Assembly (NCBI GenBank): GCA_028288675.1
Contig: JAQBNG010000085.1
Span: 1-55,928, forward strand
Length of the DNA: 55,928 nt
DNA from: Flavisolibacter sp.
GTDB lineage: Bacteria > Bacteroidota > Bacteroidia > Chitinophagales > Chitinophagaceae
Reading direction: 5' to 3'
Both the position numbers and the translations under genes were made by a program. The notes beneath the pieces are model-generated. The model did no database searches and was not told the DNA's origin. It saw only the letters and a list, made by a program, of their open reading frames with translations. Positions 1-55,928 of this stretch are shown here, one piece after another; position 1 is the stretch's first letter; each line of letters opens with the position of its first letter.

Positions 1-95
1 CTGCCATAAACTCCATAAATTCATTCAACAGCCTGCTAAAAAAAGAAGCCTACCGCATAAAAATAACTTCCTTTAATAACCCTACTTCCTCCGAC

Positions 96-902
96 ATGGG
101 CTTTAATTTAGAGAACGAAATACAAACTGCCCTAAAACCATTGTTGGAGAAAGCAAAAAACACAAACACACAAAAGTTCAGCGGCATTGTTTCATCTATA
201 CTTGGTAGTCAATCCAAATCAGGTTTAGGCAAAACGCTTGCTTCAGTAAGTCCTGTATTTCCCACGCTGTTAAGTCTTGTAGGCAACCTTACCCTACAAG
301 AGAAAAAAATTACAAGAGAGGATTTAGATTCTTTTATTACCGCCACTTCTAAATACTTTGTGCAATACGAAAAACTGAATGCGGCTAATAATTTACTTGA
401 TCAAAATATTGACAGGCTCAATGCCCGGATGCGGGATTTGCAATTTGATGCTAAAGAATATATGCTGGATATGGCCACTATCATTTATAAAAATATTCAG
501 CGTGGCAGCATTAAAAATTTAAGCAACGAAGAACTGTTTCTAAAGTATCTTGACAGGCAAAAAGTAGAGGAACTTTGGGATAAGGAAGCGGGATTAGAAA
601 CCTCGATGCGTTATCCTGCCGATGGCATTAAGGGTGCGAAGGATTTAGCCAACAATCTTCAGAAGCTTTTTAATGATTACCAAAAAGTTTATACCGAAAA
701 CTACAGCCAAATCAAAACTATTTTACAAGAAGCAAAAAAGCTGGGTAAGAATGTAAATGTGCAGCAAGTTGATGCCTCGCTCAAAGAAGTGGAAATACTT
801 TTTACTGAAAGCAAATCATCCGATATATTAAGCCTGAGGTTAACCACTTTATTTGAACGGTTGAAAGCATTGGTTAACACAGAACAGTTGGCAAAGCAGT
901 AA
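96..902 (+). CDS. Hypothetical coiled-coil protein, possibly 5'-partial
   Basis: I do not recognise this 268-residue protein. It has no signal peptide and no membrane segment. It is rich in Lys, Glu, Leu and Asn and reads as mostly helical, with coiled-coil-like stretches at roughly residues 85-130 and 180-265, so a cytosolic scaffold or helical bundle is plausible. The ATG at 96 follows TACTTCCTCCGAC, which faintly resembles the -7 region of other genes here. However, the frame is open without a stop from position 3 to this ATG, so the gene could begin left of the window and this ATG could be internal. It faces the convergent GNAT gene, whose stop lies 23 nt beyond its own. No function can be assigned. 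Confidence 0.6.
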   Translation: MGFNLENEIQTALKPLLEKAKNTNTQKFSGIVSSILGSQSKSGLGKTLASVSPVFPTLLSLVGNLTLQEKKITREDLDSFITATSKYFVQYEKLNAANNLLDQNIDRLNARMRDLQFDAKEYMLDMATIIYKNIQRGSIKNLSNEELFLKYLDRQKVEELWDKEAGLETSMRYPADGIKGAKDLANNLQKLFNDYQKVYTENYSQIKTILQEAKKLGKNVNVQQVDASLKEVEILFTESKSSDILSLRLTTLFERLKALVNTEQLAKQ

Positions 903-925
903 TAAGGGTTTAACTTATCAACCAA

Positions 926-1441
926 TCAAATTTTCAACCGATCAACCTTTCCCACCATCCACAACACACAACCAAAATGCCCGGTATTTCCCATTGAATG
1001 ATTGATATATTCAAACCCAAACTTCTCATAAGTTTTCAGCGCCTGCTTTAACTCCGGCATTGTTTCTAAGTAAATGTTTTTATAGCCGGCTTCTTTGGCA
1101 AAGCCAATACATTGCTGTATCAATTTTCTCCCCAAACCAATGCCTCTCACCTTTGGTAATAAATACATCTTAACCAATTCACAGGTATCATCCGGCAAAC
1201 CAGCCGAAGGAAAAATACCACCGCCGCCAACAACTTCTCCATCCATTTCTGCAATAAAATAAATAGAACGCGGCATAGCATGAAACACGGAATAAAGTGT
1301 ATCAGTAGCTTCATCAAAATAAACGGTGCCGGGATGATTCGCTCCAAATTCTTTCAGCGTTTTTCTTATCACATCAGCAATTGCATGGTTATCTTTTTCC
1401 TGTATAGTTCTAATCGTAATTTCTTCTAATCCTAAATGCAT
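926..1441 (-). CDS. GNAT family N-acetyltransferase
   Basis: This 171-residue protein is a complete GNAT-fold acetyltransferase, transferring acetyl from acetyl-CoA to an unknown amine. The acetyl-CoA pyrophosphate-binding motif A is visible as KMYLLPKVRGIGLG (residues 91-104, R-G-I-G-L-G loop), followed by the helix RKLIQQCIGFAKEAGY. The C-terminal beta-bulge motif is LKTYEKFGFEYI around residue 140. The N-terminal half carries the usual substrate-side strands (IAEMDGEVVGGGGIFP). The start at 1441 gives a normal family length. A TTTCTTTGC box lies upstream on the minus strand and resembles the Bacteroidota -7 box with one mismatch. It is a single-gene unit pointing away from pyrG. The substrate cannot be read from sequence. 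Confidence 0.85.
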   Translation of the reverse strand: MHLGLEEITIRTIQEKDNHAIADVIRKTLKEFGANHPGTVYFDEATDTLYSVFHAMPRSIYFIAEMDGEVVGGGGIFPSAGLPDDTCELVKMYLLPKVRGIGLGRKLIQQCIGFAKEAGYKNIYLETMPELKQALKTYEKFGFEYINHSMGNTGHFGCVLWMVGKVDRLKI

Positions 1442-1584
1442 GTTTTCTGTTTAATCAGCAAAGAAAAATAATTTCTAACCTATACCTCTGCCAAAATAAA
1501 ACCCCGGTGCTATACCAGGGCTTCACTTTTAATTTCTGCATCTTTCAGTTAACACCTCCTGTCTCCTGAATTCTGTCTTCTTGC

Positions 1585-3234
1585 CTAAATCATTTCGCTT
1601 TGAAGCAAAGGATTTTTGACGGTATGCTTTTGCTCGTAATACTTTTTTGCAGCGCCAACAAAATGTACAAACAAAGGATGCGGCGACTCTACTGTGCTTT
1701 TTAACTCGGGGTGATATTGGCAACCGATAAAAAAGGGATGTGAGCCTATTTCCATGATTTCCACCAGGCCGGTTTCAGGATTTCTACCAGAAGCGCTCAT
1801 GCCGCCTTCCTCGTATTGCTGAAGGTATTTATTGTTGAATTCGTAACGGTGACGATGGCGTTCTTTTACTTCAGCGCTCCCATAAATATTATAAGCTAAT
1901 GTGCCTTCTTTTATTTCACAAGGATAAGAACCTAAGCGCATGGTACCGCCTTTGGTTGTAATTTTCTTTTGCTCCTCCATCATATCTATAACAGGTTCGC
2001 TTGTCTTCGGGTCCATTTCTGTTGATTGCGCATTAGATATGTTCAATACATTTCTTCCGTATTCAATTACGGCCATTTGCATACCCAGGCAAATGCCAAA
2101 GAAAGGCAGGCCACTTTCACGGGCATACTTTACCGCTGTAATCTTTCCTTCAATACCCCGGTAACCAAAGCCCGGTGCTACCAGCAAGCCATCTAAATTT
2201 TCCAACTTCTCCACGACATTCTCAGGTGTAATAAATTCGGAATGAATAGATACCACCTGTACTTTACATTCGTTCATAGCACCGGCATGTACAAACGACT
2301 CCAAGATAGATTTATAGGCATCCTGCAGTTCTACGTATTTACCAATGAGGCCAATTGTAATTCTTGCTTTTGGGTATTTTAATTTATCCAAAAACTCTTT
2401 CCATTTTGAAAGGTCAGGTTCGCCATAACCTGTGATTGCTAATTTCTTCAGCACAATTAAATCAAGCTTTTCATTCATCATCAGCACGGGTACTTCATAT
2501 ATGGTGCTGGCGTCCTGCGCTTCAATAACAGCTTCTTGTTTTACGTTGCAAAACTGGGCGATCTTTCTTTTAATTTCATCGTTCAGGGGTTCCTCTGCAC
2601 GACAAACAATTACATCGGGAAACACACCGCTTTCACTTAATTGTTTTACGGAGTGCTGCGTGGGTTTTGTCTTTAACTCCTTTGCTGCCCGTAAATAAGG
2701 AATAAGTGTCAGATGCACTACCAGCAGGTCTTCTTCCGGCAATTCCCATTGTAACTGGCGGACCGCTTCTATGTAAGGAAGTGATTCAATATCACCAACA
2801 GTGCCTCCTAATTCGGTAAGAATTATATCATATTTATCGCCTTGTCCAAGGGCTAACATACGGCGCTTAATTTCATCGGTAATATGCGGAACTACCTGCA
2901 CTGTTTTTCCTAAAAAAGCGCCTTCCCTTTCTTTATTAATTACGGTTTGATAAATGCGACCCGTGGTAACATTATTAGCCTGCGAAGTAAAAATGTTGAG
3001 GAATCGTTCGTAGTGGCCAAGGTCTAGATCGGTCTCTGCGCCATCTTCGGTAACATAACATTCACCATGTTCGTAGGGGTTCAGTGTACCTGGATCAACA
3101 TTAATGTAAGGATCAAATTTTTGAATGGTTACCCTCAATCCTCTTGCCTGTAAAAGTTTAGCCAGCGAAGCGGCAATAATGCCCTTTCCTAAACTTGACG
3201 TAACACCACCGGTAACAAAAATAAATTTAGCCAT
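1585..3234 (-). CDS. pyrG: CTP synthase (glutamine-hydrolysing)
   Basis: This is full-length CTP synthase of 549 residues, converting UTP, ATP and glutamine to CTP in the last step of pyrimidine nucleotide synthesis. The N-terminal synthetase domain (about 1-270) opens with the P-loop-like MAKFIFVTGGVTSSLGKG and contains EHGECYVTEDGAETDLDLGH. The C-terminal class I glutamine amidotransferase domain (about 293-535) has the nucleophile Cys382 in FFGICLGMQ and the partners His508 and Glu510 in QYHPELK. It is on the minus strand downstream of purL, but the 215-nt gap, containing an intergenic repeat copy, argues for independent expression. All expected catalytic residues are present. Confidence 0.98.
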   Translation of the reverse strand: MAKFIFVTGGVTSSLGKGIIAASLAKLLQARGLRVTIQKFDPYINVDPGTLNPYEHGECYVTEDGAETDLDLGHYERFLNIFTSQANNVTTGRIYQTVINKEREGAFLGKTVQVVPHITDEIKRRMLALGQGDKYDIILTELGGTVGDIESLPYIEAVRQLQWELPEEDLLVVHLTLIPYLRAAKELKTKPTQHSVKQLSESGVFPDVIVCRAEEPLNDEIKRKIAQFCNVKQEAVIEAQDASTIYEVPVLMMNEKLDLIVLKKLAITGYGEPDLSKWKEFLDKLKYPKARITIGLIGKYVELQDAYKSILESFVHAGAMNECKVQVVSIHSEFITPENVVEKLENLDGLLVAPGFGYRGIEGKITAVKYARESGLPFFGICLGMQMAVIEYGRNVLNISNAQSTEMDPKTSEPVIDMMEEQKKITTKGGTMRLGSYPCEIKEGTLAYNIYGSAEVKERHRHRYEFNNKYLQQYEEGGMSASGRNPETGLVEIMEIGSHPFFIGCQYHPELKSTVESPHPLFVHFVGAAKKYYEQKHTVKNPLLQSEMI

Positions 3235-3307
3235 AGAATATGGGTATGAGTTTATGTTATTTTAAAATTGATTTATGGAACAAGCTGTGTTGCTACTATC
3301 ATCGTCT

Positions 3308-3330
3308 GTTGTGTCACTCCCTTGTACGTT
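3308..3330 (-). repeat. Intergenic repeat copy 1 (GTACAAG family)
   Basis: On the minus strand this reads CGTACAAGGGAGTGACACAA. It closely matches CGTACAAGAGTGTGACACAA at 23168-23187 and shares the GTACAAG core with copies at 18243-18266 and 24858-24869. It lies in the pyrG-purL spacer (3235-3449), which otherwise holds no convincing gene. Confidence 0.6.
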
Positions 3331-3449
3331 AAGGAATTCTATTGCGCTTGTTCAAAGACCATCGGAAGAAAAAAACTTCGTGGAGGTCATGCAAACCTAC
3401 GGCAAATATTATGGCAGAAATGAAGAATTAACAGGGTGTGGAAAAACAA

Positions 3450-5693
3450 TTAAATCATCGTTAGCGCCCCTTCCGATTCCAGTTCTTTTGTCAAATGTTT
3501 TTCTATAGCTGTATCGTACTTTTCTTTCCACCCGGCAATTGCTCCCCAGTTATTCTCATCAATTATAACCTCCGTTGCTGTTACTTTTCCCAGGAAAGAA
3601 AAGGGCACTCCGGCTTTTTGCATCACTTCTTTAAAGCTGGAAACCTGTTGTGCATTTACAGACACTACAACCCTGCTTTGTCCTTCGCCAAACAACCACG
3701 CATCTCTTCTGATGATGGTATCAGAAGCCTTCACATTAAAACCCAACTCACGGTGAAAGGCGCTTTCTAATAAAGTTGTAAATAACCCGCCTTCACTAAT
3801 ATCGTGTGCACTTTGTATCAAGCCAAGGCTGATTAAAGAACTGATAGTTTGTTGTAAAGCATACTCTTCTTCTATTTCAAAATGCGGCGCAGGTGAAAGT
3901 TTCACACCGCAAATTTTACTTAGATATTGCGATGAGGAAATATCATTTGGAGAATTGCCAATCAAAAAGATTTCATCGCCTTCGGCTTTAAAGTCTAATG
4001 TCATTTTATTAGAGAGATCTTCTACTAATCCCACCATACCAATTGTCGGTGTAGGAAACACAGCGCCTTCAGGTCCCTGGTTATAAAAACTTACATTACC
4101 ACCGGTAACAGGCGTATCAAACTTGCGGCAAGCTTCGCCCATGCCTTGTACCGCCTGCGTAAACTGGTAATAAACTTCAGGGTCGTAAGGGTTGCCAAAG
4201 TTCAGGCAGTTGGTTACACCTAATGGAACACCACCACTGCAGACAATATTTCGGGCTGCTTCCGCTACCGCTATCATGGCTCCTTTGTAAGGATCGGCAT
4301 AAACATACCGGCTGTTGCAATCAACGGTTACCGCAAGTCCTTTGCCTGTTTCTTTTACTAAAATAATTGCTGCATCGGCAGGCGCATTGGTAGATGCGTT
4401 TACAGTGCCTACCATGCTGTCGTACTGCTGATATACCCAACGTTTGTTTGCGATGCTGGGTAATTGAATAAGCTGTTCGGCAACTGCTTTTAAATCTGTT
4501 GGTTCATTAACAGAAGCGATGTCAAAGCCTTCTGTTTCATCAAGGTAAGCGGGCCTCCTGAGTTCTCTTTCGTATTGCGGAGCGCCACCGCCAAGCACTA
4601 ATTCGTAAGCTGGAATCCTTGCTTCTAATTCACCATTCATGTAAAAACTTAACAAGCCATCATCAGTAACATAGCCTATTACTTCGTTTTCCAAATCCCA
4701 TTTATCAAACACTTTCCTTGCCTCCTTTTCCCGCCCTTCTTCTACCACCAATAACATTCGCTCCTGGCTTTCGCTCAAAAGTATTTCCCATGCTTTCATA
4801 TTCTTCTGGCGCATAGGCACTTTATCTAAATCTATGTACATACCGGCTTCACCTTTTGCACTCATTTCGGCGGTAGAGCAAATGATGCCTGCAGCGCCCA
4901 TGTCCTGCATTCCAACTACAACACCGGTTTCTATTACCTCCAAACAAGCTTCCAGCAACTTCTTTTCCTGGAACGGATCACCCACCTGCACCGCTGGTAA
5001 TTCGTCGGTGCTTTCTTTAGTAATTTCTGCTGATGCAAATGAGGCGCCGCCAATACCATCTTTACCTGTGGCACTGCCCACATACAATACAGGATTGCCT
5101 TTACCGGTTGCCGTTGCCGAAACTGTTTTACCAACTTTTACAATGCCCACGCTCATGGCATTTACTAAAGGATTAGTATGATAACATTCATCAAAATAAA
5201 TTTCGCCACCCACGGTAGGCACACCAAAGCAATTACCATAATGAGAGATGCCATGCACTACACCCGCCAAAAGATGCTGTGTTTTTTTATCTTCTAAGTT
5301 TCCAAAACGTAAGGAATTGAGCGAAGCAATTGGCCGGGCGCCCATCGTAAAAATATCGCGGTGAATACCACCTACTCCGGTAGCGGCTCCCTGGAAGGGT
5401 TCAATAGCGGATGGATGATTATGCGATTCAATTTTAAACACTACACCATAGCCATCGCCAATATCCATCAACCCTGCATTTTCTTCGCCGGCTTTTACCA
5501 GCATGCGGCCACCTTCACGGGGCAAGGTTTTGAGCCATTTAATAGAATTTTTATAGCTGCAATGCTCACTCCACATGGCAGAAAAAGTACAGAGTTCTGT
5601 AAAGTTGGGTGTGCGTCCAAGCTTTTGTTTTATGAGATTGAATTCTTCTTCTGTCAGTCGTAAGCTCTGTGCGGTTTTTACTGTTACTTCCAT
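3450..5693 (-). CDS. purL: Phosphoribosylformylglycinamidine synthase II (small PurL)
   Basis: PurL converts FGAR to FGAM in purine synthesis. At 747 residues this is the small form that works with separate PurQ and PurS subunits, neither of which is in the window. Visible family motifs include the nucleotide-binding SHNHPSAIEPFQGAATGVGG, the first AIRS-type core with GMQDMGAAGI, and the second AIRS half with CLNFGNP and PVTGGNVSFYNQ. I start at the ATG at 5693 (MEVTVKTAQSLRLTEEE) rather than at 5744, because a perfect -7 box TATCTTTG ends 5 nt upstream, which makes the longer start untranscribed from that promoter. The mRNA would then be almost leaderless. It is followed on the same strand by pyrG. 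Confidence 0.95.
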   Translation of the reverse strand: MEVTVKTAQSLRLTEEEFNLIKQKLGRTPNFTELCTFSAMWSEHCSYKNSIKWLKTLPREGGRMLVKAGEENAGLMDIGDGYGVVFKIESHNHPSAIEPFQGAATGVGGIHRDIFTMGARPIASLNSLRFGNLEDKKTQHLLAGVVHGISHYGNCFGVPTVGGEIYFDECYHTNPLVNAMSVGIVKVGKTVSATATGKGNPVLYVGSATGKDGIGGASFASAEITKESTDELPAVQVGDPFQEKKLLEACLEVIETGVVVGMQDMGAAGIICSTAEMSAKGEAGMYIDLDKVPMRQKNMKAWEILLSESQERMLLVVEEGREKEARKVFDKWDLENEVIGYVTDDGLLSFYMNGELEARIPAYELVLGGGAPQYERELRRPAYLDETEGFDIASVNEPTDLKAVAEQLIQLPSIANKRWVYQQYDSMVGTVNASTNAPADAAIILVKETGKGLAVTVDCNSRYVYADPYKGAMIAVAEAARNIVCSGGVPLGVTNCLNFGNPYDPEVYYQFTQAVQGMGEACRKFDTPVTGGNVSFYNQGPEGAVFPTPTIGMVGLVEDLSNKMTLDFKAEGDEIFLIGNSPNDISSSQYLSKICGVKLSPAPHFEIEEEYALQQTISSLISLGLIQSAHDISEGGLFTTLLESAFHRELGFNVKASDTIIRRDAWLFGEGQSRVVVSVNAQQVSSFKEVMQKAGVPFSFLGKVTATEVIIDENNWGAIAGWKEKYDTAIEKHLTKELESEGALTMI

Positions 5694-5698
5694 GACGG

Positions 5699-5706
5699 CA
5701 AAGATA
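5699..5706 (-). promoter_or_regulatory. Candidate purL -7 promoter box
   Basis: TATCTTTG on the minus strand is an exact match to the Bacteroidota consensus TAnnTTTG, 5 nt before the purL ATG. No TTG -33 element is evident. The upstream DNA is instead the C/A-rich repeat arm at 5710-5740. Confidence 0.6.
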
Positions 5707-5709
5707 AAA

Positions 5710-5740
5710 GGGTTTATGGTTTGGGGTTTAGAGTTTGAGG
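5710..5740 (+). repeat. G/T-rich word arm, left member of an inverted pair
   Basis: GGTTTGGGGTTTAGAGTTTG and flanks. This is a degenerate copy of the word GGGTTTGGAGTTTAGGG, whose reverse complement recurs at 5915-5947. Read on the minus strand it is C/A-rich and abuts the purL -7 box. Confidence 0.7.
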
Positions 5741-5914
5741 TCATCGTATTACATGGAGCTACATCCCTTTGCGTTTGTCTTCAACATAAAAATTTCAACT
5801 TCTCGCGGCGGCATGGTTTCAAACATAACTGTGAGTTATTTATTGATAAGAAAAAAACTTAAAAGCCATTTCGCGTTAGTGCTGATTATAACAAGTTTGA
5901 TTGATTGATCAAAC

Positions 5915-5947
5915 AACCCTAAACCACAAACTCCAAACTCCAAACTT
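5915..5947 (+). repeat. C/A-rich word arm, right member of an inverted pair
   Basis: AACCCTAAACCACAAACTCC then CAAACTCCAAACTT: direct repetition of an ACTCCAA word, inverted relative to 5710-5740. About 175 nt of unrecognised sequence lies between the arms. It ends just before TACATTGTG, a weak -7-like box upstream of the next gene. Confidence 0.7.
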
Positions 5948-5983
5948 CTTCCCTACATTGTGCCGCTTTAAACCAAGATACTT

Positions 5984-7258
5984 GTGGAGCATTTGTTGTT
6001 CGCTGCTTACCTCGTTTTATTTGCCTGGCTGGTTACAAAAACCGGCTTTTTTAAGGCATCAGGATTAACTCCCTCTCAGCTTGTTATTATTTTTTTACTG
6101 AAAGTAATGGCCGGTATTTTATATGGCTGGATTGGTGTTTATTATGGCGAGATGGCTCAAATGGTGGATACGTGGGCCTATCATTATGAAAGCCTTACTG
6201 AGTATCATCTTCTTCAATCGAACCCGAAACTTTTCTTCAGCAATATATTTCAGAATACCTACCAGGATGGCTATACAAAATTTTTAGCGTCGGAGAACTC
6301 CTGGTGGAATGATTTGAAAGGAACTTTTTTTGTAAAAACGCTGGCCATCTTTAACCTCGCAAGTTTCGGTAATTACTATGTGAATGTCATTTTCTATTCC
6401 TTTCTTTCCCTATTCGGACCTATCGCTATTTACCGCGTTATGATGGATGTTTTTCCCGGTCGTAAGTTGCCCGTTCTTCTTGCTACATTTTTAGTGCCTT
6501 CGGTTATCTACTGGACATCAGGCTTGCATAAAGACGGCGTTATTTTCGTAGGTCTCGGTATTGTTATCTACCATATTTATTTTGGCTTAAAAGAAGGAGA
6601 CTTTTCAGTTAAGAGATGGCTGGCCATACTTTTTGGTGTGTTACTGGTATTAGTTTTACGTAATTTCTTGATCATCCCTATATTGCCGGCATTGCTTGCC
6701 TGGGTCTTGTCAGTCAGACTTAAATACAAGCCCTGGTTGATTTTTTCAATTGTTTATATCTTATTTATTACACTGTTTTTTACGGCGAAGTTTATTCACC
6801 CCCGTTTAAATTTTCCTGAAGAAGTGGTTGCAAGGCAAGAAGCGTTTTTAAAACTCGGTGGCGGGTCAGCAGTACCAGTTAATAAAATGAAACCCACTTT
6901 TGCCAACTTTGTTTTCAACAGCCCGCAGGCATTTACATTAAGCACTATACGGCCTTACCCGTCAGATGTACGCCACCTGCTTTCCCTGGCTGCCGCTGCG
7001 GAAATAAATTTTCTTCTTTTACTCTTTATCGCTTTTTTAATCTGGCGAAGAAAAGGCACTCCATGGAGCCCGTTTTTACTTTTCTGTGTGTACTTTTCTT
7101 TCTCCGTTTTAATGATGATCGGCTACACGGTTGACGTGCTTGGCGCCATTGTTCGCTACCGGAGTATTGTACTCACTCTTCTTGTTGTACCGGTTTTAGC
7201 GCAAATAGATTGGGCCAAAATAAATCGCTTGTTCCTGGGAAATATTGCAAATAAATAA
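5984..7258 (+). CDS. Polytopic inner-membrane protein of unknown function
   Basis: A 424-residue hydrophobic protein with roughly ten predicted membrane segments, starting at a GTG (VEHLLFAAYLVLFAWLV). Between segments 2 and 3 is a soluble loop of about 75 residues (MVDTWAYHYESLTEY to WWNDLKGTFFV). The segment WTSGLHKDGVIFVGLG resembles a motif seen in membrane glycan polymerases and GT-C-like glycosyltransferases, but that is only a loose resemblance. A second polar loop carries FPEEVVARQEAF. It is monocistronic, divergent from purL, with a repeat arm directly upstream. I cannot assign a function; an envelope polysaccharide role is a guess. Confidence 0.8.
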   Translation: MEHLLFAAYLVLFAWLVTKTGFFKASGLTPSQLVIIFLLKVMAGILYGWIGVYYGEMAQMVDTWAYHYESLTEYHLLQSNPKLFFSNIFQNTYQDGYTKFLASENSWWNDLKGTFFVKTLAIFNLASFGNYYVNVIFYSFLSLFGPIAIYRVMMDVFPGRKLPVLLATFLVPSVIYWTSGLHKDGVIFVGLGIVIYHIYFGLKEGDFSVKRWLAILFGVLLVLVLRNFLIIPILPALLAWVLSVRLKYKPWLIFSIVYILFITLFFTAKFIHPRLNFPEEVVARQEAFLKLGGGSAVPVNKMKPTFANFVFNSPQAFTLSTIRPYPSDVRHLLSLAAAAEINFLLLLFIAFLIWRRKGTPWSPFLLFCVYFSFSVLMMIGYTVDVLGAIVRYRSIVLTLLVVPVLAQIDWAKINRLFLGNIANK

Positions 7259-7409
7259 AACTTAATTATTTTCTTATAGTCCCTACTTTTTTTCGTTTGA
7301 GCTCAAAAATAATTGAACAATTTTTAGGCTATAGCTTCAACAGGTAGGAATTTTGAAAAAATAAATAGCTTTTTTCGGGAATTTGGTTTTCTTTGAAAAA
7401 ATTATTTTT

Positions 7410-9599
7410 ATGTCCCTCCGATTTAATGCGCTTGCAAAATTGCAAACATCCAGTGAGGCCGATGCTCAAAGAGCAACAAAGATCACCGCTATTTTTGCCG
7501 AAAACGTTTTCACCCATGCTATTGCCCGGCAATTTTTAAGCGATGAAGCTTATAAAAGTTTGATGGGTTCTGTAAAAGCAGGTCAAAAAATTGACCGATC
7601 TATGGCTGCGCAGATAGCCAATGGCATTCGTGCCTGGGCAGAAAGCAAAGGAGTAACCCATTTTACGCACTGGTTTCAACCGCTAACAGGCAGCACTGCC
7701 GAAAAGCATGATTCTTTTTTTACACTTAAAAGCGATGGTACCTCGATTGAGCAGTTCGAAGGTGATGCGCTGATACAGCAAGAGCCTGATGCTTCAAGCT
7801 TTCCAAGCGGAGGTTTGCGGGCAACTTTCGAAGCCCGGGGTTACACTGCCTGGGATCCTTCATCACCAGCCTTTATCATGGATATCGGCTATGGTAAAAC
7901 GCTTTGCATCCCTACCATTTTCGTTTCTTATACTGGTGAATCACTTGACTATAAGGCACCCTTGCTAAAGGCACTTGAATCACTTAACAAAGCAGCCGTT
8001 GATGTATGTAATTATTTCGACAGAAATGTGCAGCGTGTTACGCCAACGCTTGGTTGGGAACAGGAATATTTTGTAATAGATGAAAGTTTATTTAATGCCC
8101 GTCCCGATTTGGTGATGTGCGGCCGTACTGTATTTGGTCATACACCTGCAAAAGGCCAGCAGTTAGAGGATCATTATTTCGGCTCTATCCCGGAAAGGGT
8201 GTATGCCTTTATGCGTGATTTTGAAGCTGAAAGTTATAAGCTTGGTATTCCTTTACGTACCCGTCACAACGAAGTAGCTCCCGCACAATTTGAGTGCGCC
8301 CCTATTTTTGAAGAAGCGAACCTCGCCGTGGATCATAATACTTTATTGATGGATATTATGACCCGTGTTGCTGCCCGCCATAAATTAAGGGTGCTGCTTC
8401 ACGAAAAGCCATTTGCCGGCATCAACGGAAGTGGCAAGCACAATAACTGGAGTTTGGCTACCGATACGGGTGTAAATCTTCTTGCCCCCGGCAAAACGCC
8501 AAAGACCAATTTAATGTTTCTTGCGTTTTTTGTAAATGCTATCAAGGCTGTACACGATTATGCTGATCTGCTGAGAGCTTCAATTGCTTCTGCTTCTAAT
8601 GATTTTCGGTTGGGAGCCAATGAAGCGCCACCTGCTATTATCTCTGTATTCATCGGGCAATATCTTTCCAAAGTTTTGGATGATGTAAAAGAAAGAGTGG
8701 GAGAGAAGTTTGATGAACAGGATGAGAGCATGTTGAAGATTGACATTCATCGCAGCATCCCGGAATTACTATTGGATAACACAGATCGTAACCGAACCTC
8801 ACCGTTCGCTTTCACTGGTAATAAATTTGAGTTTCGTGCGGTAGGCTCTTCTGCCAACTGCGCCAATGCAATGACGGTTTTAAACACCATCATGGCCGAA
8901 ACCTTGAAAACCTTTAAAAAGGAAGTGGATGATTTAATTGGAAAAGGAGAAAAGAAAGAAATCGCCATTCTTCATGTAATTAAAGAATACATCATAAGCA
9001 GCGAACCCATTTTGTTTGAAGGCAATGGATACAGCGAAGAATGGGAAAAAGAAGCGGAGCGCCGTGGGTTACCTAATGTAAAAACAACACCGCTTGCACT
9101 GGATGCGATGGTGACAGAAAAAGCAAAAGCACTGTTTGCCAATAACAAGGTTTATACACATGCGGAACTTGAAGCCCGTCATGAAATTGAGTTAGAGAAA
9201 TACATTAAAAAAGTTCAGATTGAAGGAAGGCTGATGGCCGATTTAGCGACAACCTACATCTTGCCCGCCGCTATTAATTATCAAAATAAATTAATTGAAA
9301 ACCTCAGGGGATTAAAAGACGTTGGCTTAGCCGAAGGCATGTGCGACCAACGCACTGAACTAGTAAACCGGCTTTCGAAACATATAAATGAAGTAAGCAG
9401 GCTAACGGTAGAGATGGTAGAAGCCCGTAAAGCAGCTAACAATATTGAAGGTAGCCGTGACAAAGCCATTGCTTATTGCAGCGATGTAAAGGAACCGTTC
9501 TTTGATGCCTTACGCTATCATGGAGATAAGCTGGAGCAACTGGTTGATGATAGAGAATGGTACTTGCCGAAGTACCGGGAACTTTTGTTTTTGAGATAA
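7410..9599 (+). CDS. glnN: Glutamine synthetase type III
   Basis: A 729-residue GSIII enzyme making glutamine from glutamate, ammonia and ATP in the cytoplasm. GSIII is the form found in Bacteroidota and is much longer than the common GSI. Family motifs include the N-terminal THWFQPLTGSTAEKHDSF, GWEQEYFVID, RHNEVAPAQFE and the nucleotide-site loop INGSGKHNNWSLATDTGVNL. The C-terminal region past residue 600 is the GSIII-specific helical extension. I start at the ATG at 7410 (MSLRFNALAKLQ). A TTG in frame at 7383 would only add nine unusual residues. The gene ends in a strong bidirectional terminator shared with the convergent barrel gene. Confidence 0.96.
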   Translation: MSLRFNALAKLQTSSEADAQRATKITAIFAENVFTHAIARQFLSDEAYKSLMGSVKAGQKIDRSMAAQIANGIRAWAESKGVTHFTHWFQPLTGSTAEKHDSFFTLKSDGTSIEQFEGDALIQQEPDASSFPSGGLRATFEARGYTAWDPSSPAFIMDIGYGKTLCIPTIFVSYTGESLDYKAPLLKALESLNKAAVDVCNYFDRNVQRVTPTLGWEQEYFVIDESLFNARPDLVMCGRTVFGHTPAKGQQLEDHYFGSIPERVYAFMRDFEAESYKLGIPLRTRHNEVAPAQFECAPIFEEANLAVDHNTLLMDIMTRVAARHKLRVLLHEKPFAGINGSGKHNNWSLATDTGVNLLAPGKTPKTNLMFLAFFVNAIKAVHDYADLLRASIASASNDFRLGANEAPPAIISVFIGQYLSKVLDDVKERVGEKFDEQDESMLKIDIHRSIPELLLDNTDRNRTSPFAFTGNKFEFRAVGSSANCANAMTVLNTIMAETLKTFKKEVDDLIGKGEKKEIAILHVIKEYIISSEPILFEGNGYSEEWEKEAERRGLPNVKTTPLALDAMVTEKAKALFANNKVYTHAELEARHEIELEKYIKKVQIEGRLMADLATTYILPAAINYQNKLIENLRGLKDVGLAEGMCDQRTELVNRLSKHINEVSRLTVEMVEARKAANNIEGSRDKAIAYCSDVKEPFFDALRYHGDKLEQLVDDREWYLPKYRELLFLR

Positions 9600-9604
9600 T
9601 TTAG

Positions 9605-9664
9605 AAGTCAATAAAGTAAAAAAGCCTGTTTCATCTGAAACAGGCTTTTTTACTTTATTGACTT
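9605..9664. terminator. Bidirectional intrinsic terminator, perfect 29-bp arms
   Basis: Two perfectly complementary 29-nt arms separated by TC (in practice a slightly larger loop), with core AAAAAAGCCTGTTTCA / TGAAACAGGCTTTTTT. A-tracts on one side and T-tracts on the other serve glnN (+) and the convergent barrel gene (-). Confidence 0.93.
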
Positions 9665-9695
9665 GTTGAAGCAAGGTGAAAGCTTCTGGTATTAT

Positions 9696-10286
9696 TTATA
9701 ATTTTATAGCAGCCATAATTTGAACGCCCTGATTTTTTAATTCAGTACTTCCTGCAGCAGCAATATTATTTAAGCCATAAATATAGCGGGCAGTTAAACC
9801 AAAGCAGTGTGATGGCCAAAGTTCAAAGCCGGCCGTTGCGTTAAAACTATTTTCCCTGTAGTTATCTGTGACCTTAGTAAACTGGTTGCTGCTGCTTTTT
9901 GTTTTTGCCTGGATGAGTACATCTATCTGCGGGCCAACGACAACAGCAAACTTATTTTTTACCTGGAACTTAGCTAACACAGGAAGAGAAAAATAATTCA
10001 AACGCAAGCTGCTTTCGCTATTAGGTGCAATATTTTTTCCTCCCATTGAGGAATATAAAAACTCTGGCTGAATGCTAAATTTGTTGCCGGCTTTGATAGT
10101 GAAAAATACGCCTGTCGCTAAACCGGTTTTCCAATCACTGTCAGCACCGTTTTCCATACGAATGTTGGAAATATTCAAACCCGTTTTAATTCCCCAGTTA
10201 GGCTTTTTCTTCGTCACGCTGTTTTGAGCTTGAACTGTTGTAGCTACTAAAGCTGTCATCAAAATAAAAAAAGAAATTTTCTTCAT
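9696..10286 (-). CDS. PorT-family outer-membrane beta-barrel protein
   Basis: A 196-residue protein with an N-terminal signal peptide (MKKISFFILMTALVATTVQAQ) and alternating beta-strand pattern typical of the Bacteroidota OMP_b-brl_2 / PorT-like family. Recognisable strands are WGIKTGLNISNI, IQPEFLYSSMGGKN, FAVVVGPQIDVLI and a C-terminal strand VQIMAAIKL. It should form a small eight-stranded barrel in the outer membrane. A TTACTTTGC box on the minus strand, about 20 nt before the ATG, with upstream TTGTTG resembles a Bacteroidota promoter with one mismatch. It is monocistronic. Function beyond barrel formation is unknown. Confidence 0.85.
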   Translation of the reverse strand: MKKISFFILMTALVATTVQAQNSVTKKKPNWGIKTGLNISNIRMENGADSDWKTGLATGVFFTIKAGNKFSIQPEFLYSSMGGKNIAPNSESSLRLNYFSLPVLAKFQVKNKFAVVVGPQIDVLIQAKTKSSSNQFTKVTDNYRENSFNATAGFELWPSHCFGLTARYIYGLNNIAAAGSTELKNQGVQIMAAIKL

Positions 10287-10369
10287 AGCAGTTTATTATG
10301 GCAGCAAAGTAATGATAAAATGGAAACAACAAATTTTTTAGTCAATGTTCGTAAAGGATTTTCTTGGGC

Positions 10370-11362
10370 CTAATGCCAAAGGTTGGTCCAGTACTGGAGA
10401 TAGAAAATATAACCGCTAATGATAAAGAAAAATATATTAGGCATCCATCTTTTCTCGGGATAATAATACATGCTGGCATGAAAGCCGGCAAAGGGTGCTG
10501 CTAACAATATCCAGTTGCTAAAAGAGGAATTGCTATTTATAAACGGGACAAAAAAAGCTAAAAGCAAGTATAATAATAAAACACTCCAGGCCTTCCGTAC
10601 CTGTATAAGCATTTTATGTAAATAGGTTTGTATAAAATAGCCGCCAATTAAAAAAGGAATAGCTAAAAACAATGTACTTACTGCTAACCAGATGCTGCTT
10701 TTTACATCAGGCACTCTTACCGATATATGCGGAAAAAAAGCGGCAAAGCTTAGCTTATCAGTCAAAAAAAGCCAGGCGCCCAAAAAATAGTAAGGTGTTA
10801 AGCATCCCATTAAAAAAAGAAACACCTCGTTTAGCCGGAAGGGCTTTATAATTATCAGCCCTAATAAAATGCATATAATAAATGAGGCGGAAGGGAAATA
10901 GATGTAAGAACTGATGCCGAGCAAGAGGCCGATATTAAAAATTTGCCCACGGGCATTAGCTAGATTGTACAAGCGAAAAAGCTTAATGAAAATCCAAATA
11001 ATAAGGGTGGTGGCAACTAATGGCGATGATAAATAATTCCATTCGGGTAAGAGGGTGGTAATGAGCAAATACGCCATGGCAGGCAGGTAGGTTTGCTTTG
11101 TGATCAGCCTGAATTCATTAACCAGGTAATTGATCATCAGCGCCTGAACATAGAGAAGTAAGAAGGAAATAAGCGAACAAGTAAAGGCATTGTTGGTTCC
11201 CAGGGAATTAATGCCATTAAGCAGCCAGTGATAATAATCTTCGTCGTTTTGCGTAGCTGTTATTTGCTTTGGATACAGGAACAATGGCATTTTAAGCAGC
11301 AAGCCAAAGATGAGGAGCACAATAATATTGCCCGGTGATTTTTGTCGGAACATGGATACCAC
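10370..11362 (-). CDS. DUF6427-like polytopic membrane protein
   Basis: A 330-residue integral membrane protein with about nine to ten hydrophobic segments. The N-terminus MFRQKSPGNIIVLLIFGLL (ATG three codons after the annotated start) and the early motif in QNDEDYYHWLLNGINSLG look like the DUF6427 family of Bacteroidota, assigned from memory of the family. It lies 12 nt downstream of the secreted 11375-12901 gene on the same strand, so the two are probably co-transcribed. No catalytic residues can be named. Confidence 0.7.
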   Translation of the reverse strand: MVSMFRQKSPGNIIVLLIFGLLLKMPLFLYPKQITATQNDEDYYHWLLNGINSLGTNNAFTCSLISFLLLYVQALMINYLVNEFRLITKQTYLPAMAYLLITTLLPEWNYLSSPLVATTLIIWIFIKLFRLYNLANARGQIFNIGLLLGISSYIYFPSASFIICILLGLIIIKPFRLNEVFLFLMGCLTPYYFLGAWLFLTDKLSFAAFFPHISVRVPDVKSSIWLAVSTLFLAIPFLIGGYFIQTYLHKMLIQVRKAWSVLLLYLLLAFFVPFINSNSSFSNWILLAAPFAGFHASMYYYPEKRWMPNIFFFIISGYIFYLQYWTNLWH

Positions 11363-11374
11363 AGGGCAATGCTA

Positions 11375-12901
11375 TTAATTAAATTCCACTTTTGCAAAGC
11401 AAATGTTATTGCGGTAAAAGCAAGGCACAACCATTTGATAACTGCTTACCTGCTTTCCATACTTCGGCATAAACTCGTAACCCCTGTCCAAATTTTTTAA
11501 CGTAGGGTTGCGTACAATCTGGCCGTCCGGGGAAAGGGTAAAATCGTTTAGCAATAAAGCTCTTTTCTCATCAATATTAAATACATAATGAATTTGCCCG
11601 CCGGTATTCACGGTCTGGTAGGAAATGCGGTCTTCCGATTCATCATCGAATTGTTCTTTATGAATCACATTATTCCATTCCAGCTTGCCTCCCTTATCAA
11701 ACGACAAAATGGTAATGTTATCAGCATTATACCGAACATTGGAACGGTTGTTAAAACGGTCGCGGTAATACCAGGAGTTGTAATAAGGTGAGTAGGAACT
11801 ATAATAATCGTAGCGGGGATAAGGCATGCCGTATAAATAGTTAAAGCGGTTCCATTGGTTGCCCCGTGAAGTACTGTAATACGATTCGGTATTAATAACG
11901 AACCCGCCATCCCGCTTGATAATAACGTTGCGGATAAAGTAGTCATTAAAAGCTGTTTTTACATTAGTGCCGCTGCCTTTAGCTTCCTTGCGCAGTTCCT
12001 CGCTCAGCGTTACCGAGTTTTGTAGGACCGGTTGCTTTGTGCCTTTATCCCACACATAAAAGTAGAAGCCTTCAATATCGCCCCGCTTTTTGGCGTAATA
12101 GAAGGACGTGAGAAAGTACCGCTTATTTATGTTGTCCACTTTGATATGCAATTCGTCAAGTAAGATCTTTTCGGGCTGCGCGGCTATAGCGATAAGAGAA
12201 TCCGATTGAGCTGCTTTAAAAAAAAGTGAAGTGTTTAAAATTGTTTCGTTGTTATTACGGGTGGCCTTGGTGAAAATAAGATCACCTTCATTGTCTACAT
12301 TAAATTGATCCAGGTAGTCTTTGTTTTCTTCCATATTCATTAACAGGCCGGAACGCTTCTGTAGCGTTAAGCTATTGTCGAAAAGCATTGTGGTAACTAT
12401 ATACCTTTCTTTATTTTTTGTGTTGATTTTAAAAAGCATCAGCTTCGATTTGTCCTCGCTGGTGATAGCTGTGTAAATTTTATTATTCCCTGCAAAGCCA
12501 ATATGAGAAGTATCTAACGAAATGACTTCCGAAATGCGCTTGCCGTTGCCATCCACTTTAACGGCGTCACAATAAACCACTTTTTTCTTTTGGTACTGGT
12601 AAATGAGGTAAGTAAAATCATTGTAAGGAAAAAAGTCAATATTGATCAGGCGGTCGTTGTCAATATACTCTTGCTCCTCTTTAGCTATTTGTTCCATCTC
12701 GTTATTAAAAACAGAGATGTAGTTTTTATTCCGTGTGTTTTTATACACCAAAAAATTACCCGATACTTTGCCAATCACTTCAAACCTCATGCGGCGGGAG
12801 TCATCGTCATCCACCTCGGAGTAAACTATTTTTTGCGCAAGGGCAGTTAATGAAGAAAAGCAAAGTATAGCGAATAGCAGGAAATAACGTGATTGCTTCA
12901 T
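11375..12901 (-). CDS. Secreted Bacteroidota-specific protein of unknown function
   Basis: A protein of 508 residues from my preferred ATG at 12901 (MKQSRYFLLFAILCFSSL, a signal peptide ending near ALAQ). The longer frame starting at 12979 adds residues that do not look like a signal sequence. The mature part alternates short beta strands, with phrases such as YISVFNNEMEQIAKE and IDFFPYNDFTYLIYQYQKK that suggest propeller-like repeats. A Tyr/Asn/Arg-rich low-complexity segment sits around the middle (YGMPYPRYDYYSSYSPYY). It probably forms a transcription unit with the DUF6427-like gene. Likely periplasmic or outer-membrane associated. I do not recognise a named family. Confidence 0.75.
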   Translation of the reverse strand: MKQSRYFLLFAILCFSSLTALAQKIVYSEVDDDDSRRMRFEVIGKVSGNFLVYKNTRNKNYISVFNNEMEQIAKEEQEYIDNDRLINIDFFPYNDFTYLIYQYQKKKVVYCDAVKVDGNGKRISEVISLDTSHIGFAGNNKIYTAITSEDKSKLMLFKINTKNKERYIVTTMLFDNSLTLQKRSGLLMNMEENKDYLDQFNVDNEGDLIFTKATRNNNETILNTSLFFKAAQSDSLIAIAAQPEKILLDELHIKVDNINKRYFLTSFYYAKKRGDIEGFYFYVWDKGTKQPVLQNSVTLSEELRKEAKGSGTNVKTAFNDYFIRNVIIKRDGGFVINTESYYSTSRGNQWNRFNYLYGMPYPRYDYYSSYSPYYNSWYYRDRFNNRSNVRYNADNITILSFDKGGKLEWNNVIHKEQFDDESEDRISYQTVNTGGQIHYVFNIDEKRALLLNDFTLSPDGQIVRNPTLKNLDRGYEFMPKYGKQVSSYQMVVPCFYRNNICFAKVEFN

Positions 12902-13054
12902 TGAAGACATTGTATTTATAGCATTAAAATTAAGTGATGTTACTGTTATATAGACGTTTAAAAAGGGTTTTGGCTGCATGATGCAGGCGACTTCCGGGGT
13001 TAACTTACAAAGACAGATTTCCGTTGGATTTCTTTTAACATTCGTTTTAACCTA

Positions 13055-13062
13055 TACCTTTG
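13055..13062 (+). promoter_or_regulatory. Candidate kup -7 promoter box
   Basis: TACCTTTG, exact TAnnTTTG, followed by CCC, 27 nt before the GTG start of kup. No -33 TTG at the usual distance was found. Confidence 0.6.
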
Positions 13063-13089
13063 CCCACTGCCATTTAAAACAGGCCCTAA

Positions 13090-15060
13090 GTGAGAATACC
13101 TTTAAATAGAGTTACCGGCGCAGGATTATTAATTGCCCTTGGAATTATTTACGGCGATATTGGTACTTCCCCTCTTTATGTTTTCAATGCTATTATTAGT
13201 AACCGCCTGGTAGATGATAACCTCATCATAGGCAGCCTTTCCTGTATCATCTGGACCATTACCCTTCAAACTACCATAAAGTATGTATGGCTTGTATTAC
13301 GGGCCGACAATAAAGGAGAAGGAGGTGTATTTGCTTTATATGCATTAGTGCGAAGGCAAAGAAAATGGTTGGTTGTGCCAGCTATGCTTGGGGGGGCAGC
13401 TCTTCTTGCTGATGGGATAATTACTCCGCCTATCTCTGTTACATCAGCGATAGAAGGCTTGAAAGAGATTTCTTTTTTTAGCAATATTGAGAAGTATGTT
13501 GTTTACATCGTGCTTGTGATATTGGCTATGTTCTTTTTTCTCCAGCAATTCGGCACAGCTTCCATCGGAAAGTTTTTCGGCCCGGTTATGTTCATTTGGT
13601 TTTCTATGCTGGCTGTGCTTGGAATCATTCATATCTCCGATGATTTCAACATTCTAAAAGCTTTTAGTCCTCACTATGCTGTTCAGTTTGTGAGTACTTA
13701 CCCCGAAGCTTTATTCTTATTAGGTGCTGTGTTCTTATGCACCACAGGTGCAGAGGCACTTTACAGCGATCTGGGGCACTGCGGCCGTGGCAATATAAGG
13801 GTGTCATGGGTTTTAGTAAAGACCTGCCTTATCTTAAATTATTTGGGACAAGGTGCTTACTTGCTCAAGAACAGGAGCGGCTTAACTATCACAGATGCCG
13901 TTAAAGCTCAATATGGCATTAACGCTTTTTACGACCTGATGCCTGAGTGGTTTATTATCGTCGGCGTTATTATAGCTACAACCGCTGCTGTTATCGCCAG
14001 CCAGGCAATGATAACCGGTTCCTTTACTTTAATCAGTGAAGCCATGCGATTAAACCTGTGGCCAAAATTGAAAATTCGTTACCCATCTGAGGAGAAAGGG
14101 CAATTGTTTATACCTAGCCTTAACCTGATGATGTTTTTAGGATGTGTTGGTGTGGTATTGTATTTCCGCACTTCATCCCGTATGGAGGCAGCCTATGGCT
14201 TAGCTATAATTGTCACTATGTTGTCTACTACCATACTGTTCTCTAATTACATGATTTCTAAAAGAATCAAGAAGGTTTTTGTATGGACATTTCTGTTCTT
14301 CTACATTGTTATTGAATCCTTGTTTTTATATGCCCTGCTGCATAAGTTTACTCACGGCGGTTACATTACGCTTATAATAGGCGGCCTTATGTTTCTGGTG
14401 ATGTATGTCTGGTTCAGGGCACGAAAAATTAAAAACCGCTACGTTGAGTTTGTACGGCTCGATCATTATATTCCTAAAATACAGGAACTAAGCAATGACC
14501 GTTCGGTGCCAAAATATTCGACCCACCTTGTTTATTTAACAAGTGCCGATAATCCAAAGGAGATAGAACATAAGATCATTTATTCCATCTTAAACAGAAA
14601 GCCTAAACGGGCGGACATTTATTGGTTTGTTCATGTAGATACTTTAGACGAACCCTACACGATGGAATACAAGGTTGAGCATATTATTCCTAATGATATT
14701 ATCCGCATTGATTTTAGGTTGGGCTTTAGAGTGGAGCCACGTATTAATCTTTTATTCCGTAAAGTGGTAGAGGACCTGGTAGCCAATAAAGAAGTGAATA
14801 TTATAAGCCGCTACGAAAGTTTAGAGCGGGGCAAAGTAACGGGCGACTTCTCCTTTGTTGTGATGGAAAAATATTTAAGCCAGGATAACGATTTGCCAAT
14901 TAACGAGCGGCTGATAATGAAGTTTCATTTCTGGTTGAAAGAAGCATCGCTGTCTGAAGAAAGAGGTTTTGGTTTAGATGCCAGTACCGTAGTAATTGAA
15001 AAGTTCCCGCTAATTGTTGCACCGGTAACAAACCTGAAGCTAAAGAGGATAGGAGAGTAG
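13090..15060 (+). CDS. kup: Potassium uptake protein, Kup family
   Basis: A 656-residue K+/H+ symporter of the Kup/HAK/KUP family. The start is GTG, and the protein opens with the signature LIALGIIYGDIGTSPLYVF (about residues 15-33). GAEALYSDLGHCGRGNIR around residue 220 is another family hallmark. The first 440 residues hold about 12 membrane segments. The remaining 215 residues form the soluble C-terminal domain seen in family members. It imports potassium using the proton gradient. It stands alone, with an exact -7 box upstream and a 25-bp inverted repeat pair in the downstream region. Confidence 0.95.
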   Translation: MRIPLNRVTGAGLLIALGIIYGDIGTSPLYVFNAIISNRLVDDNLIIGSLSCIIWTITLQTTIKYVWLVLRADNKGEGGVFALYALVRRQRKWLVVPAMLGGAALLADGIITPPISVTSAIEGLKEISFFSNIEKYVVYIVLVILAMFFFLQQFGTASIGKFFGPVMFIWFSMLAVLGIIHISDDFNILKAFSPHYAVQFVSTYPEALFLLGAVFLCTTGAEALYSDLGHCGRGNIRVSWVLVKTCLILNYLGQGAYLLKNRSGLTITDAVKAQYGINAFYDLMPEWFIIVGVIIATTAAVIASQAMITGSFTLISEAMRLNLWPKLKIRYPSEEKGQLFIPSLNLMMFLGCVGVVLYFRTSSRMEAAYGLAIIVTMLSTTILFSNYMISKRIKKVFVWTFLFFYIVIESLFLYALLHKFTHGGYITLIIGGLMFLVMYVWFRARKIKNRYVEFVRLDHYIPKIQELSNDRSVPKYSTHLVYLTSADNPKEIEHKIIYSILNRKPKRADIYWFVHVDTLDEPYTMEYKVEHIIPNDIIRIDFRLGFRVEPRINLLFRKVVEDLVANKEVNIISRYESLERGKVTGDFSFVVMEKYLSQDNDLPINERLIMKFHFWLKEASLSEERGFGLDASTVVIEKFPLIVAPVTNLKLKRIGE

Positions 15061-15070
15061 AGAAAAGTTT

Positions 15071-15095
15071 GGGGTTTGGAGTTTAGGGTTTGGGG
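15071..15095 (+). repeat. Left arm of perfect 25-bp inverted repeat
   Basis: Begins GGGGTTTGGAGTTTAGGG. Exact reverse complement of 15274-15298. Same word family as 5710-5740 and 22990-23016. Confidence 0.9.
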
Positions 15096-15273
15096 GTGTT
15101 TAGTTCAACCATTCCAACTTTTTATAATCAGAACTAAAGCTGCTGATTTTTAGGTTATTCCCTTATCAACAAATAACTGGCCGCTAGGTATCAAAGCGTG
15201 CCTTTTCAGTAAGTTGAAATTCTCCAGATGACAGAGGGCAAACAGAAAAGAATGATCCCTGCATAGCAAGAAA

Positions 15274-15298
15274 CCCCAAACCCTAAACTCCAAACCCC
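15274..15298 (+). repeat. Right arm of perfect 25-bp inverted repeat
   Basis: Begins CCCCAAACCCTAAACTCC. Exact partner of 15071-15095; the pairing extends with one mismatch to 15304. Confidence 0.9.
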
Positions 15299-15385
15299 GA
15301 ACTTATCCTTGTTAACAACTTCTGAAATAACATTTGAATTGTAACTATTGGGAGGTATTTTGCTTTTAATAGGAAACTACCAGCC

Positions 15386-16525
15386 ATGACTAAACTTTAC
15401 TTACTACTGTTTGCTGCATCTATTTTTTTTGCAGGTTGCAAAACCGTCAGCAAATCATACAACAAAGGCGATTATGCCGATGCCGTTGAATTAGGCGTAA
15501 AAAAACTACAGAAAGATCCATCTGATGCAGAAACAAAAGACCTGGTAAAAAGCGCCTATACCTTTGCCGTTAACCAGCACGAAGACGCTATCAGAAACTT
15601 ATCAAACAGCAAAAACGATAACCGTTATGAAGCTATTTTAAGAGAATACAGCAGGCTTCAGGATTTATACAATACGGTTCATCAGTATCCTGCGGTTGTG
15701 CAACTGATCCCGGTAACAGATTATAGCGAGTATGTACAAACCTATCGGGATAAAGTAGCTGACCTGCATTTAGCCAATGCAGAAAGATGGATGGAAGAAG
15801 GTTCAAAACAGGCATTTAAAAATGCATATAATGAATATGGCTACGCCCTGCGTTACCGCGATAATATGGTAATTAAGGTAAAACGTGATGAAGCCTACAA
15901 TGCGGCACTGACAAAAATTTTGGTCGTACCTATTCAAAACTATGCTGGCTATAATTATAGCAGCAGTTACCAGTTGCAGCAGTTTCAGAACGACGTAATG
16001 CGCACACTGGCTAACAACATGAACAATGATTTTGTACGCTTTTATTCCGAATGGGATTTACGCAACAGCAATATAGAACCCGACCAGGTTTTAGAAATGA
16101 ATTTAGGCCGCATCCGCATTGGCCAGCCTTATGACCAACGTACTCAAAGGCAGGTATCGAAAGAAGTGGTAGTCAAAGAAATTGTATATAAACCCGATTC
16201 TGTTGTAAAGCAATACGGAACAGTGAAGGCTACCATTACAAGCACAAAACGAACCTTATTGTCGGAAGGTGAATTATATCTCTCATTGAGAGACCCCAAA
16301 GGAAGAACGCTATGGAATGACCGTTTTAACGGACAGCACAAATGGCAAACAGAGTTTGCTACATACACCGGTGATGAAAGGGCATTAAGCGAAAGCGATA
16401 AAACCTTGCTTAACAAAAGCACTAACTATAATGCGCCCCGTGAAGAGGAGATCATGGAAGAATTATACCGGCAAATTCAGTCAGACTTATCATATCGTTT
16501 ACGAAATTATTTCAGCCGGTTTTAA
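15386..16525 (+). CDS. Envelope lipoprotein with TPR-like N-terminus
   Basis: A 379-residue protein with a lipoprotein signal MTKLYLLLFAASIFFAGC (lipidated Cys18). The following segment SKSYNKGDYADAVELGVKKL and KDPSDAETKDLVKSAYTFAV look like degenerate tetratricopeptide helices, so it may be a protein-interaction module. The C-terminal half is beta-rich and contains VLEMNLGRIRIGQPYDQRTQR. It should be anchored in the outer or inner membrane facing the periplasm. The family is not recognised beyond Bacteroidota lipoproteins of this layout. It is monocistronic and ends in an intrinsic terminator. Confidence 0.82.
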   Translation: MTKLYLLLFAASIFFAGCKTVSKSYNKGDYADAVELGVKKLQKDPSDAETKDLVKSAYTFAVNQHEDAIRNLSNSKNDNRYEAILREYSRLQDLYNTVHQYPAVVQLIPVTDYSEYVQTYRDKVADLHLANAERWMEEGSKQAFKNAYNEYGYALRYRDNMVIKVKRDEAYNAALTKILVVPIQNYAGYNYSSSYQLQQFQNDVMRTLANNMNNDFVRFYSEWDLRNSNIEPDQVLEMNLGRIRIGQPYDQRTQRQVSKEVVVKEIVYKPDSVVKQYGTVKATITSTKRTLLSEGELYLSLRDPKGRTLWNDRFNGQHKWQTEFATYTGDERALSESDKTLLNKSTNYNAPREEEIMEELYRQIQSDLSYRLRNYFSRF

Positions 16526-16552
16526 TATAGCATTAGCTAATTAAAGTGTTGT

Positions 16553-16586
16553 AGATCCCTCGCTTTGTGCAAGGGATCTTTACTTA
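16553..16586 (+). terminator. Intrinsic terminator after lipoprotein gene
   Basis: AGATCCCT (16553-16560) pairs with AGGGATCT (16572-16579) across an 11-nt loop, followed by TTACTT. Confidence 0.7.
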
Positions 16587-16663
16587 GAGGTAGAATGGTT
16601 ACGTATCATTAACTCAAATCATCAGTTGGAGTAATTTAAATAAATGCCGTGAAGATTAATTCT

Positions 16664-17170
16664 TTATTGCGCTACAAACGCCCAACCATTGCCAGTGGTT
16701 TTTTTAGTAAAAAGTTCTGCTACATAAGAAATAGGTAATCCATAAACGATAGCAAACGCTGAAGCGAATGCAGGAATAAAAGCCACATACCCCATTGGAG
16801 AACTTAACACGGAACCCTTTGAAGCTATAATAAACACACCAGTCAATGCCACGCCGGCGGCAGCGGCATACAACATTGTTTTACGGGACTTACGGCTAAG
16901 CTTTACAACAGACCGTATATGGTTCATTGGTACAAAATGTAACCCTGTATCAGTTTTATTGAAGGATAAAAGATAAAGGCCGTTTTCTACCGCTTTAAAA
17001 AGATAGCCCCTGATCTTTTTTAAAGAATCGCCTTGCAATTTTATCCGTAAAGGACTTCCAATTGAATAGTAGATCTCTCGGGAGCCTTTCTTTGCTATAA
17101 GGTTATAACCTTGTGCATAAAGCATTTGAAAAAATAATAAAAGTCCTAATGTCATCAGGAAATTCTTCAC
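16664..17170 (-). CDS. Hypothetical exported/membrane protein
   Basis: A 168-residue protein with an N-terminal signal-like segment (MTLGLLLFFQMLYAQ). A beta-rich region follows (REIYYSIGSPLRIKL, FVPMNHIRSVVKL), then two hydrophobic helices near residues 100-115 and 125-150. The start is a GTG overlapping the stop of the LD-carboxypeptidase gene by 4 nt (GTGA), so the two are translationally coupled; an ATG five codons in is the alternative. The coupling suggests a cell-wall or membrane context but gives no mechanism. Not recognised. Confidence 0.7.
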   Translation of the reverse strand: MKNFLMTLGLLLFFQMLYAQGYNLIAKKGSREIYYSIGSPLRIKLQGDSLKKIRGYLFKAVENGLYLLSFNKTDTGLHFVPMNHIRSVVKLSRKSRKTMLYAAAAGVALTGVFIIASKGSVLSSPMGYVAFIPAFASAFAIVYGLPISYVAELFTKKTTGNGWAFVAQ

Positions 17171-18078
17171 GCTTCTTCTTGTAGGGTTACTACATTCTGT
17201 TCAACTGCCAGGTTATATTTTACACCAACTTTCAAGGCATAATTTTCTTTTCCGTGGCTTACCGGGAAGCCAAAACAAACAGGATAGCCATAGTCTTTTA
17301 CCTGTTCGTAAATAATTTCGTAAACTGCTTTCCCAAATGGTCGCTCCGTGTCTTTACTATCGGTAAAGCCCCCAACTATAAGGCCTGCCAGTTTATCCAG
17401 TTTGCCGGCCCGTTTCAGTTGCACCATCAGCCGGTCAACGTTATATAAATACTCACCAACATCTTCTAAAAAAAGAATTTTATTTTTTGTTTTAATGTCA
17501 GAGTCTGTACCAATAAGATGCGCCAACAAGCAAAGATTTCCGCCTACCAATTCGCCTTTTACAGAACCTTCTCTATTAAAGTGGTGTCGGCTACACTGGT
17601 ACTGTGCCCGTTCGCCCTCAAGGGCTTTCTTTATAGATTGAATATAAGGGCTGTTAAACTCCCCATCGTTAAATGCAGCGGCCATCGGTGCATGTAAAGA
17701 AGCAATCCTGTAATTACAGTTCAGGTGGGAGTGCAGCACGGTAATATCGCTAAAGCCAATGATCCATTTAGGATGCTTCTCCAGTTGTTTAAAATTCAGC
17801 TTGTCAATAATACGACTGATGCCATAACCGCCTCTTGCACATAAAATAGCTTTAATGTTCTTATCGTCCATCATTCGTTGTAAGTCGTCAAGCCGTTCCT
17901 CATCGGTGCCTGAAAAATAGTTTTGAGATTCGCTGTGTGTTGTGCTTCCCATTTCTACGGTATAGCCCCAGGCGTCAAGGGTTTCTATACAGGTTTGCAT
18001 ATTTTCTATTGGCATAAAGCCGGCAGGCGCAACAATGCCGATGGTATCGCCTTTTTGTAAGTAGGGTGGAATTTTCAT
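17167..18078 (-). CDS. LD-carboxypeptidase (peptidase family S66)
   Basis: A 303-residue serine peptidase of family S66, which includes LdcA (removes the terminal D-Ala from murein tetrapeptides in peptidoglycan recycling) and MccF. The Ser-Glu-His triad is visible: Ser110 in WIIGFSDITVLHSHL, Glu205 in ILFLEDVGEYLYNVDRL and His275 in FPVSHGKENYALKVG. CARGGYGISRIID is the usual oxyanion-side motif. The LdcA role is the more likely for a chromosomal housekeeping copy, but MccF-like amide cleavage cannot be excluded. No signal peptide, so cytoplasmic. Translationally coupled to the downstream small membrane protein gene. Confidence 0.9.
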   Translation of the reverse strand: MKIPPYLQKGDTIGIVAPAGFMPIENMQTCIETLDAWGYTVEMGSTTHSESQNYFSGTDEERLDDLQRMMDDKNIKAILCARGGYGISRIIDKLNFKQLEKHPKWIIGFSDITVLHSHLNCNYRIASLHAPMAAAFNDGEFNSPYIQSIKKALEGERAQYQCSRHHFNREGSVKGELVGGNLCLLAHLIGTDSDIKTKNKILFLEDVGEYLYNVDRLMVQLKRAGKLDKLAGLIVGGFTDSKDTERPFGKAVYEIIYEQVKDYGYPVCFGFPVSHGKENYALKVGVKYNLAVEQNVVTLQEEA

Positions 18079-18144
18079 ATATCAAAATTGTGTTGCAAAA
18101 TACTCCTTGTCGCAGCATTTAAAAAAGGTTATACGGTTTAACTC

Positions 18145-18152
18145 TATTTTTG
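18145..18152 (+). promoter_or_regulatory. Candidate metG -7 promoter box
   Basis: TATTTTTG, exact TAnnTTTG, 218 nt before the metG ATG. If used, metG has a leader of about 210 nt carrying a GTACAAG-family repeat and a small hairpin (CACAGGGA 18322-18329 with TCTCTGTG 18350-18357, one mismatch). Confidence 0.4.
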
Positions 18153-18242
18153 ATGCCCGTAAAACAATTTTATTGAATAAATTTTATGGTTCCGGCAATA
18201 GTGCTACAATTAAGCTTTTCGGGAGTTTATACTGAGAGCAGC

Positions 18243-18266
18243 CGAAGCATCGCACTCTTGTACGCC
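18243..18266 (-). repeat. Intergenic repeat copy 2 (GTACAAG family)
   Basis: Minus strand GGCGTACAAGAGTGCGATGC. Shares CGTACAAGAGTG with 23168-23179. Located in the metG leader region. Confidence 0.6.
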
Positions 18267-18370
18267 TTATAATTCTATTCGGTAAATAAAGTACAGAAGA
18301 CAGCAGGATAACATAGAGTTCCACAGGGAAACAATTTATTCTCAGTAGGTCTCTGTGAAAAAAACAAAAC

Positions 18371-20551
18371 ATGATACCTAAACGATACTTAATTACATCG
18401 GCCCTGCCCTATGCTAATGGGCAAAAACACATTGGCCATCTTGCCGGCGCCTATATACCTGCAGATATTTATGTGCGTTACCTGCGTGCCCAAAAGCGTG
18501 ACGTAGTGTTCGTATGCGGAAGCGATGAACACGGCACTGCCATTCCTATACAGGCAAAAAAAGAAGGCACAACCCCACAGGAAATCATTGACAAGTACCA
18601 CGTCATCATGAAGCAGAATTTTGATGACTTATCTGTTTCATTTGACATTTACGACCGTACATCAAACCCACTTCACCACGAAACAGCGCAGGAGTTTTTT
18701 GCCTATTTAAATGATCGGGGAGAACTTGAAGTAAAAGAAAGCGAGCAATATTTTGATGAAGAAGCGCAAACTTTTTTGGCGGACCGTTACATAAAAGGTA
18801 CCTGCCCTAATTGTGGTTTTGAAAACGCTTTTGGCGACCAGTGCGAACGTTGCGGCACCTCCCTAAGTCCGGATGAATTAATTAACCCGGTAAGTACCTT
18901 AAGCGGTAAACCTCCCATAAAAAAGGCTACCACGCATTGGTACCTGCCGCTAAATAAACATGAAGATTGGCTGCGCTCCTGGATTTTAGAAGAACACAAA
19001 AACGACTGGAAAGCGAATGTACTTGGTCAGTGCAAAAGCTGGATAGATGCGGGCTTGCAGCCACGGGCGGTTACAAGAGACCTGGATTGGGGAGTAAAGG
19101 TGCCGTTGCCTGCTGCGAATGGAAAAGTTCTTTACGTCTGGTTCGATGCGCCTATTGGTTACATATCTGCTACTAAACAATGGGCATTAGATACGGGTAA
19201 AGATTGGCAGCCTTACTGGTTGGATAAAGAAACCAAGCTGGTTCATTTTGTTGGTAAGGATAACATTGTTTTCCATTGCATCATCTTCCCCGTGATGCTA
19301 AAGCTGCATGGATATATTGTACCGGATAATGTACCTGCCAATGAGTTTATGAATCTTGAAGGTGATAAGATGAGCACCAGCAGGAATTGGAAGTTAGACA
19401 TGCAGGATTACATAGACGACTTCATTAAAAAAGAGAATGGCGGTCCGCAAATGGCCGATGCGTTGCGATATTATTTAACTACAATACTGCCTGAAAATAA
19501 AGACAGCGAGTTTACCTGGAAAGGTTTCCAGGATGCTGTTAACGGCGAGTTGGTAGCCATTTTTGCCAACTATTTCAACCGCACATTTGTGTTGATGCAT
19601 AAGTTGACCAATGGCAAGGTTCCTAAGTTTCATAATGATATTGCCGACGAAAAAGACAAGGCGGTAATCGAAGAAATTAAGAATTCCAAAACCATTATAG
19701 AAAACCTTCTGGAGGAGTATAAATTCCGCGAAGCTTTATTTACTGTAATTGATCTTGCAAGAAAGGGCAATAAATACATGCAGGAAAAAGAGCCCTGGAT
19801 AAAAGCGAAGAAGTTAGATGATAATGGAGAGATGGCTACAGTACAAATGGAAATTGACAACTGCCTGCATATTTGCTTACAGCTTTGCGCAAACCTTGCT
19901 ATATACATCAATCCCTTTTTGCCCAACACGGCTAAAAAAATGTGTCACTTAATGAAGGTGGTTGACAAAGTATTAGATTGGGAAAACGCCGGTTCTGTAA
20001 AATTGTTAAGCGTTGGTTATTCACTTCGCCCGCCTGAATTATTATTCCGTAAAATAGAGGATGCAGAAGTACAATTCCAAGTTGAAAAATTAAAAAAAGG
20101 ATTAGAACAATCGAAAATGGAACAGGAGAAAGCAAGCAATAATCAGGAATCAGCAATCAGTCATGAGCAAGTTTCAGGCAATGCACCAGGAACTATTCCT
20201 CCATCTGAAACCGGAAATCTGAAATCTGAAATTCAGTATGGTGATTTTGATAAGCTGGACCTGCGCATAGGTACTATTCTCTCAGCAGAGAAAGTGAAAA
20301 AAGCAGATAAGCTTTTAAAGCTTGAAATAGATTTGGGTTTTGAAAAACGCACTATTGTTTCCGGAATTGCGCAACATTTTACTCCCGAAAGTTTGCTTAA
20401 TAAACAAGTGATTGTAGTGGCTAATTTAGCGCCACGTACAATGCGTGGCATTGAAAGCCAGGGAATGATCTTAACAGCTGAAGAACCTTCAGGGAAATTA
20501 ATTCTTGTAAACCCTGACAGTCTCGCACAAAACGGTTCCAACGTAAAATAA
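18371..20551 (+). CDS. metG: Methionyl-tRNA synthetase with C-terminal tRNA-binding domain
   Basis: A 726-residue class Ia synthetase charging tRNA-Met. The HIGH motif is at residues 20-23 (GQKHIGHLAGAY) and KMSTS at 333-337. A Cys4 zinc-binding knuckle is visible in CPNCGFENAFGDQCERCG. The anticodon-binding helical domain runs to about 570. The C-terminal EMAP/Trbp111-like OB domain (about 620-726, FDKLDLRIGTILSAEKV) aids dimerisation and tRNA binding. Between them, roughly residues 580-618, lies a Gln/Ser/Glu-rich linker whose DNA is built of the same repeating words seen in intergenic spacers (AATCAGGAATCAGCAATCAG, then GAAATCTGAAATCTGAAATT). A strong terminator follows. Confidence 0.97.
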   Translation: MIPKRYLITSALPYANGQKHIGHLAGAYIPADIYVRYLRAQKRDVVFVCGSDEHGTAIPIQAKKEGTTPQEIIDKYHVIMKQNFDDLSVSFDIYDRTSNPLHHETAQEFFAYLNDRGELEVKESEQYFDEEAQTFLADRYIKGTCPNCGFENAFGDQCERCGTSLSPDELINPVSTLSGKPPIKKATTHWYLPLNKHEDWLRSWILEEHKNDWKANVLGQCKSWIDAGLQPRAVTRDLDWGVKVPLPAANGKVLYVWFDAPIGYISATKQWALDTGKDWQPYWLDKETKLVHFVGKDNIVFHCIIFPVMLKLHGYIVPDNVPANEFMNLEGDKMSTSRNWKLDMQDYIDDFIKKENGGPQMADALRYYLTTILPENKDSEFTWKGFQDAVNGELVAIFANYFNRTFVLMHKLTNGKVPKFHNDIADEKDKAVIEEIKNSKTIIENLLEEYKFREALFTVIDLARKGNKYMQEKEPWIKAKKLDDNGEMATVQMEIDNCLHICLQLCANLAIYINPFLPNTAKKMCHLMKVVDKVLDWENAGSVKLLSVGYSLRPPELLFRKIEDAEVQFQVEKLKKGLEQSKMEQEKASNNQESAISHEQVSGNAPGTIPPSETGNLKSEIQYGDFDKLDLRIGTILSAEKVKKADKLLKLEIDLGFEKRTIVSGIAQHFTPESLLNKQVIVVANLAPRTMRGIESQGMILTAEEPSGKLILVNPDSLAQNGSNVK
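20133..20237 (+). repeat. Oligonucleotide-word island inside metG linker
   Basis: AATCAGGAATCAGCAATCAG at the left and CTGAAATCTGAAATTCAG at the right: tandem degenerate words, in frame, encoding the low-complexity linker between the anticodon-binding and tRNA-binding domains. Confidence 0.7.
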
Positions 20552-20571
20552 AAACTTCACTATAAATTTTT

Positions 20572-20598
20572 AAGGCCGGTTACATACCGGCCTTTTTT
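20572..20598 (+). terminator. Intrinsic terminator of metG
   Basis: AAGGCCGGT (20572-20580), loop TACAT, ACCGGCCTT (20586-20594), then a T tract. Perfect 9-bp stem. Confidence 0.93.
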
Positions 20599-20672
20599 GT
20601 TGACCAATGCCTGGTAAATATTTCAATTTAAAAAGTTCGGCAAAGCAACATATTATTTATAAGTAATTAACT

Positions 20673-21035
20673 ATGAAAACAAAACTCCTTTTGCTTTTGA
20701 CTATCGGGGCTTTGACTACCGGATGCAAATATGATAATGAAGAAGAACTGTATAACTGCGCTGTAGATGCTGCCAGCACTAGATACTCCATCACTCTTAC
20801 AGCCATTTTTAGTTCTTATGGTTGTGTAGGTTGCCATAGTGGCGGGGTGCCTTCCGGGGGAGTAACCTTGGAAAACTATGCTGGTGTAAAAGCCGCAATT
20901 ACCAGCGGACGATTATTTGGCGCAGTCAATCACGATCCGGGCTTTGCGCCCATGCCACAGGGTGGAAGCAAAATGAGCAGCTGCGATATTAAAAAAGTGA
21001 AAGCATGGATAGATGCCGGTGCACCCAATAACTAA
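20673..21035 (+). CDS. Monoheme c-type cytochrome-like lipoprotein
   Basis: A 120-residue lipoprotein: signal MKTKLLLLLTIGALTTGC with lipidated Cys18. It has a single heme c attachment motif CVGCH (residues 51-55) and a likely distal axial ligand Met94 in FAPMPQGG. The size and layout match small membrane-tethered class I cytochromes, and GCVGCHSGG with a downstream AWIDAGAP is typical of Bacteroidota family members. It would carry electrons or sense redox state on the periplasmic side. First gene of a close-packed set with an OB-fold protein, YceI and a DUF5777 barrel. Confidence 0.87.
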   Translation: MKTKLLLLLTIGALTTGCKYDNEEELYNCAVDAASTRYSITLTAIFSSYGCVGCHSGGVPSGGVTLENYAGVKAAITSGRLFGAVNHDPGFAPMPQGGSKMSSCDIKKVKAWIDAGAPNN

Positions 21036-21057
21036 CTTGCATCTTTAATAGTTATTT

Positions 21058-21510
21058 ATGAAACGTAAGATCATTGTTGGAGTCCTATTGGTTATTGTTG
21101 TGGCAGCAATTATCGGGTATAGGATGTATTCAAAGCAAACACCTGATGTTGTACAGGATGATCCTGATGTAACAGTTACTGCAAAAGATTTAATTGCCGC
21201 CTTTGAAAAAGATACGGCTGCGGCAGGTAAAATGTATTTGGATAAAATTATAGAAGTAACAGGTATGGTGAAAAGTGTAGATACTTCTGGCGCGGTAGTG
21301 ATGGGCGAGGAAGGAACACCATCTGAGGTTGTTATTGGTTTAGATAGAAGACATATTGAAGATGCCGGTAAGATTAAAGTTGGAACCGTTGCCATATTGC
21401 AGGGTATCTGTAGTGGTTATAACAAAAGCAGTGGCGATCATGATGATATGCTGGCAAGTTTAGGAGCTACAATTCAACTACGCTCAGCCGGCATAAAAAA
21501 TAAAAAATAA
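21058..21510 (+). CDS. Membrane-anchored OB-fold protein (tRNA_anti-like)
   Basis: A 150-residue protein with one N-terminal membrane anchor (KIIVGVLLVIVVAAIIGY) and a periplasmic domain beginning TVTAKDLIAAFEKDTAAAGK. IIEVTGMVKSVDTSG followed by AILQGICSGY is the pattern of the tRNA_anti-like OB fold found in Bacteroidota envelope proteins, not a true tRNA-binding enzyme. It lies 22 nt after the cytochrome and 25 nt before YceI, so it is probably co-transcribed. Ligand unknown. Confidence 0.82.
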   Translation: MKRKIIVGVLLVIVVAAIIGYRMYSKQTPDVVQDDPDVTVTAKDLIAAFEKDTAAAGKMYLDKIIEVTGMVKSVDTSGAVVMGEEGTPSEVVIGLDRRHIEDAGKIKVGTVAILQGICSGYNKSSGDHDDMLASLGATIQLRSAGIKNKK

Positions 21511-21535
21511 ACGCCTACATATAAAAAAACAAGAA

Positions 21536-22096
21536 ATGTTCAAAAAAAGTCTGGTACCCTTAGCAAGCTTTATACTATTAGCCGCTTCTGTAAACGCACA
21601 GGATAGATATTTTACCAAGACGGGAAAAATAGAATTCTTTTCTAAAGCCACTATGGAAGATATCGAAGCAAAAAACAAAACCGTAACCGCCGTTTTAGAT
21701 TCCAAAACAGGAGCAATGCAATTTAGTGTGCAGATGAAAGGTTTTGAATTTGAGAAGGCTTTGATGCAACAACACTTCAACGAAAACTATGTAGAAAGCA
21801 ACAAGTTTCCGAAGGCTGAGTTCAAAGGTGCACTCACCAATAATTCATCGGTTAATTACACAAAAGATGGAACTTATGTGGTAACGGTAAAAGGCAAGCT
21901 GACCTTACATGGTGTTACAAAAGATGTAGAAGCACCCGGCACTATAAAAGTTGATGGGGGAAAGCTGGAAGGAAAATCAACATTTAATATCAGGTTGTCC
22001 GATTACAAAATTTCTATTCCCTCTGTTGTAAAAGAAAAAGTTTCCAATAGCATTAAAATCATCGTTGATACCAAACTGGAACCGCTAAAAAGCTAA
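21536..22096 (+). CDS. YceI family protein
   Basis: A 186-residue secreted protein with signal peptide MFKKSLVPLASFILLAASVNA. YceI proteins fold as a lipocalin-like barrel binding polyisoprenoids or other amphiphiles in the periplasm. Characteristic segments are KIEFFSKATMEDIEAKN, VESNKFPKAEFKG and GKLTLHGVTKDVEAPGTI. Full length for the family. It is in the cluster with the heme lipoprotein and the DUF5777 barrel; in other bacteria YceI is often found beside cytochromes, which fits a quinone- or isoprenoid-related role, but that is inference. Confidence 0.93.
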   Translation: MFKKSLVPLASFILLAASVNAQDRYFTKTGKIEFFSKATMEDIEAKNKTVTAVLDSKTGAMQFSVQMKGFEFEKALMQQHFNENYVESNKFPKAEFKGALTNNSSVNYTKDGTYVVTVKGKLTLHGVTKDVEAPGTIKVDGGKLEGKSTFNIRLSDYKISIPSVVKEKVSNSIKIIVDTKLEPLKS

Positions 22097-22105
22097 ACTG
22101 TAATC

Positions 22106-22987
22106 ATGAAGTATATCCTCTGTTTTTTAGTGGCATTTGCCGCTACGGACTCGTATTGCCAGGAAGAAAATTTATTAAAAGGCCTCAATGATGATAAGCC
22201 GCAAAAGGAGTATGTCTTTAATGCGTTTAAATCGTCGAGGGTTATTATGTCGCACAGTATGGAAATGCTGCAACCCGGCGTGCTGGACTTTCGTATTCTT
22301 CACCGGTTTGGTAATGTAAACCAGGGTATCTCTGAATTTTTTGGTCTTGACCAGGCAACTATCAGGCTAGGATTAGACTATGGTATCTCCAGCAATCTTA
22401 CAGTTGGCATCGGCCGCGGCTCTTTTAAAAAAGAGATTGATGGTTTTATAAAGTACAGGGCAATTCAACAGGCAACAGGTCCAAAATCATTACCTTTTTC
22501 TCTAGTGGTGGTTGGTGGTTCTACAATCATAGGTGCACCATGGGCCGACCCGTTGAGAAAGAATTATTTCTCGTCCCGCTTAGGTTATTATGGACAGGCA
22601 ATTGTTGGCAGAAAGCTTAGTGAAAACCTTACCCTGCAAGTTTCTCCAACCTACTTACATAGAAATTTTGTAGAAACGGCTCCCGATCCCAATGATTTGT
22701 ATGCGGCCGGTTTTGGGGGTAGAATAAAGCTAAGCAAACGTGTTTCCTTAAACGTAGATTACTATTATGTGATCAATCAGAACGATGCCCGTGACCTGCA
22801 TAATCCTCTTTCGCTTGGACTGGATATTGAAACCGGCGGCCACGTATTCCAATTGCACTTTACCAATGCCATTGGAATGAATGAAAGAGTATTCCTTACC
22901 GAAACAACAAACGATTGGGCAAAGGGCGACATACAATTTGGGTTTAATATTTCAAGAGCCTTTCAGTTAAAGAAAAAGAAAGGTTAG
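22106..22987 (+). CDS. DUF5777 family beta-barrel protein
   Basis: A 293-residue outer-membrane protein with signal peptide MKYILCFLVAFAATDSYCQ. VFNAFKSSRVIMSHSMEML, GVLDFRILHRFGNVNQG and LGLDYGISSNLTVGIGR are the hallmarks of DUF5777 barrels in Bacteroidota. GDIQFGFNISRAFQLK near the end provides the last strand. It begins 9 nt after the YceI stop and closes the cluster. The combination of periplasmic cytochrome, lipocalin-like carrier and barrel suggests a single envelope redox or transport function, not established. A terminator follows. Confidence 0.87.
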   Translation: MKYILCFLVAFAATDSYCQEENLLKGLNDDKPQKEYVFNAFKSSRVIMSHSMEMLQPGVLDFRILHRFGNVNQGISEFFGLDQATIRLGLDYGISSNLTVGIGRGSFKKEIDGFIKYRAIQQATGPKSLPFSLVVVGGSTIIGAPWADPLRKNYFSSRLGYYGQAIVGRKLSENLTLQVSPTYLHRNFVETAPDPNDLYAAGFGGRIKLSKRVSLNVDYYYVINQNDARDLHNPLSLGLDIETGGHVFQLHFTNAIGMNERVFLTETTNDWAKGDIQFGFNISRAFQLKKKKG

Positions 22988-22989
22988 AA

Positions 22990-23016
22990 GTTTAGGTTTT
23001 GGAGTTTGGGGTTTTA
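22990..23016 (+). repeat. G/T-rich word arm, left member
   Basis: GTTTAGGTTTTGGAGTTTGG and onwards. Inverted relative to 23287-23313. Confidence 0.75.
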
Positions 23017-23031
23017 TAGAGTGTAGAAGTT

Positions 23032-23064
23032 TGCTGATGCTGGCTTTCTTGTCAGCATTTTTTG
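23032..23064 (+). terminator. Intrinsic terminator after the DUF5777 gene
   Basis: ATGCTG (23037-23042) pairs with CAGCAT (23053-23058), followed by TTTTTTG. An alternative register, TGCTGA with TCAGCA, uses the same bases. Confidence 0.75.
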
Positions 23065-23142
23065 AACCACAGGGACACAAAGGCACAAAGGAACACGGAG
23101 GCTTCTCTCTGTGTAACTCCGTGTCTCTCTGCCTCGGTGGTT
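23065..23142. repeat. REP-like imperfect palindrome (AACCAC...GTGGTT)
   Basis: The left half has AACCACAGGGACACAAAGGC and the right half ends GTGTCTCTCTGCCTCGGTGG then TT, a long imperfect inverted repeat. Elements of the AACCACAGAGGCACAGAG type recur in many bacterial intergenic regions. Only one copy is in this window. Confidence 0.75.
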
Positions 23143-23165
23143 TTTATTTGCTCAATCGCGATAAG

Positions 23166-23190
23166 AACGTACAAGAGTGTGACACAACAA
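23166..23190 (+). repeat. Intergenic repeat copy 3 (GTACAAG family)
   Basis: AACGTACAAGAGTGTGACAC then AACAA. Nearest relative of copy 1. Confidence 0.6.
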
Positions 23191-23286
23191 AAGTTTAATA
23201 GATATTCCTCCGCTGGTAACATAAAAGAAAACGTTCTGTAGTAAAACTAACTCCAATAACAAAAGAAGAGCTGAATTAAAGAACTT

Positions 23287-23313
23287 CAAACCCTAAACTC
23301 CAAACCCTAAACC
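23287..23313 (+). repeat. C/A-rich word arm, right member
   Basis: CAAACCCTAAACTCCAAACC then CTAAACC. Ends 4 nt before the gltA -7 box. Confidence 0.8.
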
Positions 23314-23317
23314 ATCT

Positions 23318-23325
23318 TATCTTTA
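23318..23325 (+). promoter_or_regulatory. Candidate gltA -7 promoter box
   Basis: TATCTTTA, one mismatch to TAnnTTTG, followed by GGCCGC, 39 nt before the ATG. Confidence 0.5.
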
Positions 23326-23364
23326 GGCCGCTTAAAAATCCTTCTCAATATAAAACCGAATTCA

Positions 23365-24687
23365 ATGGGAATTATCAAAGACAGGTTCAAGAAAATAGGT
23401 GATGCAACGGCAGCCGAAATAAAAGATTTATTAAAGGAACACGGTACGAAAAAGATTGGCGAAGTGCAGTTGGCGCAAGTGTACCAGGGCATGCGTGGCA
23501 TCACCGGTTTGGTTACTGAAACCTCGCTGCTGGATGCACAGGATGGTATTCGTTTTAGAGGCTATTCTATTCCCGAACTGCGTGAAAAACTACCAAAAGC
23601 CGAAGGCGGATCGGAACCATTACCTGAAGGTCTGTTTTATTTGATGTTGATAGGTGAACTGCCCACTGAAGAAGATGTAGAGCATTTAACCGGCGTGTGG
23701 CAGCGCCGCAGTCATGTACCTAACCATGTGTTTGCAACTATAGAAGCATTACCTGTTACCACACACCCAATGACGCAGTTTGTTGTGGCTGTTATGGCGT
23801 TGCAAACTGAAAGCCAGTTTGCCAAGCGCTATGCGGCCGGCATGAGCAAAAAAGATTATTGGGATGCCGTGTTTGATGACAGCATGGACCTGATTGCACG
23901 GCTGCCACGTATTGCTGCTTATATCTATCGCCGCAAGTATAAAAATGGCGATCATATTCAGCCAAATGGCTTACTTGACTGGAGCGGGAATTTTGCCCAT
24001 ATGATGGGTTACGGAGATGACAGCTTCCAGGAGTTAATGCGATTGTATATGGTCATTCATGCCGACCATGAAGGCGGTAATGTATCTGCTCATACAACTC
24101 ATTTAGTTGGCTCCGCACTTAGTGATCCTTACCTGAGTTATGCTGCCGGTATGAATGGTTTGGCCGGTCCGCTCCATGGACTTGCCAACCAGGAAGTGAT
24201 CAAGTGGATCTATGAAATGAGGGAAGAATTGGGTACTGAATTACCAAATAGCGAACAGATTGCGAACTATGTAAAAAAGACATTGGAAAGCGGCAAAGTT
24301 GTACCAGGTTATGGTCATGCCGTGTTGCGCAAAACCGATCCACGCTTTGAAGCGCAAATGGAATTTGGTAAAAAGCACATGCCTGATGATCCACTGGTGC
24401 AGACGGTTTGGAACATTTATGAAACGGTTCCGCCGATACTGCAATCGCTTGGAAAAATTAAAAACCCATGGCCTAATGTAGATGCGCATAGCGGTGCGTT
24501 GCTGGTTCATTATGGCATGGTGGAATATGAATTTTATACGGTGCTGTTTGCGGTAAGCCGTTCGCTTGGCGTGCTTGCCAGCCTTTGCTGGGACAGGGTT
24601 TTAGGCTTTCCGCTGGAAAGGCCGAAGAGTATTACAACCGACTTGGTGAAGAAGTGGTTGAAGGGAGAGGATGAGGTGTGGGAGTAG
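23365..24687 (+). CDS. gltA: Citrate synthase, mitochondrial-type
   Basis: A 440-residue citrate synthase condensing acetyl-CoA and oxaloacetate. It resembles type I (eukaryote-like) enzymes more than the usual bacterial hexameric type. The N-terminus has VTETSLLDAQDGIRFRGYSI, the active-site His segments are HADHEGGNVSAHTTHLVGS with GPLHGLANQE and PGYGHAVLRKTDPR, and a type I stretch is DWSGNFAHMMGYGD. No NADH-binding N-terminal extension as in E. coli GltA. Single gene with a repeat arm and a -7-like box directly upstream and a terminator downstream. Confidence 0.96.
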   Translation: MGIIKDRFKKIGDATAAEIKDLLKEHGTKKIGEVQLAQVYQGMRGITGLVTETSLLDAQDGIRFRGYSIPELREKLPKAEGGSEPLPEGLFYLMLIGELPTEEDVEHLTGVWQRRSHVPNHVFATIEALPVTTHPMTQFVVAVMALQTESQFAKRYAAGMSKKDYWDAVFDDSMDLIARLPRIAAYIYRRKYKNGDHIQPNGLLDWSGNFAHMMGYGDDSFQELMRLYMVIHADHEGGNVSAHTTHLVGSALSDPYLSYAAGMNGLAGPLHGLANQEVIKWIYEMREELGTELPNSEQIANYVKKTLESGKVVPGYGHAVLRKTDPRFEAQMEFGKKHMPDDPLVQTVWNIYETVPPILQSLGKIKNPWPNVDAHSGALLVHYGMVEYEFYTVLFAVSRSLGVLASLCWDRVLGFPLERPKSITTDLVKKWLKGEDEVWE

Positions 24688-24757
24688 GGCAATTCTGACC
24701 TTCCCGGTGAGAAAGCCATCTGAATACAGACACTTGCTTTGATACAATATTTAATGA

Positions 24758-24797
24758 CACTCAATCAATTTTTGGTTGAGTGCTTTTTATTTTTTTA
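24758..24797 (+). terminator. Intrinsic terminator of gltA
   Basis: CACTCAA (24758-24764) pairs with TTGAGTG (24776-24782), then CTTTTTATTTTTTT. Confidence 0.85.
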
Positions 24798-24857
24798 GAC
24801 AAGGAGAATGAATATCTATCATGCTTTGGTTGCACAGTTTATCCTGACGAAGGAAGG

Positions 24858-24869
24858 GCACTCTTGTAC
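24858..24869 (-). repeat. Intergenic repeat copy 4 (GTACAAG family)
   Basis: Minus strand GTACAAGAGTGC, the shared core only; flanks diverge from the other three copies. Confidence 0.5.
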
Positions 24870-24919
24870 TGCACAACTTCATTAAGCATAAATACACAAA
24901 GAGAAATTGATATAAAGGA

Positions 24920-25984
24920 ATGACCGAGCAAACAAAAGAAGTCACAGATCTAAGTTCCGCCACTGCAGACCCGGAGCCCAGGTTTTTAATGATCCGCTTT
25001 TCTTCTATTGGCGATATCGTACTAACCACGCCGGTTGTGCGCTGCCTGAAAAAGCAAGTACCCGGTGCGCAAATCCATTATCTTATTAAGCCACAGTTTA
25101 AGGCAGTGATGGAGCATAATCCCTACATTGATAAACTACATTTTCTGCAGCAGGATTGGGAGGCAATGATTGAAGAACTAAAGGCCGAAAAGTTTGATTA
25201 CATCATAGACCTCCATCATAACCTGCGCACCCTCCGGTTAAAAAATGCACTTGAACTTCCCTCTTTTTCTTTCAACAAACTCAATATAGAAAAATTCATT
25301 TTCGTTAAGCTCAAGTGGAATGTGATGCCGAAGCTTCACATCATTGACCGCTACATGGAAACGGTAAAATCATTTGGTGTGTACAACGATGGTGAAGGCA
25401 TGGATTATTTCATCTCTGAAAGCGAGCGGGTTCCACAAAATGATATTCCTGCTTCACATCATTTGGGATTTATTTCTATTGTCATTGGTGCATCATTCTA
25501 CACAAAAAAATTGCCGGTGTATAAACTCCAGGAGCTATGTAAGAAAATACCTCACCCCATTATTTTATTAGGTGCAAAAGAAGAAGCGGCAGAAGGTGAT
25601 GAGATAGCTTCTGTAGATCCCATAAAAGTGTACAATGCCTGCGGTAAGTTTTCGTTGAACGAAAGCGCTGACCTGGTACGCCAGTCAAAATTGGTTATTG
25701 CTCATGATACAGGCCTGATGCATATTGCAGCGGCTTTAAAAAAAGAAGTGATCGCTGTTTGGGGAAGCACTACTCCTTCTTTTGGTATGGTGCCTTATTA
25801 TGGAAAGGTTTTTTTGCGGCGAAATGCGATGCCTTATGATGATGTACAGGTGCATAAACTCTGGTGCCGGCCTTGCACCAAAATTGGCCGCAATAAATGT
25901 CCGCAAGGCCATTTTAAGTGTATGAAAAATATTGATATTGATTACATGGTTAATCAAGTGGCAATAAGGCTAAAAGGAAAGTGA
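24920..25984 (+). CDS. Glycosyltransferase family 9 (heptosyltransferase-like)
   Basis: A 354-residue GT-B enzyme of family 9, which transfers heptose or related sugars from ADP-sugars to the LPS core. The N-terminal domain starts at FLMIRFSSIGDIVLTTPVVR, the classic GT9 opening. The C-terminal nucleotide-sugar domain has the motif VIAHDTGLMHIAAALKK and VWGSTTPSFGMVPY. C-terminal Cys residues (WCRPCTKIGRNKCPQGHFKC) form a cluster frequent in this family. The start at 24920 leaves about 26 extra residues before the first strand; no better ATG precedes the motif. Monocistronic. The donor and acceptor sugars cannot be told. Confidence 0.9.
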   Translation: MTEQTKEVTDLSSATADPEPRFLMIRFSSIGDIVLTTPVVRCLKKQVPGAQIHYLIKPQFKAVMEHNPYIDKLHFLQQDWEAMIEELKAEKFDYIIDLHHNLRTLRLKNALELPSFSFNKLNIEKFIFVKLKWNVMPKLHIIDRYMETVKSFGVYNDGEGMDYFISESERVPQNDIPASHHLGFISIVIGASFYTKKLPVYKLQELCKKIPHPIILLGAKEEAAEGDEIASVDPIKVYNACGKFSLNESADLVRQSKLVIAHDTGLMHIAAALKKEVIAVWGSTTPSFGMVPYYGKVFLRRNAMPYDDVQVHKLWCRPCTKIGRNKCPQGHFKCMKNIDIDYMVNQVAIRLKGK

Positions 25985-26021
25985 TGCGGTAAGTTTTAAG
26001 ATCGCAGTTCCGCAAGGTTTA

Positions 26022-26654
26022 TTAAAATTCAAAGTCTTTTACCGATGGGTGATGCAATATCTGCTTGGTAAACTTATTGTGATTTTTTTCTGTGCCGGAA
26101 ACAACCCAGGTGCCAATAATATGCGGGCCTTCCTTAGTACGTTTTACCCGTTTATATCTCAGGTTACATTCATCGAATAATTGTTCATATTCTTTCAATA
26201 AATCTTCTTTGTACTCACTAACAATGCGGTAGGTGTGAGATTGGTTTACCCTCTCAATCACAGCATCCAGTTTAGTAAGAAATGCGAGCGCCGCCATAAT
26301 AACAACAAATGAGCAGCCGACCATCATAAAAGCGCCATCGGCAATGCCCATACCCAATGCGGCAACGGCCCAAATTGTAGCTGCCGTAGTAATGCCGTTT
26401 ACGCGGTTATCGCTTTTGAAAATAACCCCGGCCCCAATAAAGCCAATACCCGTTACAATATTTGAGGCAATCCTGTCTGGTGTGCCATTAGTTATGTGAA
26501 TAGAAAAGATTGTAAATAAAAATGATCCAAGGCAAATCAGGATCATCGTTCTGAATCCCGCAGACTTGCTATGATATTCCCGCTCGGCGCCAATGATTCC
26601 GCCAACCAGTACAACCAATAACAACTGTAAAAGAAAGGTAGAAAGTGAAGGCAT
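26022..26654 (-). CDS. MgtC/SapB family membrane protein
   Basis: A 210-residue protein with four to five N-terminal membrane segments holding the MgtC family hallmarks VGGIIGAEREYHSKSAGFRT and GIGFIGAGVIF, followed by a C-terminal cytoplasmic domain of about 75 residues with ACT-like character (SHTYRIVSEYKEDLLKEY). MgtC proteins are linked to growth in low magnesium and to modulation of ATP synthase; the exact activity of this homologue is unknown. Minus strand, convergent with the GT9 gene. A TTATTTTGC sequence lies about 20-30 nt upstream of the ATG, a one-mismatch -7 box. Confidence 0.9.
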   Translation of the reverse strand: MPSLSTFLLQLLLVVLVGGIIGAEREYHSKSAGFRTMILICLGSFLFTIFSIHITNGTPDRIASNIVTGIGFIGAGVIFKSDNRVNGITTAATIWAVAALGMGIADGAFMMVGCSFVVIMAALAFLTKLDAVIERVNQSHTYRIVSEYKEDLLKEYEQLFDECNLRYKRVKRTKEGPHIIGTWVVSGTEKNHNKFTKQILHHPSVKDFEF

Positions 26655-26734
26655 GGAAAGTTTTATTAGGCCTGCAAAATAAGTTTATAGTTAAATAGTT
26701 GGAAAATGGTTTAATAATTGTTTAACCTCATGAA

Positions 26735-26742
26735 TAAATTTG
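26735..26742 (+). promoter_or_regulatory. Possible -7 box just before a lipoprotein start
   Basis: TAAATTTG, exact TAnnTTTG, only 5 nt before the ATG at 26748. If real, it makes the upstream start codons (26718, 26730) unusable and gives a near-leaderless mRNA. Confidence 0.4.
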
Positions 26743-26747
26743 TAATT

Positions 26748-27320
26748 ATGAAAACAGTAATCTTTAACGGGCTGATAGTTATCGGCCTCTGCAGCATGAA
26801 CGCTTGTAACAATGAAAAGGACAGTCGCTACGTTAATTTAATAACCAGTGAGCATGTAGCCTTGGTAAAAGATGAGAAATCAGGACTAATGATTGACAGC
26901 ATCTCCAACCGTCCGGTAATCTTATATGCTGATACTCGTACCGGTGACACTATTTATAATCCAACGGGTAAAGTAGTGAACGGAAGCATTAAAAAGGTTG
27001 AAGAAAAAGTTTATGTATATAATGATGGTGAGCGGGAAATTAAAATTGATGGAGACGAATACAAAGTAAAAAACGGTGACAGTAAAACTAAAATTGAAGG
27101 AGACGAATATAAGTATGAAGATGATAATGTAACCATCAAGCGGGAAGGCGGCGAGTATAAAATTGAACGGAAAGGTTACACCAAAAAAGTAGATGAAGAC
27201 GGAGATATAAAAATTGAAACCGCGGACAAGAAAATAAAAATTGATGGAGAAACTGGCGAAAGGAAAGTAAAGAACAAGAGTGTGTTTAGTAAAGTAAAAG
27301 ATAAAGTAACAGGCCAATAA
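26748..27320 (+). CDS. Highly charged repeat-containing lipoprotein
   Basis: A 190-residue protein from the ATG at 26748 (MKTVIFNGLIVIGLCSMNAC, relaxed lipobox, Cys20). The mature part from about residue 85 on is a run of short beta-like repeats of the form K-I-x-G-D-E-Y-K (EIKIDGDEYKVKNGD, KTKIEGDEYKYEDDN, TIKREGGEYKIERKG, KIKIDGETGERKV), alternately acidic and basic. This resembles a beta-solenoid or fibre. No family recognised. It ends at a terminator shared with hsp20. Confidence 0.72.
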   Translation: MKTVIFNGLIVIGLCSMNACNNEKDSRYVNLITSEHVALVKDEKSGLMIDSISNRPVILYADTRTGDTIYNPTGKVVNGSIKKVEEKVYVYNDGEREIKIDGDEYKVKNGDSKTKIEGDEYKYEDDNVTIKREGGEYKIERKGYTKKVDEDGDIKIETADKKIKIDGETGERKVKNKSVFSKVKDKVTGQ

Positions 27321-27326
27321 AAAAAT

Positions 27327-27358
27327 AAAAATCCCGCTTTAACCAGCGGGATTTTTTT
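27327..27358. terminator. Bidirectional intrinsic terminator
   Basis: AAAATCCCGCT (27328-27338) and AGCGGGATTTT (27345-27355) with A and T tracts on either side, between the convergent lipoprotein and Hsp20 genes. The last bases of the hsp20 frame overlap its edge. Confidence 0.9.
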
Positions 27359-27803
27359 AAGCAATTTGAATCATGCGCGGTGGCTTTTGTTTTGCTTCTT
27401 CTTTTTTAGGGATTACCAAATTCAATACGCCGTTTTCATATTTGGCTTGAATTTGTTCAACATCCACTACATCTTTTGGAAGGGTGAACGAACGTTGGAA
27501 TGACTGGTAGCTGAACTCTCTCCGTGAAAAGTATTCATCTTCCCTTTGCTCATTGTTCTGTGTTTTTTCACTGGAGATAGTCAGGTTGTTGCCATCCAGT
27601 TCAATTCTAAAATCCTCTTTGTTCATACCGGGTGCAGCCATTTCTACCAGAAAATTTTCTGCATTCTCCCGGATGTTTACTGCAGGCAGGTTGGTAGACG
27701 TTCTTGAATGATTATCTAATCCCCAGTTAAACAGGTCTCTTGAAAAAACATCATCAAAAAGATTGGTCATACCAAGGTTTCCGTTTCGTTTTACAATTGA
27801 CAT
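27357..27803 (-). CDS. Hsp20/alpha-crystallin small heat-shock protein
   Basis: A 148-residue small heat-shock protein, an ATP-independent holdase. The alpha-crystallin domain spans about 40-138, with VNIRENAENFLVEMAAPGM at its start and the signature ENGVLNLVIPK near its end. The C-terminal I-x-I oligomerisation motif is IQI in RMIQIA. The start is preceded by CGGAGGC, a GGAGG Shine-Dalgarno-like element 4 nt from the ATG, rare among genes of this window. Upstream lies the terminator of the acidic-protein gene, so it is expressed separately. Confidence 0.93.
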   Translation of the reverse strand: MSIVKRNGNLGMTNLFDDVFSRDLFNWGLDNHSRTSTNLPAVNIRENAENFLVEMAAPGMNKEDFRIELDGNNLTISSEKTQNNEQREDEYFSRREFSYQSFQRSFTLPKDVVDVEQIQAKYENGVLNLVIPKKEEAKQKPPRMIQIA

Positions 27804-27870
27804 ATTGCCTCCGTTTTTTTAAGGTGAATAATTAATTTTAAAACTGAAATTTCAAATGGGATACCAAATG

Positions 27871-27899
27871 AAAAAGGCTGAAAAATTTTCAGCCTTTTT
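27871..27899 (-). terminator. Intrinsic terminator after acidic-protein gene
   Basis: AAAAAGGCTGAAAA (27871-27884) and TTTTCAGCCTTTTT (27886-27899), a perfect 14-bp palindrome around one base. It ends the minus-strand gene 27973-28566 before hsp20. Confidence 0.85.
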
Positions 27900-27972
27900 G
27901 CCTTCGTGTCATTATGCTCTGCAAAAATTTCAAATGATATGTTTCAAATTACTTTGTAACTCATTTGATAAA

Positions 27973-28566
27973 TCAGGCACCCGTTCTGTTCTCCGACGAT
28001 TCGTTTTCTTCAGTATCACTCACGCTGTAACCTTTATTTTCTTCATCACCCTGCCCCAAACTATCTGTCAGGGTTTCATCACGGCTGCCAGGCACATCTA
28101 AATCGCTTTCAGTCTGAATATCACCAAAACTGCCTTCGTTCAGCGGTTCACCCTCAAAATCAGCATTATCCATTCGTGCCCGGCGCAAATTATCTTCATC
28201 GCGGGTAGGCATATATGTATCGTCAGCCAATGCTTTTCGCTCGTCCCTGCCAACATCCCCACCGGTACCAGAGGTGTCTTCATCCGCATCACCATCGTCA
28301 TCATTAAGGCCAACAATGTTTGCACCTTCCTCATCGTCTGATGAAATTGTGGTATCCGCCATTTCACCTAACCGGGGCACATGTACAAACTCCTGTCCGG
28401 GTATATCTTTTACATCAGGCAGGTCCATAATTACTTCTTCAGCTTCTAATTCTTTTGCATCCCTGGGATTGTCCGGCAAATCATTCGGCACAGTGGATCT
28501 CCGCTCTCCGTTATTGCCGGTTATATCACGTTCCCTTCCGTCTTTTAAATTTCTTTCGTTTGCCAT
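27973..28566 (-). CDS. Acidic, probably disordered protein of unknown function
   Basis: A 197-residue, strongly acidic and hydrophilic protein without signal peptide, Cys or hydrophobic core. It is rich in Asp, Glu, Gly, Asn and Arg. The segments EEVIMDLPDVKDIPGQEFVH and DEDNLRRARMDNADFEGEPL read as conserved short linear motifs embedded in disordered sequence (ISSDDEEGANIVGLNDDDGD). I know of no named family. The codon pattern and terminator support a real gene. Its place next to hsp20 suggests a stress-related role only by association. Confidence 0.7.
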   Translation of the reverse strand: MANERNLKDGRERDITGNNGERRSTVPNDLPDNPRDAKELEAEEVIMDLPDVKDIPGQEFVHVPRLGEMADTTISSDDEEGANIVGLNDDDGDADEDTSGTGGDVGRDERKALADDTYMPTRDEDNLRRARMDNADFEGEPLNEGSFGDIQTESDLDVPGSRDETLTDSLGQGDEENKGYSVSDTEENESSENRTGA

Positions 28567-28638
28567 AAAAAAGTTTAAACAGGATATAAAAATTTTATGC
28601 CGGACAGATATTAGCGGAAATTTTTTGAGAATCCTTGT

Positions 28639-29454
28639 TCAGCATTTATAGCACGACTGAAATAATTGCAATAGTTCCATCGTCATTTTTCTTTCCGGCA
28701 GAATGGTTTCATCAATTTGCATTACAGGCAAAATCTGTTTCGTTGTGCTGGTAATGAACGCCTCTTTTGCTTCTTTTAATTCATCCAGGTTAATTGGCCT
28801 TTCTTCAACCTTAAAGCTATTTCGTGCCAGTTCTAAAAGCTTCTTCCTTGTAATGCCAGCCAATATGTTTTCAGCAGGTGTTACCAGTACATCATCGCTT
28901 GTTACCATAAAAAAATTGTTTCGCGGACACTCTGTAATTAACCCGTCATGATGATAAAGAGCATCATTAAACCCTTTCTCCTTAAGCACCGGTTGTAGCC
29001 AGATCGCCATCAGGTAATCAATAGTTTTAATGCGGGAAAGTTGCCGTTGGTAAGGATAGGAGAGAAGCTTAAGTCCTTTTTCTATTTGTTCTTTTGCTGG
29101 AGAAGCAAAAGACTGTTGCGAAACTATAAAGTTTGGCTTTGCCGCTGTAAAGCCATCTTCTGAATAGCCGCCTGTTAACTGGAGCCGGATACCTGGTCCC
29201 GGCATATTGTTTCTTTTAATAAGTTCCAGGATTATATTTTTTATTTCCTGACGTGAAAATGTTATTGGCAGGTGCAAGCCTTCTGCCGATAGATAAAAGC
29301 GGTCTAAATGGTCCTCTATAAATAAAGGCTCATTTCCCACCAGCCTAAAAAAATCAAATACCCCGTAACCCCGCTGAACAGATAAATCCCTGAAATGTAA
29401 AACCGCTTTATCTTCTTCTACAAAATCACCATTTATAAAAACCTGTTTTGCCAT
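28639..29454 (-). CDS. Class IV PLP-dependent aminotransferase
   Basis: A 271-residue fold-type IV aminotransferase (branched-chain or D-amino-acid transaminase, or aminodeoxychorismate lyase type). I start at the ATG at 29454 (MAKQVFINGDFV); the TTG two codons upstream is less likely. Family features are RDLSVQRGYGVFDFFR at the N-terminus, the probable PLP-binding Lys in LSRIKTIDYLMAIWLQ, and LITECPRNNFFMV with ILAGITRKKLLELA in the phosphate-binding region. The substrate cannot be decided from sequence. Monocistronic and divergent from rpsL. Confidence 0.88.
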   Translation of the reverse strand: MAKQVFINGDFVEEDKAVLHFRDLSVQRGYGVFDFFRLVGNEPLFIEDHLDRFYLSAEGLHLPITFSRQEIKNIILELIKRNNMPGPGIRLQLTGGYSEDGFTAAKPNFIVSQQSFASPAKEQIEKGLKLLSYPYQRQLSRIKTIDYLMAIWLQPVLKEKGFNDALYHHDGLITECPRNNFFMVTSDDVLVTPAENILAGITRKKLLELARNSFKVEERPINLDELKEAKEAFITSTTKQILPVMQIDETILPERKMTMELLQLFQSCYKC

Positions 29455-29467
29455 ACTCAAATTTTAA

Positions 29468-29500
29468 AAACATCGAAGATTTTTAACACCTCGGATGTTT
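29468..29500. repeat. Imperfect palindrome AAACATCGAAG...CCTCGGATGTTT
   Basis: AAACATC (29468-29474) pairs with GATGTTT (29494-29500), with further partial pairing inside. It lies between the aminotransferase and rpsL promoters and may be a repeat element or an operator. Confidence 0.5.
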
Positions 29501-29555
29501 ATAGTTGCAGTCTTTGCCAAATTTATTTTAAAATCCAAAAATTTCTTTTCTCCTG

Positions 29556-29588
29556 TTGGCCGATTACAATTTGTTTCCCCTACTTTTG
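29556..29588 (+). promoter_or_regulatory. Promoter of rpsL-rpsG
   Basis: TTG at 29556-29558, 22-nt spacer, exact TACTTTTG at 29581-29588. Fits the Bacteroidota TTG-N(17-23)-TAnnTTTG promoter. Transcription should start near 29594, giving a leader of about 20 nt. Confidence 0.8.
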
Positions 29589-29612
29589 CCGTCCAAAAAT
29601 TCAAGGTTAATA

Positions 29613-30023
29613 ATGCCTACGATTCAACAATTAGTACGTAAAGGAAGAGAAATTATTCGTGCAAAAAGCAAGTCAAGAGCGTTAGATTCTTGTCCGCAGC
29701 GCCGTGGTGTTTGTACCCGTGTATATACTACAACGCCTAAGAAGCCTAACTCTGCGCTTCGTAAAGTTGCCAAAGTACGTTTAACCAATAAAATAGAAGT
29801 TATCGCTTACATTCCCGGTGAAGGCCATAACCTGCAGGAGCACTCAATTGTGTTGATCCGCGGTGGTCGTGTAAAGGATTTGCCAGGTGTACGATATCAT
29901 ATTGTTCGCGGTTCTTTGGATACTGCCGGTGTAAAAGACCGTAAGCAAAGCCGTTCTAAATACGGAACAAAAAGAGAAAAGGCCGGTGCAGCTAAACCTG
30001 CAGCAGCTGGTAAAAAGAAATAA
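29613..30023 (+). CDS. rpsL: 30S ribosomal protein S12
   Basis: uS12 of 136 residues, at the decoding centre. I start at the ATG at 29613 ([14 protein letters not shown]), as the promoter box lies inside the longer frame that begins at 29556. The conserved loop [12 protein letters not shown] and [14 protein letters not shown] are intact, with Lys at the classical streptomycin-resistance positions, so wild type there. A short Ala/Lys-rich tail extends the C-terminus. First gene of a shortened str operon followed by rpsG after 53 nt. The spacer has the words CAATTTGCAATAGGCAG, also seen after rpsN. Confidence 0.98.
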
Positions 30024-30076
30024 GCAATTTGCAATAGGCAGAACAATAAATTAGTAATTAGAAATATTTAATTCTC

Positions 30077-30544
30077 ATGCGTAAAGCACAAGCAAAAAAA
30101 CTTCCCTTAGCTCCTGATCCACGTTATAATGACAAACTGGTTACCCGTTTTGTAAATAACATTATGTGGGAAGGCAAGAAAAGTGTTGCCTTCGATATTT
30201 TTTATAATTCACTTGAAAGAGTAGCTAAATCAACCGGTGAAGATGGATACGAGGTTTGGAAAAGAGCCTTGCAAAATGTAACACCTGGGGTAGAAGTGCG
30301 CAGCCGCCGTATTGGTGGGGCTACGTTCCAGATTCCTGCGGAAGTTCGCCAGGACAGAAAAGTTTCTTTAAGCATTAAATGGTTGATTCGTTATAGCCGT
30401 GAAAGAAACGGGCGCAGCATGGCCGATAAATTAGCGAATGAAATTGTAGCTGCAAGCAAGGGTGAAGGTGCCGCTTTTAAAAAGAAAGAAGATACACATC
30501 GTATGGCTGAAGCCAATAAGGCGTTCGCCCACTTTAGAATTTAA
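30077..30544 (+). CDS. rpsG: 30S ribosomal protein S7
   Basis: uS7, 155 residues, binds the 3' domain of 16S rRNA and nucleates head assembly. [19 protein letters not shown] at the start and [19 protein letters not shown] are conserved. It is followed by a terminator and not by fusA, which lies 1.4 kb away, so the str operon is split here. Confidence 0.98.
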
Positions 30545-30565
30545 GTAAATACAAATCTTATAAAT

Positions 30566-30602
30566 AAAATATCCCCTGCCATTAGCGGGGGATATTTTTT
30601 TA
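30566..30602. terminator. Bidirectional terminator after rpsG
   Basis: AAAATATCCCC (30566-30576) with GGGGATATTTT (30588-30598) and T tract. Serves rpsG and the convergent H1-like gene. Confidence 0.9.
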
Positions 30603-30619
30603 TGGATAGATATAGCTGA

Positions 30620-31636
30620 TTATGCTCTTGTATTCACATCGTCATTGCCGCTGTCATCACCTCCACCGCCACCTGTTGTGCCGCTATCAAATACATCAGT
30701 GCTACCAGTGATGCTTCCGGGAGTTTGAGAGCCGGTAGAAACATCAGAACCTTCGAAAGCACCGGTTGTACCTGCTGCGCCAGTTGTTAGCATATCATCA
30801 GATGAAGTACGTCCATTATTGCCTCTTCCACCACCACGATTGCCACCGCCCGAAGAACGGCCACCTGCACTAGCTACTCTTTCTCTTGTAGATTTACTGG
30901 CTGCTGCTAAACCCTTAGACGAAGCGCCTTTGGAAGCACCGCTTCTGCTACCACCCGAGGAGGATCCGCTACGTGAAGAGGATGAGCCTTTTGAGGCGCC
31001 TCCTTTTGAAGATGCTGAACCACCTCTTGAAGAACTGCTCCCTTTTGAAGATCCCGAGCCGCTTCTTGATGCAGATGAACCACCACGGCCTGAAGATTTA
31101 GAAGCTCCTTTTTTTGATGCAGTGCCTCTGCCGGATGAACCTTTAGAGGATGCCCCTTTTTTAGAAGCCCCTTTTTTAGATGCGGCTTTTGATGATGCGC
31201 CACCACGATTATTAGTGGCCCCACGGCTTGACGAACCACCCCGGTTTGACGAAGTTTTGGATGCAGCGCCTTTTTTAGAAGCACCTTTCTTAGAAGCACC
31301 TTTTTTGGATGCCCCTTTTTTAGATGCAGCTTTTGAAAAGGCACCACGGCCTGAAGATTTAGAAGCTCCTTTTTTTGATGCGTTGCCTCTGCCGGATGAA
31401 CCTTTAGAGGATGCCCCTTTCTTGGATGCCCCTTTTTTAGATGCGGCTTTTGATGATGCGCCACTACGGCCCGCACCTTTTGAACTGGATGACTTGGAGG
31501 CTCCTTTAGAAGAAGCACCACGGCCTGATGATTTTTTAGAAGCACCTTTTTTAGATGCACCTTTTGAAGAACTGCCTTTTGAAGAGGCCTTGGAGGCTCC
31601 TTTTTTTGAAGCGGCTTTCTTTGTTGCTTTTGCCAT
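30620..31636 (-). CDS. Histone H1-like Ser/Lys/Gly/Ala-rich repeat protein
   Basis: A 338-residue protein of extreme composition. Residues 1-240 are tandem variations on SKKGASKKGA and SSGRG words, strongly basic; residues 270-338 are Gly/Ser/Thr/Asp-rich and acidic. The basic part resembles bacterial H1-like (AKKAA-type) nucleic-acid condensing proteins. A 39-residue block (60-98) recurs at 147-185 with one change (Asn to Thr), a recent internal duplication. It is inserted on the opposite strand between rpsG and fusA. The antisense frame of 280 residues is a shadow of the repeat. Role likely in compaction of DNA or binding RNA, by composition only. Confidence 0.75.
   Translation of the reverse strand: MAKATKKAASKKGASKASSKGSSSKGASKKGASKKSSGRGASSKGASKSSSSKGAGRSGASSKAASKKGASKKGASSKGSSGRGNASKKGASKSSGRGAFSKAASKKGASKKGASKKGASKKGAASKTSSNRGGSSSRGATNNRGGASSKAASKKGASKKGASSKGSSGRGTASKKGASKSSGRGGSSASRSGSGSSKGSSSSRGGSASSKGGASKGSSSSRSGSSSGGSRSGASKGASSKGLAAASKSTRERVASAGGRSSGGGNRGGGRGNNGRTSSDDMLTTGAAGTTGAFEGSDVSTGSQTPGSITGSTDVFDSGTTGGGGGDDSGNDDVNTRA
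31082..31459 (-). repeat. Direct duplication inside the H1-like gene
   Basis: 31343-31459 and 31082-31198 encode the same 39-residue block save one residue. Confidence 0.85.
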
Positions 31637-31779
31637 TTTAATGGGTTTTAGTAAGAGTTAAATAAATTTCATTTTCTGAAATTACGAACGATATAATGAT
31701 TTGCAAAAATTGTGCGAAGCAAAATTCATAATACGTTTTCTATACGTTATGCTATTTCTTGTTATTGGTGGCCGTATCA

Positions 31780-31806
31780 ATAGTATAACCTTCTGTTGTA
31801 TACTAT
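31780..31806. promoter_or_regulatory. Dyad ATAGTATA / TATACTAT upstream of fusA
   Basis: Perfect 8-bp arms, 11-nt centre. Possible operator or hairpin. A weak candidate in A/T-rich DNA. Confidence 0.35.
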
Positions 31807-31929
31807 AAAGCTGGTTTATGATTGGTTGCTGAAACATACTTGCACAGAGGCTTTCAGCCACTTAACTTCTTTTACAAGGAGCTTAACGAAACCCTGTTTT
31901 AGCCCTGTTTTTTGTAAGGCCGGAATGCT

Positions 31930-31937
31930 TACTTTTG
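31930..31937 (+). promoter_or_regulatory. fusA -7 promoter box
   Basis: TACTTTTG, the same 8-mer as at rpsL and rpsJ, 26 nt before the fusA ATG. A TTTG 15 nt upstream is closer than the usual spacing. Confidence 0.7.
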
Positions 31938-31963
31938 CGCCTCCAAATTCAATTTTAATTATC

Positions 31964-34111
31964 ATGGCAGACTTGAGATTTCAACGCAATTTTGGTATCG
32001 CCGCGCACATTGATGCGGGTAAGACTACCACAACTGAGCGTATCCTACGCTACACCGGTATGATTCACAAAATAGGTGAAGTACATGACGGTGCGGCTAC
32101 TACCGACTGGATGGAACAGGAAAAAGAAAGAGGTATCACCATCACTTCTGCGGCTGTAAGCTGCCAGTGGAACTTCCCGACAAATAAGGGAACTGTCGAT
32201 GCCAATTCTAAAAAATACGCTTTCAACATTATTGATACGCCGGGCCACGTTGACTTCACGGTGGAAGTTGAACGTTCTATGCGTGTACTTGATGGTTTGA
32301 TCGCTTTATTCTCTGCTGTTGATGGCGTCGAGCCTCAATCGGAAACCGTATGGCGCCAGGCTAACCGTTACAATGTTCCCCGTATTGGTTTTGTAAATAA
32401 AATGGACCGTTCCGGTGCTGATTTTTTGATGGTAGTAAACCAGGTGCGTGAAATGCTCGGCTCTAAAGCTGTTCCACTTCAATTGCCAATTGGCGCTGAA
32501 GACGATTTTAAAGGCGTAGTTGATTTGATCAAGATGAAAGGAATCATATGGCACAATGAAACAGAGGGTATGACCTTTGACGAAATTGAAGTGCCTGCCG
32601 ATATGTTAGAAGAAGCAACTGAATGGAGAGCTAATCTTGTAGAAGCTGTTGCCGAATATGATGACAGGTTAATGGAGAAATTTTTTGATGACCCTAATAC
32701 AATTACAGAAGACGAATTACATATAGCCATTCGTAAAGCAACGATTGATCTAAGCATCGTTCCAATGATGTGCGGTTCTTCATTTAAAAATAAAGGTGTT
32801 CAAACTGCGTTGGATGGCGTTTGCCGTTACCTGCCTTCGCCAATGGATATCGAAGCAGTATCGGGCCTTAACCCCGATACAGGTGAAATAGAAACCCGCA
32901 AGCCCGATGCTAAAGAACCTTTCGCTGCATTGGCTTTTAAAATCATGACCGATCCGTTCGTAGGCCGTTTGGCTTTCTTCCGGGTTTACTCTGGTCATTT
33001 GGATGCTGGTTCTTATGTATTGAATGTAAGAAGCGGAAAGAAAGAACGTATCTCCCGCATCATGAAGATGTTTGCCAATAAGCAAAATCCGATTGACTTT
33101 ATCGAAGCAGGTGATATTGGCGCTGCCGTTGGTTTTAAAGAGATCAAAACAGGTGATACACTTTGCCATGAAGATCATCCGATCACTTTGGAAAACATGT
33201 TTATTCCAGAACCGGTTATCTCTGTCGCGGTTGAACCTAAAACCCAGGCCGACGTTGACAGAATGGGTATGGCTATTTCTAAATTGGTAGAAGAAGATCC
33301 TACGTTGCGTGTAAAAACAGATGAAGATTCAGGACAAACGATTCTTTCAGGAATGGGAGAGCTGCACCTTGAGATCATCGTTGACCGTATGCGCCGCGAG
33401 TTTAAAGTAGAAGTAAACCAGGGAGCTCCGCAGGTTGCCTACAAAGAAGCATTTAATACTACTATCACACACCGCGAAACGCTTAAAAAGCAAACGGGTG
33501 GCCGTGGTAAATTCGCTGATATTCAGTTTGAATTAGGACCGGTTGATGCTGAATGGAAAGCAGAAAACCCTGACAAGCATTACCAGTTTGTAAACGCTCT
33601 TTTTGGTGGTTCTATTCCAAAGGAATTTATTCCTGCTATTCAAAAAGGTTTTGAAAACTCAATGGGCACAGGTGTATTGGCATCTTACCCTGTTGATAAT
33701 TTAAAGGTTCGTGTATTTGATGGTTCTTTCCACGCAGTTGACTCCGATGCCATGTCGTTTGAACTTTGCGCCAAGCAGGGTTTCCGCGAAGCAGCCCGTA
33801 AAGCCAAGCCAGTATTACTTGAGCCGATAATGAGAGTGGAAGTGTTAACTCCTGACCAATACATGGGTGATGTTACCGGTGACTTGAACCGCCGTCGTGG
33901 TATGCTGGAAGGTATGGATACCCGTGCTGGTGTGCAGGTTATAAAGGCAAAAGTTCCATTGAGTGAAATGTTTGGTTATGTAACTCAATTGCGTTCTTTG
34001 TCTTCAGGCCGTGCATCATCTACTATGGAATTCTCGCATTATGCTCCTGCGCCAAATGGCATTGCTGAAGAAGTAATCGCCAAGAGTAAGGGTAAGGTGA
34101 ATGCTGACTAA
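31964..34111 (+). CDS. fusA: Elongation factor G
   Basis: EF-G, 715 residues, the GTPase that drives translocation. I start at the ATG at 31964 ([20 protein letters not shown]) because the promoter lies within the longer frame from 31796. G1 is [10 protein letters not shown]3 [10 protein letters not shown]4 NKMD. Domains II-V are intact, ending with an S10-like domain ([19 protein letters not shown]). Bacteroidota often carry a second EF-G, so this may be one of two. In contrast to the standard str operon it has its own promoter and terminator, and no tuf follows. Confidence 0.97.
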
Positions 34112-34144
34112 GATTTGTTTCACTACTATATTTTATTATGTTTG

Positions 34145-34172
34145 AACCCTCGCAATTGCGGGGGTTTCTTTT
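34145..34172 (+). terminator. Intrinsic terminator of fusA
   Basis: AACCCTCGC AATT GCGGGGGTT (34145-34166, one mismatch) followed by TCTTTT. Confidence 0.75.
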
Positions 34173-34195
34173 ATCCGGTATTACCTACTAACTCT

Positions 34196-37100
34196 ATGAA
34201 AAAACTATGTACACTTCTGTTTATTTCCAATCTTTTTATTTTATCAGGTTTTGCACAAACGCCGGGAGTGCAATGGCAAATAAATGACCGCAACGGTGTA
34301 GGTGACGGAACTGCATTGGCCACCAGCGATAGCGGGTTGATTTTAAGCTTAGGAAACAAACTATCCAAAATAGACAAGCATGGCTTATTGGAATGGAAAG
34401 TGACACCTGTGCAAACAATCGAAAGCTTCAAACATATCAGGAAAGGGGCTGATGGAAATTATTATGCATTTGGACAATCAGGGAACTTTTCAAACACCGA
34501 CTTCTATGTGCTGAAATTTACCGGTTCCGGAACAATCCTATGGGAAAAAACCTTTGGCGGAAGCCAGAGAGAGGAGTTAGATGATGTGAAGGAAACAGCT
34601 GATGGCGGTTGGGTTTTAGGCGGGGCAACCTATTCAGGTGATGGTGATGTGATTCCTCCTACAAATCATTCGTACGATTCTACAAAGTCCGAAGTCTGGT
34701 TGATTAAAGTAAGCCCGTTGGGAAACAAGGTATGGACAAAAACCTTTGGCGGCTCGGAACATGAACACTTAAATCGCATTATAGGAAATCAGACTGATGG
34801 CTTTTTAATAGCTTGCTTTAGTAATAGTACTGACGGAGACTTTCAGGACTTCAATGCTTATAATTCAGCCTGGTTACTAAACCTTGACAATGCGGGAAAT
34901 GTAATATGGAAAAAAAGGCAGGCTAATTTCAATACCATACACAGGACGTTTTGAAAACGCAGGGTAGCGGATATGTTTTGCTTGGTGATACAGCAACCTT
35001 TGGCGGTTTTACAAAGACGAATATTTTAATGGCGAAGATTGATTCTGAAGGAAACTCCATTTGGCAAAAAATACACGACCCTCATAATATTGACTATGAA
35101 TTGGATGCCAGATTATTTCAACTACAGGATGGAAGCTTTACATTTTTAGCTTCCACTGAGACAATTGATACAGCAACACACCAGTTATTAGATATAGATG
35201 TTGTTTTGTATAAAACTGATAGTAATGGAAATCTCCTATGGCAAAAAGCTTATAATGGCAGTCAAAGGGAATATGCTACTATGCGTTTAAAGAACAATGA
35301 CAATTTACTTGTAAACGTTGTAACCTTTTCTGCGGATGGAGATTTCAGTACTGGGTTTAATCAACCTGGCAATACAGAAAATGAAGATGTTTGGCTTATA
35401 GAAATTGACCCGGACGGAAATGAAATTTATAAACAGGTTTTCGGCGGTGCCGGTGATGACTATGCAGGCATTGAAATGCTTAACGACCAGATGTTTTTAA
35501 TTGGTGCGTCTAATTCATTTGGTACGGTTTCGGGTGATTATAGCTTATGGATTACAAAAGTGGGTCCGGCAAATAACATAAAGGCTACAGCTTATTTAGA
35601 TAATAACAGCAATGGCATCAAAGACGCTGATGAACCATTCACAACCAGAGCAACTATTTACGCTACTAAACAAGGTTCAACCATTTACTCACAAAAACTT
35701 TCAAACGGTGTATTTATCCTGAGTGTTGACACAGGAAATTATGTAGTCAATATTACGAATACAGGTTATTACATTCCTAATCCATCGACTGTCAACAGTT
35801 CTTTTTCAACTTATTTCAATACAGATTCAATCAGCTTCGCCCTGCAGCCCATACCCAATAAACAGGATTTGCAGGTGACCCTTTTCCCGCTAACACCGGC
35901 CCGCCCGGGATTTGCTGCCAGCTACCAGGTTCAATACAAAAATGTGGGCACTACTACCATAAGTTCGGGTAAGGTATCGCTGGTAAAAGACACCCGTCTG
36001 AATTTTATAACAAGCCTTCCAACTCCGGCAAGTATAACAGCCGATACCTTGCAATGGGGTTATTCCAATTTTGCTCCCGGCCAAACAGCTTCTTTACAAA
36101 TTAATTTTACGGTAGCAGCGCCACCTGCGTCCAATTTTGGCGATACACTAAAATTGCTGGCAACTATCTACCCGGTTGCCGGCGATGAAACTCCTGCCGA
36201 TGATACAGCTATACTGAAACAAAGGGTGGTTGGCTCTTACGATCCTAACGATAAAACGGAACGCAACGGCGGCCTTATAACTCCCGCTTTTATCAGTAAA
36301 GGCGAGGCCCTGCTTTACACTATCCGTTTTCAAAACACGGGCACAGATACTGCTTTTGGGGTAGCCGTAAGAGATACGTTAAGCAACAAAGTAGATGTAG
36401 CCACGCTGGAAATAATTTCTGCCAGCCATTTATATAAACTGGAGATAGAGGATAGTATTTTAATCTGGCAATTTGATAATATTCTGCTGCCTGACAGCAC
36501 TACAAATGAAGCTGCCAGCCATGGCTATATTGTGTATCGCATCCGTCCTAAGGCCACAGTTTTTGGAGGTGAAATTATTCACAACACCGCTTCTATTTAT
36601 TTTGATTTTAACCTGCCGGTTCTAACCAATGATGCATCAACGCTCGTAAAGGCTAACCTCGCCGTGTTGCCTCAAGGCTTGCTGAGCTTTTACGGAAACA
36701 GGCAGGAGCAAAAAGTGAATCTCTTTTGGAAAGTAGCGGACATTAATGGATTAAAAAAATTCAACATAGAGCGCAGTATTGACGGAATTAATTATACGCA
36801 AACAGGCAGCGCTTTTGCAGAAAGCTCTCGTATGAATTATATGTTCACCGATCTTTCATTTACTGCTTCACTTGTTATTTTCTATCGTTTAGCATTGATA
36901 GCTGGGGATGGAAGTTATAAATACAGCAATGTTCTGGCTTTCCATAAAGAAGGAGATAATGCCGGTGCGCTGGTTATTTCGCCGAACCCTGTGATGAAGC
37001 AATCTTCCATTTCTTTCAATGCTCTAAAAACAGGAAAGGCTGAACTCCAGGTTTTGACCGCAAGCGGAAATATTATTAGCCGTCAAGCCATTGACCTAAC

Positions 37101-37215
37101 CCGAGGACTCAATGTATTTCCGTTAATTAAAAATTACGTGTTGGTTCCAGGTATTTATTTTTTGCGGATCATAAGCGGAGAAGTGAGGAAAACTACATCG
37201 TTCGTTATTAAATAA
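34196..37215 (+). pseudogene. T9SS-sorted secreted protein, split by a frameshift near 34950
   Basis: Two frames, 34196-34954 and 34951-37215, make up one protein of about 1005 residues. The N-terminal part has a signal peptide (MKKLCTLLFISNLFILSGFA) and propeller-like repeats with W-x-K-T-F-G-G-S motifs (WEKTFGGSQRE, WTKTFGGSEHE), which continue after the break (WQKAYNGSQRE). Then a SdrD-like segment (AYLDNNSNGIKDADEPF), a domain with SYDPNDKTERNGG typical of Bacteroidota surface proteins, and a C-terminal type IX sorting domain (LVISPNPVMKQSSISF to the end). Adding one T to the GTTTTG at 34948-34953 restores frame. Could be a true lesion or a sequencing error. Confidence 0.85.
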
Positions 37216-37277
37216 TGCTTAGGAAATTTAAGAGTAAAACCTAAAATATATTAACAAATTCCTCTGTGCAACCCTTT

Positions 37278-37330
37278 AGGCATTGAATTTGTCCTTATTG
37301 GACTATTCAATGCCTTTTTTCATTCGGCCC
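37278..37330 (+). terminator. Intrinsic terminator after the T9SS gene
   Basis: AGGCATTGAA (37278-37287) with TTCAATGCCT (37316-37325) and an inner GTCC/GGAC stem, then TTTTTT. Confidence 0.88.
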
Positions 37331-37369
37331 GTTGAAGCCTATGGAAAACACCAATGGTCTTGAATATAG

Positions 37370-37385
37370 GGCTCCTTCGGGAGCC
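37370..37385. other. UUCG tetraloop hairpin GGCTCC-TTCG-GGAGCC
   Basis: Perfect 6-bp stem with TTCG loop in the spacer between the T9SS gene and the convergent flippase-like gene. No T tract on either strand, so probably not a terminator by itself. Confidence 0.6.
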
Positions 37386-37453
37386 TTCCTTAATTGCGGA
37401 TGCAGGATTTGAAAAGCCTGTCTGCCGGAAGGTTTGTGATCTCACAGCATTGT

Positions 37454-38374
37454 CTAAGGCTGTGCCTGCAATCTATTCTTTTCTACCTTTAACGGGTCGT
37501 GGAAAATGAAATAAGCGCCGGGTAAAGAACCGGCTACACTACTCAAATAAAACAGCAGGCTAATAATCACACCTATATGCGGATCTAAGCCAAAATAGAT
37601 GGCGCCTTCTGCAAAAACCACTTCCCTGGTTCCCAATCCGCCACCTAATGAAAGCGGCAAAACTGAAACTACTGAAGCAGTAAGGAATATAAATATCCAT
37701 TGTTGATGATCCATCCGGACATGGATGGCCGATAAAATGAAATATACCCCGATTACCTGGATCCCCTGCACCAGCAACCCCAAAAAAAGCGTAGCCCAAA
37801 AGCTGGATAGAAAGTCTTTGAAGAACTTTCTTATAACGATGTAAAAAATCAAAATTGAAATGAAGCAACCTGAAATTAAGATGGCATCAATCCATTTATC
37901 ATCCAGAACAATTACTCCATAAATACAAAGCAAAATTCCCAAGCCCAACAAACCGCTAAATCTGTCCAATAATACCGCTGCACCTGTTTTTTTATAAGGT
38001 GCATCCATTCTTTTATTCAGTAAAACCACCTTATAAGCATCGCCGCTAATGGAACCAGGAAGAAATAGATTATAAAACATACCCAGCCAGTAAAGCTTCA
38101 GGTTTGTCCATTGAGATAAATGGAGATTAATGTTTTTGAAATAAATATTGAGGCGGTACGCGGCAATGATTTTCGAAAGAATATAAATGAAAACTGATGC
38201 AATCAGTAAAGGCCAGATTGCGTTTTTTAATGCTTCAAAAGCTTTGGTAAAATCAATCTTCGTGGAGATATACCAGAAACATAATACGGTAATTACCACT
38301 TTGAACAACAATTTCAAACCCTTGCTGAGCCTGGATTCTGTTTTGTCAGAAGTGTTTTTTTGTATGAGAGACAT
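37454..38374 (-). CDS. Flippase-like integral membrane protein (LPG synthase TM family)
   Basis: From the ATG at 38374 (MSLIQKNTSDKTES) the protein has 306 residues and about eight membrane segments. It belongs to the lysylphosphatidylglycerol synthase TM / UPF0104 family: the segment LYWLGMFYNLFLPGSISGDA with a nearby VVLLNKRM, and SVLPLSLGGGLGTREVVF near residue 240 are the family hallmarks. Homologues without the soluble aminoacyltransferase domain, as here, are often linked to lipid or glycan export. The annotated frame extends to 38464, but the N-terminus from there is not conserved in look. Convergent with the T9SS gene, divergent from rpsJ. Confidence 0.87.
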   Translation of the reverse strand: MSLIQKNTSDKTESRLSKGLKLLFKVVITVLCFWYISTKIDFTKAFEALKNAIWPLLIASVFIYILSKIIAAYRLNIYFKNINLHLSQWTNLKLYWLGMFYNLFLPGSISGDAYKVVLLNKRMDAPYKKTGAAVLLDRFSGLLGLGILLCIYGVIVLDDKWIDAILISGCFISILIFYIVIRKFFKDFLSSFWATLFLGLLVQGIQVIGVYFILSAIHVRMDHQQWIFIFLTASVVSVLPLSLGGGLGTREVVFAEGAIYFGLDPHIGVIISLLFYLSSVAGSLPGAYFIFHDPLKVEKNRLQAQP

Positions 38375-38547
38375 TATTGAATTAAATCCTGAAAGAAGAT
38401 GCAAATAAAGGAAAATGATTGAAGAAATAAATTTGACAGGTGAACTTTGGCCATTGAAATACAAAGGAGTTTCAGGTCAATATAAAACTTGCAAACGGAA
38501 ATTAAAGATTGTTATGCCTTTCTTCACAAAAATTCTTTCCTAAACTT

Positions 38548-38578
38548 TTGTCCGTTTAGTCTCATACCCATACTTTTG
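38548..38578 (+). promoter_or_regulatory. Promoter of the S10-spc operon
   Basis: TTG at 38548-38550, 20-nt spacer, exact TACTTTTG at 38571-38578, 30 nt before the rpsJ ATG. Best-spaced promoter in the window. Confidence 0.82.
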
Positions 38579-38608
38579 CACTCCCATTGTAAAAAATGGT
38601 GTTTGATT

Positions 38609-38914
38609 ATGTCACAACGAATCAGAATTAAACTTCAGTCTTACGACCATAACCTGGTTGATAAATCAGCAGAGAAAATTGTAAAGACTGTCCGCAGCAC
38701 AGGCGCAGTAGTAACAGGACCGATTCCTCTTCCTACACGTACTAAAATTTTTACGGTATTGCGTTCACCGCACGTAAACAAAAAAAGCCGCGAGCAGTTC
38801 CAGTTAGCTACACATAAACGCTTATTGGATATCTACACGTCGAGTTCAAGAACCGTAGACGCTCTTTCAAAGCTTGATTTGCCAAGTGGTGTGGAAGTAG
38901 AGATCAAAGCATAA
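38609..38914 (+). CDS. rpsJ: 30S ribosomal protein S10
   Basis: uS10, 101 residues, head of the 30S subunit and NusE in antitermination. I start at the ATG at 38609 ([20 protein letters not shown]), because the promoter overlaps the longer frame from 38489. [17 protein letters not shown] is conserved. First gene of the operon. It is followed by an unusually long 296-nt spacer. Confidence 0.98.
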
Positions 38915-39210
38915 ACCTCAAACCCCTAAAAGGGTGTTGAAAAACAGTTCTTATAAATAAAACATTTCTCATCTCTCAACGTATCGCTTTGGCGAAACAG
39001 AAAAGAGCTCTGAATCTAAACGGCTCTCTTTCCAATTTGGAATTAAGAGTTAACATATAAACAAGCCCTTCGAGGTTTGTTTGTCGCCGGTACTTCCGAA
39101 TCCCTTAAGGTGGATACAAAGGAAAAGGTCGGTTGATAAACCAGGATTGAAGACCCAATATTCCATGGGTCTGTCTTGTACAACCTTGCGGGGAGTAAAC
39201 CGCAAAGAAA
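38915..39210 (+). other. 296-nt structured spacer between rpsJ and rplC
   Basis: The region can form several hairpins: 38919-38940 (TCAAACCCCT with AGGGTGTTGA, mismatched), 39059-39082 (AAACAAGCC with GGTTTGTTT, one G-U pair), 39151-39172 (AGACCCA with TGGGTCT) and 39186-39205 (TTGCGG with CCGCAA), the last ending 5 nt before the rplC ATG. No gene. Could be a regulatory leader for the rest of the operon. Confidence 0.55.
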
Positions 39211-39828
39211 ATGAAAGGAATTATTGGTAAAAAAATTGGGATGACCAGCATCTTTGATGCGAATGGCAAGCAAACCGCTTGTACCATTATCGAAGCTGGG
39301 CCCTGCGTAGTTACCCAGGTTAAAACGCAGGAATCAGATGGCTACACGGCCTTACAGGTAGGCTTCGGTGACAAGAAAGAAAAGCATACGAACGCTTCTG
39401 CTAAAAATCACTTCGCTAAAGCCAACACTCCGGCTAAAAGTTACGTAAAAGAATTTCGCAACTCATCTCTCGAAAAAAATATCGGTGATACTATTACTGT
39501 TGACATATTCGCAGAAGGCGATAAAGTTGAAGTAGTGGGTACAACAAAAGGAAAGGGTTTTCAGGGTGTTGTAAAACGCCATGGTTTCTCTGGTGTTGGT
39601 GAAGCATCTCACGGTCAGCATGATCGGCAGAGAGCACCGGGTTCTATTGGTGGATCATCTTATCCTGCCCGTGTATTCAAAGGGATGCGCATGGCCGGCC
39701 GCATGGGCCAGGATAGAGTAAAAGTAAAAGGACTCCAGGTAGTAAAAATTTTCCCTGAGAAGAATTACATATTAATCAGTGGTGCTGTTCCGGGCCACAA
39801 TGGTTCAATCGTTTTAATCCAAAAGTAG
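39211..39828 (+). CDS. rplC: 50S ribosomal protein L3
   Basis: uL3, 205 residues, binds near the peptidyl transferase centre. [33 protein letters not shown] and the [11 protein letters not shown] loop are conserved. A 6-bp hairpin ends 5 nt before its ATG, which would affect initiation if it forms. Confidence 0.98.
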
Positions 39829-39884
39829 GGACATGCCATGGTGTGTCTTATAAAGAAGATGTACCGGGTTAAAAACAAATTATC

Positions 39885-40523
39885 ATGCAACTGAACGTTT
39901 TAAACATACAAGGACAAGAAACAGGCAGAACTGTTGAACTTCCTGAAGACATATTTGGCTTGGAACCTAATGACCACGCTATTTATTTAGCTGTAAAGCA
40001 ATATTTAGGAGCCCAGCGTCAGGGAACGCATAAGGTTAAAACCCGTGCAGAAGTTAAAGGTTCAAGCCGCAAATTACATAAGCAAAAAGGTACCGGTGGC
40101 TCTCGTAAGGGTAATATCCGTAATCCTTTATATAAAGGTGGCGGTACCGTTTTCGGACCTAAGCCGCATAAGTATGACATTAAGTTGAACCGTAAGGTGA
40201 AGGACTTAGCTAAAATGTCTGCTTTGTCTCATAAGGCTAAGGAAAATGCTATCATTATTGTTGAAGATGTAACATTAGATGTGCCTAAAACAAAAACATT
40301 CATGAACATCTTAAATAGCCTGAAAGTAGGTGATAAGAAATTGATGTTCGTAATGCCTGAGTATAATGATAACGTTTATATTTCTTCCCGTAATGTAGGA
40401 TCTGTTTTAACTACATTAATGAGTGATGTAAATACGTACGACCTGATTAATTCGGAAGTGTTAGTGTTAACCGAAAGCGCTGCGAAGATTTTTGCAAACG
40501 AAGAAGCGGAAGAAACCGCATAG
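39885..40523 (+). CDS. rplD: 50S ribosomal protein L4
   Basis: uL4, 212 residues, with the tunnel loop KLHKQKGTGGSRKGNIRNPL conserved. L4 is the autoregulator of the S10 operon in E. coli; whether that applies here is unknown. Preceded by a 56-nt spacer with a near-palindrome ACATGCCATGGTGTGT. Confidence 0.98.
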   Translation: MQLNVLNIQGQETGRTVELPEDIFGLEPNDHAIYLAVKQYLGAQRQGTHKVKTRAEVKGSSRKLHKQKGTGGSRKGNIRNPLYKGGGTVFGPKPHKYDIKLNRKVKDLAKMSALSHKAKENAIIIVEDVTLDVPKTKTFMNILNSLKVGDKKLMFVMPEYNDNVYISSRNVGSVLTTLMSDVNTYDLINSEVLVLTESAAKIFANEEAEETA

Positions 40524-40596
40524 TAATTAGCTGATTAGCCGATCTGATGATTTGCTGGTTAAGTTAGATTTTCAAATTTTCAAATTAGAGAAAGAA

Positions 40597-40896
40597 ATGA
40601 AACTTTCTGAAGTATTAATAAAACCGATTTTAACCGAAAAAGCAAATGCCCAGCAGGAAAGCCTGCGTCGTTATGCTTTTCGTGTGTCCCGTAAGGCAAA
40701 CAAACTGGAAATTAAAAAGGCAGTGGAAGACGTTTACGGCGTAACCATCACGGACGTAAATACGATCATGGTTCCGGGTAAAAGCAAAACCCGTCATACC
40801 AAGAAAGGGTTTACCAAAGGACAGAAGCAGGCTTACAAAAAAGCGTTGGTAACTGTAGCTGTCGGGGAAACAATTGATTTGTATAGCAATATCTAA
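40597..40896 (+). CDS. rplW: 50S ribosomal protein L23
   Basis: uL23, 99 residues, at the exit of the peptide tunnel. I start at the ATG at 40597 (MKLSEVLIKPILTEKAN); the longer frame from 40552 begins in repeat-like spacer words (TTTTCAAATTTTCAAATTAG). EIKKAVEDVYGVTITDVNT is conserved. Confidence 0.97.
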   Translation: MKLSEVLIKPILTEKANAQQESLRRYAFRVSRKANKLEIKKAVEDVYGVTITDVNTIMVPGKSKTRHTKKGFTKGQKQAYKKALVTVAVGETIDLYSNI

Positions 40897-40995
40897 GATC
40901 AGAAGATTACAAAAGCCATACGTCGAAATTTGGATTTTGAAATCTTGAAATAAACTAAGTATGGTCCGCAAGACCGCAAACCTTGCAAATTTTAT

Positions 40996-41835
40996 ATGGC
41001 ACTAAAAAAATATAAACCTGTTACAGCCGGTACTCGTTGGAGAATCGGTAACGCATACGCAGAGATCACAACCAATGAGCCTGAAAAGTCTTTGCTGGAA
41101 GTAAAAGGACGCACTGGCGGACGTAACTTCCAGGGCCGCAGGGCAATGCGTTACATTGGTGGGGGGCATAAGAAAGCCTACCGTGTAATTGATTTCAAGC
41201 GTAATAAAGCTGGGATTCCTGCTACGGTTGCAACAATTGAGTACGATCCGAACCGCACTACATTTATTGCCTTATTGCATTATGCAGATGGTGAAAAAAG
41301 ATATATCCTCGCTCCACAAGGTTTGCAGGTTGGCGCTACGGTTTTAAGTGGTGATAACATTGCTCCTGAACTAGGAAATGCATTACAGTTGAAAAGCATG
41401 CCTTTGGGTACTGTGGTCCATAACATCGAAATGCAGCCTGGCCAGGGTGGTAAGATTGCCCGGTCAGCCGGTGCATCTGCGCAGCTTTCTAACAAAGAAG
41501 AAAAGTATGCGATCTTAAAAATGCCAAGCGGCGAATTACGTAAAGTGCTTATCAATTGTTATGCAACAGTAGGTACTGCCAGTAATGGCGATCATCAACT
41601 GCAATCAATGGGTAAAGCAGGCCGTAATGTTTGGAAAGGTATTCGCCCCCGTGTTCGTGGTGTAGCCATGAACCCTGTAGATCACCCGATGGGTGGTGGT
41701 GAAGGCCGTGCCTCTGGCGGTCAGCCTCGCAGCAGAACTGGTCAATACTCCCGCGGATTAAAAACACGTACAAAAGGTAAGGGTAGCGATAAATTCATTA
41801 TCCAGCGTAAGAACGGAAAGAAGCTGGCGAAATAA
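40996..41835 (+). CDS. rplB: 50S ribosomal protein L2
   Basis: uL2, 279 residues, needed for subunit joining and peptidyl transferase activity. [20 protein letters not shown] contains the conserved active-region His. A small hairpin GCAAG/CTTGC (40968-40986) lies 9 nt before the ATG. Confidence 0.98.
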
Positions 41836-41907
41836 TGAGTGATGGGTAATCAGTAATGAATGCTCCTCGATCATAAATCAACAATCAGTAATTAGAAATA
41901 ATAACAC

Positions 41908-42177
41908 ATGGCTCGTTCAATTAAAAAAGGTCCTTATGTAGCAGCTCACCTGGAAGATAAAGTGGTAGCTATAAACGACGGCAAAAACAAAAAAGGCGTG
42001 ATCAAAACATGGAGCCGCCGTTCAACGATCACTCCTGATTTTGTAGGCCATACGTTTGCTGTGCACAACGGAAACAAATTTATTCCAGTGTATGTAACAG
42101 AATTCATGGTGGGGCATAAGTTAGGCGAATTCGCTCCTACCAGAAATTTCAGAGGACACTCAAGTAAGAAGGGTTAA
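41908..42177 (+). CDS. rpsS: 30S ribosomal protein S19
   Basis: uS19, 89 residues, in the 30S head, paired with S13. [19 protein letters not shown] and [15 protein letters not shown] are conserved. The 72-nt spacer after rplB has direct repeats of AATCAGTAAT. Confidence 0.98.
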
Positions 42178-42180
42178 TTG

Positions 42181-42205
42181 GTTAGGAGTTAGGAGTTAGG
42201 AGTTA
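42181..42205 (+). repeat. Tandem 7-bp repeat GTTAGGA
   Basis: GTTAGGA three times followed by a partial unit, in the rpsS-rplV spacer, before CCCCAAATACCAAACGCC words. Confidence 0.85.
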
Positions 42206-42249
42206 AGCAACCCCAAATACCAAACGCCAGACCCCAAACAAAATATAAA

Positions 42250-42588
42250 ATGGAAGCAGTAGCAAAACTGAGAAATTATCCGACATCACCCCGTAAGATG
42301 CGCTTGCTAGCAGATCTGATTCGCGGTATGAAAGTAGAAAAAGCGTTGGCCGAATTGGAATTCAATCCAAAGCATCCGTCAGTGCCTATGCGCAAGTTGG
42401 TTTTAAGTGCAATTAGTAACTGGAAGCAGAAGAATGAAGGTGGCGATGAAAGCCAGTTGATTGTAAAAACTATCATGGTAGATGGCGCAAGAACATTAAA
42501 GCGTATGCGTCCTGCACCACAGGGCCGAGGCTACCGTGTACGTAAAAGAAGCAATCACGTAACTGTAATTGTTGACGCAAAACCATAA
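42250..42588 (+). CDS. rplV: 50S ribosomal protein L22
   Basis: uL22, 112 residues, lines the exit tunnel with its beta hairpin ([20 protein letters not shown]). [20 protein letters not shown] opens it. Length is normal. Confidence 0.98.
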
Positions 42589-42608
42589 AAAAACAAAATC
42601 ACAACTTT

Positions 42609-42644
42609 CAAATCTCAAGCTACAACCTTGAAATTTGAGATTTG
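42609..42644 (+). repeat. Self-complementary words in rplV-rpsC spacer
   Basis: CAAATCTCAA (42609-42618) and TTGAGATTTG (42635-42644), exact 10-bp arms. Confidence 0.75.
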
Positions 42645-42668
42645 GTACTTGAAATTTAAAAATAAATC

Positions 42669-43535
42669 ATGGGTCAAAAAGCAAATCCAATTGGTAACAG
42701 GTTAGGCATCATCCGTGGATGGGAATCTAACTGGTATGGCAACAAAAAAGACTTTGCCATTAAGCTGATTGAAGATCACAAAATCAGAACTTATCTAAAT
42801 GCCCGTATCAGCAAAGGCGGTATTGCCAAAATTGTGATTGAAAGAACTTTAGGAAAGCTAATAATTACTATTCATACATCTAAGCCAGGTATTATCATCG
42901 GTAAGGGTGGTGGCGAAGTTGACCGGGTTAAAGAAGAGCTGAAAAAACTGACAGGTAAGGAAGACGTACAGATCAACATTCTTGAAATTCGTCGGCCTGA
43001 ATTGGATGCAATGATTGTAGGCGATACAATTGCCCGTCAGATTGAAAACCGTATAAACTTTAAACGTGCTACTAAAATGGCCATTGCTTCTGCACTTCGT
43101 ATGGGTGCTGAAGGAATTAAAGTTCAGTGTAGTGGTCGTTTGGGTGGTGCTGAAATTGCCCGTAGTGAAAAGTTCATGCAAGGCCGTGTTCCACTTCACA
43201 CCTTCCGTATGGATATTGATTATGCCAACGTGTTTGCACAAACCGTTTACGGTAAAATTGGTATCAAAGTTTGGATTTGCCGAGGTGAAATTTTAGGCAA
43301 GCGTGACCTTAATCCAAATTTCATTGGTGGTAAGGATGCCGGTCAAAGTATGGGGGAAAGAAGAGACAATCGTGGTGGTGATTTCGGTGGAAGACGTGAT
43401 GATCGTGGTGGAAGTGGTGGTGACCGCAGAGGCGGCGGCGGCCAAGGTGGAGGAAACTTCAACCGTGGTGGTGGTCAAGGTCAGGGAGGCGGTGGCCGTT
43501 CTGGTGGACAAGGCGGTGGCGGCGGACGCAGATAA
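42669..43535 (+). CDS. rpsC: 30S ribosomal protein S3 with RGG-like C-terminal tail
   Basis: uS3, 288 residues, at the mRNA entry site with helicase activity. The KH domain is seen at [20 protein letters not shown] and the S3 C-terminal domain at [20 protein letters not shown]. After about residue 225 it continues in a 60-residue tail of Gly, Arg, Asp, Gln and Asn ([20 protein letters not shown] and more), resembling RNA-binding RGG boxes. Many S3 proteins have tails, but one so Gly-rich is unusual. The repetitive DNA of the tail also appears as antisense shadow frames. Confidence 0.97.
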
Positions 43536-43652
43536 AGAGATTGGCAGTTTGCATTAAGCAATTGACAATTTTAAAAAGTTCAATAATTATAAAGAATGGT
43601 TCGAGTTTAGGGTTCAACCCAAAACTACAAACCACAAACTATAAACTAAGTT

Positions 43653-44075
43653 ATGTTACAGCCGAAAAGATCGAAGCACAGGAAGATGCAGAAAGGCCGC
43701 ATGAAAGGCGATGCGAAAAGAGGGTTTACTATCGCTTTTGGTTCATATGCACTGAAGACTTTGGATAGCCATTGGATAACTGACCGTCAGATTGAAGCTG
43801 CCCGTCAGGCGTTAACCCGTCATATGAAACGTGAGGGTAACGTATGGATCCGCATTTTTCCTGACAAGCCTATCACCAATAAGCCTGCAGAGGTGCGCAT
43901 GGGTAAGGGTAAAGGTAATCTTGAGTATTGGGCTGCTGTAGTAAAACCAGGCCGCATTCTTTTTGAGATTGACGGTGTGTCGGAAGAAGTAGCAAAAGGT
44001 GCTTTGCATCTAGCGGCAGGTAAGTTACCGGTAATGACAAAATTTGTTAAGCGTCGCGATTTAGAAGAGGCTTAA
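43653..44075 (+). CDS. rplP: 50S ribosomal protein L16
   Basis: uL16, 140 residues, near the A-site tRNA elbow. [19 protein letters not shown] and [20 protein letters not shown] are conserved. The 117-nt spacer before it contains GGGTTCAACCC and ACTACAAACCACAAACTATA words. Confidence 0.98.
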
Positions 44076-44100
44076 TCAATCATAGATAAAACTGATTCAC

Positions 44101-44310
44101 ATGTCAAAGACAGTAGATTTTAAAAAGAGCATTGAAAGTTTAAACGATCAGGATCTGACGGCTCGTATAAAAGAAGATGAAGCCCGTTTAAAAAAACTTG
44201 AATTCGCTCATGCTATTTCTCCACTGGAAAACCCGGTGAGCATTCGTAACCTGCGCAGAGAGTTAGCTCGTTTAAAAACAGAACTAAAGAAGAAACAACT
44301 TAGTGCATAA
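44101..44310 (+). CDS. rpmC: 50S ribosomal protein L29
   Basis: uL29, 69 residues, two-helix protein at the tunnel exit. The conserved [19 protein letters not shown] is present. Only 25 nt after rplP, without word repeats. Confidence 0.96.
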
Positions 44311-44342
44311 TTATCCGCTTAATGCGGACAAAGCTTAATAAC

Positions 44343-44642
44343 ATGGCTGAAAATACAACAGAAATAACAACAACAAGCGCTTCAGCGGAAGAACGCAACC
44401 TCCGTAAAACAAGGATTGGCGTTGTTACCAGCAATAAGATGACGAAGACCATTACCATCAAAGTGGAACGGAAAGTAAAGCATCCGATCTATGGTAAGTT
44501 CGTAAAAAAATCAACCAGCTTTCATGCCCACGATGAAAAGAATGAAGCGAACATTGGTGACATCGTTCGTATCATGGAAACACGCCCTTTGAGCAAAACG
44601 AAGCGTTGGAGATTGGTGGAAGTAATTGAGAAAGTTAAGTAA
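44343..44642 (+). CDS. rpsQ: 30S ribosomal protein S17
   Basis: uS17, 99 residues from the ATG at 44343 ([19 protein letters not shown]). The N-terminus is a Thr/Ser/Glu-rich extension of about 20 residues before the conserved [19 protein letters not shown] core. A longer frame from 44322 is unlikely. Confidence 0.96.
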
Positions 44643-44657
44643 TTCGATTATAAATGT

Positions 44658-44700
44658 TGAATTATGAATGATGAATGTTGAGTTCATAGTTCATAATTCA
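44658..44700 (+). repeat. Self-complementary words in rpsQ-rplN spacer
   Basis: TGAATTATGAA (44658-44668) with TTCATAATTCA (44690-44700), exact 11-bp arms; the whole spacer is GAATGATGAATGTTG-like words. Confidence 0.8.
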
Positions 44701-44718
44701 TGATTCAAAATTAAAAAG

Positions 44719-45087
44719 ATGATCCAGCAAGAATCTCGTTTGGCCGTAGCGGATAACAGTGGTGCTAAAGAAGTGCTTTGTATTCGTGTACTGGGAAACA
44801 GCGGCCAGCGTTATGCCGGTGTAGGTGATAAAATTGTAGTTACTGTAAAAGATGCAATTCCTGCTGGCGGTATCAAAAAAGGTACTGTTGCTAAAGCAGT
44901 GATTGTTAGAACCACAAATAAGTTACGTCGTAAGGATGGTTCTTATATCCGTTTCGATGATAATGCTGTAGTTATCTTAAATGCATCTGACGAGCCAAGA
45001 GGTACCCGTATTTTTGGGCCAGTTGCCCGTGAGCTTCGGGATAAGGGATACATGAAAATTATTTCGTTGGCCCCGGAAGTACTATAA
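44719..45087 (+). CDS. rplN: 50S ribosomal protein L14
   Basis: uL14, 122 residues, at the 30S-50S interface. [20 protein letters not shown] and [17 protein letters not shown] are conserved. Confidence 0.98.
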
Positions 45088-45167
45088 AATATTGGTTAGT
45101 AAACTGGTTAGTTAGTTGATTAGTAATGAGCCGGTGAACGAATCAACTGATCGATAAATCAACGAAA

Positions 45168-45186
45168 TTCCTGGCAGTATCAGGAA
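45168..45186 (+). ncRNA. Hairpin element A upstream of rplX
   Basis: TTCCTG GCAGTAT CAGGAA, a 6-bp stem with 7-nt loop, ending 17 nt before the rplX ATG. The same loop and spacing recur before rplR (47725-47743) with one compensatory stem change. Proposed as an mRNA element; no database match is claimed. Confidence 0.6.
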
Positions 45187-45203
45187 GTAAAACAGAAATA
45201 AAA

Positions 45204-45533
45204 ATGAAGACAAGATTTAAACCTAAGTACAACATCAGAAAAGGCGATCAGGTGGTCGTTATTACTGGTGATGACAAGGATCTGAAAAAACCGCGTCTTG
45301 TAAAAGAGGTTTTAGTAGAAGATGGTAAAGTAATTGTTGAAGGTGCTAATATTATCACCAAACATACTAAGCCTTCTGCACAGAATACTAAAGGTGGTAT
45401 CATTAAGAAAGAAGCGCCAATGCAAATCAGCAATGTTATGTTGTGGGATGGCAAGCAAGCTACCAAAGTGAAGCGTGAAGAAAAAGAAGGTAAAAAAGTT
45501 CGAATATCTAAAAAATCGGGAGGAATCATATAA
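45204..45533 (+). CDS. rplX: 50S ribosomal protein L24
   Basis: uL24, 109 residues, an assembly initiator. [19 protein letters not shown] is the KOW motif. Its stop codon overlaps the rplE start by one base (TAATG), so translation is coupled. The hairpin element 17 nt before its ATG is shared with rplR. Confidence 0.98.
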
Positions 45534-46105
45534 TGGCAACTACAAATCCTCGGCTACGAACAAAATATAAGGACGAAGTGATACCTGCTTTAATGAAGCG
45601 TTTTTCATATAAAAGCATAATGCAGGCTCCTCGTTTAGAGAAGATCGCAATCAACCGTGGTGTTAATGGCGCGGTGAATGATAAAAAATTGGTGGACATC
45701 GCTTTGGACGAACTAACTACAGTTACTGGTCAAAAGGCAATTGCCACGATGTCTAAGAAAGATATATCCAACTTTAAGCTTCGAAAGAACATGCCCATTG
45801 GTGCAAGAGTTACTTTACGCGGCGAGAAGATGTATGAATTCTTAGATCGTTTGATTGCTGTTGCACTTCCCCGTGTACGTGACTTTAAAGGTGTAAATGA
45901 AAAGTCATTTGATGGTCGCGGTAATTACACGATGGGTGTTACCGAGCAAATCATTTTTCCTGAGATTGATATTGACAAAGTAAGCCGCATTACTGGTATG
46001 GACATAACTTTTGTTACTACCGCTCAAACAGATGAAGAGGCCTACGAGTTATTAAGAGAGTTGGGAATGCCTTTCAGGAACGCAGTGAAAAAAGTAAGTG
46101 AATAA
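45533..46105 (+). CDS. rplE: 50S ribosomal protein L5
   Basis: uL5, 190 residues, binds 5S rRNA and contacts P-site t[23 protein letters not shown] and [19 protein letters not shown] are conserved. Translationally coupled to rplX. Confidence 0.98.
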
Positions 46106-46171
46106 TCGGCTTGTGATCTGGTTCAAACTGGTATCATTGATCTAAATAGAAAAAAAATTTAAAATTGAATT

Positions 46172-46441
46172 ATGGCTAAAGAATCAGTAAAGGCCAGGCA
46201 ACGTAAAAGAGAGAAAATGGTAGCTCAATATGCTGAAAAAAGAGATGCATTGAAGGTGGCCGGCGACTGGAAAGCTTTGGATGAAATGCCAAGGAATTCT
46301 TCCAGGGTACGTTTGAAAAACCGTTGCCAGATGACGGGTCGTCCAAGAGGATACAGCCGTTATTTTGGAGTATCGCGTATTGCCTTACGTGATATGGCTT
46401 TAAATGGTACAATACCTGGCTTGAAGAAAGCAAGCTGGTAG
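46172..46441 (+). CDS. rpsN: 30S ribosomal protein S14, zinc-independent type
   Basis: uS14, 89 residues, long C-minus form: only one Cys ([19 protein letters not shown]) and no CxxC zinc knuckle. Confidence 0.97.
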
Positions 46442-46443
46442 AA

Positions 46444-46472
46444 ACAATTGGCAACTTGCAATAGGCAATTGT
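46444..46472 (+). repeat. Self-complementary words in rpsN-rpsH spacer
   Basis: ACAATTG and CAATTGT around GCAACTTGCAATAGG; the same GCAATAGGCA word occurs after rpsL. Confidence 0.6.
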
Positions 46473-46513
46473 CAGTAGAAAATAAATTGTAAATAAATAA
46501 ACTTATCCAATTG

Positions 46514-46539
46514 CTCCGAAGAAGTCGGGGTGTAGGAGG
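46514..46539 (+). promoter_or_regulatory. Hairpin and strong Shine-Dalgarno of rpsH
   Basis: CTCCGA/TCGGGG hairpin (46514-46530, one G-T pair) followed by AGGAGG at 46534-46539, 8 nt before the ATG: the only full Shine-Dalgarno at ideal spacing that I found in the operon. Confidence 0.7.
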
Positions 46540-46547
46540 GAAATAAT

Positions 46548-46946
46548 ATGGTAACAGATCCTATTGCAGATTTTTTAACAAGAATTCGTAATGCGCAAAT
46601 GGCTGGACACAGAATCGTTGAGATTCCAGCTTCTAACCTAAAAAAGCGTATGACAGAAATTTTGTACAATCAAGGTTATATTTTAAAGTACAAGTTTGAA
46701 GAGGATAACAAACAAGGCCTGATCAAAATAGCCCTGAAGTATGATGCCGCTACAAAGCAGGCAGCCATCCATAGTTTAGAAAGAGTAAGCCGTCCCGGTT
46801 TGCGTCACTACTCAAAGCCAGCCGATTTTCGTCGTGTGAAAAATGGTTTGGGTATCGCTATCCTTTCTACTTCTAAGGGAGTGTTAACCGATAAAGAAGC
46901 AAAAACACAGAATGTAGGCGGCGAAGTTCTTTGCTACATTTATTAA
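46548..46946 (+). CDS. rpsH: 30S ribosomal protein S8
   Basis: uS8, 132 residues, central domain assembly protein. MVTDPIADFLTRIRNAQMAG and GLGIAILSTSKGVLTDKEA are conserved. S8 is the spc operon repressor in E. coli. Here its ATG has a complete AGGAGG, while other genes of the operon lack one, so this gene may be initiated in a different way. Confidence 0.98.
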   Translation: MVTDPIADFLTRIRNAQMAGHRIVEIPASNLKKRMTEILYNQGYILKYKFEEDNKQGLIKIALKYDAATKQAAIHSLERVSRPGLRHYSKPADFRRVKNGLGIAILSTSKGVLTDKEAKTQNVGGEVLCYIY

Positions 46947-46966
46947 TGTGCAAATGTGACAATTTG

Positions 46967-47070
46967 AAAATTTGAAAATGTTTTCGGATTGTCGTTAAAT
47001 ACTAAAGTTGAATGATAATTTAAGTTCTCTATACGGCAACTGAACACGTTCAACCTAATTTTCAAATTTT
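46967..47070 (+). repeat. Self-complementary words in rpsH-rplF spacer
   Basis: AAAATTTGAAAAT (46967-46979) with ATTTTCAAATTTT (47058-47070), exact 13-bp arms. AATTTCAAATTT words continue up to the rplF ATG. Confidence 0.8.
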
Positions 47071-47092
47071 TTAATTTTCAAATTTCAAATTT

Positions 47093-47647
47093 ATGTCTCG
47101 TATAGGTAAAGCTCCGATATCAGTTCCAGGCGGTGTCACAATTTCTGTAGGCAGCGATAATGTAGTAACTGTAAAAGGACCAAAAGGCGAATTGAAACAA
47201 CCGATTGACCGTGATATTAAGGTGGAGGTAAAAGATGGTCAGATTAATGTTACACGCCCAACAGATCAAATTCGTCACCGTGCCCTGCATGGTTTATCAA
47301 GAGCCCTTGTAGCCAACCTTGTAAAAGGTGTTACAGATGGTTATACAAAAAAGTTGGAGTTGGTAGGTGTAGGTTTTAAAGCAGCTAATACAGGCAATGT
47401 ATTAGACCTTGCTTTAGGCTATTCTCACAACATCATATTCGATATTCCAAAAGAATTAAAACTGGCTACAGAGCAGTTAAAGGGTCAAAACCCTACAATT
47501 ACTTTGGAAGGTAACGACCGCCAGTTAATCGGACAAGTAGCAGCTAAAATTCGCAGCCTGCGTAAACCCGAGCCTTACAAAGGAAAAGGTGTTCGTTACT
47601 CAGGTGAAATTGTTCGTAAGAAAGCTGGTAAAGCGGCAGGTAAGTAA
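47093..47647 (+). CDS. rplF: 50S ribosomal protein L6
   Basis: uL6, 184 residues, near the sarcin-ricin loop and GTPase centre. MSRIGKAPISVPGGVTISV and KPEPYKGKGVRYSGEIVRKK are conserved. Confidence 0.98.
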   Translation: MSRIGKAPISVPGGVTISVGSDNVVTVKGPKGELKQPIDRDIKVEVKDGQINVTRPTDQIRHRALHGLSRALVANLVKGVTDGYTKKLELVGVGFKAANTGNVLDLALGYSHNIIFDIPKELKLATEQLKGQNPTITLEGNDRQLIGQVAAKIRSLRKPEPYKGKGVRYSGEIVRKKAGKAAGK

Positions 47648-47651
47648 ATCG

Positions 47652-47709
47652 TTAATTGGTTAATTAGGTTATTAGGTTTTGAAACCTTTGATCGTAATTA
47701 ACCAATTAC
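47652..47709 (+). repeat. Self-complementary words in rplF-rplR spacer
   Basis: TTAATTGGTTAATTA (47652-47666) with TAATTAACCAATTAC (47695-47709), 14 of 15 pairs, with an inner AGGTTT/AAACCT dyad. Confidence 0.85.
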
Positions 47710-47724
47710 CCAATCAACAAAAAG

Positions 47725-47743
47725 TCCCTGGCAGTATCAGGGA
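47725..47743 (+). ncRNA. Hairpin element B upstream of rplR
   Basis: TCCCTG GCAGTAT CAGGGA, ending 16 nt before the rplR ATG. Partner of element A at 45168-45186: same 7-nt loop, a C-G pair in place of T-A at the fifth stem position. Confidence 0.6.
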
Positions 47744-47759
47744 ACTAAATAAAAGTCAA

Positions 47760-48119
47760 ATGAGAACAAGTGCAAAATTATCACGGAGACAAAACATCCG
47801 TTATCGCATCCGGGCTAAAATTGCCGGTACAGCCCAAAAGCCACGGCTTTCTGTATTTCGTAGCAATACAGAAATTTATTGCCAGCTGATTGATGATGTT
47901 AACAGCGTGACGTTAGCGGCAGCTTCTTCAAAGGAAAAGGACATCAAGGCACAAACTGGAAACAAGGTTGAAAAAAGCAAACTCGTTGGTCAGTCCTTAG
48001 CCCGTAAGGCTAAAGAATTAGGGTTAGAAACCGTGGTTTTTGACCGTGGCGGAAACTTATATCATGGCCGTGTGAAAGCAGTAGCTGACGGTGCAAGAGA
48101 AGGCGGACTAGTATTTTAA
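47760..48119 (+). CDS. rplR: 50S ribosomal protein L18
   Basis: uL18, 119 residues from the ATG at 47760 ([20 protein letters not shown]); the longer frame from 47679 is made of spacer words and hairpin B. Binds 5S r[21 protein letters not shown] and [20 protein letters not shown] are conserved. Confidence 0.97.
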
Positions 48120-48133
48120 GATTGCAGATTACA

Positions 48134-48197
48134 GATTTTAGATTTTCTAAGGTCTGACTGTAATAAAAGCGAATCTGAAATCAAAAAATCTGAAATC
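48134..48197 (+). repeat. Self-complementary words in rplR-rpsE spacer
   Basis: GATTTTAGATTTT (48134-48146) with AAAATCTGAAATC (48185-48197), 12 of 13 pairs. Confidence 0.75.
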
Positions 48198-48210
48198 GTA
48201 AATCGATATA

Positions 48211-48729
48211 ATGGCAAAAGCAATTTTAAACAGAGTAAAAGCAAACGATCTTGAACTAAAAGATAAGGTGGTTGCTATCAATCGTGTAGTGAAAACTACC
48301 AAAGGTGGCCGTACGTTCTCTTTCTCTGCATTGGTAGTAGTAGGTAATGAAGCCGGCGTGGTAGGTCATGGCTTAGGCAAGGCTAAAGAAGTACAGGAAG
48401 CTATTACAAAAGGTATCGAAGATGCCAAGAAAAATCTCATCAAAGTTCCAGTAATGCACGGAACTATTCCTCACGACCAGTTAGCCAAAGTGGGCGCTGC
48501 TAAAGTACTTATAAAACCAGCTGCACATGGTACGGGTGTAATTGCAGGAGGTTCTATGCGTGCGGTGTTGGAAAGCGCCGGTATTACAGATGTATTGGCG
48601 AAATCATTAGGCTCTGCTAATCCGCATAATGTGGTTAAAGCAACTTTTGAAGCATTGGCACTTTTACGTGAGCCTATTGCTGTCTCTAAAACAAGAAGGG
48701 TTAGTTTAAAAAAAGTATTTAACGGATAA
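48211..48729 (+). CDS. rpsE: 30S ribosomal protein S5
   Basis: uS5, 172 residues, at the mRNA channel with a role in accuracy. [20 protein letters not shown] and [20 protein letters not shown] are conserved. The following spacer is built from CAGTTGGCAGTTGGCAGT words (48736-48768). Confidence 0.98.
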
Positions 48730-48819
48730 GAAAACAGTTGACAGTTTGCAGTTGGCAGTTGGCAGTGGGTAACCTTCTGAAATGGTAACAGTAAACCGAA
48801 AACGGTAAACTACTTATAA

Positions 48820-49005
48820 ATGAAAAAGATAAAAGTCACTTTAATAAAAAGCCCTATTGACAGACCTAAGCGTCAGAAATTAACGCTGCAGGCTTTAGGC
48901 TTGAACAAAATGAATGCTACCAGAGAGGTAGAAGCCACTCCACAAATTTTAGGTATGGTTCGCACAGTGGAACATTTGATCGCTGTGGAAGAAGTAAATG
49001 CTTAA
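48820..49005 (+). CDS. rpmD: 50S ribosomal protein L30
   Basis: uL30, 61 residues. MKKIKVTLIKSPIDRPKRQK and LNKMNATREVEATPQILGMV are conserved. Confidence 0.97.
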   Translation: MKKIKVTLIKSPIDRPKRQKLTLQALGLNKMNATREVEATPQILGMVRTVEHLIAVEEVNA

Positions 49006-49022
49006 GAAATTAATAATTAGTA

Positions 49023-49096
49023 ATTAAAAATTAAGGCGAGGATTTAATTATTCATTCTTAATTCTTAATTCATCAAAGCGAGGGGAGATAAACCCC
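49023..49096 (+). repeat. Self-complementary words and hairpin in rpmD-rplO spacer
   Basis: ATTAAAAATTAAG (49023-49035) with CTTAATTCTTAAT (49057-49069), 12 of 13 pairs. Then GGGG AGATAAA CCCC (49082-49096), 20 nt before the rplO ATG; compare the GGGGAGTAAACC hairpin before rplC. Confidence 0.65.
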
Positions 49097-49116
49097 GTAA
49101 GTAAAAATCAAAAAAA

Positions 49117-49566
49117 ATGAAACTACACAATTTACGTCCTGCAAAAGGCGCGGTACACAAAGAAAAAAGATTAGGCCGAGGTGAAGCATCCGGTAAAGGA
49201 GGCACATCTACCAAAGGTAATAAAGGCCAGGAAGCACGTACTGGTTATCAACGCAAACTTGCACACGAAGGTGGTCAAATGCCAATCCAGCGCCGGGTTC
49301 CCAAGCGTGGATTTAAGAATTTTAATCGCATTGAGTATAAAGTATTCAATTTAGGCCAGATTGACCAGTTGGTTGAAAAGTATGGCATCCAGGAATTCTC
49401 CTTGGAAACCCTTTATACAAATGGCTTGATTAGCCAAACTGATCGGGTGAAAATTTTAGGAAACGGAGAGCTCAAAACTAAGTTGACCTTTAAGGTTAAT
49501 GCTATGAGCGACAAAGCAAAGCAGGCCATCGAAACCGCTGGCGGCTCAATAGAGAAAGTGAAGTAA
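49117..49566 (+). CDS. rplO: 50S ribosomal protein L15
   Basis: uL15, 149 residues. KRLGRGEASGKGGTSTKGNK and GQMPIQRRVPKRGFKNFNR are conserved. Last ribosomal protein gene of the operon. A terminator follows directly. Confidence 0.98.
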   Translation: MKLHNLRPAKGAVHKEKRLGRGEASGKGGTSTKGNKGQEARTGYQRKLAHEGGQMPIQRRVPKRGFKNFNRIEYKVFNLGQIDQLVEKYGIQEFSLETLYTNGLISQTDRVKILGNGELKTKLTFKVNAMSDKAKQAIETAGGSIEKVK

Positions 49567-49583
49567 TTTTCCTTAAATTGCAA

Positions 49584-49607
49584 GGCGCATTCAGTGCGTC
49601 TTTTTTT
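49584..49607 (+). terminator. Intrinsic terminator between rplO and secY
   Basis: GGCGCA (49584-49589), loop TTCAG, TGCGTC (49595-49600, one G-T pair) and seven T. It would cut secY off from most operon transcripts. Confidence 0.75.
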
Positions 49608-49628
49608 GTTACAAACTAATTTTCCCTC

Positions 49629-50972
49629 GTGAAGAATTTAATCAAGAACTTAAAGAATATCTGGAGTATAGAGGAGTTGCGAAGCAAAATTCTTTTTACC
49701 CTTCTTCTTTTATTCATTTACCGCTTAGGAACATTTATTGTTTTGCCTGGTATAGATCCTGAAGGGTTATCTGCTCTTAATGACCAGACGAACAGCAATG
49801 GTATCCTTGGACTCATCAATACATTTGCTGGTGGTGCTTTTTCGCAGGCATCCATTTTTGCGTTAGGTATCATGCCTTATATCTCTGCTTCCATCTTTAT
49901 TCAATTGATGACTGTATTGGTTCCTCAGTTTCAAAAGATGCAGAAAGAAGGTGAAAGCGGCCGTAAAAAAATCAACCAGTGGACACGCTACCTCACTATA
50001 GCAGTTACTGTTGTTCAGGCTTCTGCTTATGTAGCTTACCTGCGCCAGATCACTCAACAGAGTGGGGGCATCTTACCCGGTTATGTTGATTTCTTCTGGT
50101 TATCAACCGTAGTCGTGCTTACAGCGGGAACCATGTTTGTCATGTGGATGGGAGAGAAGATCACCGACAAAGGATTAGGTAATGGTACTTCCCTTATCAT
50201 CATGGTTGGTATTCTTGCTCGTCTGCCACAAGCCTTTATGCAGGAGTTAGGAAGTAAGTCTACACGCAGTGGCCAAATACTGATCTTCATCGTAGAAATT
50301 GCTATCCTGATTGCAATTATTATGGGTTGTATTTTGTTGGTACAGGGAGTTAGAAAAATACCAGTGAACTATGCCAAGCAAATTGTTGGCAACAGGCAGT
50401 TCGGTGGTGCAAGACAATTCTTACCAATTAAAGTAAACAGCGCAGGTGTAATGCCAATCATTTTTGCACAAGCTGTATTGTTTTTGCCGACTTTGTTTAA
50501 CCTAACAGGAACACAAACGGGGCAAGGTATATCAGCTGTGTTCCAGGACCACTCTAATATTTACTACATGCTGGTCTATGCTGTAGTAGTAATTGGATTT
50601 ACATTCCTGTATACTGCCTTAATATTTAATCCTAAACAAATTGCCGACAATCTAAAGCAGAATAACGGGTTTATTCCGGGAGTAAAGCCTGGTCAGCCTA
50701 CCGCTGATTATATCGGTGGTATCATGGATAGAATTACATTGCCAGGCGCTTTTCTTTTGGCCTTTGTAGGTATTCTCCCGGGTATTGCACAGCGTCTCGG
50801 TGTACAGCCAAGTTTCTCAACATTCTTTGGCGGAACGTCATTGCTGATTATGGTTGGTGTTATCCTGGATACGCTGCAGCAAATTGAAACACAATTGTTG
50901 ATGCGCCAATACGATGGTTTGATGAAAAGCGGACGTATTCAAGGCAGAACTGTAACACAGGCATCATACTAA
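49629..50972 (+). CDS. secY: Preprotein translocase subunit SecY
   Basis: The 447-residue channel subunit of the Sec translocon, ten membrane segments. It starts with GTG (KNLIKNLKNIWSIEELR). The plug region is FAGGAFSQASIFALGIMPYI. The cytoplasmic loop before segment 9 has NPKQIADNLKQNNGFIPGVK. TGG-like ends are normal. It lies between two intrinsic terminators, suggesting partial uncoupling from the ribosomal genes. A weak TAATTTTC lies 11 nt before the GTG. Confidence 0.97.
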   Translation: MKNLIKNLKNIWSIEELRSKILFTLLLLFIYRLGTFIVLPGIDPEGLSALNDQTNSNGILGLINTFAGGAFSQASIFALGIMPYISASIFIQLMTVLVPQFQKMQKEGESGRKKINQWTRYLTIAVTVVQASAYVAYLRQITQQSGGILPGYVDFFWLSTVVVLTAGTMFVMWMGEKITDKGLGNGTSLIIMVGILARLPQAFMQELGSKSTRSGQILIFIVEIAILIAIIMGCILLVQGVRKIPVNYAKQIVGNRQFGGARQFLPIKVNSAGVMPIIFAQAVLFLPTLFNLTGTQTGQGISAVFQDHSNIYYMLVYAVVVIGFTFLYTALIFNPKQIADNLKQNNGFIPGVKPGQPTADYIGGIMDRITLPGAFLLAFVGILPGIAQRLGVQPSFSTFFGGTSLLIMVGVILDTLQQIETQLLMRQYDGLMKSGRIQGRTVTQASY

Positions 50973-51027
50973 ATACTAAGTTAGAAGTACGAGGTACGAA
51001 AGAATTGAATTGAATTATAACAACTGA

Positions 51028-51058
51028 AACCTGGTGAGAATACTTACCAGGTTTTTTT
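51028..51058 (+). terminator. Intrinsic terminator of secY
   Basis: AACCTGGT (51028-51035) with ACCAGGTT (51046-51053) and a T tract. Confidence 0.9.
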
Positions 51059-51107
51059 ATCAGTAGGGCGTGCAATTAGCATATCCTTTTGGATGAATGT
51101 AGAAACT

Positions 51108-51908
51108 ATGATTTATTATAAAACAGAAGAGCAAATAGAAACAATGCGGCATAGTGCTTTGCTGGTCAGCGGCACACTCGCCGAAGTAGCAAAGATTTTA
51201 AAGCCAGGGTTGAAAACAATAGATATTGATCGCTTAATTGGAAGCATCATTAAAGACCACGGGGGCATTCCCTCATTTTTGAATTTTCATGGCTACCCTT
51301 TCAACTCCTGCATCTCGGTGAATGACGTAGTAGTGCATGGCTTTCCGAATAAAGAAGAATTGAAGGAAGGTGATATTGTTTCCATTGACATTGGCGTTTT
51401 TAAAAATGGCTATCATGGCGATCATGCCTATACGTTCATGATAGGAAAACCCTCTGACGAAATAGTGAAGTTGGTGAAAATTACCAAAGAATCTTTATAC
51501 AAAGGCATTGAAAAGGCAGTAGCCGGGAACCGTATTGGCGATGTGGCTTTTGCTATTCAGGAGCACACGGAAAAAAAGAATGGTTATGGTGTGGTGAGAG
51601 AGTTAGTAGGGCACGGTTTAGGCAAAAGCATGCACGAAGACCCGCAGGTTCCCAACTACGGTAAGCGGGGTTCTGGTACGGTGATGAAAGAAGGTTTGGT
51701 AATTGCAATTGAGCCAATGATCAACATGGGAAAGAAGGAAGTGTATACCGAAGATGATGGCTGGACAGTGCGCACAAAAGACGGCAAGCCTTCTGTACAC
51801 TTTGAACATGATGTATGTATAAGAAAAGGCAAGGCTGATGTACTTTCTAACTATTCTGAAATAGAAAAAGCAGAAAAGGAAAATCAGGCTTTGTTTTCAG
51901 ATTATTAG
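51108..51908 (+). CDS. map: Methionine aminopeptidase type I
   Basis: Removes N-terminal Met from new proteins. I start at the ATG at 51108 (MIYYKTEEQIETMRHSALLV, 266 residues); an ATG at 51093 adds five residues. Metal ligands are seen in DIGVFKNGYHGDHAYTF, HGLGKSMHEDPQVPNY, AIEPMIN and HFEHDVCI. In Bacteroidota, map after secY is usual, but infA, rpmJ, rpsM, rpsK, rpsD, rpoA and rplQ, which normally follow, are not here. Confidence 0.96.
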   Translation: MIYYKTEEQIETMRHSALLVSGTLAEVAKILKPGLKTIDIDRLIGSIIKDHGGIPSFLNFHGYPFNSCISVNDVVVHGFPNKEELKEGDIVSIDIGVFKNGYHGDHAYTFMIGKPSDEIVKLVKITKESLYKGIEKAVAGNRIGDVAFAIQEHTEKKNGYGVVRELVGHGLGKSMHEDPQVPNYGKRGSGTVMKEGLVIAIEPMINMGKKEVYTEDDGWTVRTKDGKPSVHFEHDVCIRKGKADVLSNYSEIEKAEKENQALFSDY

Positions 51909-51910
51909 TG

Positions 51911-51939
51911 TAAGCCCTCAGTCGAGGGCTTAATTTTTT
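51911..51939 (+). terminator. Intrinsic terminator of map
   Basis: TAAGCCCTC AGTC GAGGGCTTA (51911-51932) then ATTTTTT. Confidence 0.9.
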
Positions 51940-51943
51940 ACTG

Positions 51944-53179
51944 ATGGAAAAGAAAAGATTAATTGTTATTGGTGGTGGTGCTGCGGGTTTTTTTTGTGCC
52001 ATAAATGCCGCAAGGATGAACACTGGTTTACAGGTAACAATCCTTGAAAAAACTTCTAAGCTTTTATCAAAAGTAAAAGTTTCAGGCGGCGGAAGATGCA
52101 ACGTTACCCATGCAAAATTTGATATTATTGAAATGAGCAAGTGCTATCCACGCGGTCAAAATTTCGTCAAAAGAACGTTCCACCAGTTCTTTACAACAGA
52201 TACCATTCAATGGTTTGAGAAACGTGGTGTGAAAATCAAAGCAGAGAAGGATGGCCGCATGTTTCCTGATACCGATTCATCGCAAACTATTATTGATTGT
52301 TTGATGAAGGAAGCAAATTTGTACCGTGTAGAGATACGGATGAATGCGGAGGTAAAGGAATTAGCAGTTGACAATTTGCAATTTGCAATTCAGGTTGCGA
52401 ATAACCCATTGCTTATTGCGGATTTTGTAGTCCTCGCTACCGGTGGTTATCCAAAAGCGACGATGTTTGACTGGCTAAAAAACCTTGGACATTCATTTTC
52501 AGAACCAGTTCCTTCCTTATTTACATTCAATTTGCCTAAGCACCCAATAACAGCTTTAATGGGTGTAAGTGTTGAGAAAGCCAGGGTAAAAATTGCAGGA
52601 ACAAAGCTAATGGAGGAAGGCCCTGTTTTAATTACACATTGGGGGCTGAGTGGTCCCGCTATACTGCGTTTGAGCGCCTGGGGAGCAAGAGAGCTATCAG
52701 TTAAGAGTTATGAGTTTAAAGTTCATATAAACTGGATGCCGGAGTATAATGAACAAGGCTTAAAAGAAGTATTTATTCAAGCCCGTTCTATACAATCAAC
52801 AAAGAAAATAAATAATTACAACCTTGGAAATTTGCCTAACAGGTTATGGCAATTTTTGTTGGAAGCATCGGGTGTAAAAGACGATATGCGCTTCGCAGAT
52901 TTGCCTGCTAAAATTGAAAATGTGCTCATTAAAAATCTTGTTGATTACGTAGTAGAAGTAAAAGGCAAAACAACTTTTAAGGAAGAATTTGTAACCAGTG
53001 GCGGTGTTAATTTAAGTGAAGTTGATGCTAATACAATGATGAGTAAAAAACATCCAAACCTGTTTTTTGCCGGCGAAGTTTTAGATGTAGATGGCATCAC
53101 CGGCGGCTTTAATTTCCAACATGCATGGACAAGTGGGTGGGTAGCGGCCAATACAATCGCACAAACACTCTGCTTATAA
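51944..53179 (+). CDS. NAD(P)/FAD-dependent oxidoreductase, HI0933/BaiN family
   Basis: A 411-residue flavoprotein. FAD-binding Rossmann motif LIVIGGGAAGFFCAINAAR at the N-terminus, then KVKVSGGGRCNVTHAKF, VVLATGGYPKATMFDWL and near the C-terminus FAGEVLDVDGITGGFNFQHA, all typical of the HI0933/BaiN family. Substrate unknown for most members. Two in-frame stretches consist of the words found in spacers: TTGACAATTTGCAATTTGCA (52367-52393 region) and GTTAAGAGTTATGAGTTTAA (52698-52720 region), which encode variable loops. Independent gene after a terminator. Confidence 0.92.
   Translation: MEKKRLIVIGGGAAGFFCAINAARMNTGLQVTILEKTSKLLSKVKVSGGGRCNVTHAKFDIIEMSKCYPRGQNFVKRTFHQFFTTDTIQWFEKRGVKIKAEKDGRMFPDTDSSQTIIDCLMKEANLYRVEIRMNAEVKELAVDNLQFAIQVANNPLLIADFVVLATGGYPKATMFDWLKNLGHSFSEPVPSLFTFNLPKHPITALMGVSVEKARVKIAGTKLMEEGPVLITHWGLSGPAILRLSAWGARELSVKSYEFKVHINWMPEYNEQGLKEVFIQARSIQSTKKINNYNLGNLPNRLWQFLLEASGVKDDMRFADLPAKIENVLIKNLVDYVVEVKGKTTFKEEFVTSGGVNLSEVDANTMMSKKHPNLFFAGEVLDVDGITGGFNFQHAWTSGWVAANTIAQTLCL
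52361..52735 (+). repeat. Oligonucleotide-word islands inside the flavoprotein gene
   Basis: GCAGTTGACAATTTGCAATT at about 52364 and CAGTTAAGAGTTATGAGTTT at about 52698; both match spacer words (CAGTTGACAGTTTGCAGTTG at 48736). Confidence 0.6.
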
Positions 53180-53223
53180 TATTACATCAATGAAAACCAT
53201 TGCATTGGAGCTGTTAAACAAAA

Positions 53224-53792
53224 CTACTTACAGACGTGGTTAGATGTCAAATTAACGGTTGTATCAAATCTTTTCTCCATCACTTTATTATAAGCTGCTG
53301 AATCGCCCCTTGGAATTGATAAGGATTGCCAGTCATCTCCTTTTAGCCATTTACCTACATACACAATTTGTCCTACATGATAACTGTAATGTGCCAGTTG
53401 CCGGTTGATGGCATCCATCGCTAATAAAGGTTGCGAACGAATGGAAACGGTTTTCAATAAATTACCACCGGTTAGCGATTCTAAAGTACCGAGGAAAACA
53501 TTCCAGCCTTCTTCCCATAATTGTAAAATGCTTCCTTTACTTAGGTTTTGTACTTCAAATTCAGCCTCTCGTCTGCGCCATTTTTTCTCACCGTCTTCGG
53601 TTAAAAATCAGTCCGGCGGCTAAGCATATTGCCATGCAAATGCTGAACAATTATAGCAATACTGGTAGAGGCTTTATTGGGTTGCAAAAGCATTTCTGCA
53701 TCGTTCAATTGATCAAATGTTTTATCGCCTAAGGCTTTGTATTCTTTTACACGGTTGATAGTAGAGGATAAGAATTCAAAAGCAAGGTTCAT
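53224..53792 (-). pseudogene. DUF1572/DinB-superfamily gene with a one-base frameshift
   Basis: Two frames on the minus strand form one protein of about 189 residues. The first runs from 53792 (MNLAFEFLSSTINRVKEYK) and ends after SRRTDF; the second picks up with LTEDGEKKWRRREAEFEVQN and runs through SLTGGNLLKTVSIRSQPLLA and INRQLAHYSYHVGQIVYVGK to 53224. This matches DUF1572, a DinB-like four-helix metal-binding family, with the His residues of HLHGN and HYSYHVGQ in place. The break is at the A5 run 53603-53607 (T5 on the coding strand); T6 would restore frame. True lesion or sequencing error. Confidence 0.88.
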
Positions 53793-53899
53793 GTAGTTAT
53801 TATTGAATAGGCAAAATAAAACTATTGTTCAAAATTTATTCTGACAAAGAAAATTATGACATTTTAAAACCTATGTTCCTCACCTGTTGGCAGGGGACG

Positions 53900-53907
53900 T
53901 ATATTTG
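53900..53907 (+). promoter_or_regulatory. Candidate purA -7 promoter box
   Basis: TATATTTG, exact TAnnTTTG, followed by CCGCC, 19 nt before the purA ATG. No well-spaced TTG seen. Confidence 0.6.
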
Positions 53908-53926
53908 CCGCCGTTAATAAATATTT

Positions 53927-55189
53927 ATGGTTGATGTAATTCTCGGACTGCAATGGGGCGATGAAGGCAAGGGGAAAATAGTAGATTATTTCGCTTCGCA
54001 ATACGATATTATAGCCCGGTTCCAAGGTGGCCCAAATGCGGGGCACACTTTGTATGTAGAAGATAAAAAGATTGTGCTGCACCAGATTCCTTCAGGTGTG
54101 TTTCATCAGCAAGCTATTAACCTTATTGGCAATGGCGTAGTGCTTGACCCAGGTACACTTCGAAGAGAGGCAGACACTGTTTCCGCCTTTGGCGTTGACC
54201 TCAAAAAAAATCTTTTTATTTCCGAGCGGACGCATCTTATTTTACCGACACACCGTGCTTTAGACAAAGCTGCTGAAGGCGCAAAAGGCGAAGGTAAGAT
54301 TGGTTCTACCTTAAAAGGAATCGGCCCGGCCTATATGGATAAAACGGGGCGCAACGGCTTACGTGTAGGTGATCTGCTGCATAAAGGTTTTATTGCCCAA
54401 TACATCAAGCTCCGATTAAAGCATCAAAAGCTTTTAGACAACTATAATTTTAATGAAGACATCTCCGCATGGGAAGAAGAGTTTTTTGAATCCATTGAAT
54501 TTTTAAAATCATTGAACATTGTCAATGGTGAATATTTCCTCAACCAAAAAATTTCGGAAGGTAAAAAAGTACTGGCAGAAGGGGCGCAGGGAAGTATGCT
54601 GGATATAGATTTTGGTACATTTCCTTTTGTTACTTCAAGCAATACAATATCAGCCGGAGTGTGTAATGGTTTAGGTGTGGCTCCGCAAAAAATAAGGGAA
54701 GTCATTGGTGTAAGTAAAGCCTATTGTACGCGGGTTGGTGGAGGTCCTTTTCCAACAGAATTACATGATGAAGTAGGAGAAAAGCTTCGTAAGGTAGGCA
54801 GTGAGTTTGGTGCTACAACAGGCCGCCCGCGACGTTGCGGTTGGATGGATATGGTGGCTTTGCAATATGCCTGCATGTTGAATGGCGTTACGCAAATTGT
54901 AATGACAAAAGCAGATGTGCTGGATGCATTTGAAGAACTGCAAATTTGCACTTCTTATAAAATTAATGATAAGGAAATAAGTGAAATTCCTTTTCAAATG
55001 GCGCATGCACCAATAGAGCCGCAGTACAAAAGTTTTAAGGGTTGGAACAAAGAAACGTCATCCATAAAAACGCATGAAGAACTGCCGGTTGAAATGAAGG
55101 ATTACATCCAGTTTATCAATGCTGCTTTGGGTGTAGAAGTTAAATACGTATCAAATGGCCCTGGCCGCGACCAGATAATTAAAGTATAA
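53927..55189 (+). CDS. purA: Adenylosuccinate synthetase
   Basis: A 420-residue enzyme joining IMP and aspartate with GTP hydrolysis, the first step to AMP. ILGLQWGDEGKGKIVDYFA is the GTP loop, FQGGPNAGHTLY the IMP site, and GATTGRPRRCGWMD the aspartate/GTP region. Complete, single gene with an exact -7 box. Confidence 0.97.
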   Translation: MVDVILGLQWGDEGKGKIVDYFASQYDIIARFQGGPNAGHTLYVEDKKIVLHQIPSGVFHQQAINLIGNGVVLDPGTLRREADTVSAFGVDLKKNLFISERTHLILPTHRALDKAAEGAKGEGKIGSTLKGIGPAYMDKTGRNGLRVGDLLHKGFIAQYIKLRLKHQKLLDNYNFNEDISAWEEEFFESIEFLKSLNIVNGEYFLNQKISEGKKVLAEGAQGSMLDIDFGTFPFVTSSNTISAGVCNGLGVAPQKIREVIGVSKAYCTRVGGGPFPTELHDEVGEKLRKVGSEFGATTGRPRRCGWMDMVALQYACMLNGVTQIVMTKADVLDAFEELQICTSYKINDKEISEIPFQMAHAPIEPQYKSFKGWNKETSSIKTHEELPVEMKDYIQFINAALGVEVKYVSNGPGRDQIIKV

Positions 55190-55211
55190 CCAGAAAAATA
55201 GTTGTGAAAAT

Positions 55212-55241
55212 TTGGAGGATTAAAATCCTTGTCTAAATTTT
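55212..55241 (+). promoter_or_regulatory. Candidate promoter of the acidic-protein gene
   Basis: TTG at 55212-55214, 19-nt spacer, TAAATTTT at 55234-55241 (one mismatch), 22 nt before the ATG. Confidence 0.5.
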
Positions 55242-55263
55242 ACAGCGATAATTATAAATAGCT

Positions 55264-55647
55264 ATGGCAGAAATTTTAGTAGGGGACCTTACCTCAGGCA
55301 CAACATTAATCGATACTTTAATCGCACAGGCGAAAGGACGTTCCTCCAAGTCGAAGAAAGACGAGGATGAAGATTTGGATGAAGAAGCACCAAAGAAAGG
55401 AGCAAAGAGATCTGATGATGATGACAGCGATGACGATGATGAAGTTGACGAGAAGGAATCGGATGATGATGAATGGGATCCTGACTTTGAAGAGTTTGAT
55501 TTACCTAAATCAAAAAAAGGGAAGGGTAAGGATGCAGAAGAAGAGGAGGAGTTTAAAGTAGAGGAGGAAGAAGACTTCAAGGATATGGATCTATTCAATG
55601 AAAGCGCCGGTGGAAGTGGGAGTAATGATGATGACGATGATTATTAA
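55264..55647 (+). CDS. Acidic low-complexity protein of unknown function
   Basis: A 127-residue protein. The first 25 residues (MAEILVGDLTSGTTLIDTLI) form the only ordered-looking part. The rest is Asp/Glu/Ser/Lys-rich, with a short motif DDDEWDPDFEEFDLPKSKK in the middle that looks conserved between acidic stretches. No signal peptide. Likely a disordered, nucleic-acid-mimicking or chaperone-like protein; I recognise no named family. Monocistronic between purA and a pabB-like gene. Confidence 0.72.
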   Translation: MAEILVGDLTSGTTLIDTLIAQAKGRSSKSKKDEDEDLDEEAPKKGAKRSDDDDSDDDDEVDEKESDDDEWDPDFEEFDLPKSKKGKGKDAEEEEEFKVEEEEDFKDMDLFNESAGGSGSNDDDDDY

Positions 55648-55707
55648 TTTTTAATTTCATACACCTGAATAGCTGCACATATCCACTTGCTGATGTTTTA
55701 GGGTTTA

Positions 55708-55756
55708 AACAAAAAGTGCTGAACTGGTTAAAAGGTTTCAGCACTTTTTGTTTTTT
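55708..55756 (+). promoter_or_regulatory. Hairpin overlapping the start of the pabB-like gene
   Basis: AAAAAGTGCTGAA (55711-55723) pairs with TTCAGCACTTTTT (55737-55749), then GTTTTTT. It looks like a terminator for the acidic-protein gene, yet the right arm codes for conserved residues of the following gene and the GTG start lies in the left arm. Confidence 0.55.
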
Positions 55757-55928
55757 AGATAATCAGCAATACACTATTGCACCGCATCAGTACGAATGTT
55801 TGATAGCGGCCGGTATAACCACTTCAGTTGAAGGCGAAGACCTGGATAAGCTGGATGAATTTCTGATAAATAAGGCCTGGGTATTTGGGCACTTAGCCTA
55901 CGCTTTATCTACTTCAATTCATCATTTT
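55716..55928 (+). CDS. pabB: PabB / anthranilate synthase component I-like, 3'-truncated by the window
   Basis: The frame from GTG at 55716 is open to the window edge (71 codons): VLNWLKGFSTFCFLDNQQY, then HQYECLIAAGITTSVEGED, then AWVFGHLAYALSTS. The N-terminus of Bacteroidota aminodeoxychorismate synthase component I reads very similarly (an F-x-F-C-F-L-D-N stretch and a WVFGHLSYDL-type phrase). The frame stays open upstream to the previous gene without an ATG, so GTG at 55716 is the likeliest start. The chorismate-binding part is outside the window. The gene symbol is tentative. Confidence 0.65.
   Translation, partial: MLNWLKGFSTFCFLDNQQYTIAPHQYECLIAAGITTSVEGEDLDKLDEFLINKAWVFGHLAYALSTSIHHF

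Follow-up and report, generated by a model that had tools for sequence, protein, structure and literature searches.

Why does a single ribosomal-protein operon carry two nearly identical hairpins, each directly in front of a gene? We studied a stretch of 55,928 nucleotides (the window) in which one such hairpin precedes rplX and another precedes rplR. The original prediction described them as twins whose loops are identical and whose stems differ by a compensatory change at one pair (T-A in one, C-G in the other), and proposed a shared mRNA element. The sequences and positions are exactly as described (Table 1), and so are the distances to the start codons: the hairpins end 17 nt 5' of the rplX ATG and 16 nt 5' of the rplR ATG. 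The predicted folds have energies of -7.0 and -9.4 kcal/mol for the two hairpins, with an extra G-U pair that closes a 5-nt loop. The 15-mer that is common to both hairpins, CCTGGCAGTATCAGG, occurs twice in the 4.74-Mb assembly, at these sites only. In the same genome, a covariance model of the hairpin scored the rplX and rplR copies at 33.4 and 32.3 bits, and no further match exceeded 20.6 bits among the 150 of 2522 first-look candidates that were scored.

Table 1. Positions in the window of the two hairpins and of the genes behind them.
Feature	Coordinates	Strand	Sequence or family	Remark
Hairpin before rplR	47725..47743	+	TCCCTGGCAGTATCAGGGA; stem TCCCTG/CAGGGA, loop GCAGTAT	family-wide copy
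Hairpin before rplX	45168..45186	+	TTCCTGGCAGTATCAGGAA; stem TTCCTG/CAGGAA, loop GCAGTAT	most likely derived; in some genus members
rplR (uL18)	47760..48119	+	Pfam PF00861	gene behind the family-wide copy
rplX (uL24)	45204..45533	+	Pfam PF17136	gene behind the copy that is most likely derived
rplE (uL5)	45533..46105	+	product uL5 (Pfam)	one-base overlap of its start codon with the rplX stop

The surroundings of the hairpins had also been remarked upon. AATCAAC words do precede both of them, but these words fall within or next to inverted repeats in the AT-rich spacers and, by eye, are not kept in relatives. The A-rich DNA behind the stem is seen, again by eye, in the inspected spacers of the window and of its relatives alike. 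Several of the operon's long spacers are filled by long, AT-rich, imperfect inverted repeats (window 46945-47092, 47653-47708, 44647-44711, and 48120-48204); the long operon spacers of relatives hold different words and look equally repetitive.

To survey the operon, we searched 195 genomes from the window's own genus, family, and order with the window's uL5 protein, and 178 of them matched. From the matches listed, we took operon stretches of 140 genomes, in the order of listing (a few near the end were skipped). The stretches were chosen around rplE, and their genes were placed by tblastn. The window's family accounts for 108 of the stretches, with rplR found in 101 of these, and the other 32 loci are from the order's other families. 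Named genomes place the window in the Chitinophagaceae; the nearest is Terrimonas pollutisoli, with 82% identity in uL6, and very near records are perhaps absent from the set.

Gapped 9-mers were counted in all of the operon's 21 spacers but one (rplX-rplE, with too few examples), by a procedure that is blind to the hairpin finding. The top of this count is GGCAGNATC before rplR, which is present in 66 of the 101 rplF-rplR spacers of the family; in a shuffled control, with one set per spacer, the maximum was 4. Requiring this core plus at least 3 bp of stem outside the closing G-C gave 76 sense matches in the 140 stretches: 65 before rplR, nine before rplX, one before rplE, and one elsewhere (inside rplE, at locus L118). 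The stem filter dropped one of the 66 core matches at rplR (L091, with a stem of only 2 bp beyond the G-C). As controls, the reverse strand gave two matches and the reversed sequence gave none. In all 65 of the rplR copies, the last stem base lies 12-21 nt (median 15) before the start codon. The loop is fixed but for one position, which is U, A, or C; within the alignment of these matches (A1), which was chosen by pattern, this conservation holds by construction, while the 9-mer count is free of that pattern. Because 35 of the 65 copies have in-frame stops, the hairpin is unlikely to be coding, and the rplR copy is placed in untranslated sequence ahead of the start codon.

The stem varies and stays paired. 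Across 74 distinct sequences, 96.4% of the pair cells are paired, 109 cells are double-changed (versus 33.4 in shuffled alignments), and the covariation score is 0.651 (versus 0.279). None of 500 shuffles reached the observed number of double-changed cells or the observed score, and all six slid registers were lower on both. Double changes occur in five of the six stem pairs, but 155 of the 500 shuffles also reach five, so the number of pairs is not above the shuffles; the sixth pair is the closing G-C, which is invariant and hence uninformative on covariation. On a FastTree phylogeny built from nine other ribosomal proteins, changes number at least 11, 7, 14, and 26 for the four stem pairs that flank the invariant G-C on its outer side, and 20 for the variable loop base. 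The pair next to the closing G-C is C-G in 35 cases, U-A in 30, and G-C in one, so each change at this pair alters both of its sides. Covariation beyond the single pair of the original prediction is therefore present at rplR, both in the shuffle tests and on the tree.

These patterns also bear on whether the element is RNA or DNA. As the sequence is an inverted repeat, it could in principle be a DNA operator or a chance repeat. However, the stem letters vary with pairing kept, the orientation is fixed (65 sense matches at rplR against the two reverse-strand matches in all 140 stretches), and the repeat is kept across the family; the covariation in particular contradicts this reading, to which we give almost no credence. 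A loop that is fixed on the sense strand and a stem with compensatory changes point to an RNA element instead.

The copy before rplX has a different history. In the window's genus, it is present in eight of 14 fetched relatives (nine of 15 with the window), and the rplR copy is present in all 12 of the 14 in which rplR was found. Outside the genus, the rplX copy was seen in one genome among the 140 stretches (L064). Between this copy and the start codon there are 19-47 nt at the other nine loci, a looser spacing than at rplR, in part because of small intervening hairpins (by eye). As the rplX copy is confined to part of the genus plus L064 and is loosely spaced, while the rplR copy is family-wide, the rplX copy is most likely derived. 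The shared mRNA element of the original prediction, with conservation at both sites, is thus borne out across the family at rplR (65 of 101 loci, double changes in the stem, and a constrained loop) and more weakly at rplX.

Other features were noticed ahead of rplX. Five genus members that lack a GCAGNAU copy there (L039, L043, L046, L047, and L050) have another hairpin, whose loop is GTTGGAAT-like and whose stems differ. In many relatives (L123, L125, L126, and L128-L137), the rplN-rplX spacer contains a TAnnTTTGC word, which we take to resemble the Bacteroidota promoter box. The word TTGCNGCCC is found before rplX in 21 of 106 family spacers.

Two further copies were each seen in a single genome. 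In L070, an extra copy lies 14 nt before rplE (uL5). In L338, an extra copy lies 21 nt before the third gene of an rpmB-rpmG group. The product of this gene is a DUF4295 protein (Pfam) that matches the chain "50S ribosomal protein L38" of PDB 7jil (E = 2.6e-5).

To ask where else the hairpin occurs, we trained a covariance model (R1) on alignment A1, so that its matches share the core by design but their genomic place is free. With strict filters, 191 of 394 family genomes matched. We fetched 40 of the listed match places, which belong to 39 genomes (G109 had already been sampled), and 37 of the 40 lie 13-18 nt before rplR; the other three are two matches inside reading frames and the one before the bL38 gene in L338. 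In a set of 14 genomes, there was a match before rplR in each (with rplR recognised by eye from its protein). We viewed 28 of the 38 matches listed for this set: 14 precede rplR, one precedes the bL38 gene, 12 are in long frames, and one (L363) is outside long frames, without a gene close behind. When R1 was run on six whole genomes, we viewed six of the 16 weaker matches, and each fell within a reading frame, was antisense to one, or had lost the core. Across the class, with strict filters and E <= 0.01, 10 of 395 genomes matched; the six matches outside the family are all inside open frames, as is a second match in one family genome (G045). Overall, 65 rplR, nine rplX, and one rplE site among the 76 sense matches, and 38 of the 40 places fetched genome-wide, are upstream of ribosomal-protein genes.

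The genome-wide data are relevant to another possibility, that the hairpin aids initiation by offering a landing site or insulation ahead of the start codon and is read by the ribosome or by a general RNA-binding protein. The constant distance to the start codon and the A-rich DNA behind the stem would suit such a role, and so would the phylum (Bacteroidota), in which Shine-Dalgarno pairing is hardly used, or absent, according to passages of PMC9976891 and PMC10931766. However, an aid of this kind should be common, and the matches that we viewed away from rplR are nearly all in reading frames or have an incomplete core; nor would one expect the letters of the loop to be fixed. We consider this role quite unlikely.

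In a neighbouring clade (with Taibaiella and Flavipsychrobacter among the named genomes), a different structure occupies the same place before rplR: a long form, CGGUAGC-stem-AGCCCGUAA. It was found in 14 family stretches, and there are 16 distinct sequences if two named loci are included. Its inner stem is 94.8% paired, with a covariation score of 0.506 versus 0.158 for shuffles (0 of 500 as high); six of its 11 pairs have double changes, which 113 of the 500 shuffles also reach. On the tree, the 14 long forms fall into a single clade (support 62) that also contains L113, a locus with neither form. The short forms, meaning those like the window's, all fall within an 83-tip clade that lacks any long form (support 94), except for L114, which branches outside both clades. 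By these patterns, 21 of the 101 family loci have neither form (L091 being counted as short), and neither form was found in any of the 32 loci from the order's other families. Among 80 named loci, the short form precedes rplR in 19 (17 with GGCAG and two, from Sediminibacterium, with GGCCG), including Terrimonas, Ferruginibacter, and Chitinophaga; four have the long form, four Saprospiraceae-like loci have a third motif, and 53 have none of these. A few of the short- or long-form named loci are titled as other groups (e.g., L189 and L231). The third motif, CTTGGGTTTGG-stem-CACTAAG, is found just before rplR in L207, L209, L216, and L225, and is perhaps another uL18 leader.

A strong hairpin (below -17 kcal/mol) lies between rplF and the element in eight of the 14 long-form loci, and the word TANNTTTG is present in two of the 14. 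We infer that a transcript may end, and a new one start, between rplF and the long form. The strong hairpins might also be taken to favour a site of RNase cleavage or protection, serving processing or stability, that parts the rplX-rplF section from the rplR section, and the window's two copies do flank rplX-rplF. But most of the family members with the element have it at rplR only (nine rplX copies versus 65), so that no segment is flanked, and a cut site would not need a fixed distance to the start codon. A processing site seems improbable to us.

The fixed loop, the sense strand, the fixed distance to the start, the near-restriction to ribosomal-protein genes, and the presence of another structure in a related clade suggest that the hairpin is a protein-binding mRNA control element that works like a ribosomal leader. 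From the sequence data, we put the probability of this at a little over one half (roughly 0.52). The original prediction had left a choice between a regulator, an RNase, and initiation control; the position of the element and its near-restriction to ribosomal-protein genes lead us to favour a regulator that would act at initiation. If so, an excess ribosomal protein would bind the GCAGNAU hairpin, and, with the stem ending about 15 nt short of the start codon, the complex would collide with the 30S subunit as it loads at rplR. This would lower the translation of rplR and, by coupling, of the genes behind it. Through the rplX copy, the same ligand would also control uL24 and uL5, the rplE gene possibly being reached from the overlapping rplX by translational coupling. 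The element would then be a 19-nt, testable candidate control site in a phylum with hardly any Shine-Dalgarno pairing at translation start, and the extra copies before other ribosomal-protein genes would be a natural experiment on the growth of a regulon.

Within the ribosomal-leader reading, the position of the family-wide copy favours the product of the gene directly behind it, uL18, as the ligand, with a chance that we judge to be somewhat short of even. Extra copies at uL5, and possibly at uL24-uL5, would fit with 5S particle logic. The copy in L338 weakens this argument, as bL38 is described in a passage of PMC10618245 as lying beside uL6 and uL14, and not 5S rRNA. Should uL18 prove to be the ligand, it would act as an autoregulator without a counterpart in the literature that we examined; our literature search for a uL18 leader found no report.

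Alternatively, the same kind of element could respond to a different product of the operon, uS8 being the likeliest, or else uS5, uL30, or uL15. In E. coli, uS8 is the known repressor of the spc operon and binds at the start of rplE (as given in part of PMC10931766). That operator resembles the hairpin in lying in the same operon, with the control point within it, and copies near rplE are found in two lineages here; the extra copies at rplX and rplE speak for this alternative. On the other hand, the family-wide site is before rplR (65 copies, versus nine at rplX and one at rplE), two genes behind rpsH, and by eye the hairpin is unlike 16S h21, which we take to be the uS8 site, in two of these genomes. 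We view another ligand as unlikely. Mimicry of rRNA occurs in some ribosomal leaders but is not required of them. We searched for GGCAGNATC and its parts in rRNA stretches of six genomes (L263 provided only 720 bases, and the homologous 23S segment was available in three); the 5S and 16S segments were compared by eye only. The sole match at a homologous place, GCAGTATCC in the 23S rRNA of two genomes, reads GTGGTATCC in a genome of the same genus, so we set this match aside.

We compared the element with known systems. With Rfam 15, there was no match at the gathering score in window 36000-55928, and at E <= 3 there were two weak matches in window 38300-51200, both away from the hairpins. At E <= 1, there were none in the long-form loci L133 and L141, nor in L176, which has a variant hairpin. 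Intrinsic terminators are also short hairpins between genes, but here the DNA behind the stem is A-rich, without a T run (by eye), and the stem is 12-21 nt before a start codon. The closest likeness is to the r-leaders, which Eckert and Weinberg (2020, PMC7247131) describe as small, covarying, lineage-limited structures before ribosomal-protein genes. Both the short form and the long form are conserved, covarying structures of this kind: each is small, lies directly before a ribosomal-protein gene, and occurs in one lineage, with unrelated structures in related lineages. They differ in the place of the rplR hairpin within a long operon and in its spread to other genes. Our comparison covers the 20 new leaders in Table 1 of that paper, which lists its 35 earlier leaders in a supplement. 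Those from Bacteroidia and Flavobacteria are for L13, S4, S15, and S16, and the table has no leader for L18, L24, or rplR.

The rplR hairpin is not the only candidate structure in this operon. Before rplC (uL3; window 39139-39207), we noticed GGATTGA, a variable stem, and TGTC, followed by a possible second stem (TTGCGG..CCGCAA). The motif is present in 58 of 98 loci, and 47 of the 58 have a helix of at least 4 bp, versus 33% of half-swapped controls; the stem between the fixed words has 42 distinct arm pairs in the 47, which are still complementary. For the second stem, the excess over the control is small (a helix of at least 4 bp in 19 of 41, versus 32%). Before rplF (uL6; window 47007-47054), TTAAG..CTGAAC lies inside a covarying outer stem, which is GTTGAA..TTCAAC in the window. 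For form b of this element, 39 of 48 loci have an outer stem of at least 5 bp (mean of 11 and largest of 18 in shuffles), and for form a, seven of 10 do (3.4 in shuffles, largest 6); the inner helix is not much above control (25 of 78 versus 24%). Before rplO (uL15; window 49078-49102) are GCGAG, a GGGG..CCCC hairpin, and GTAAGT, with the same flanks around other stems elsewhere. The pattern GCGAG-hairpin-GUNAGU occurs in 65 of 100 family loci, or in 79 with a looser pattern. In the order's other families, the rplC, rplF, and rplO patterns were found in 0 of 25, 0 of 32, and 0 of 29 loci, respectively.

Given structured elements before rplC, rplF, and rplO, the operon may be controlled gene by gene. 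More speculatively, the family could have replaced the one-repressor control of S10-spc with separate leaders within the operon, each ahead of one of several large-subunit genes (uL3, uL6, uL18, and uL15). The uL18 leader would then be portable, having been copied before uL24-uL5, uL5, and, in a different operon, bL38 to give a small regulon built from a 19-nt hairpin. We would sooner bet against this scenario than for it.

Finally, a terminator-like hairpin with a T run lies between rplO and secY (window 49584-49607), and the word GCGTCNTTT is common to 45 of the 98 rplO-secY spacers in the family.
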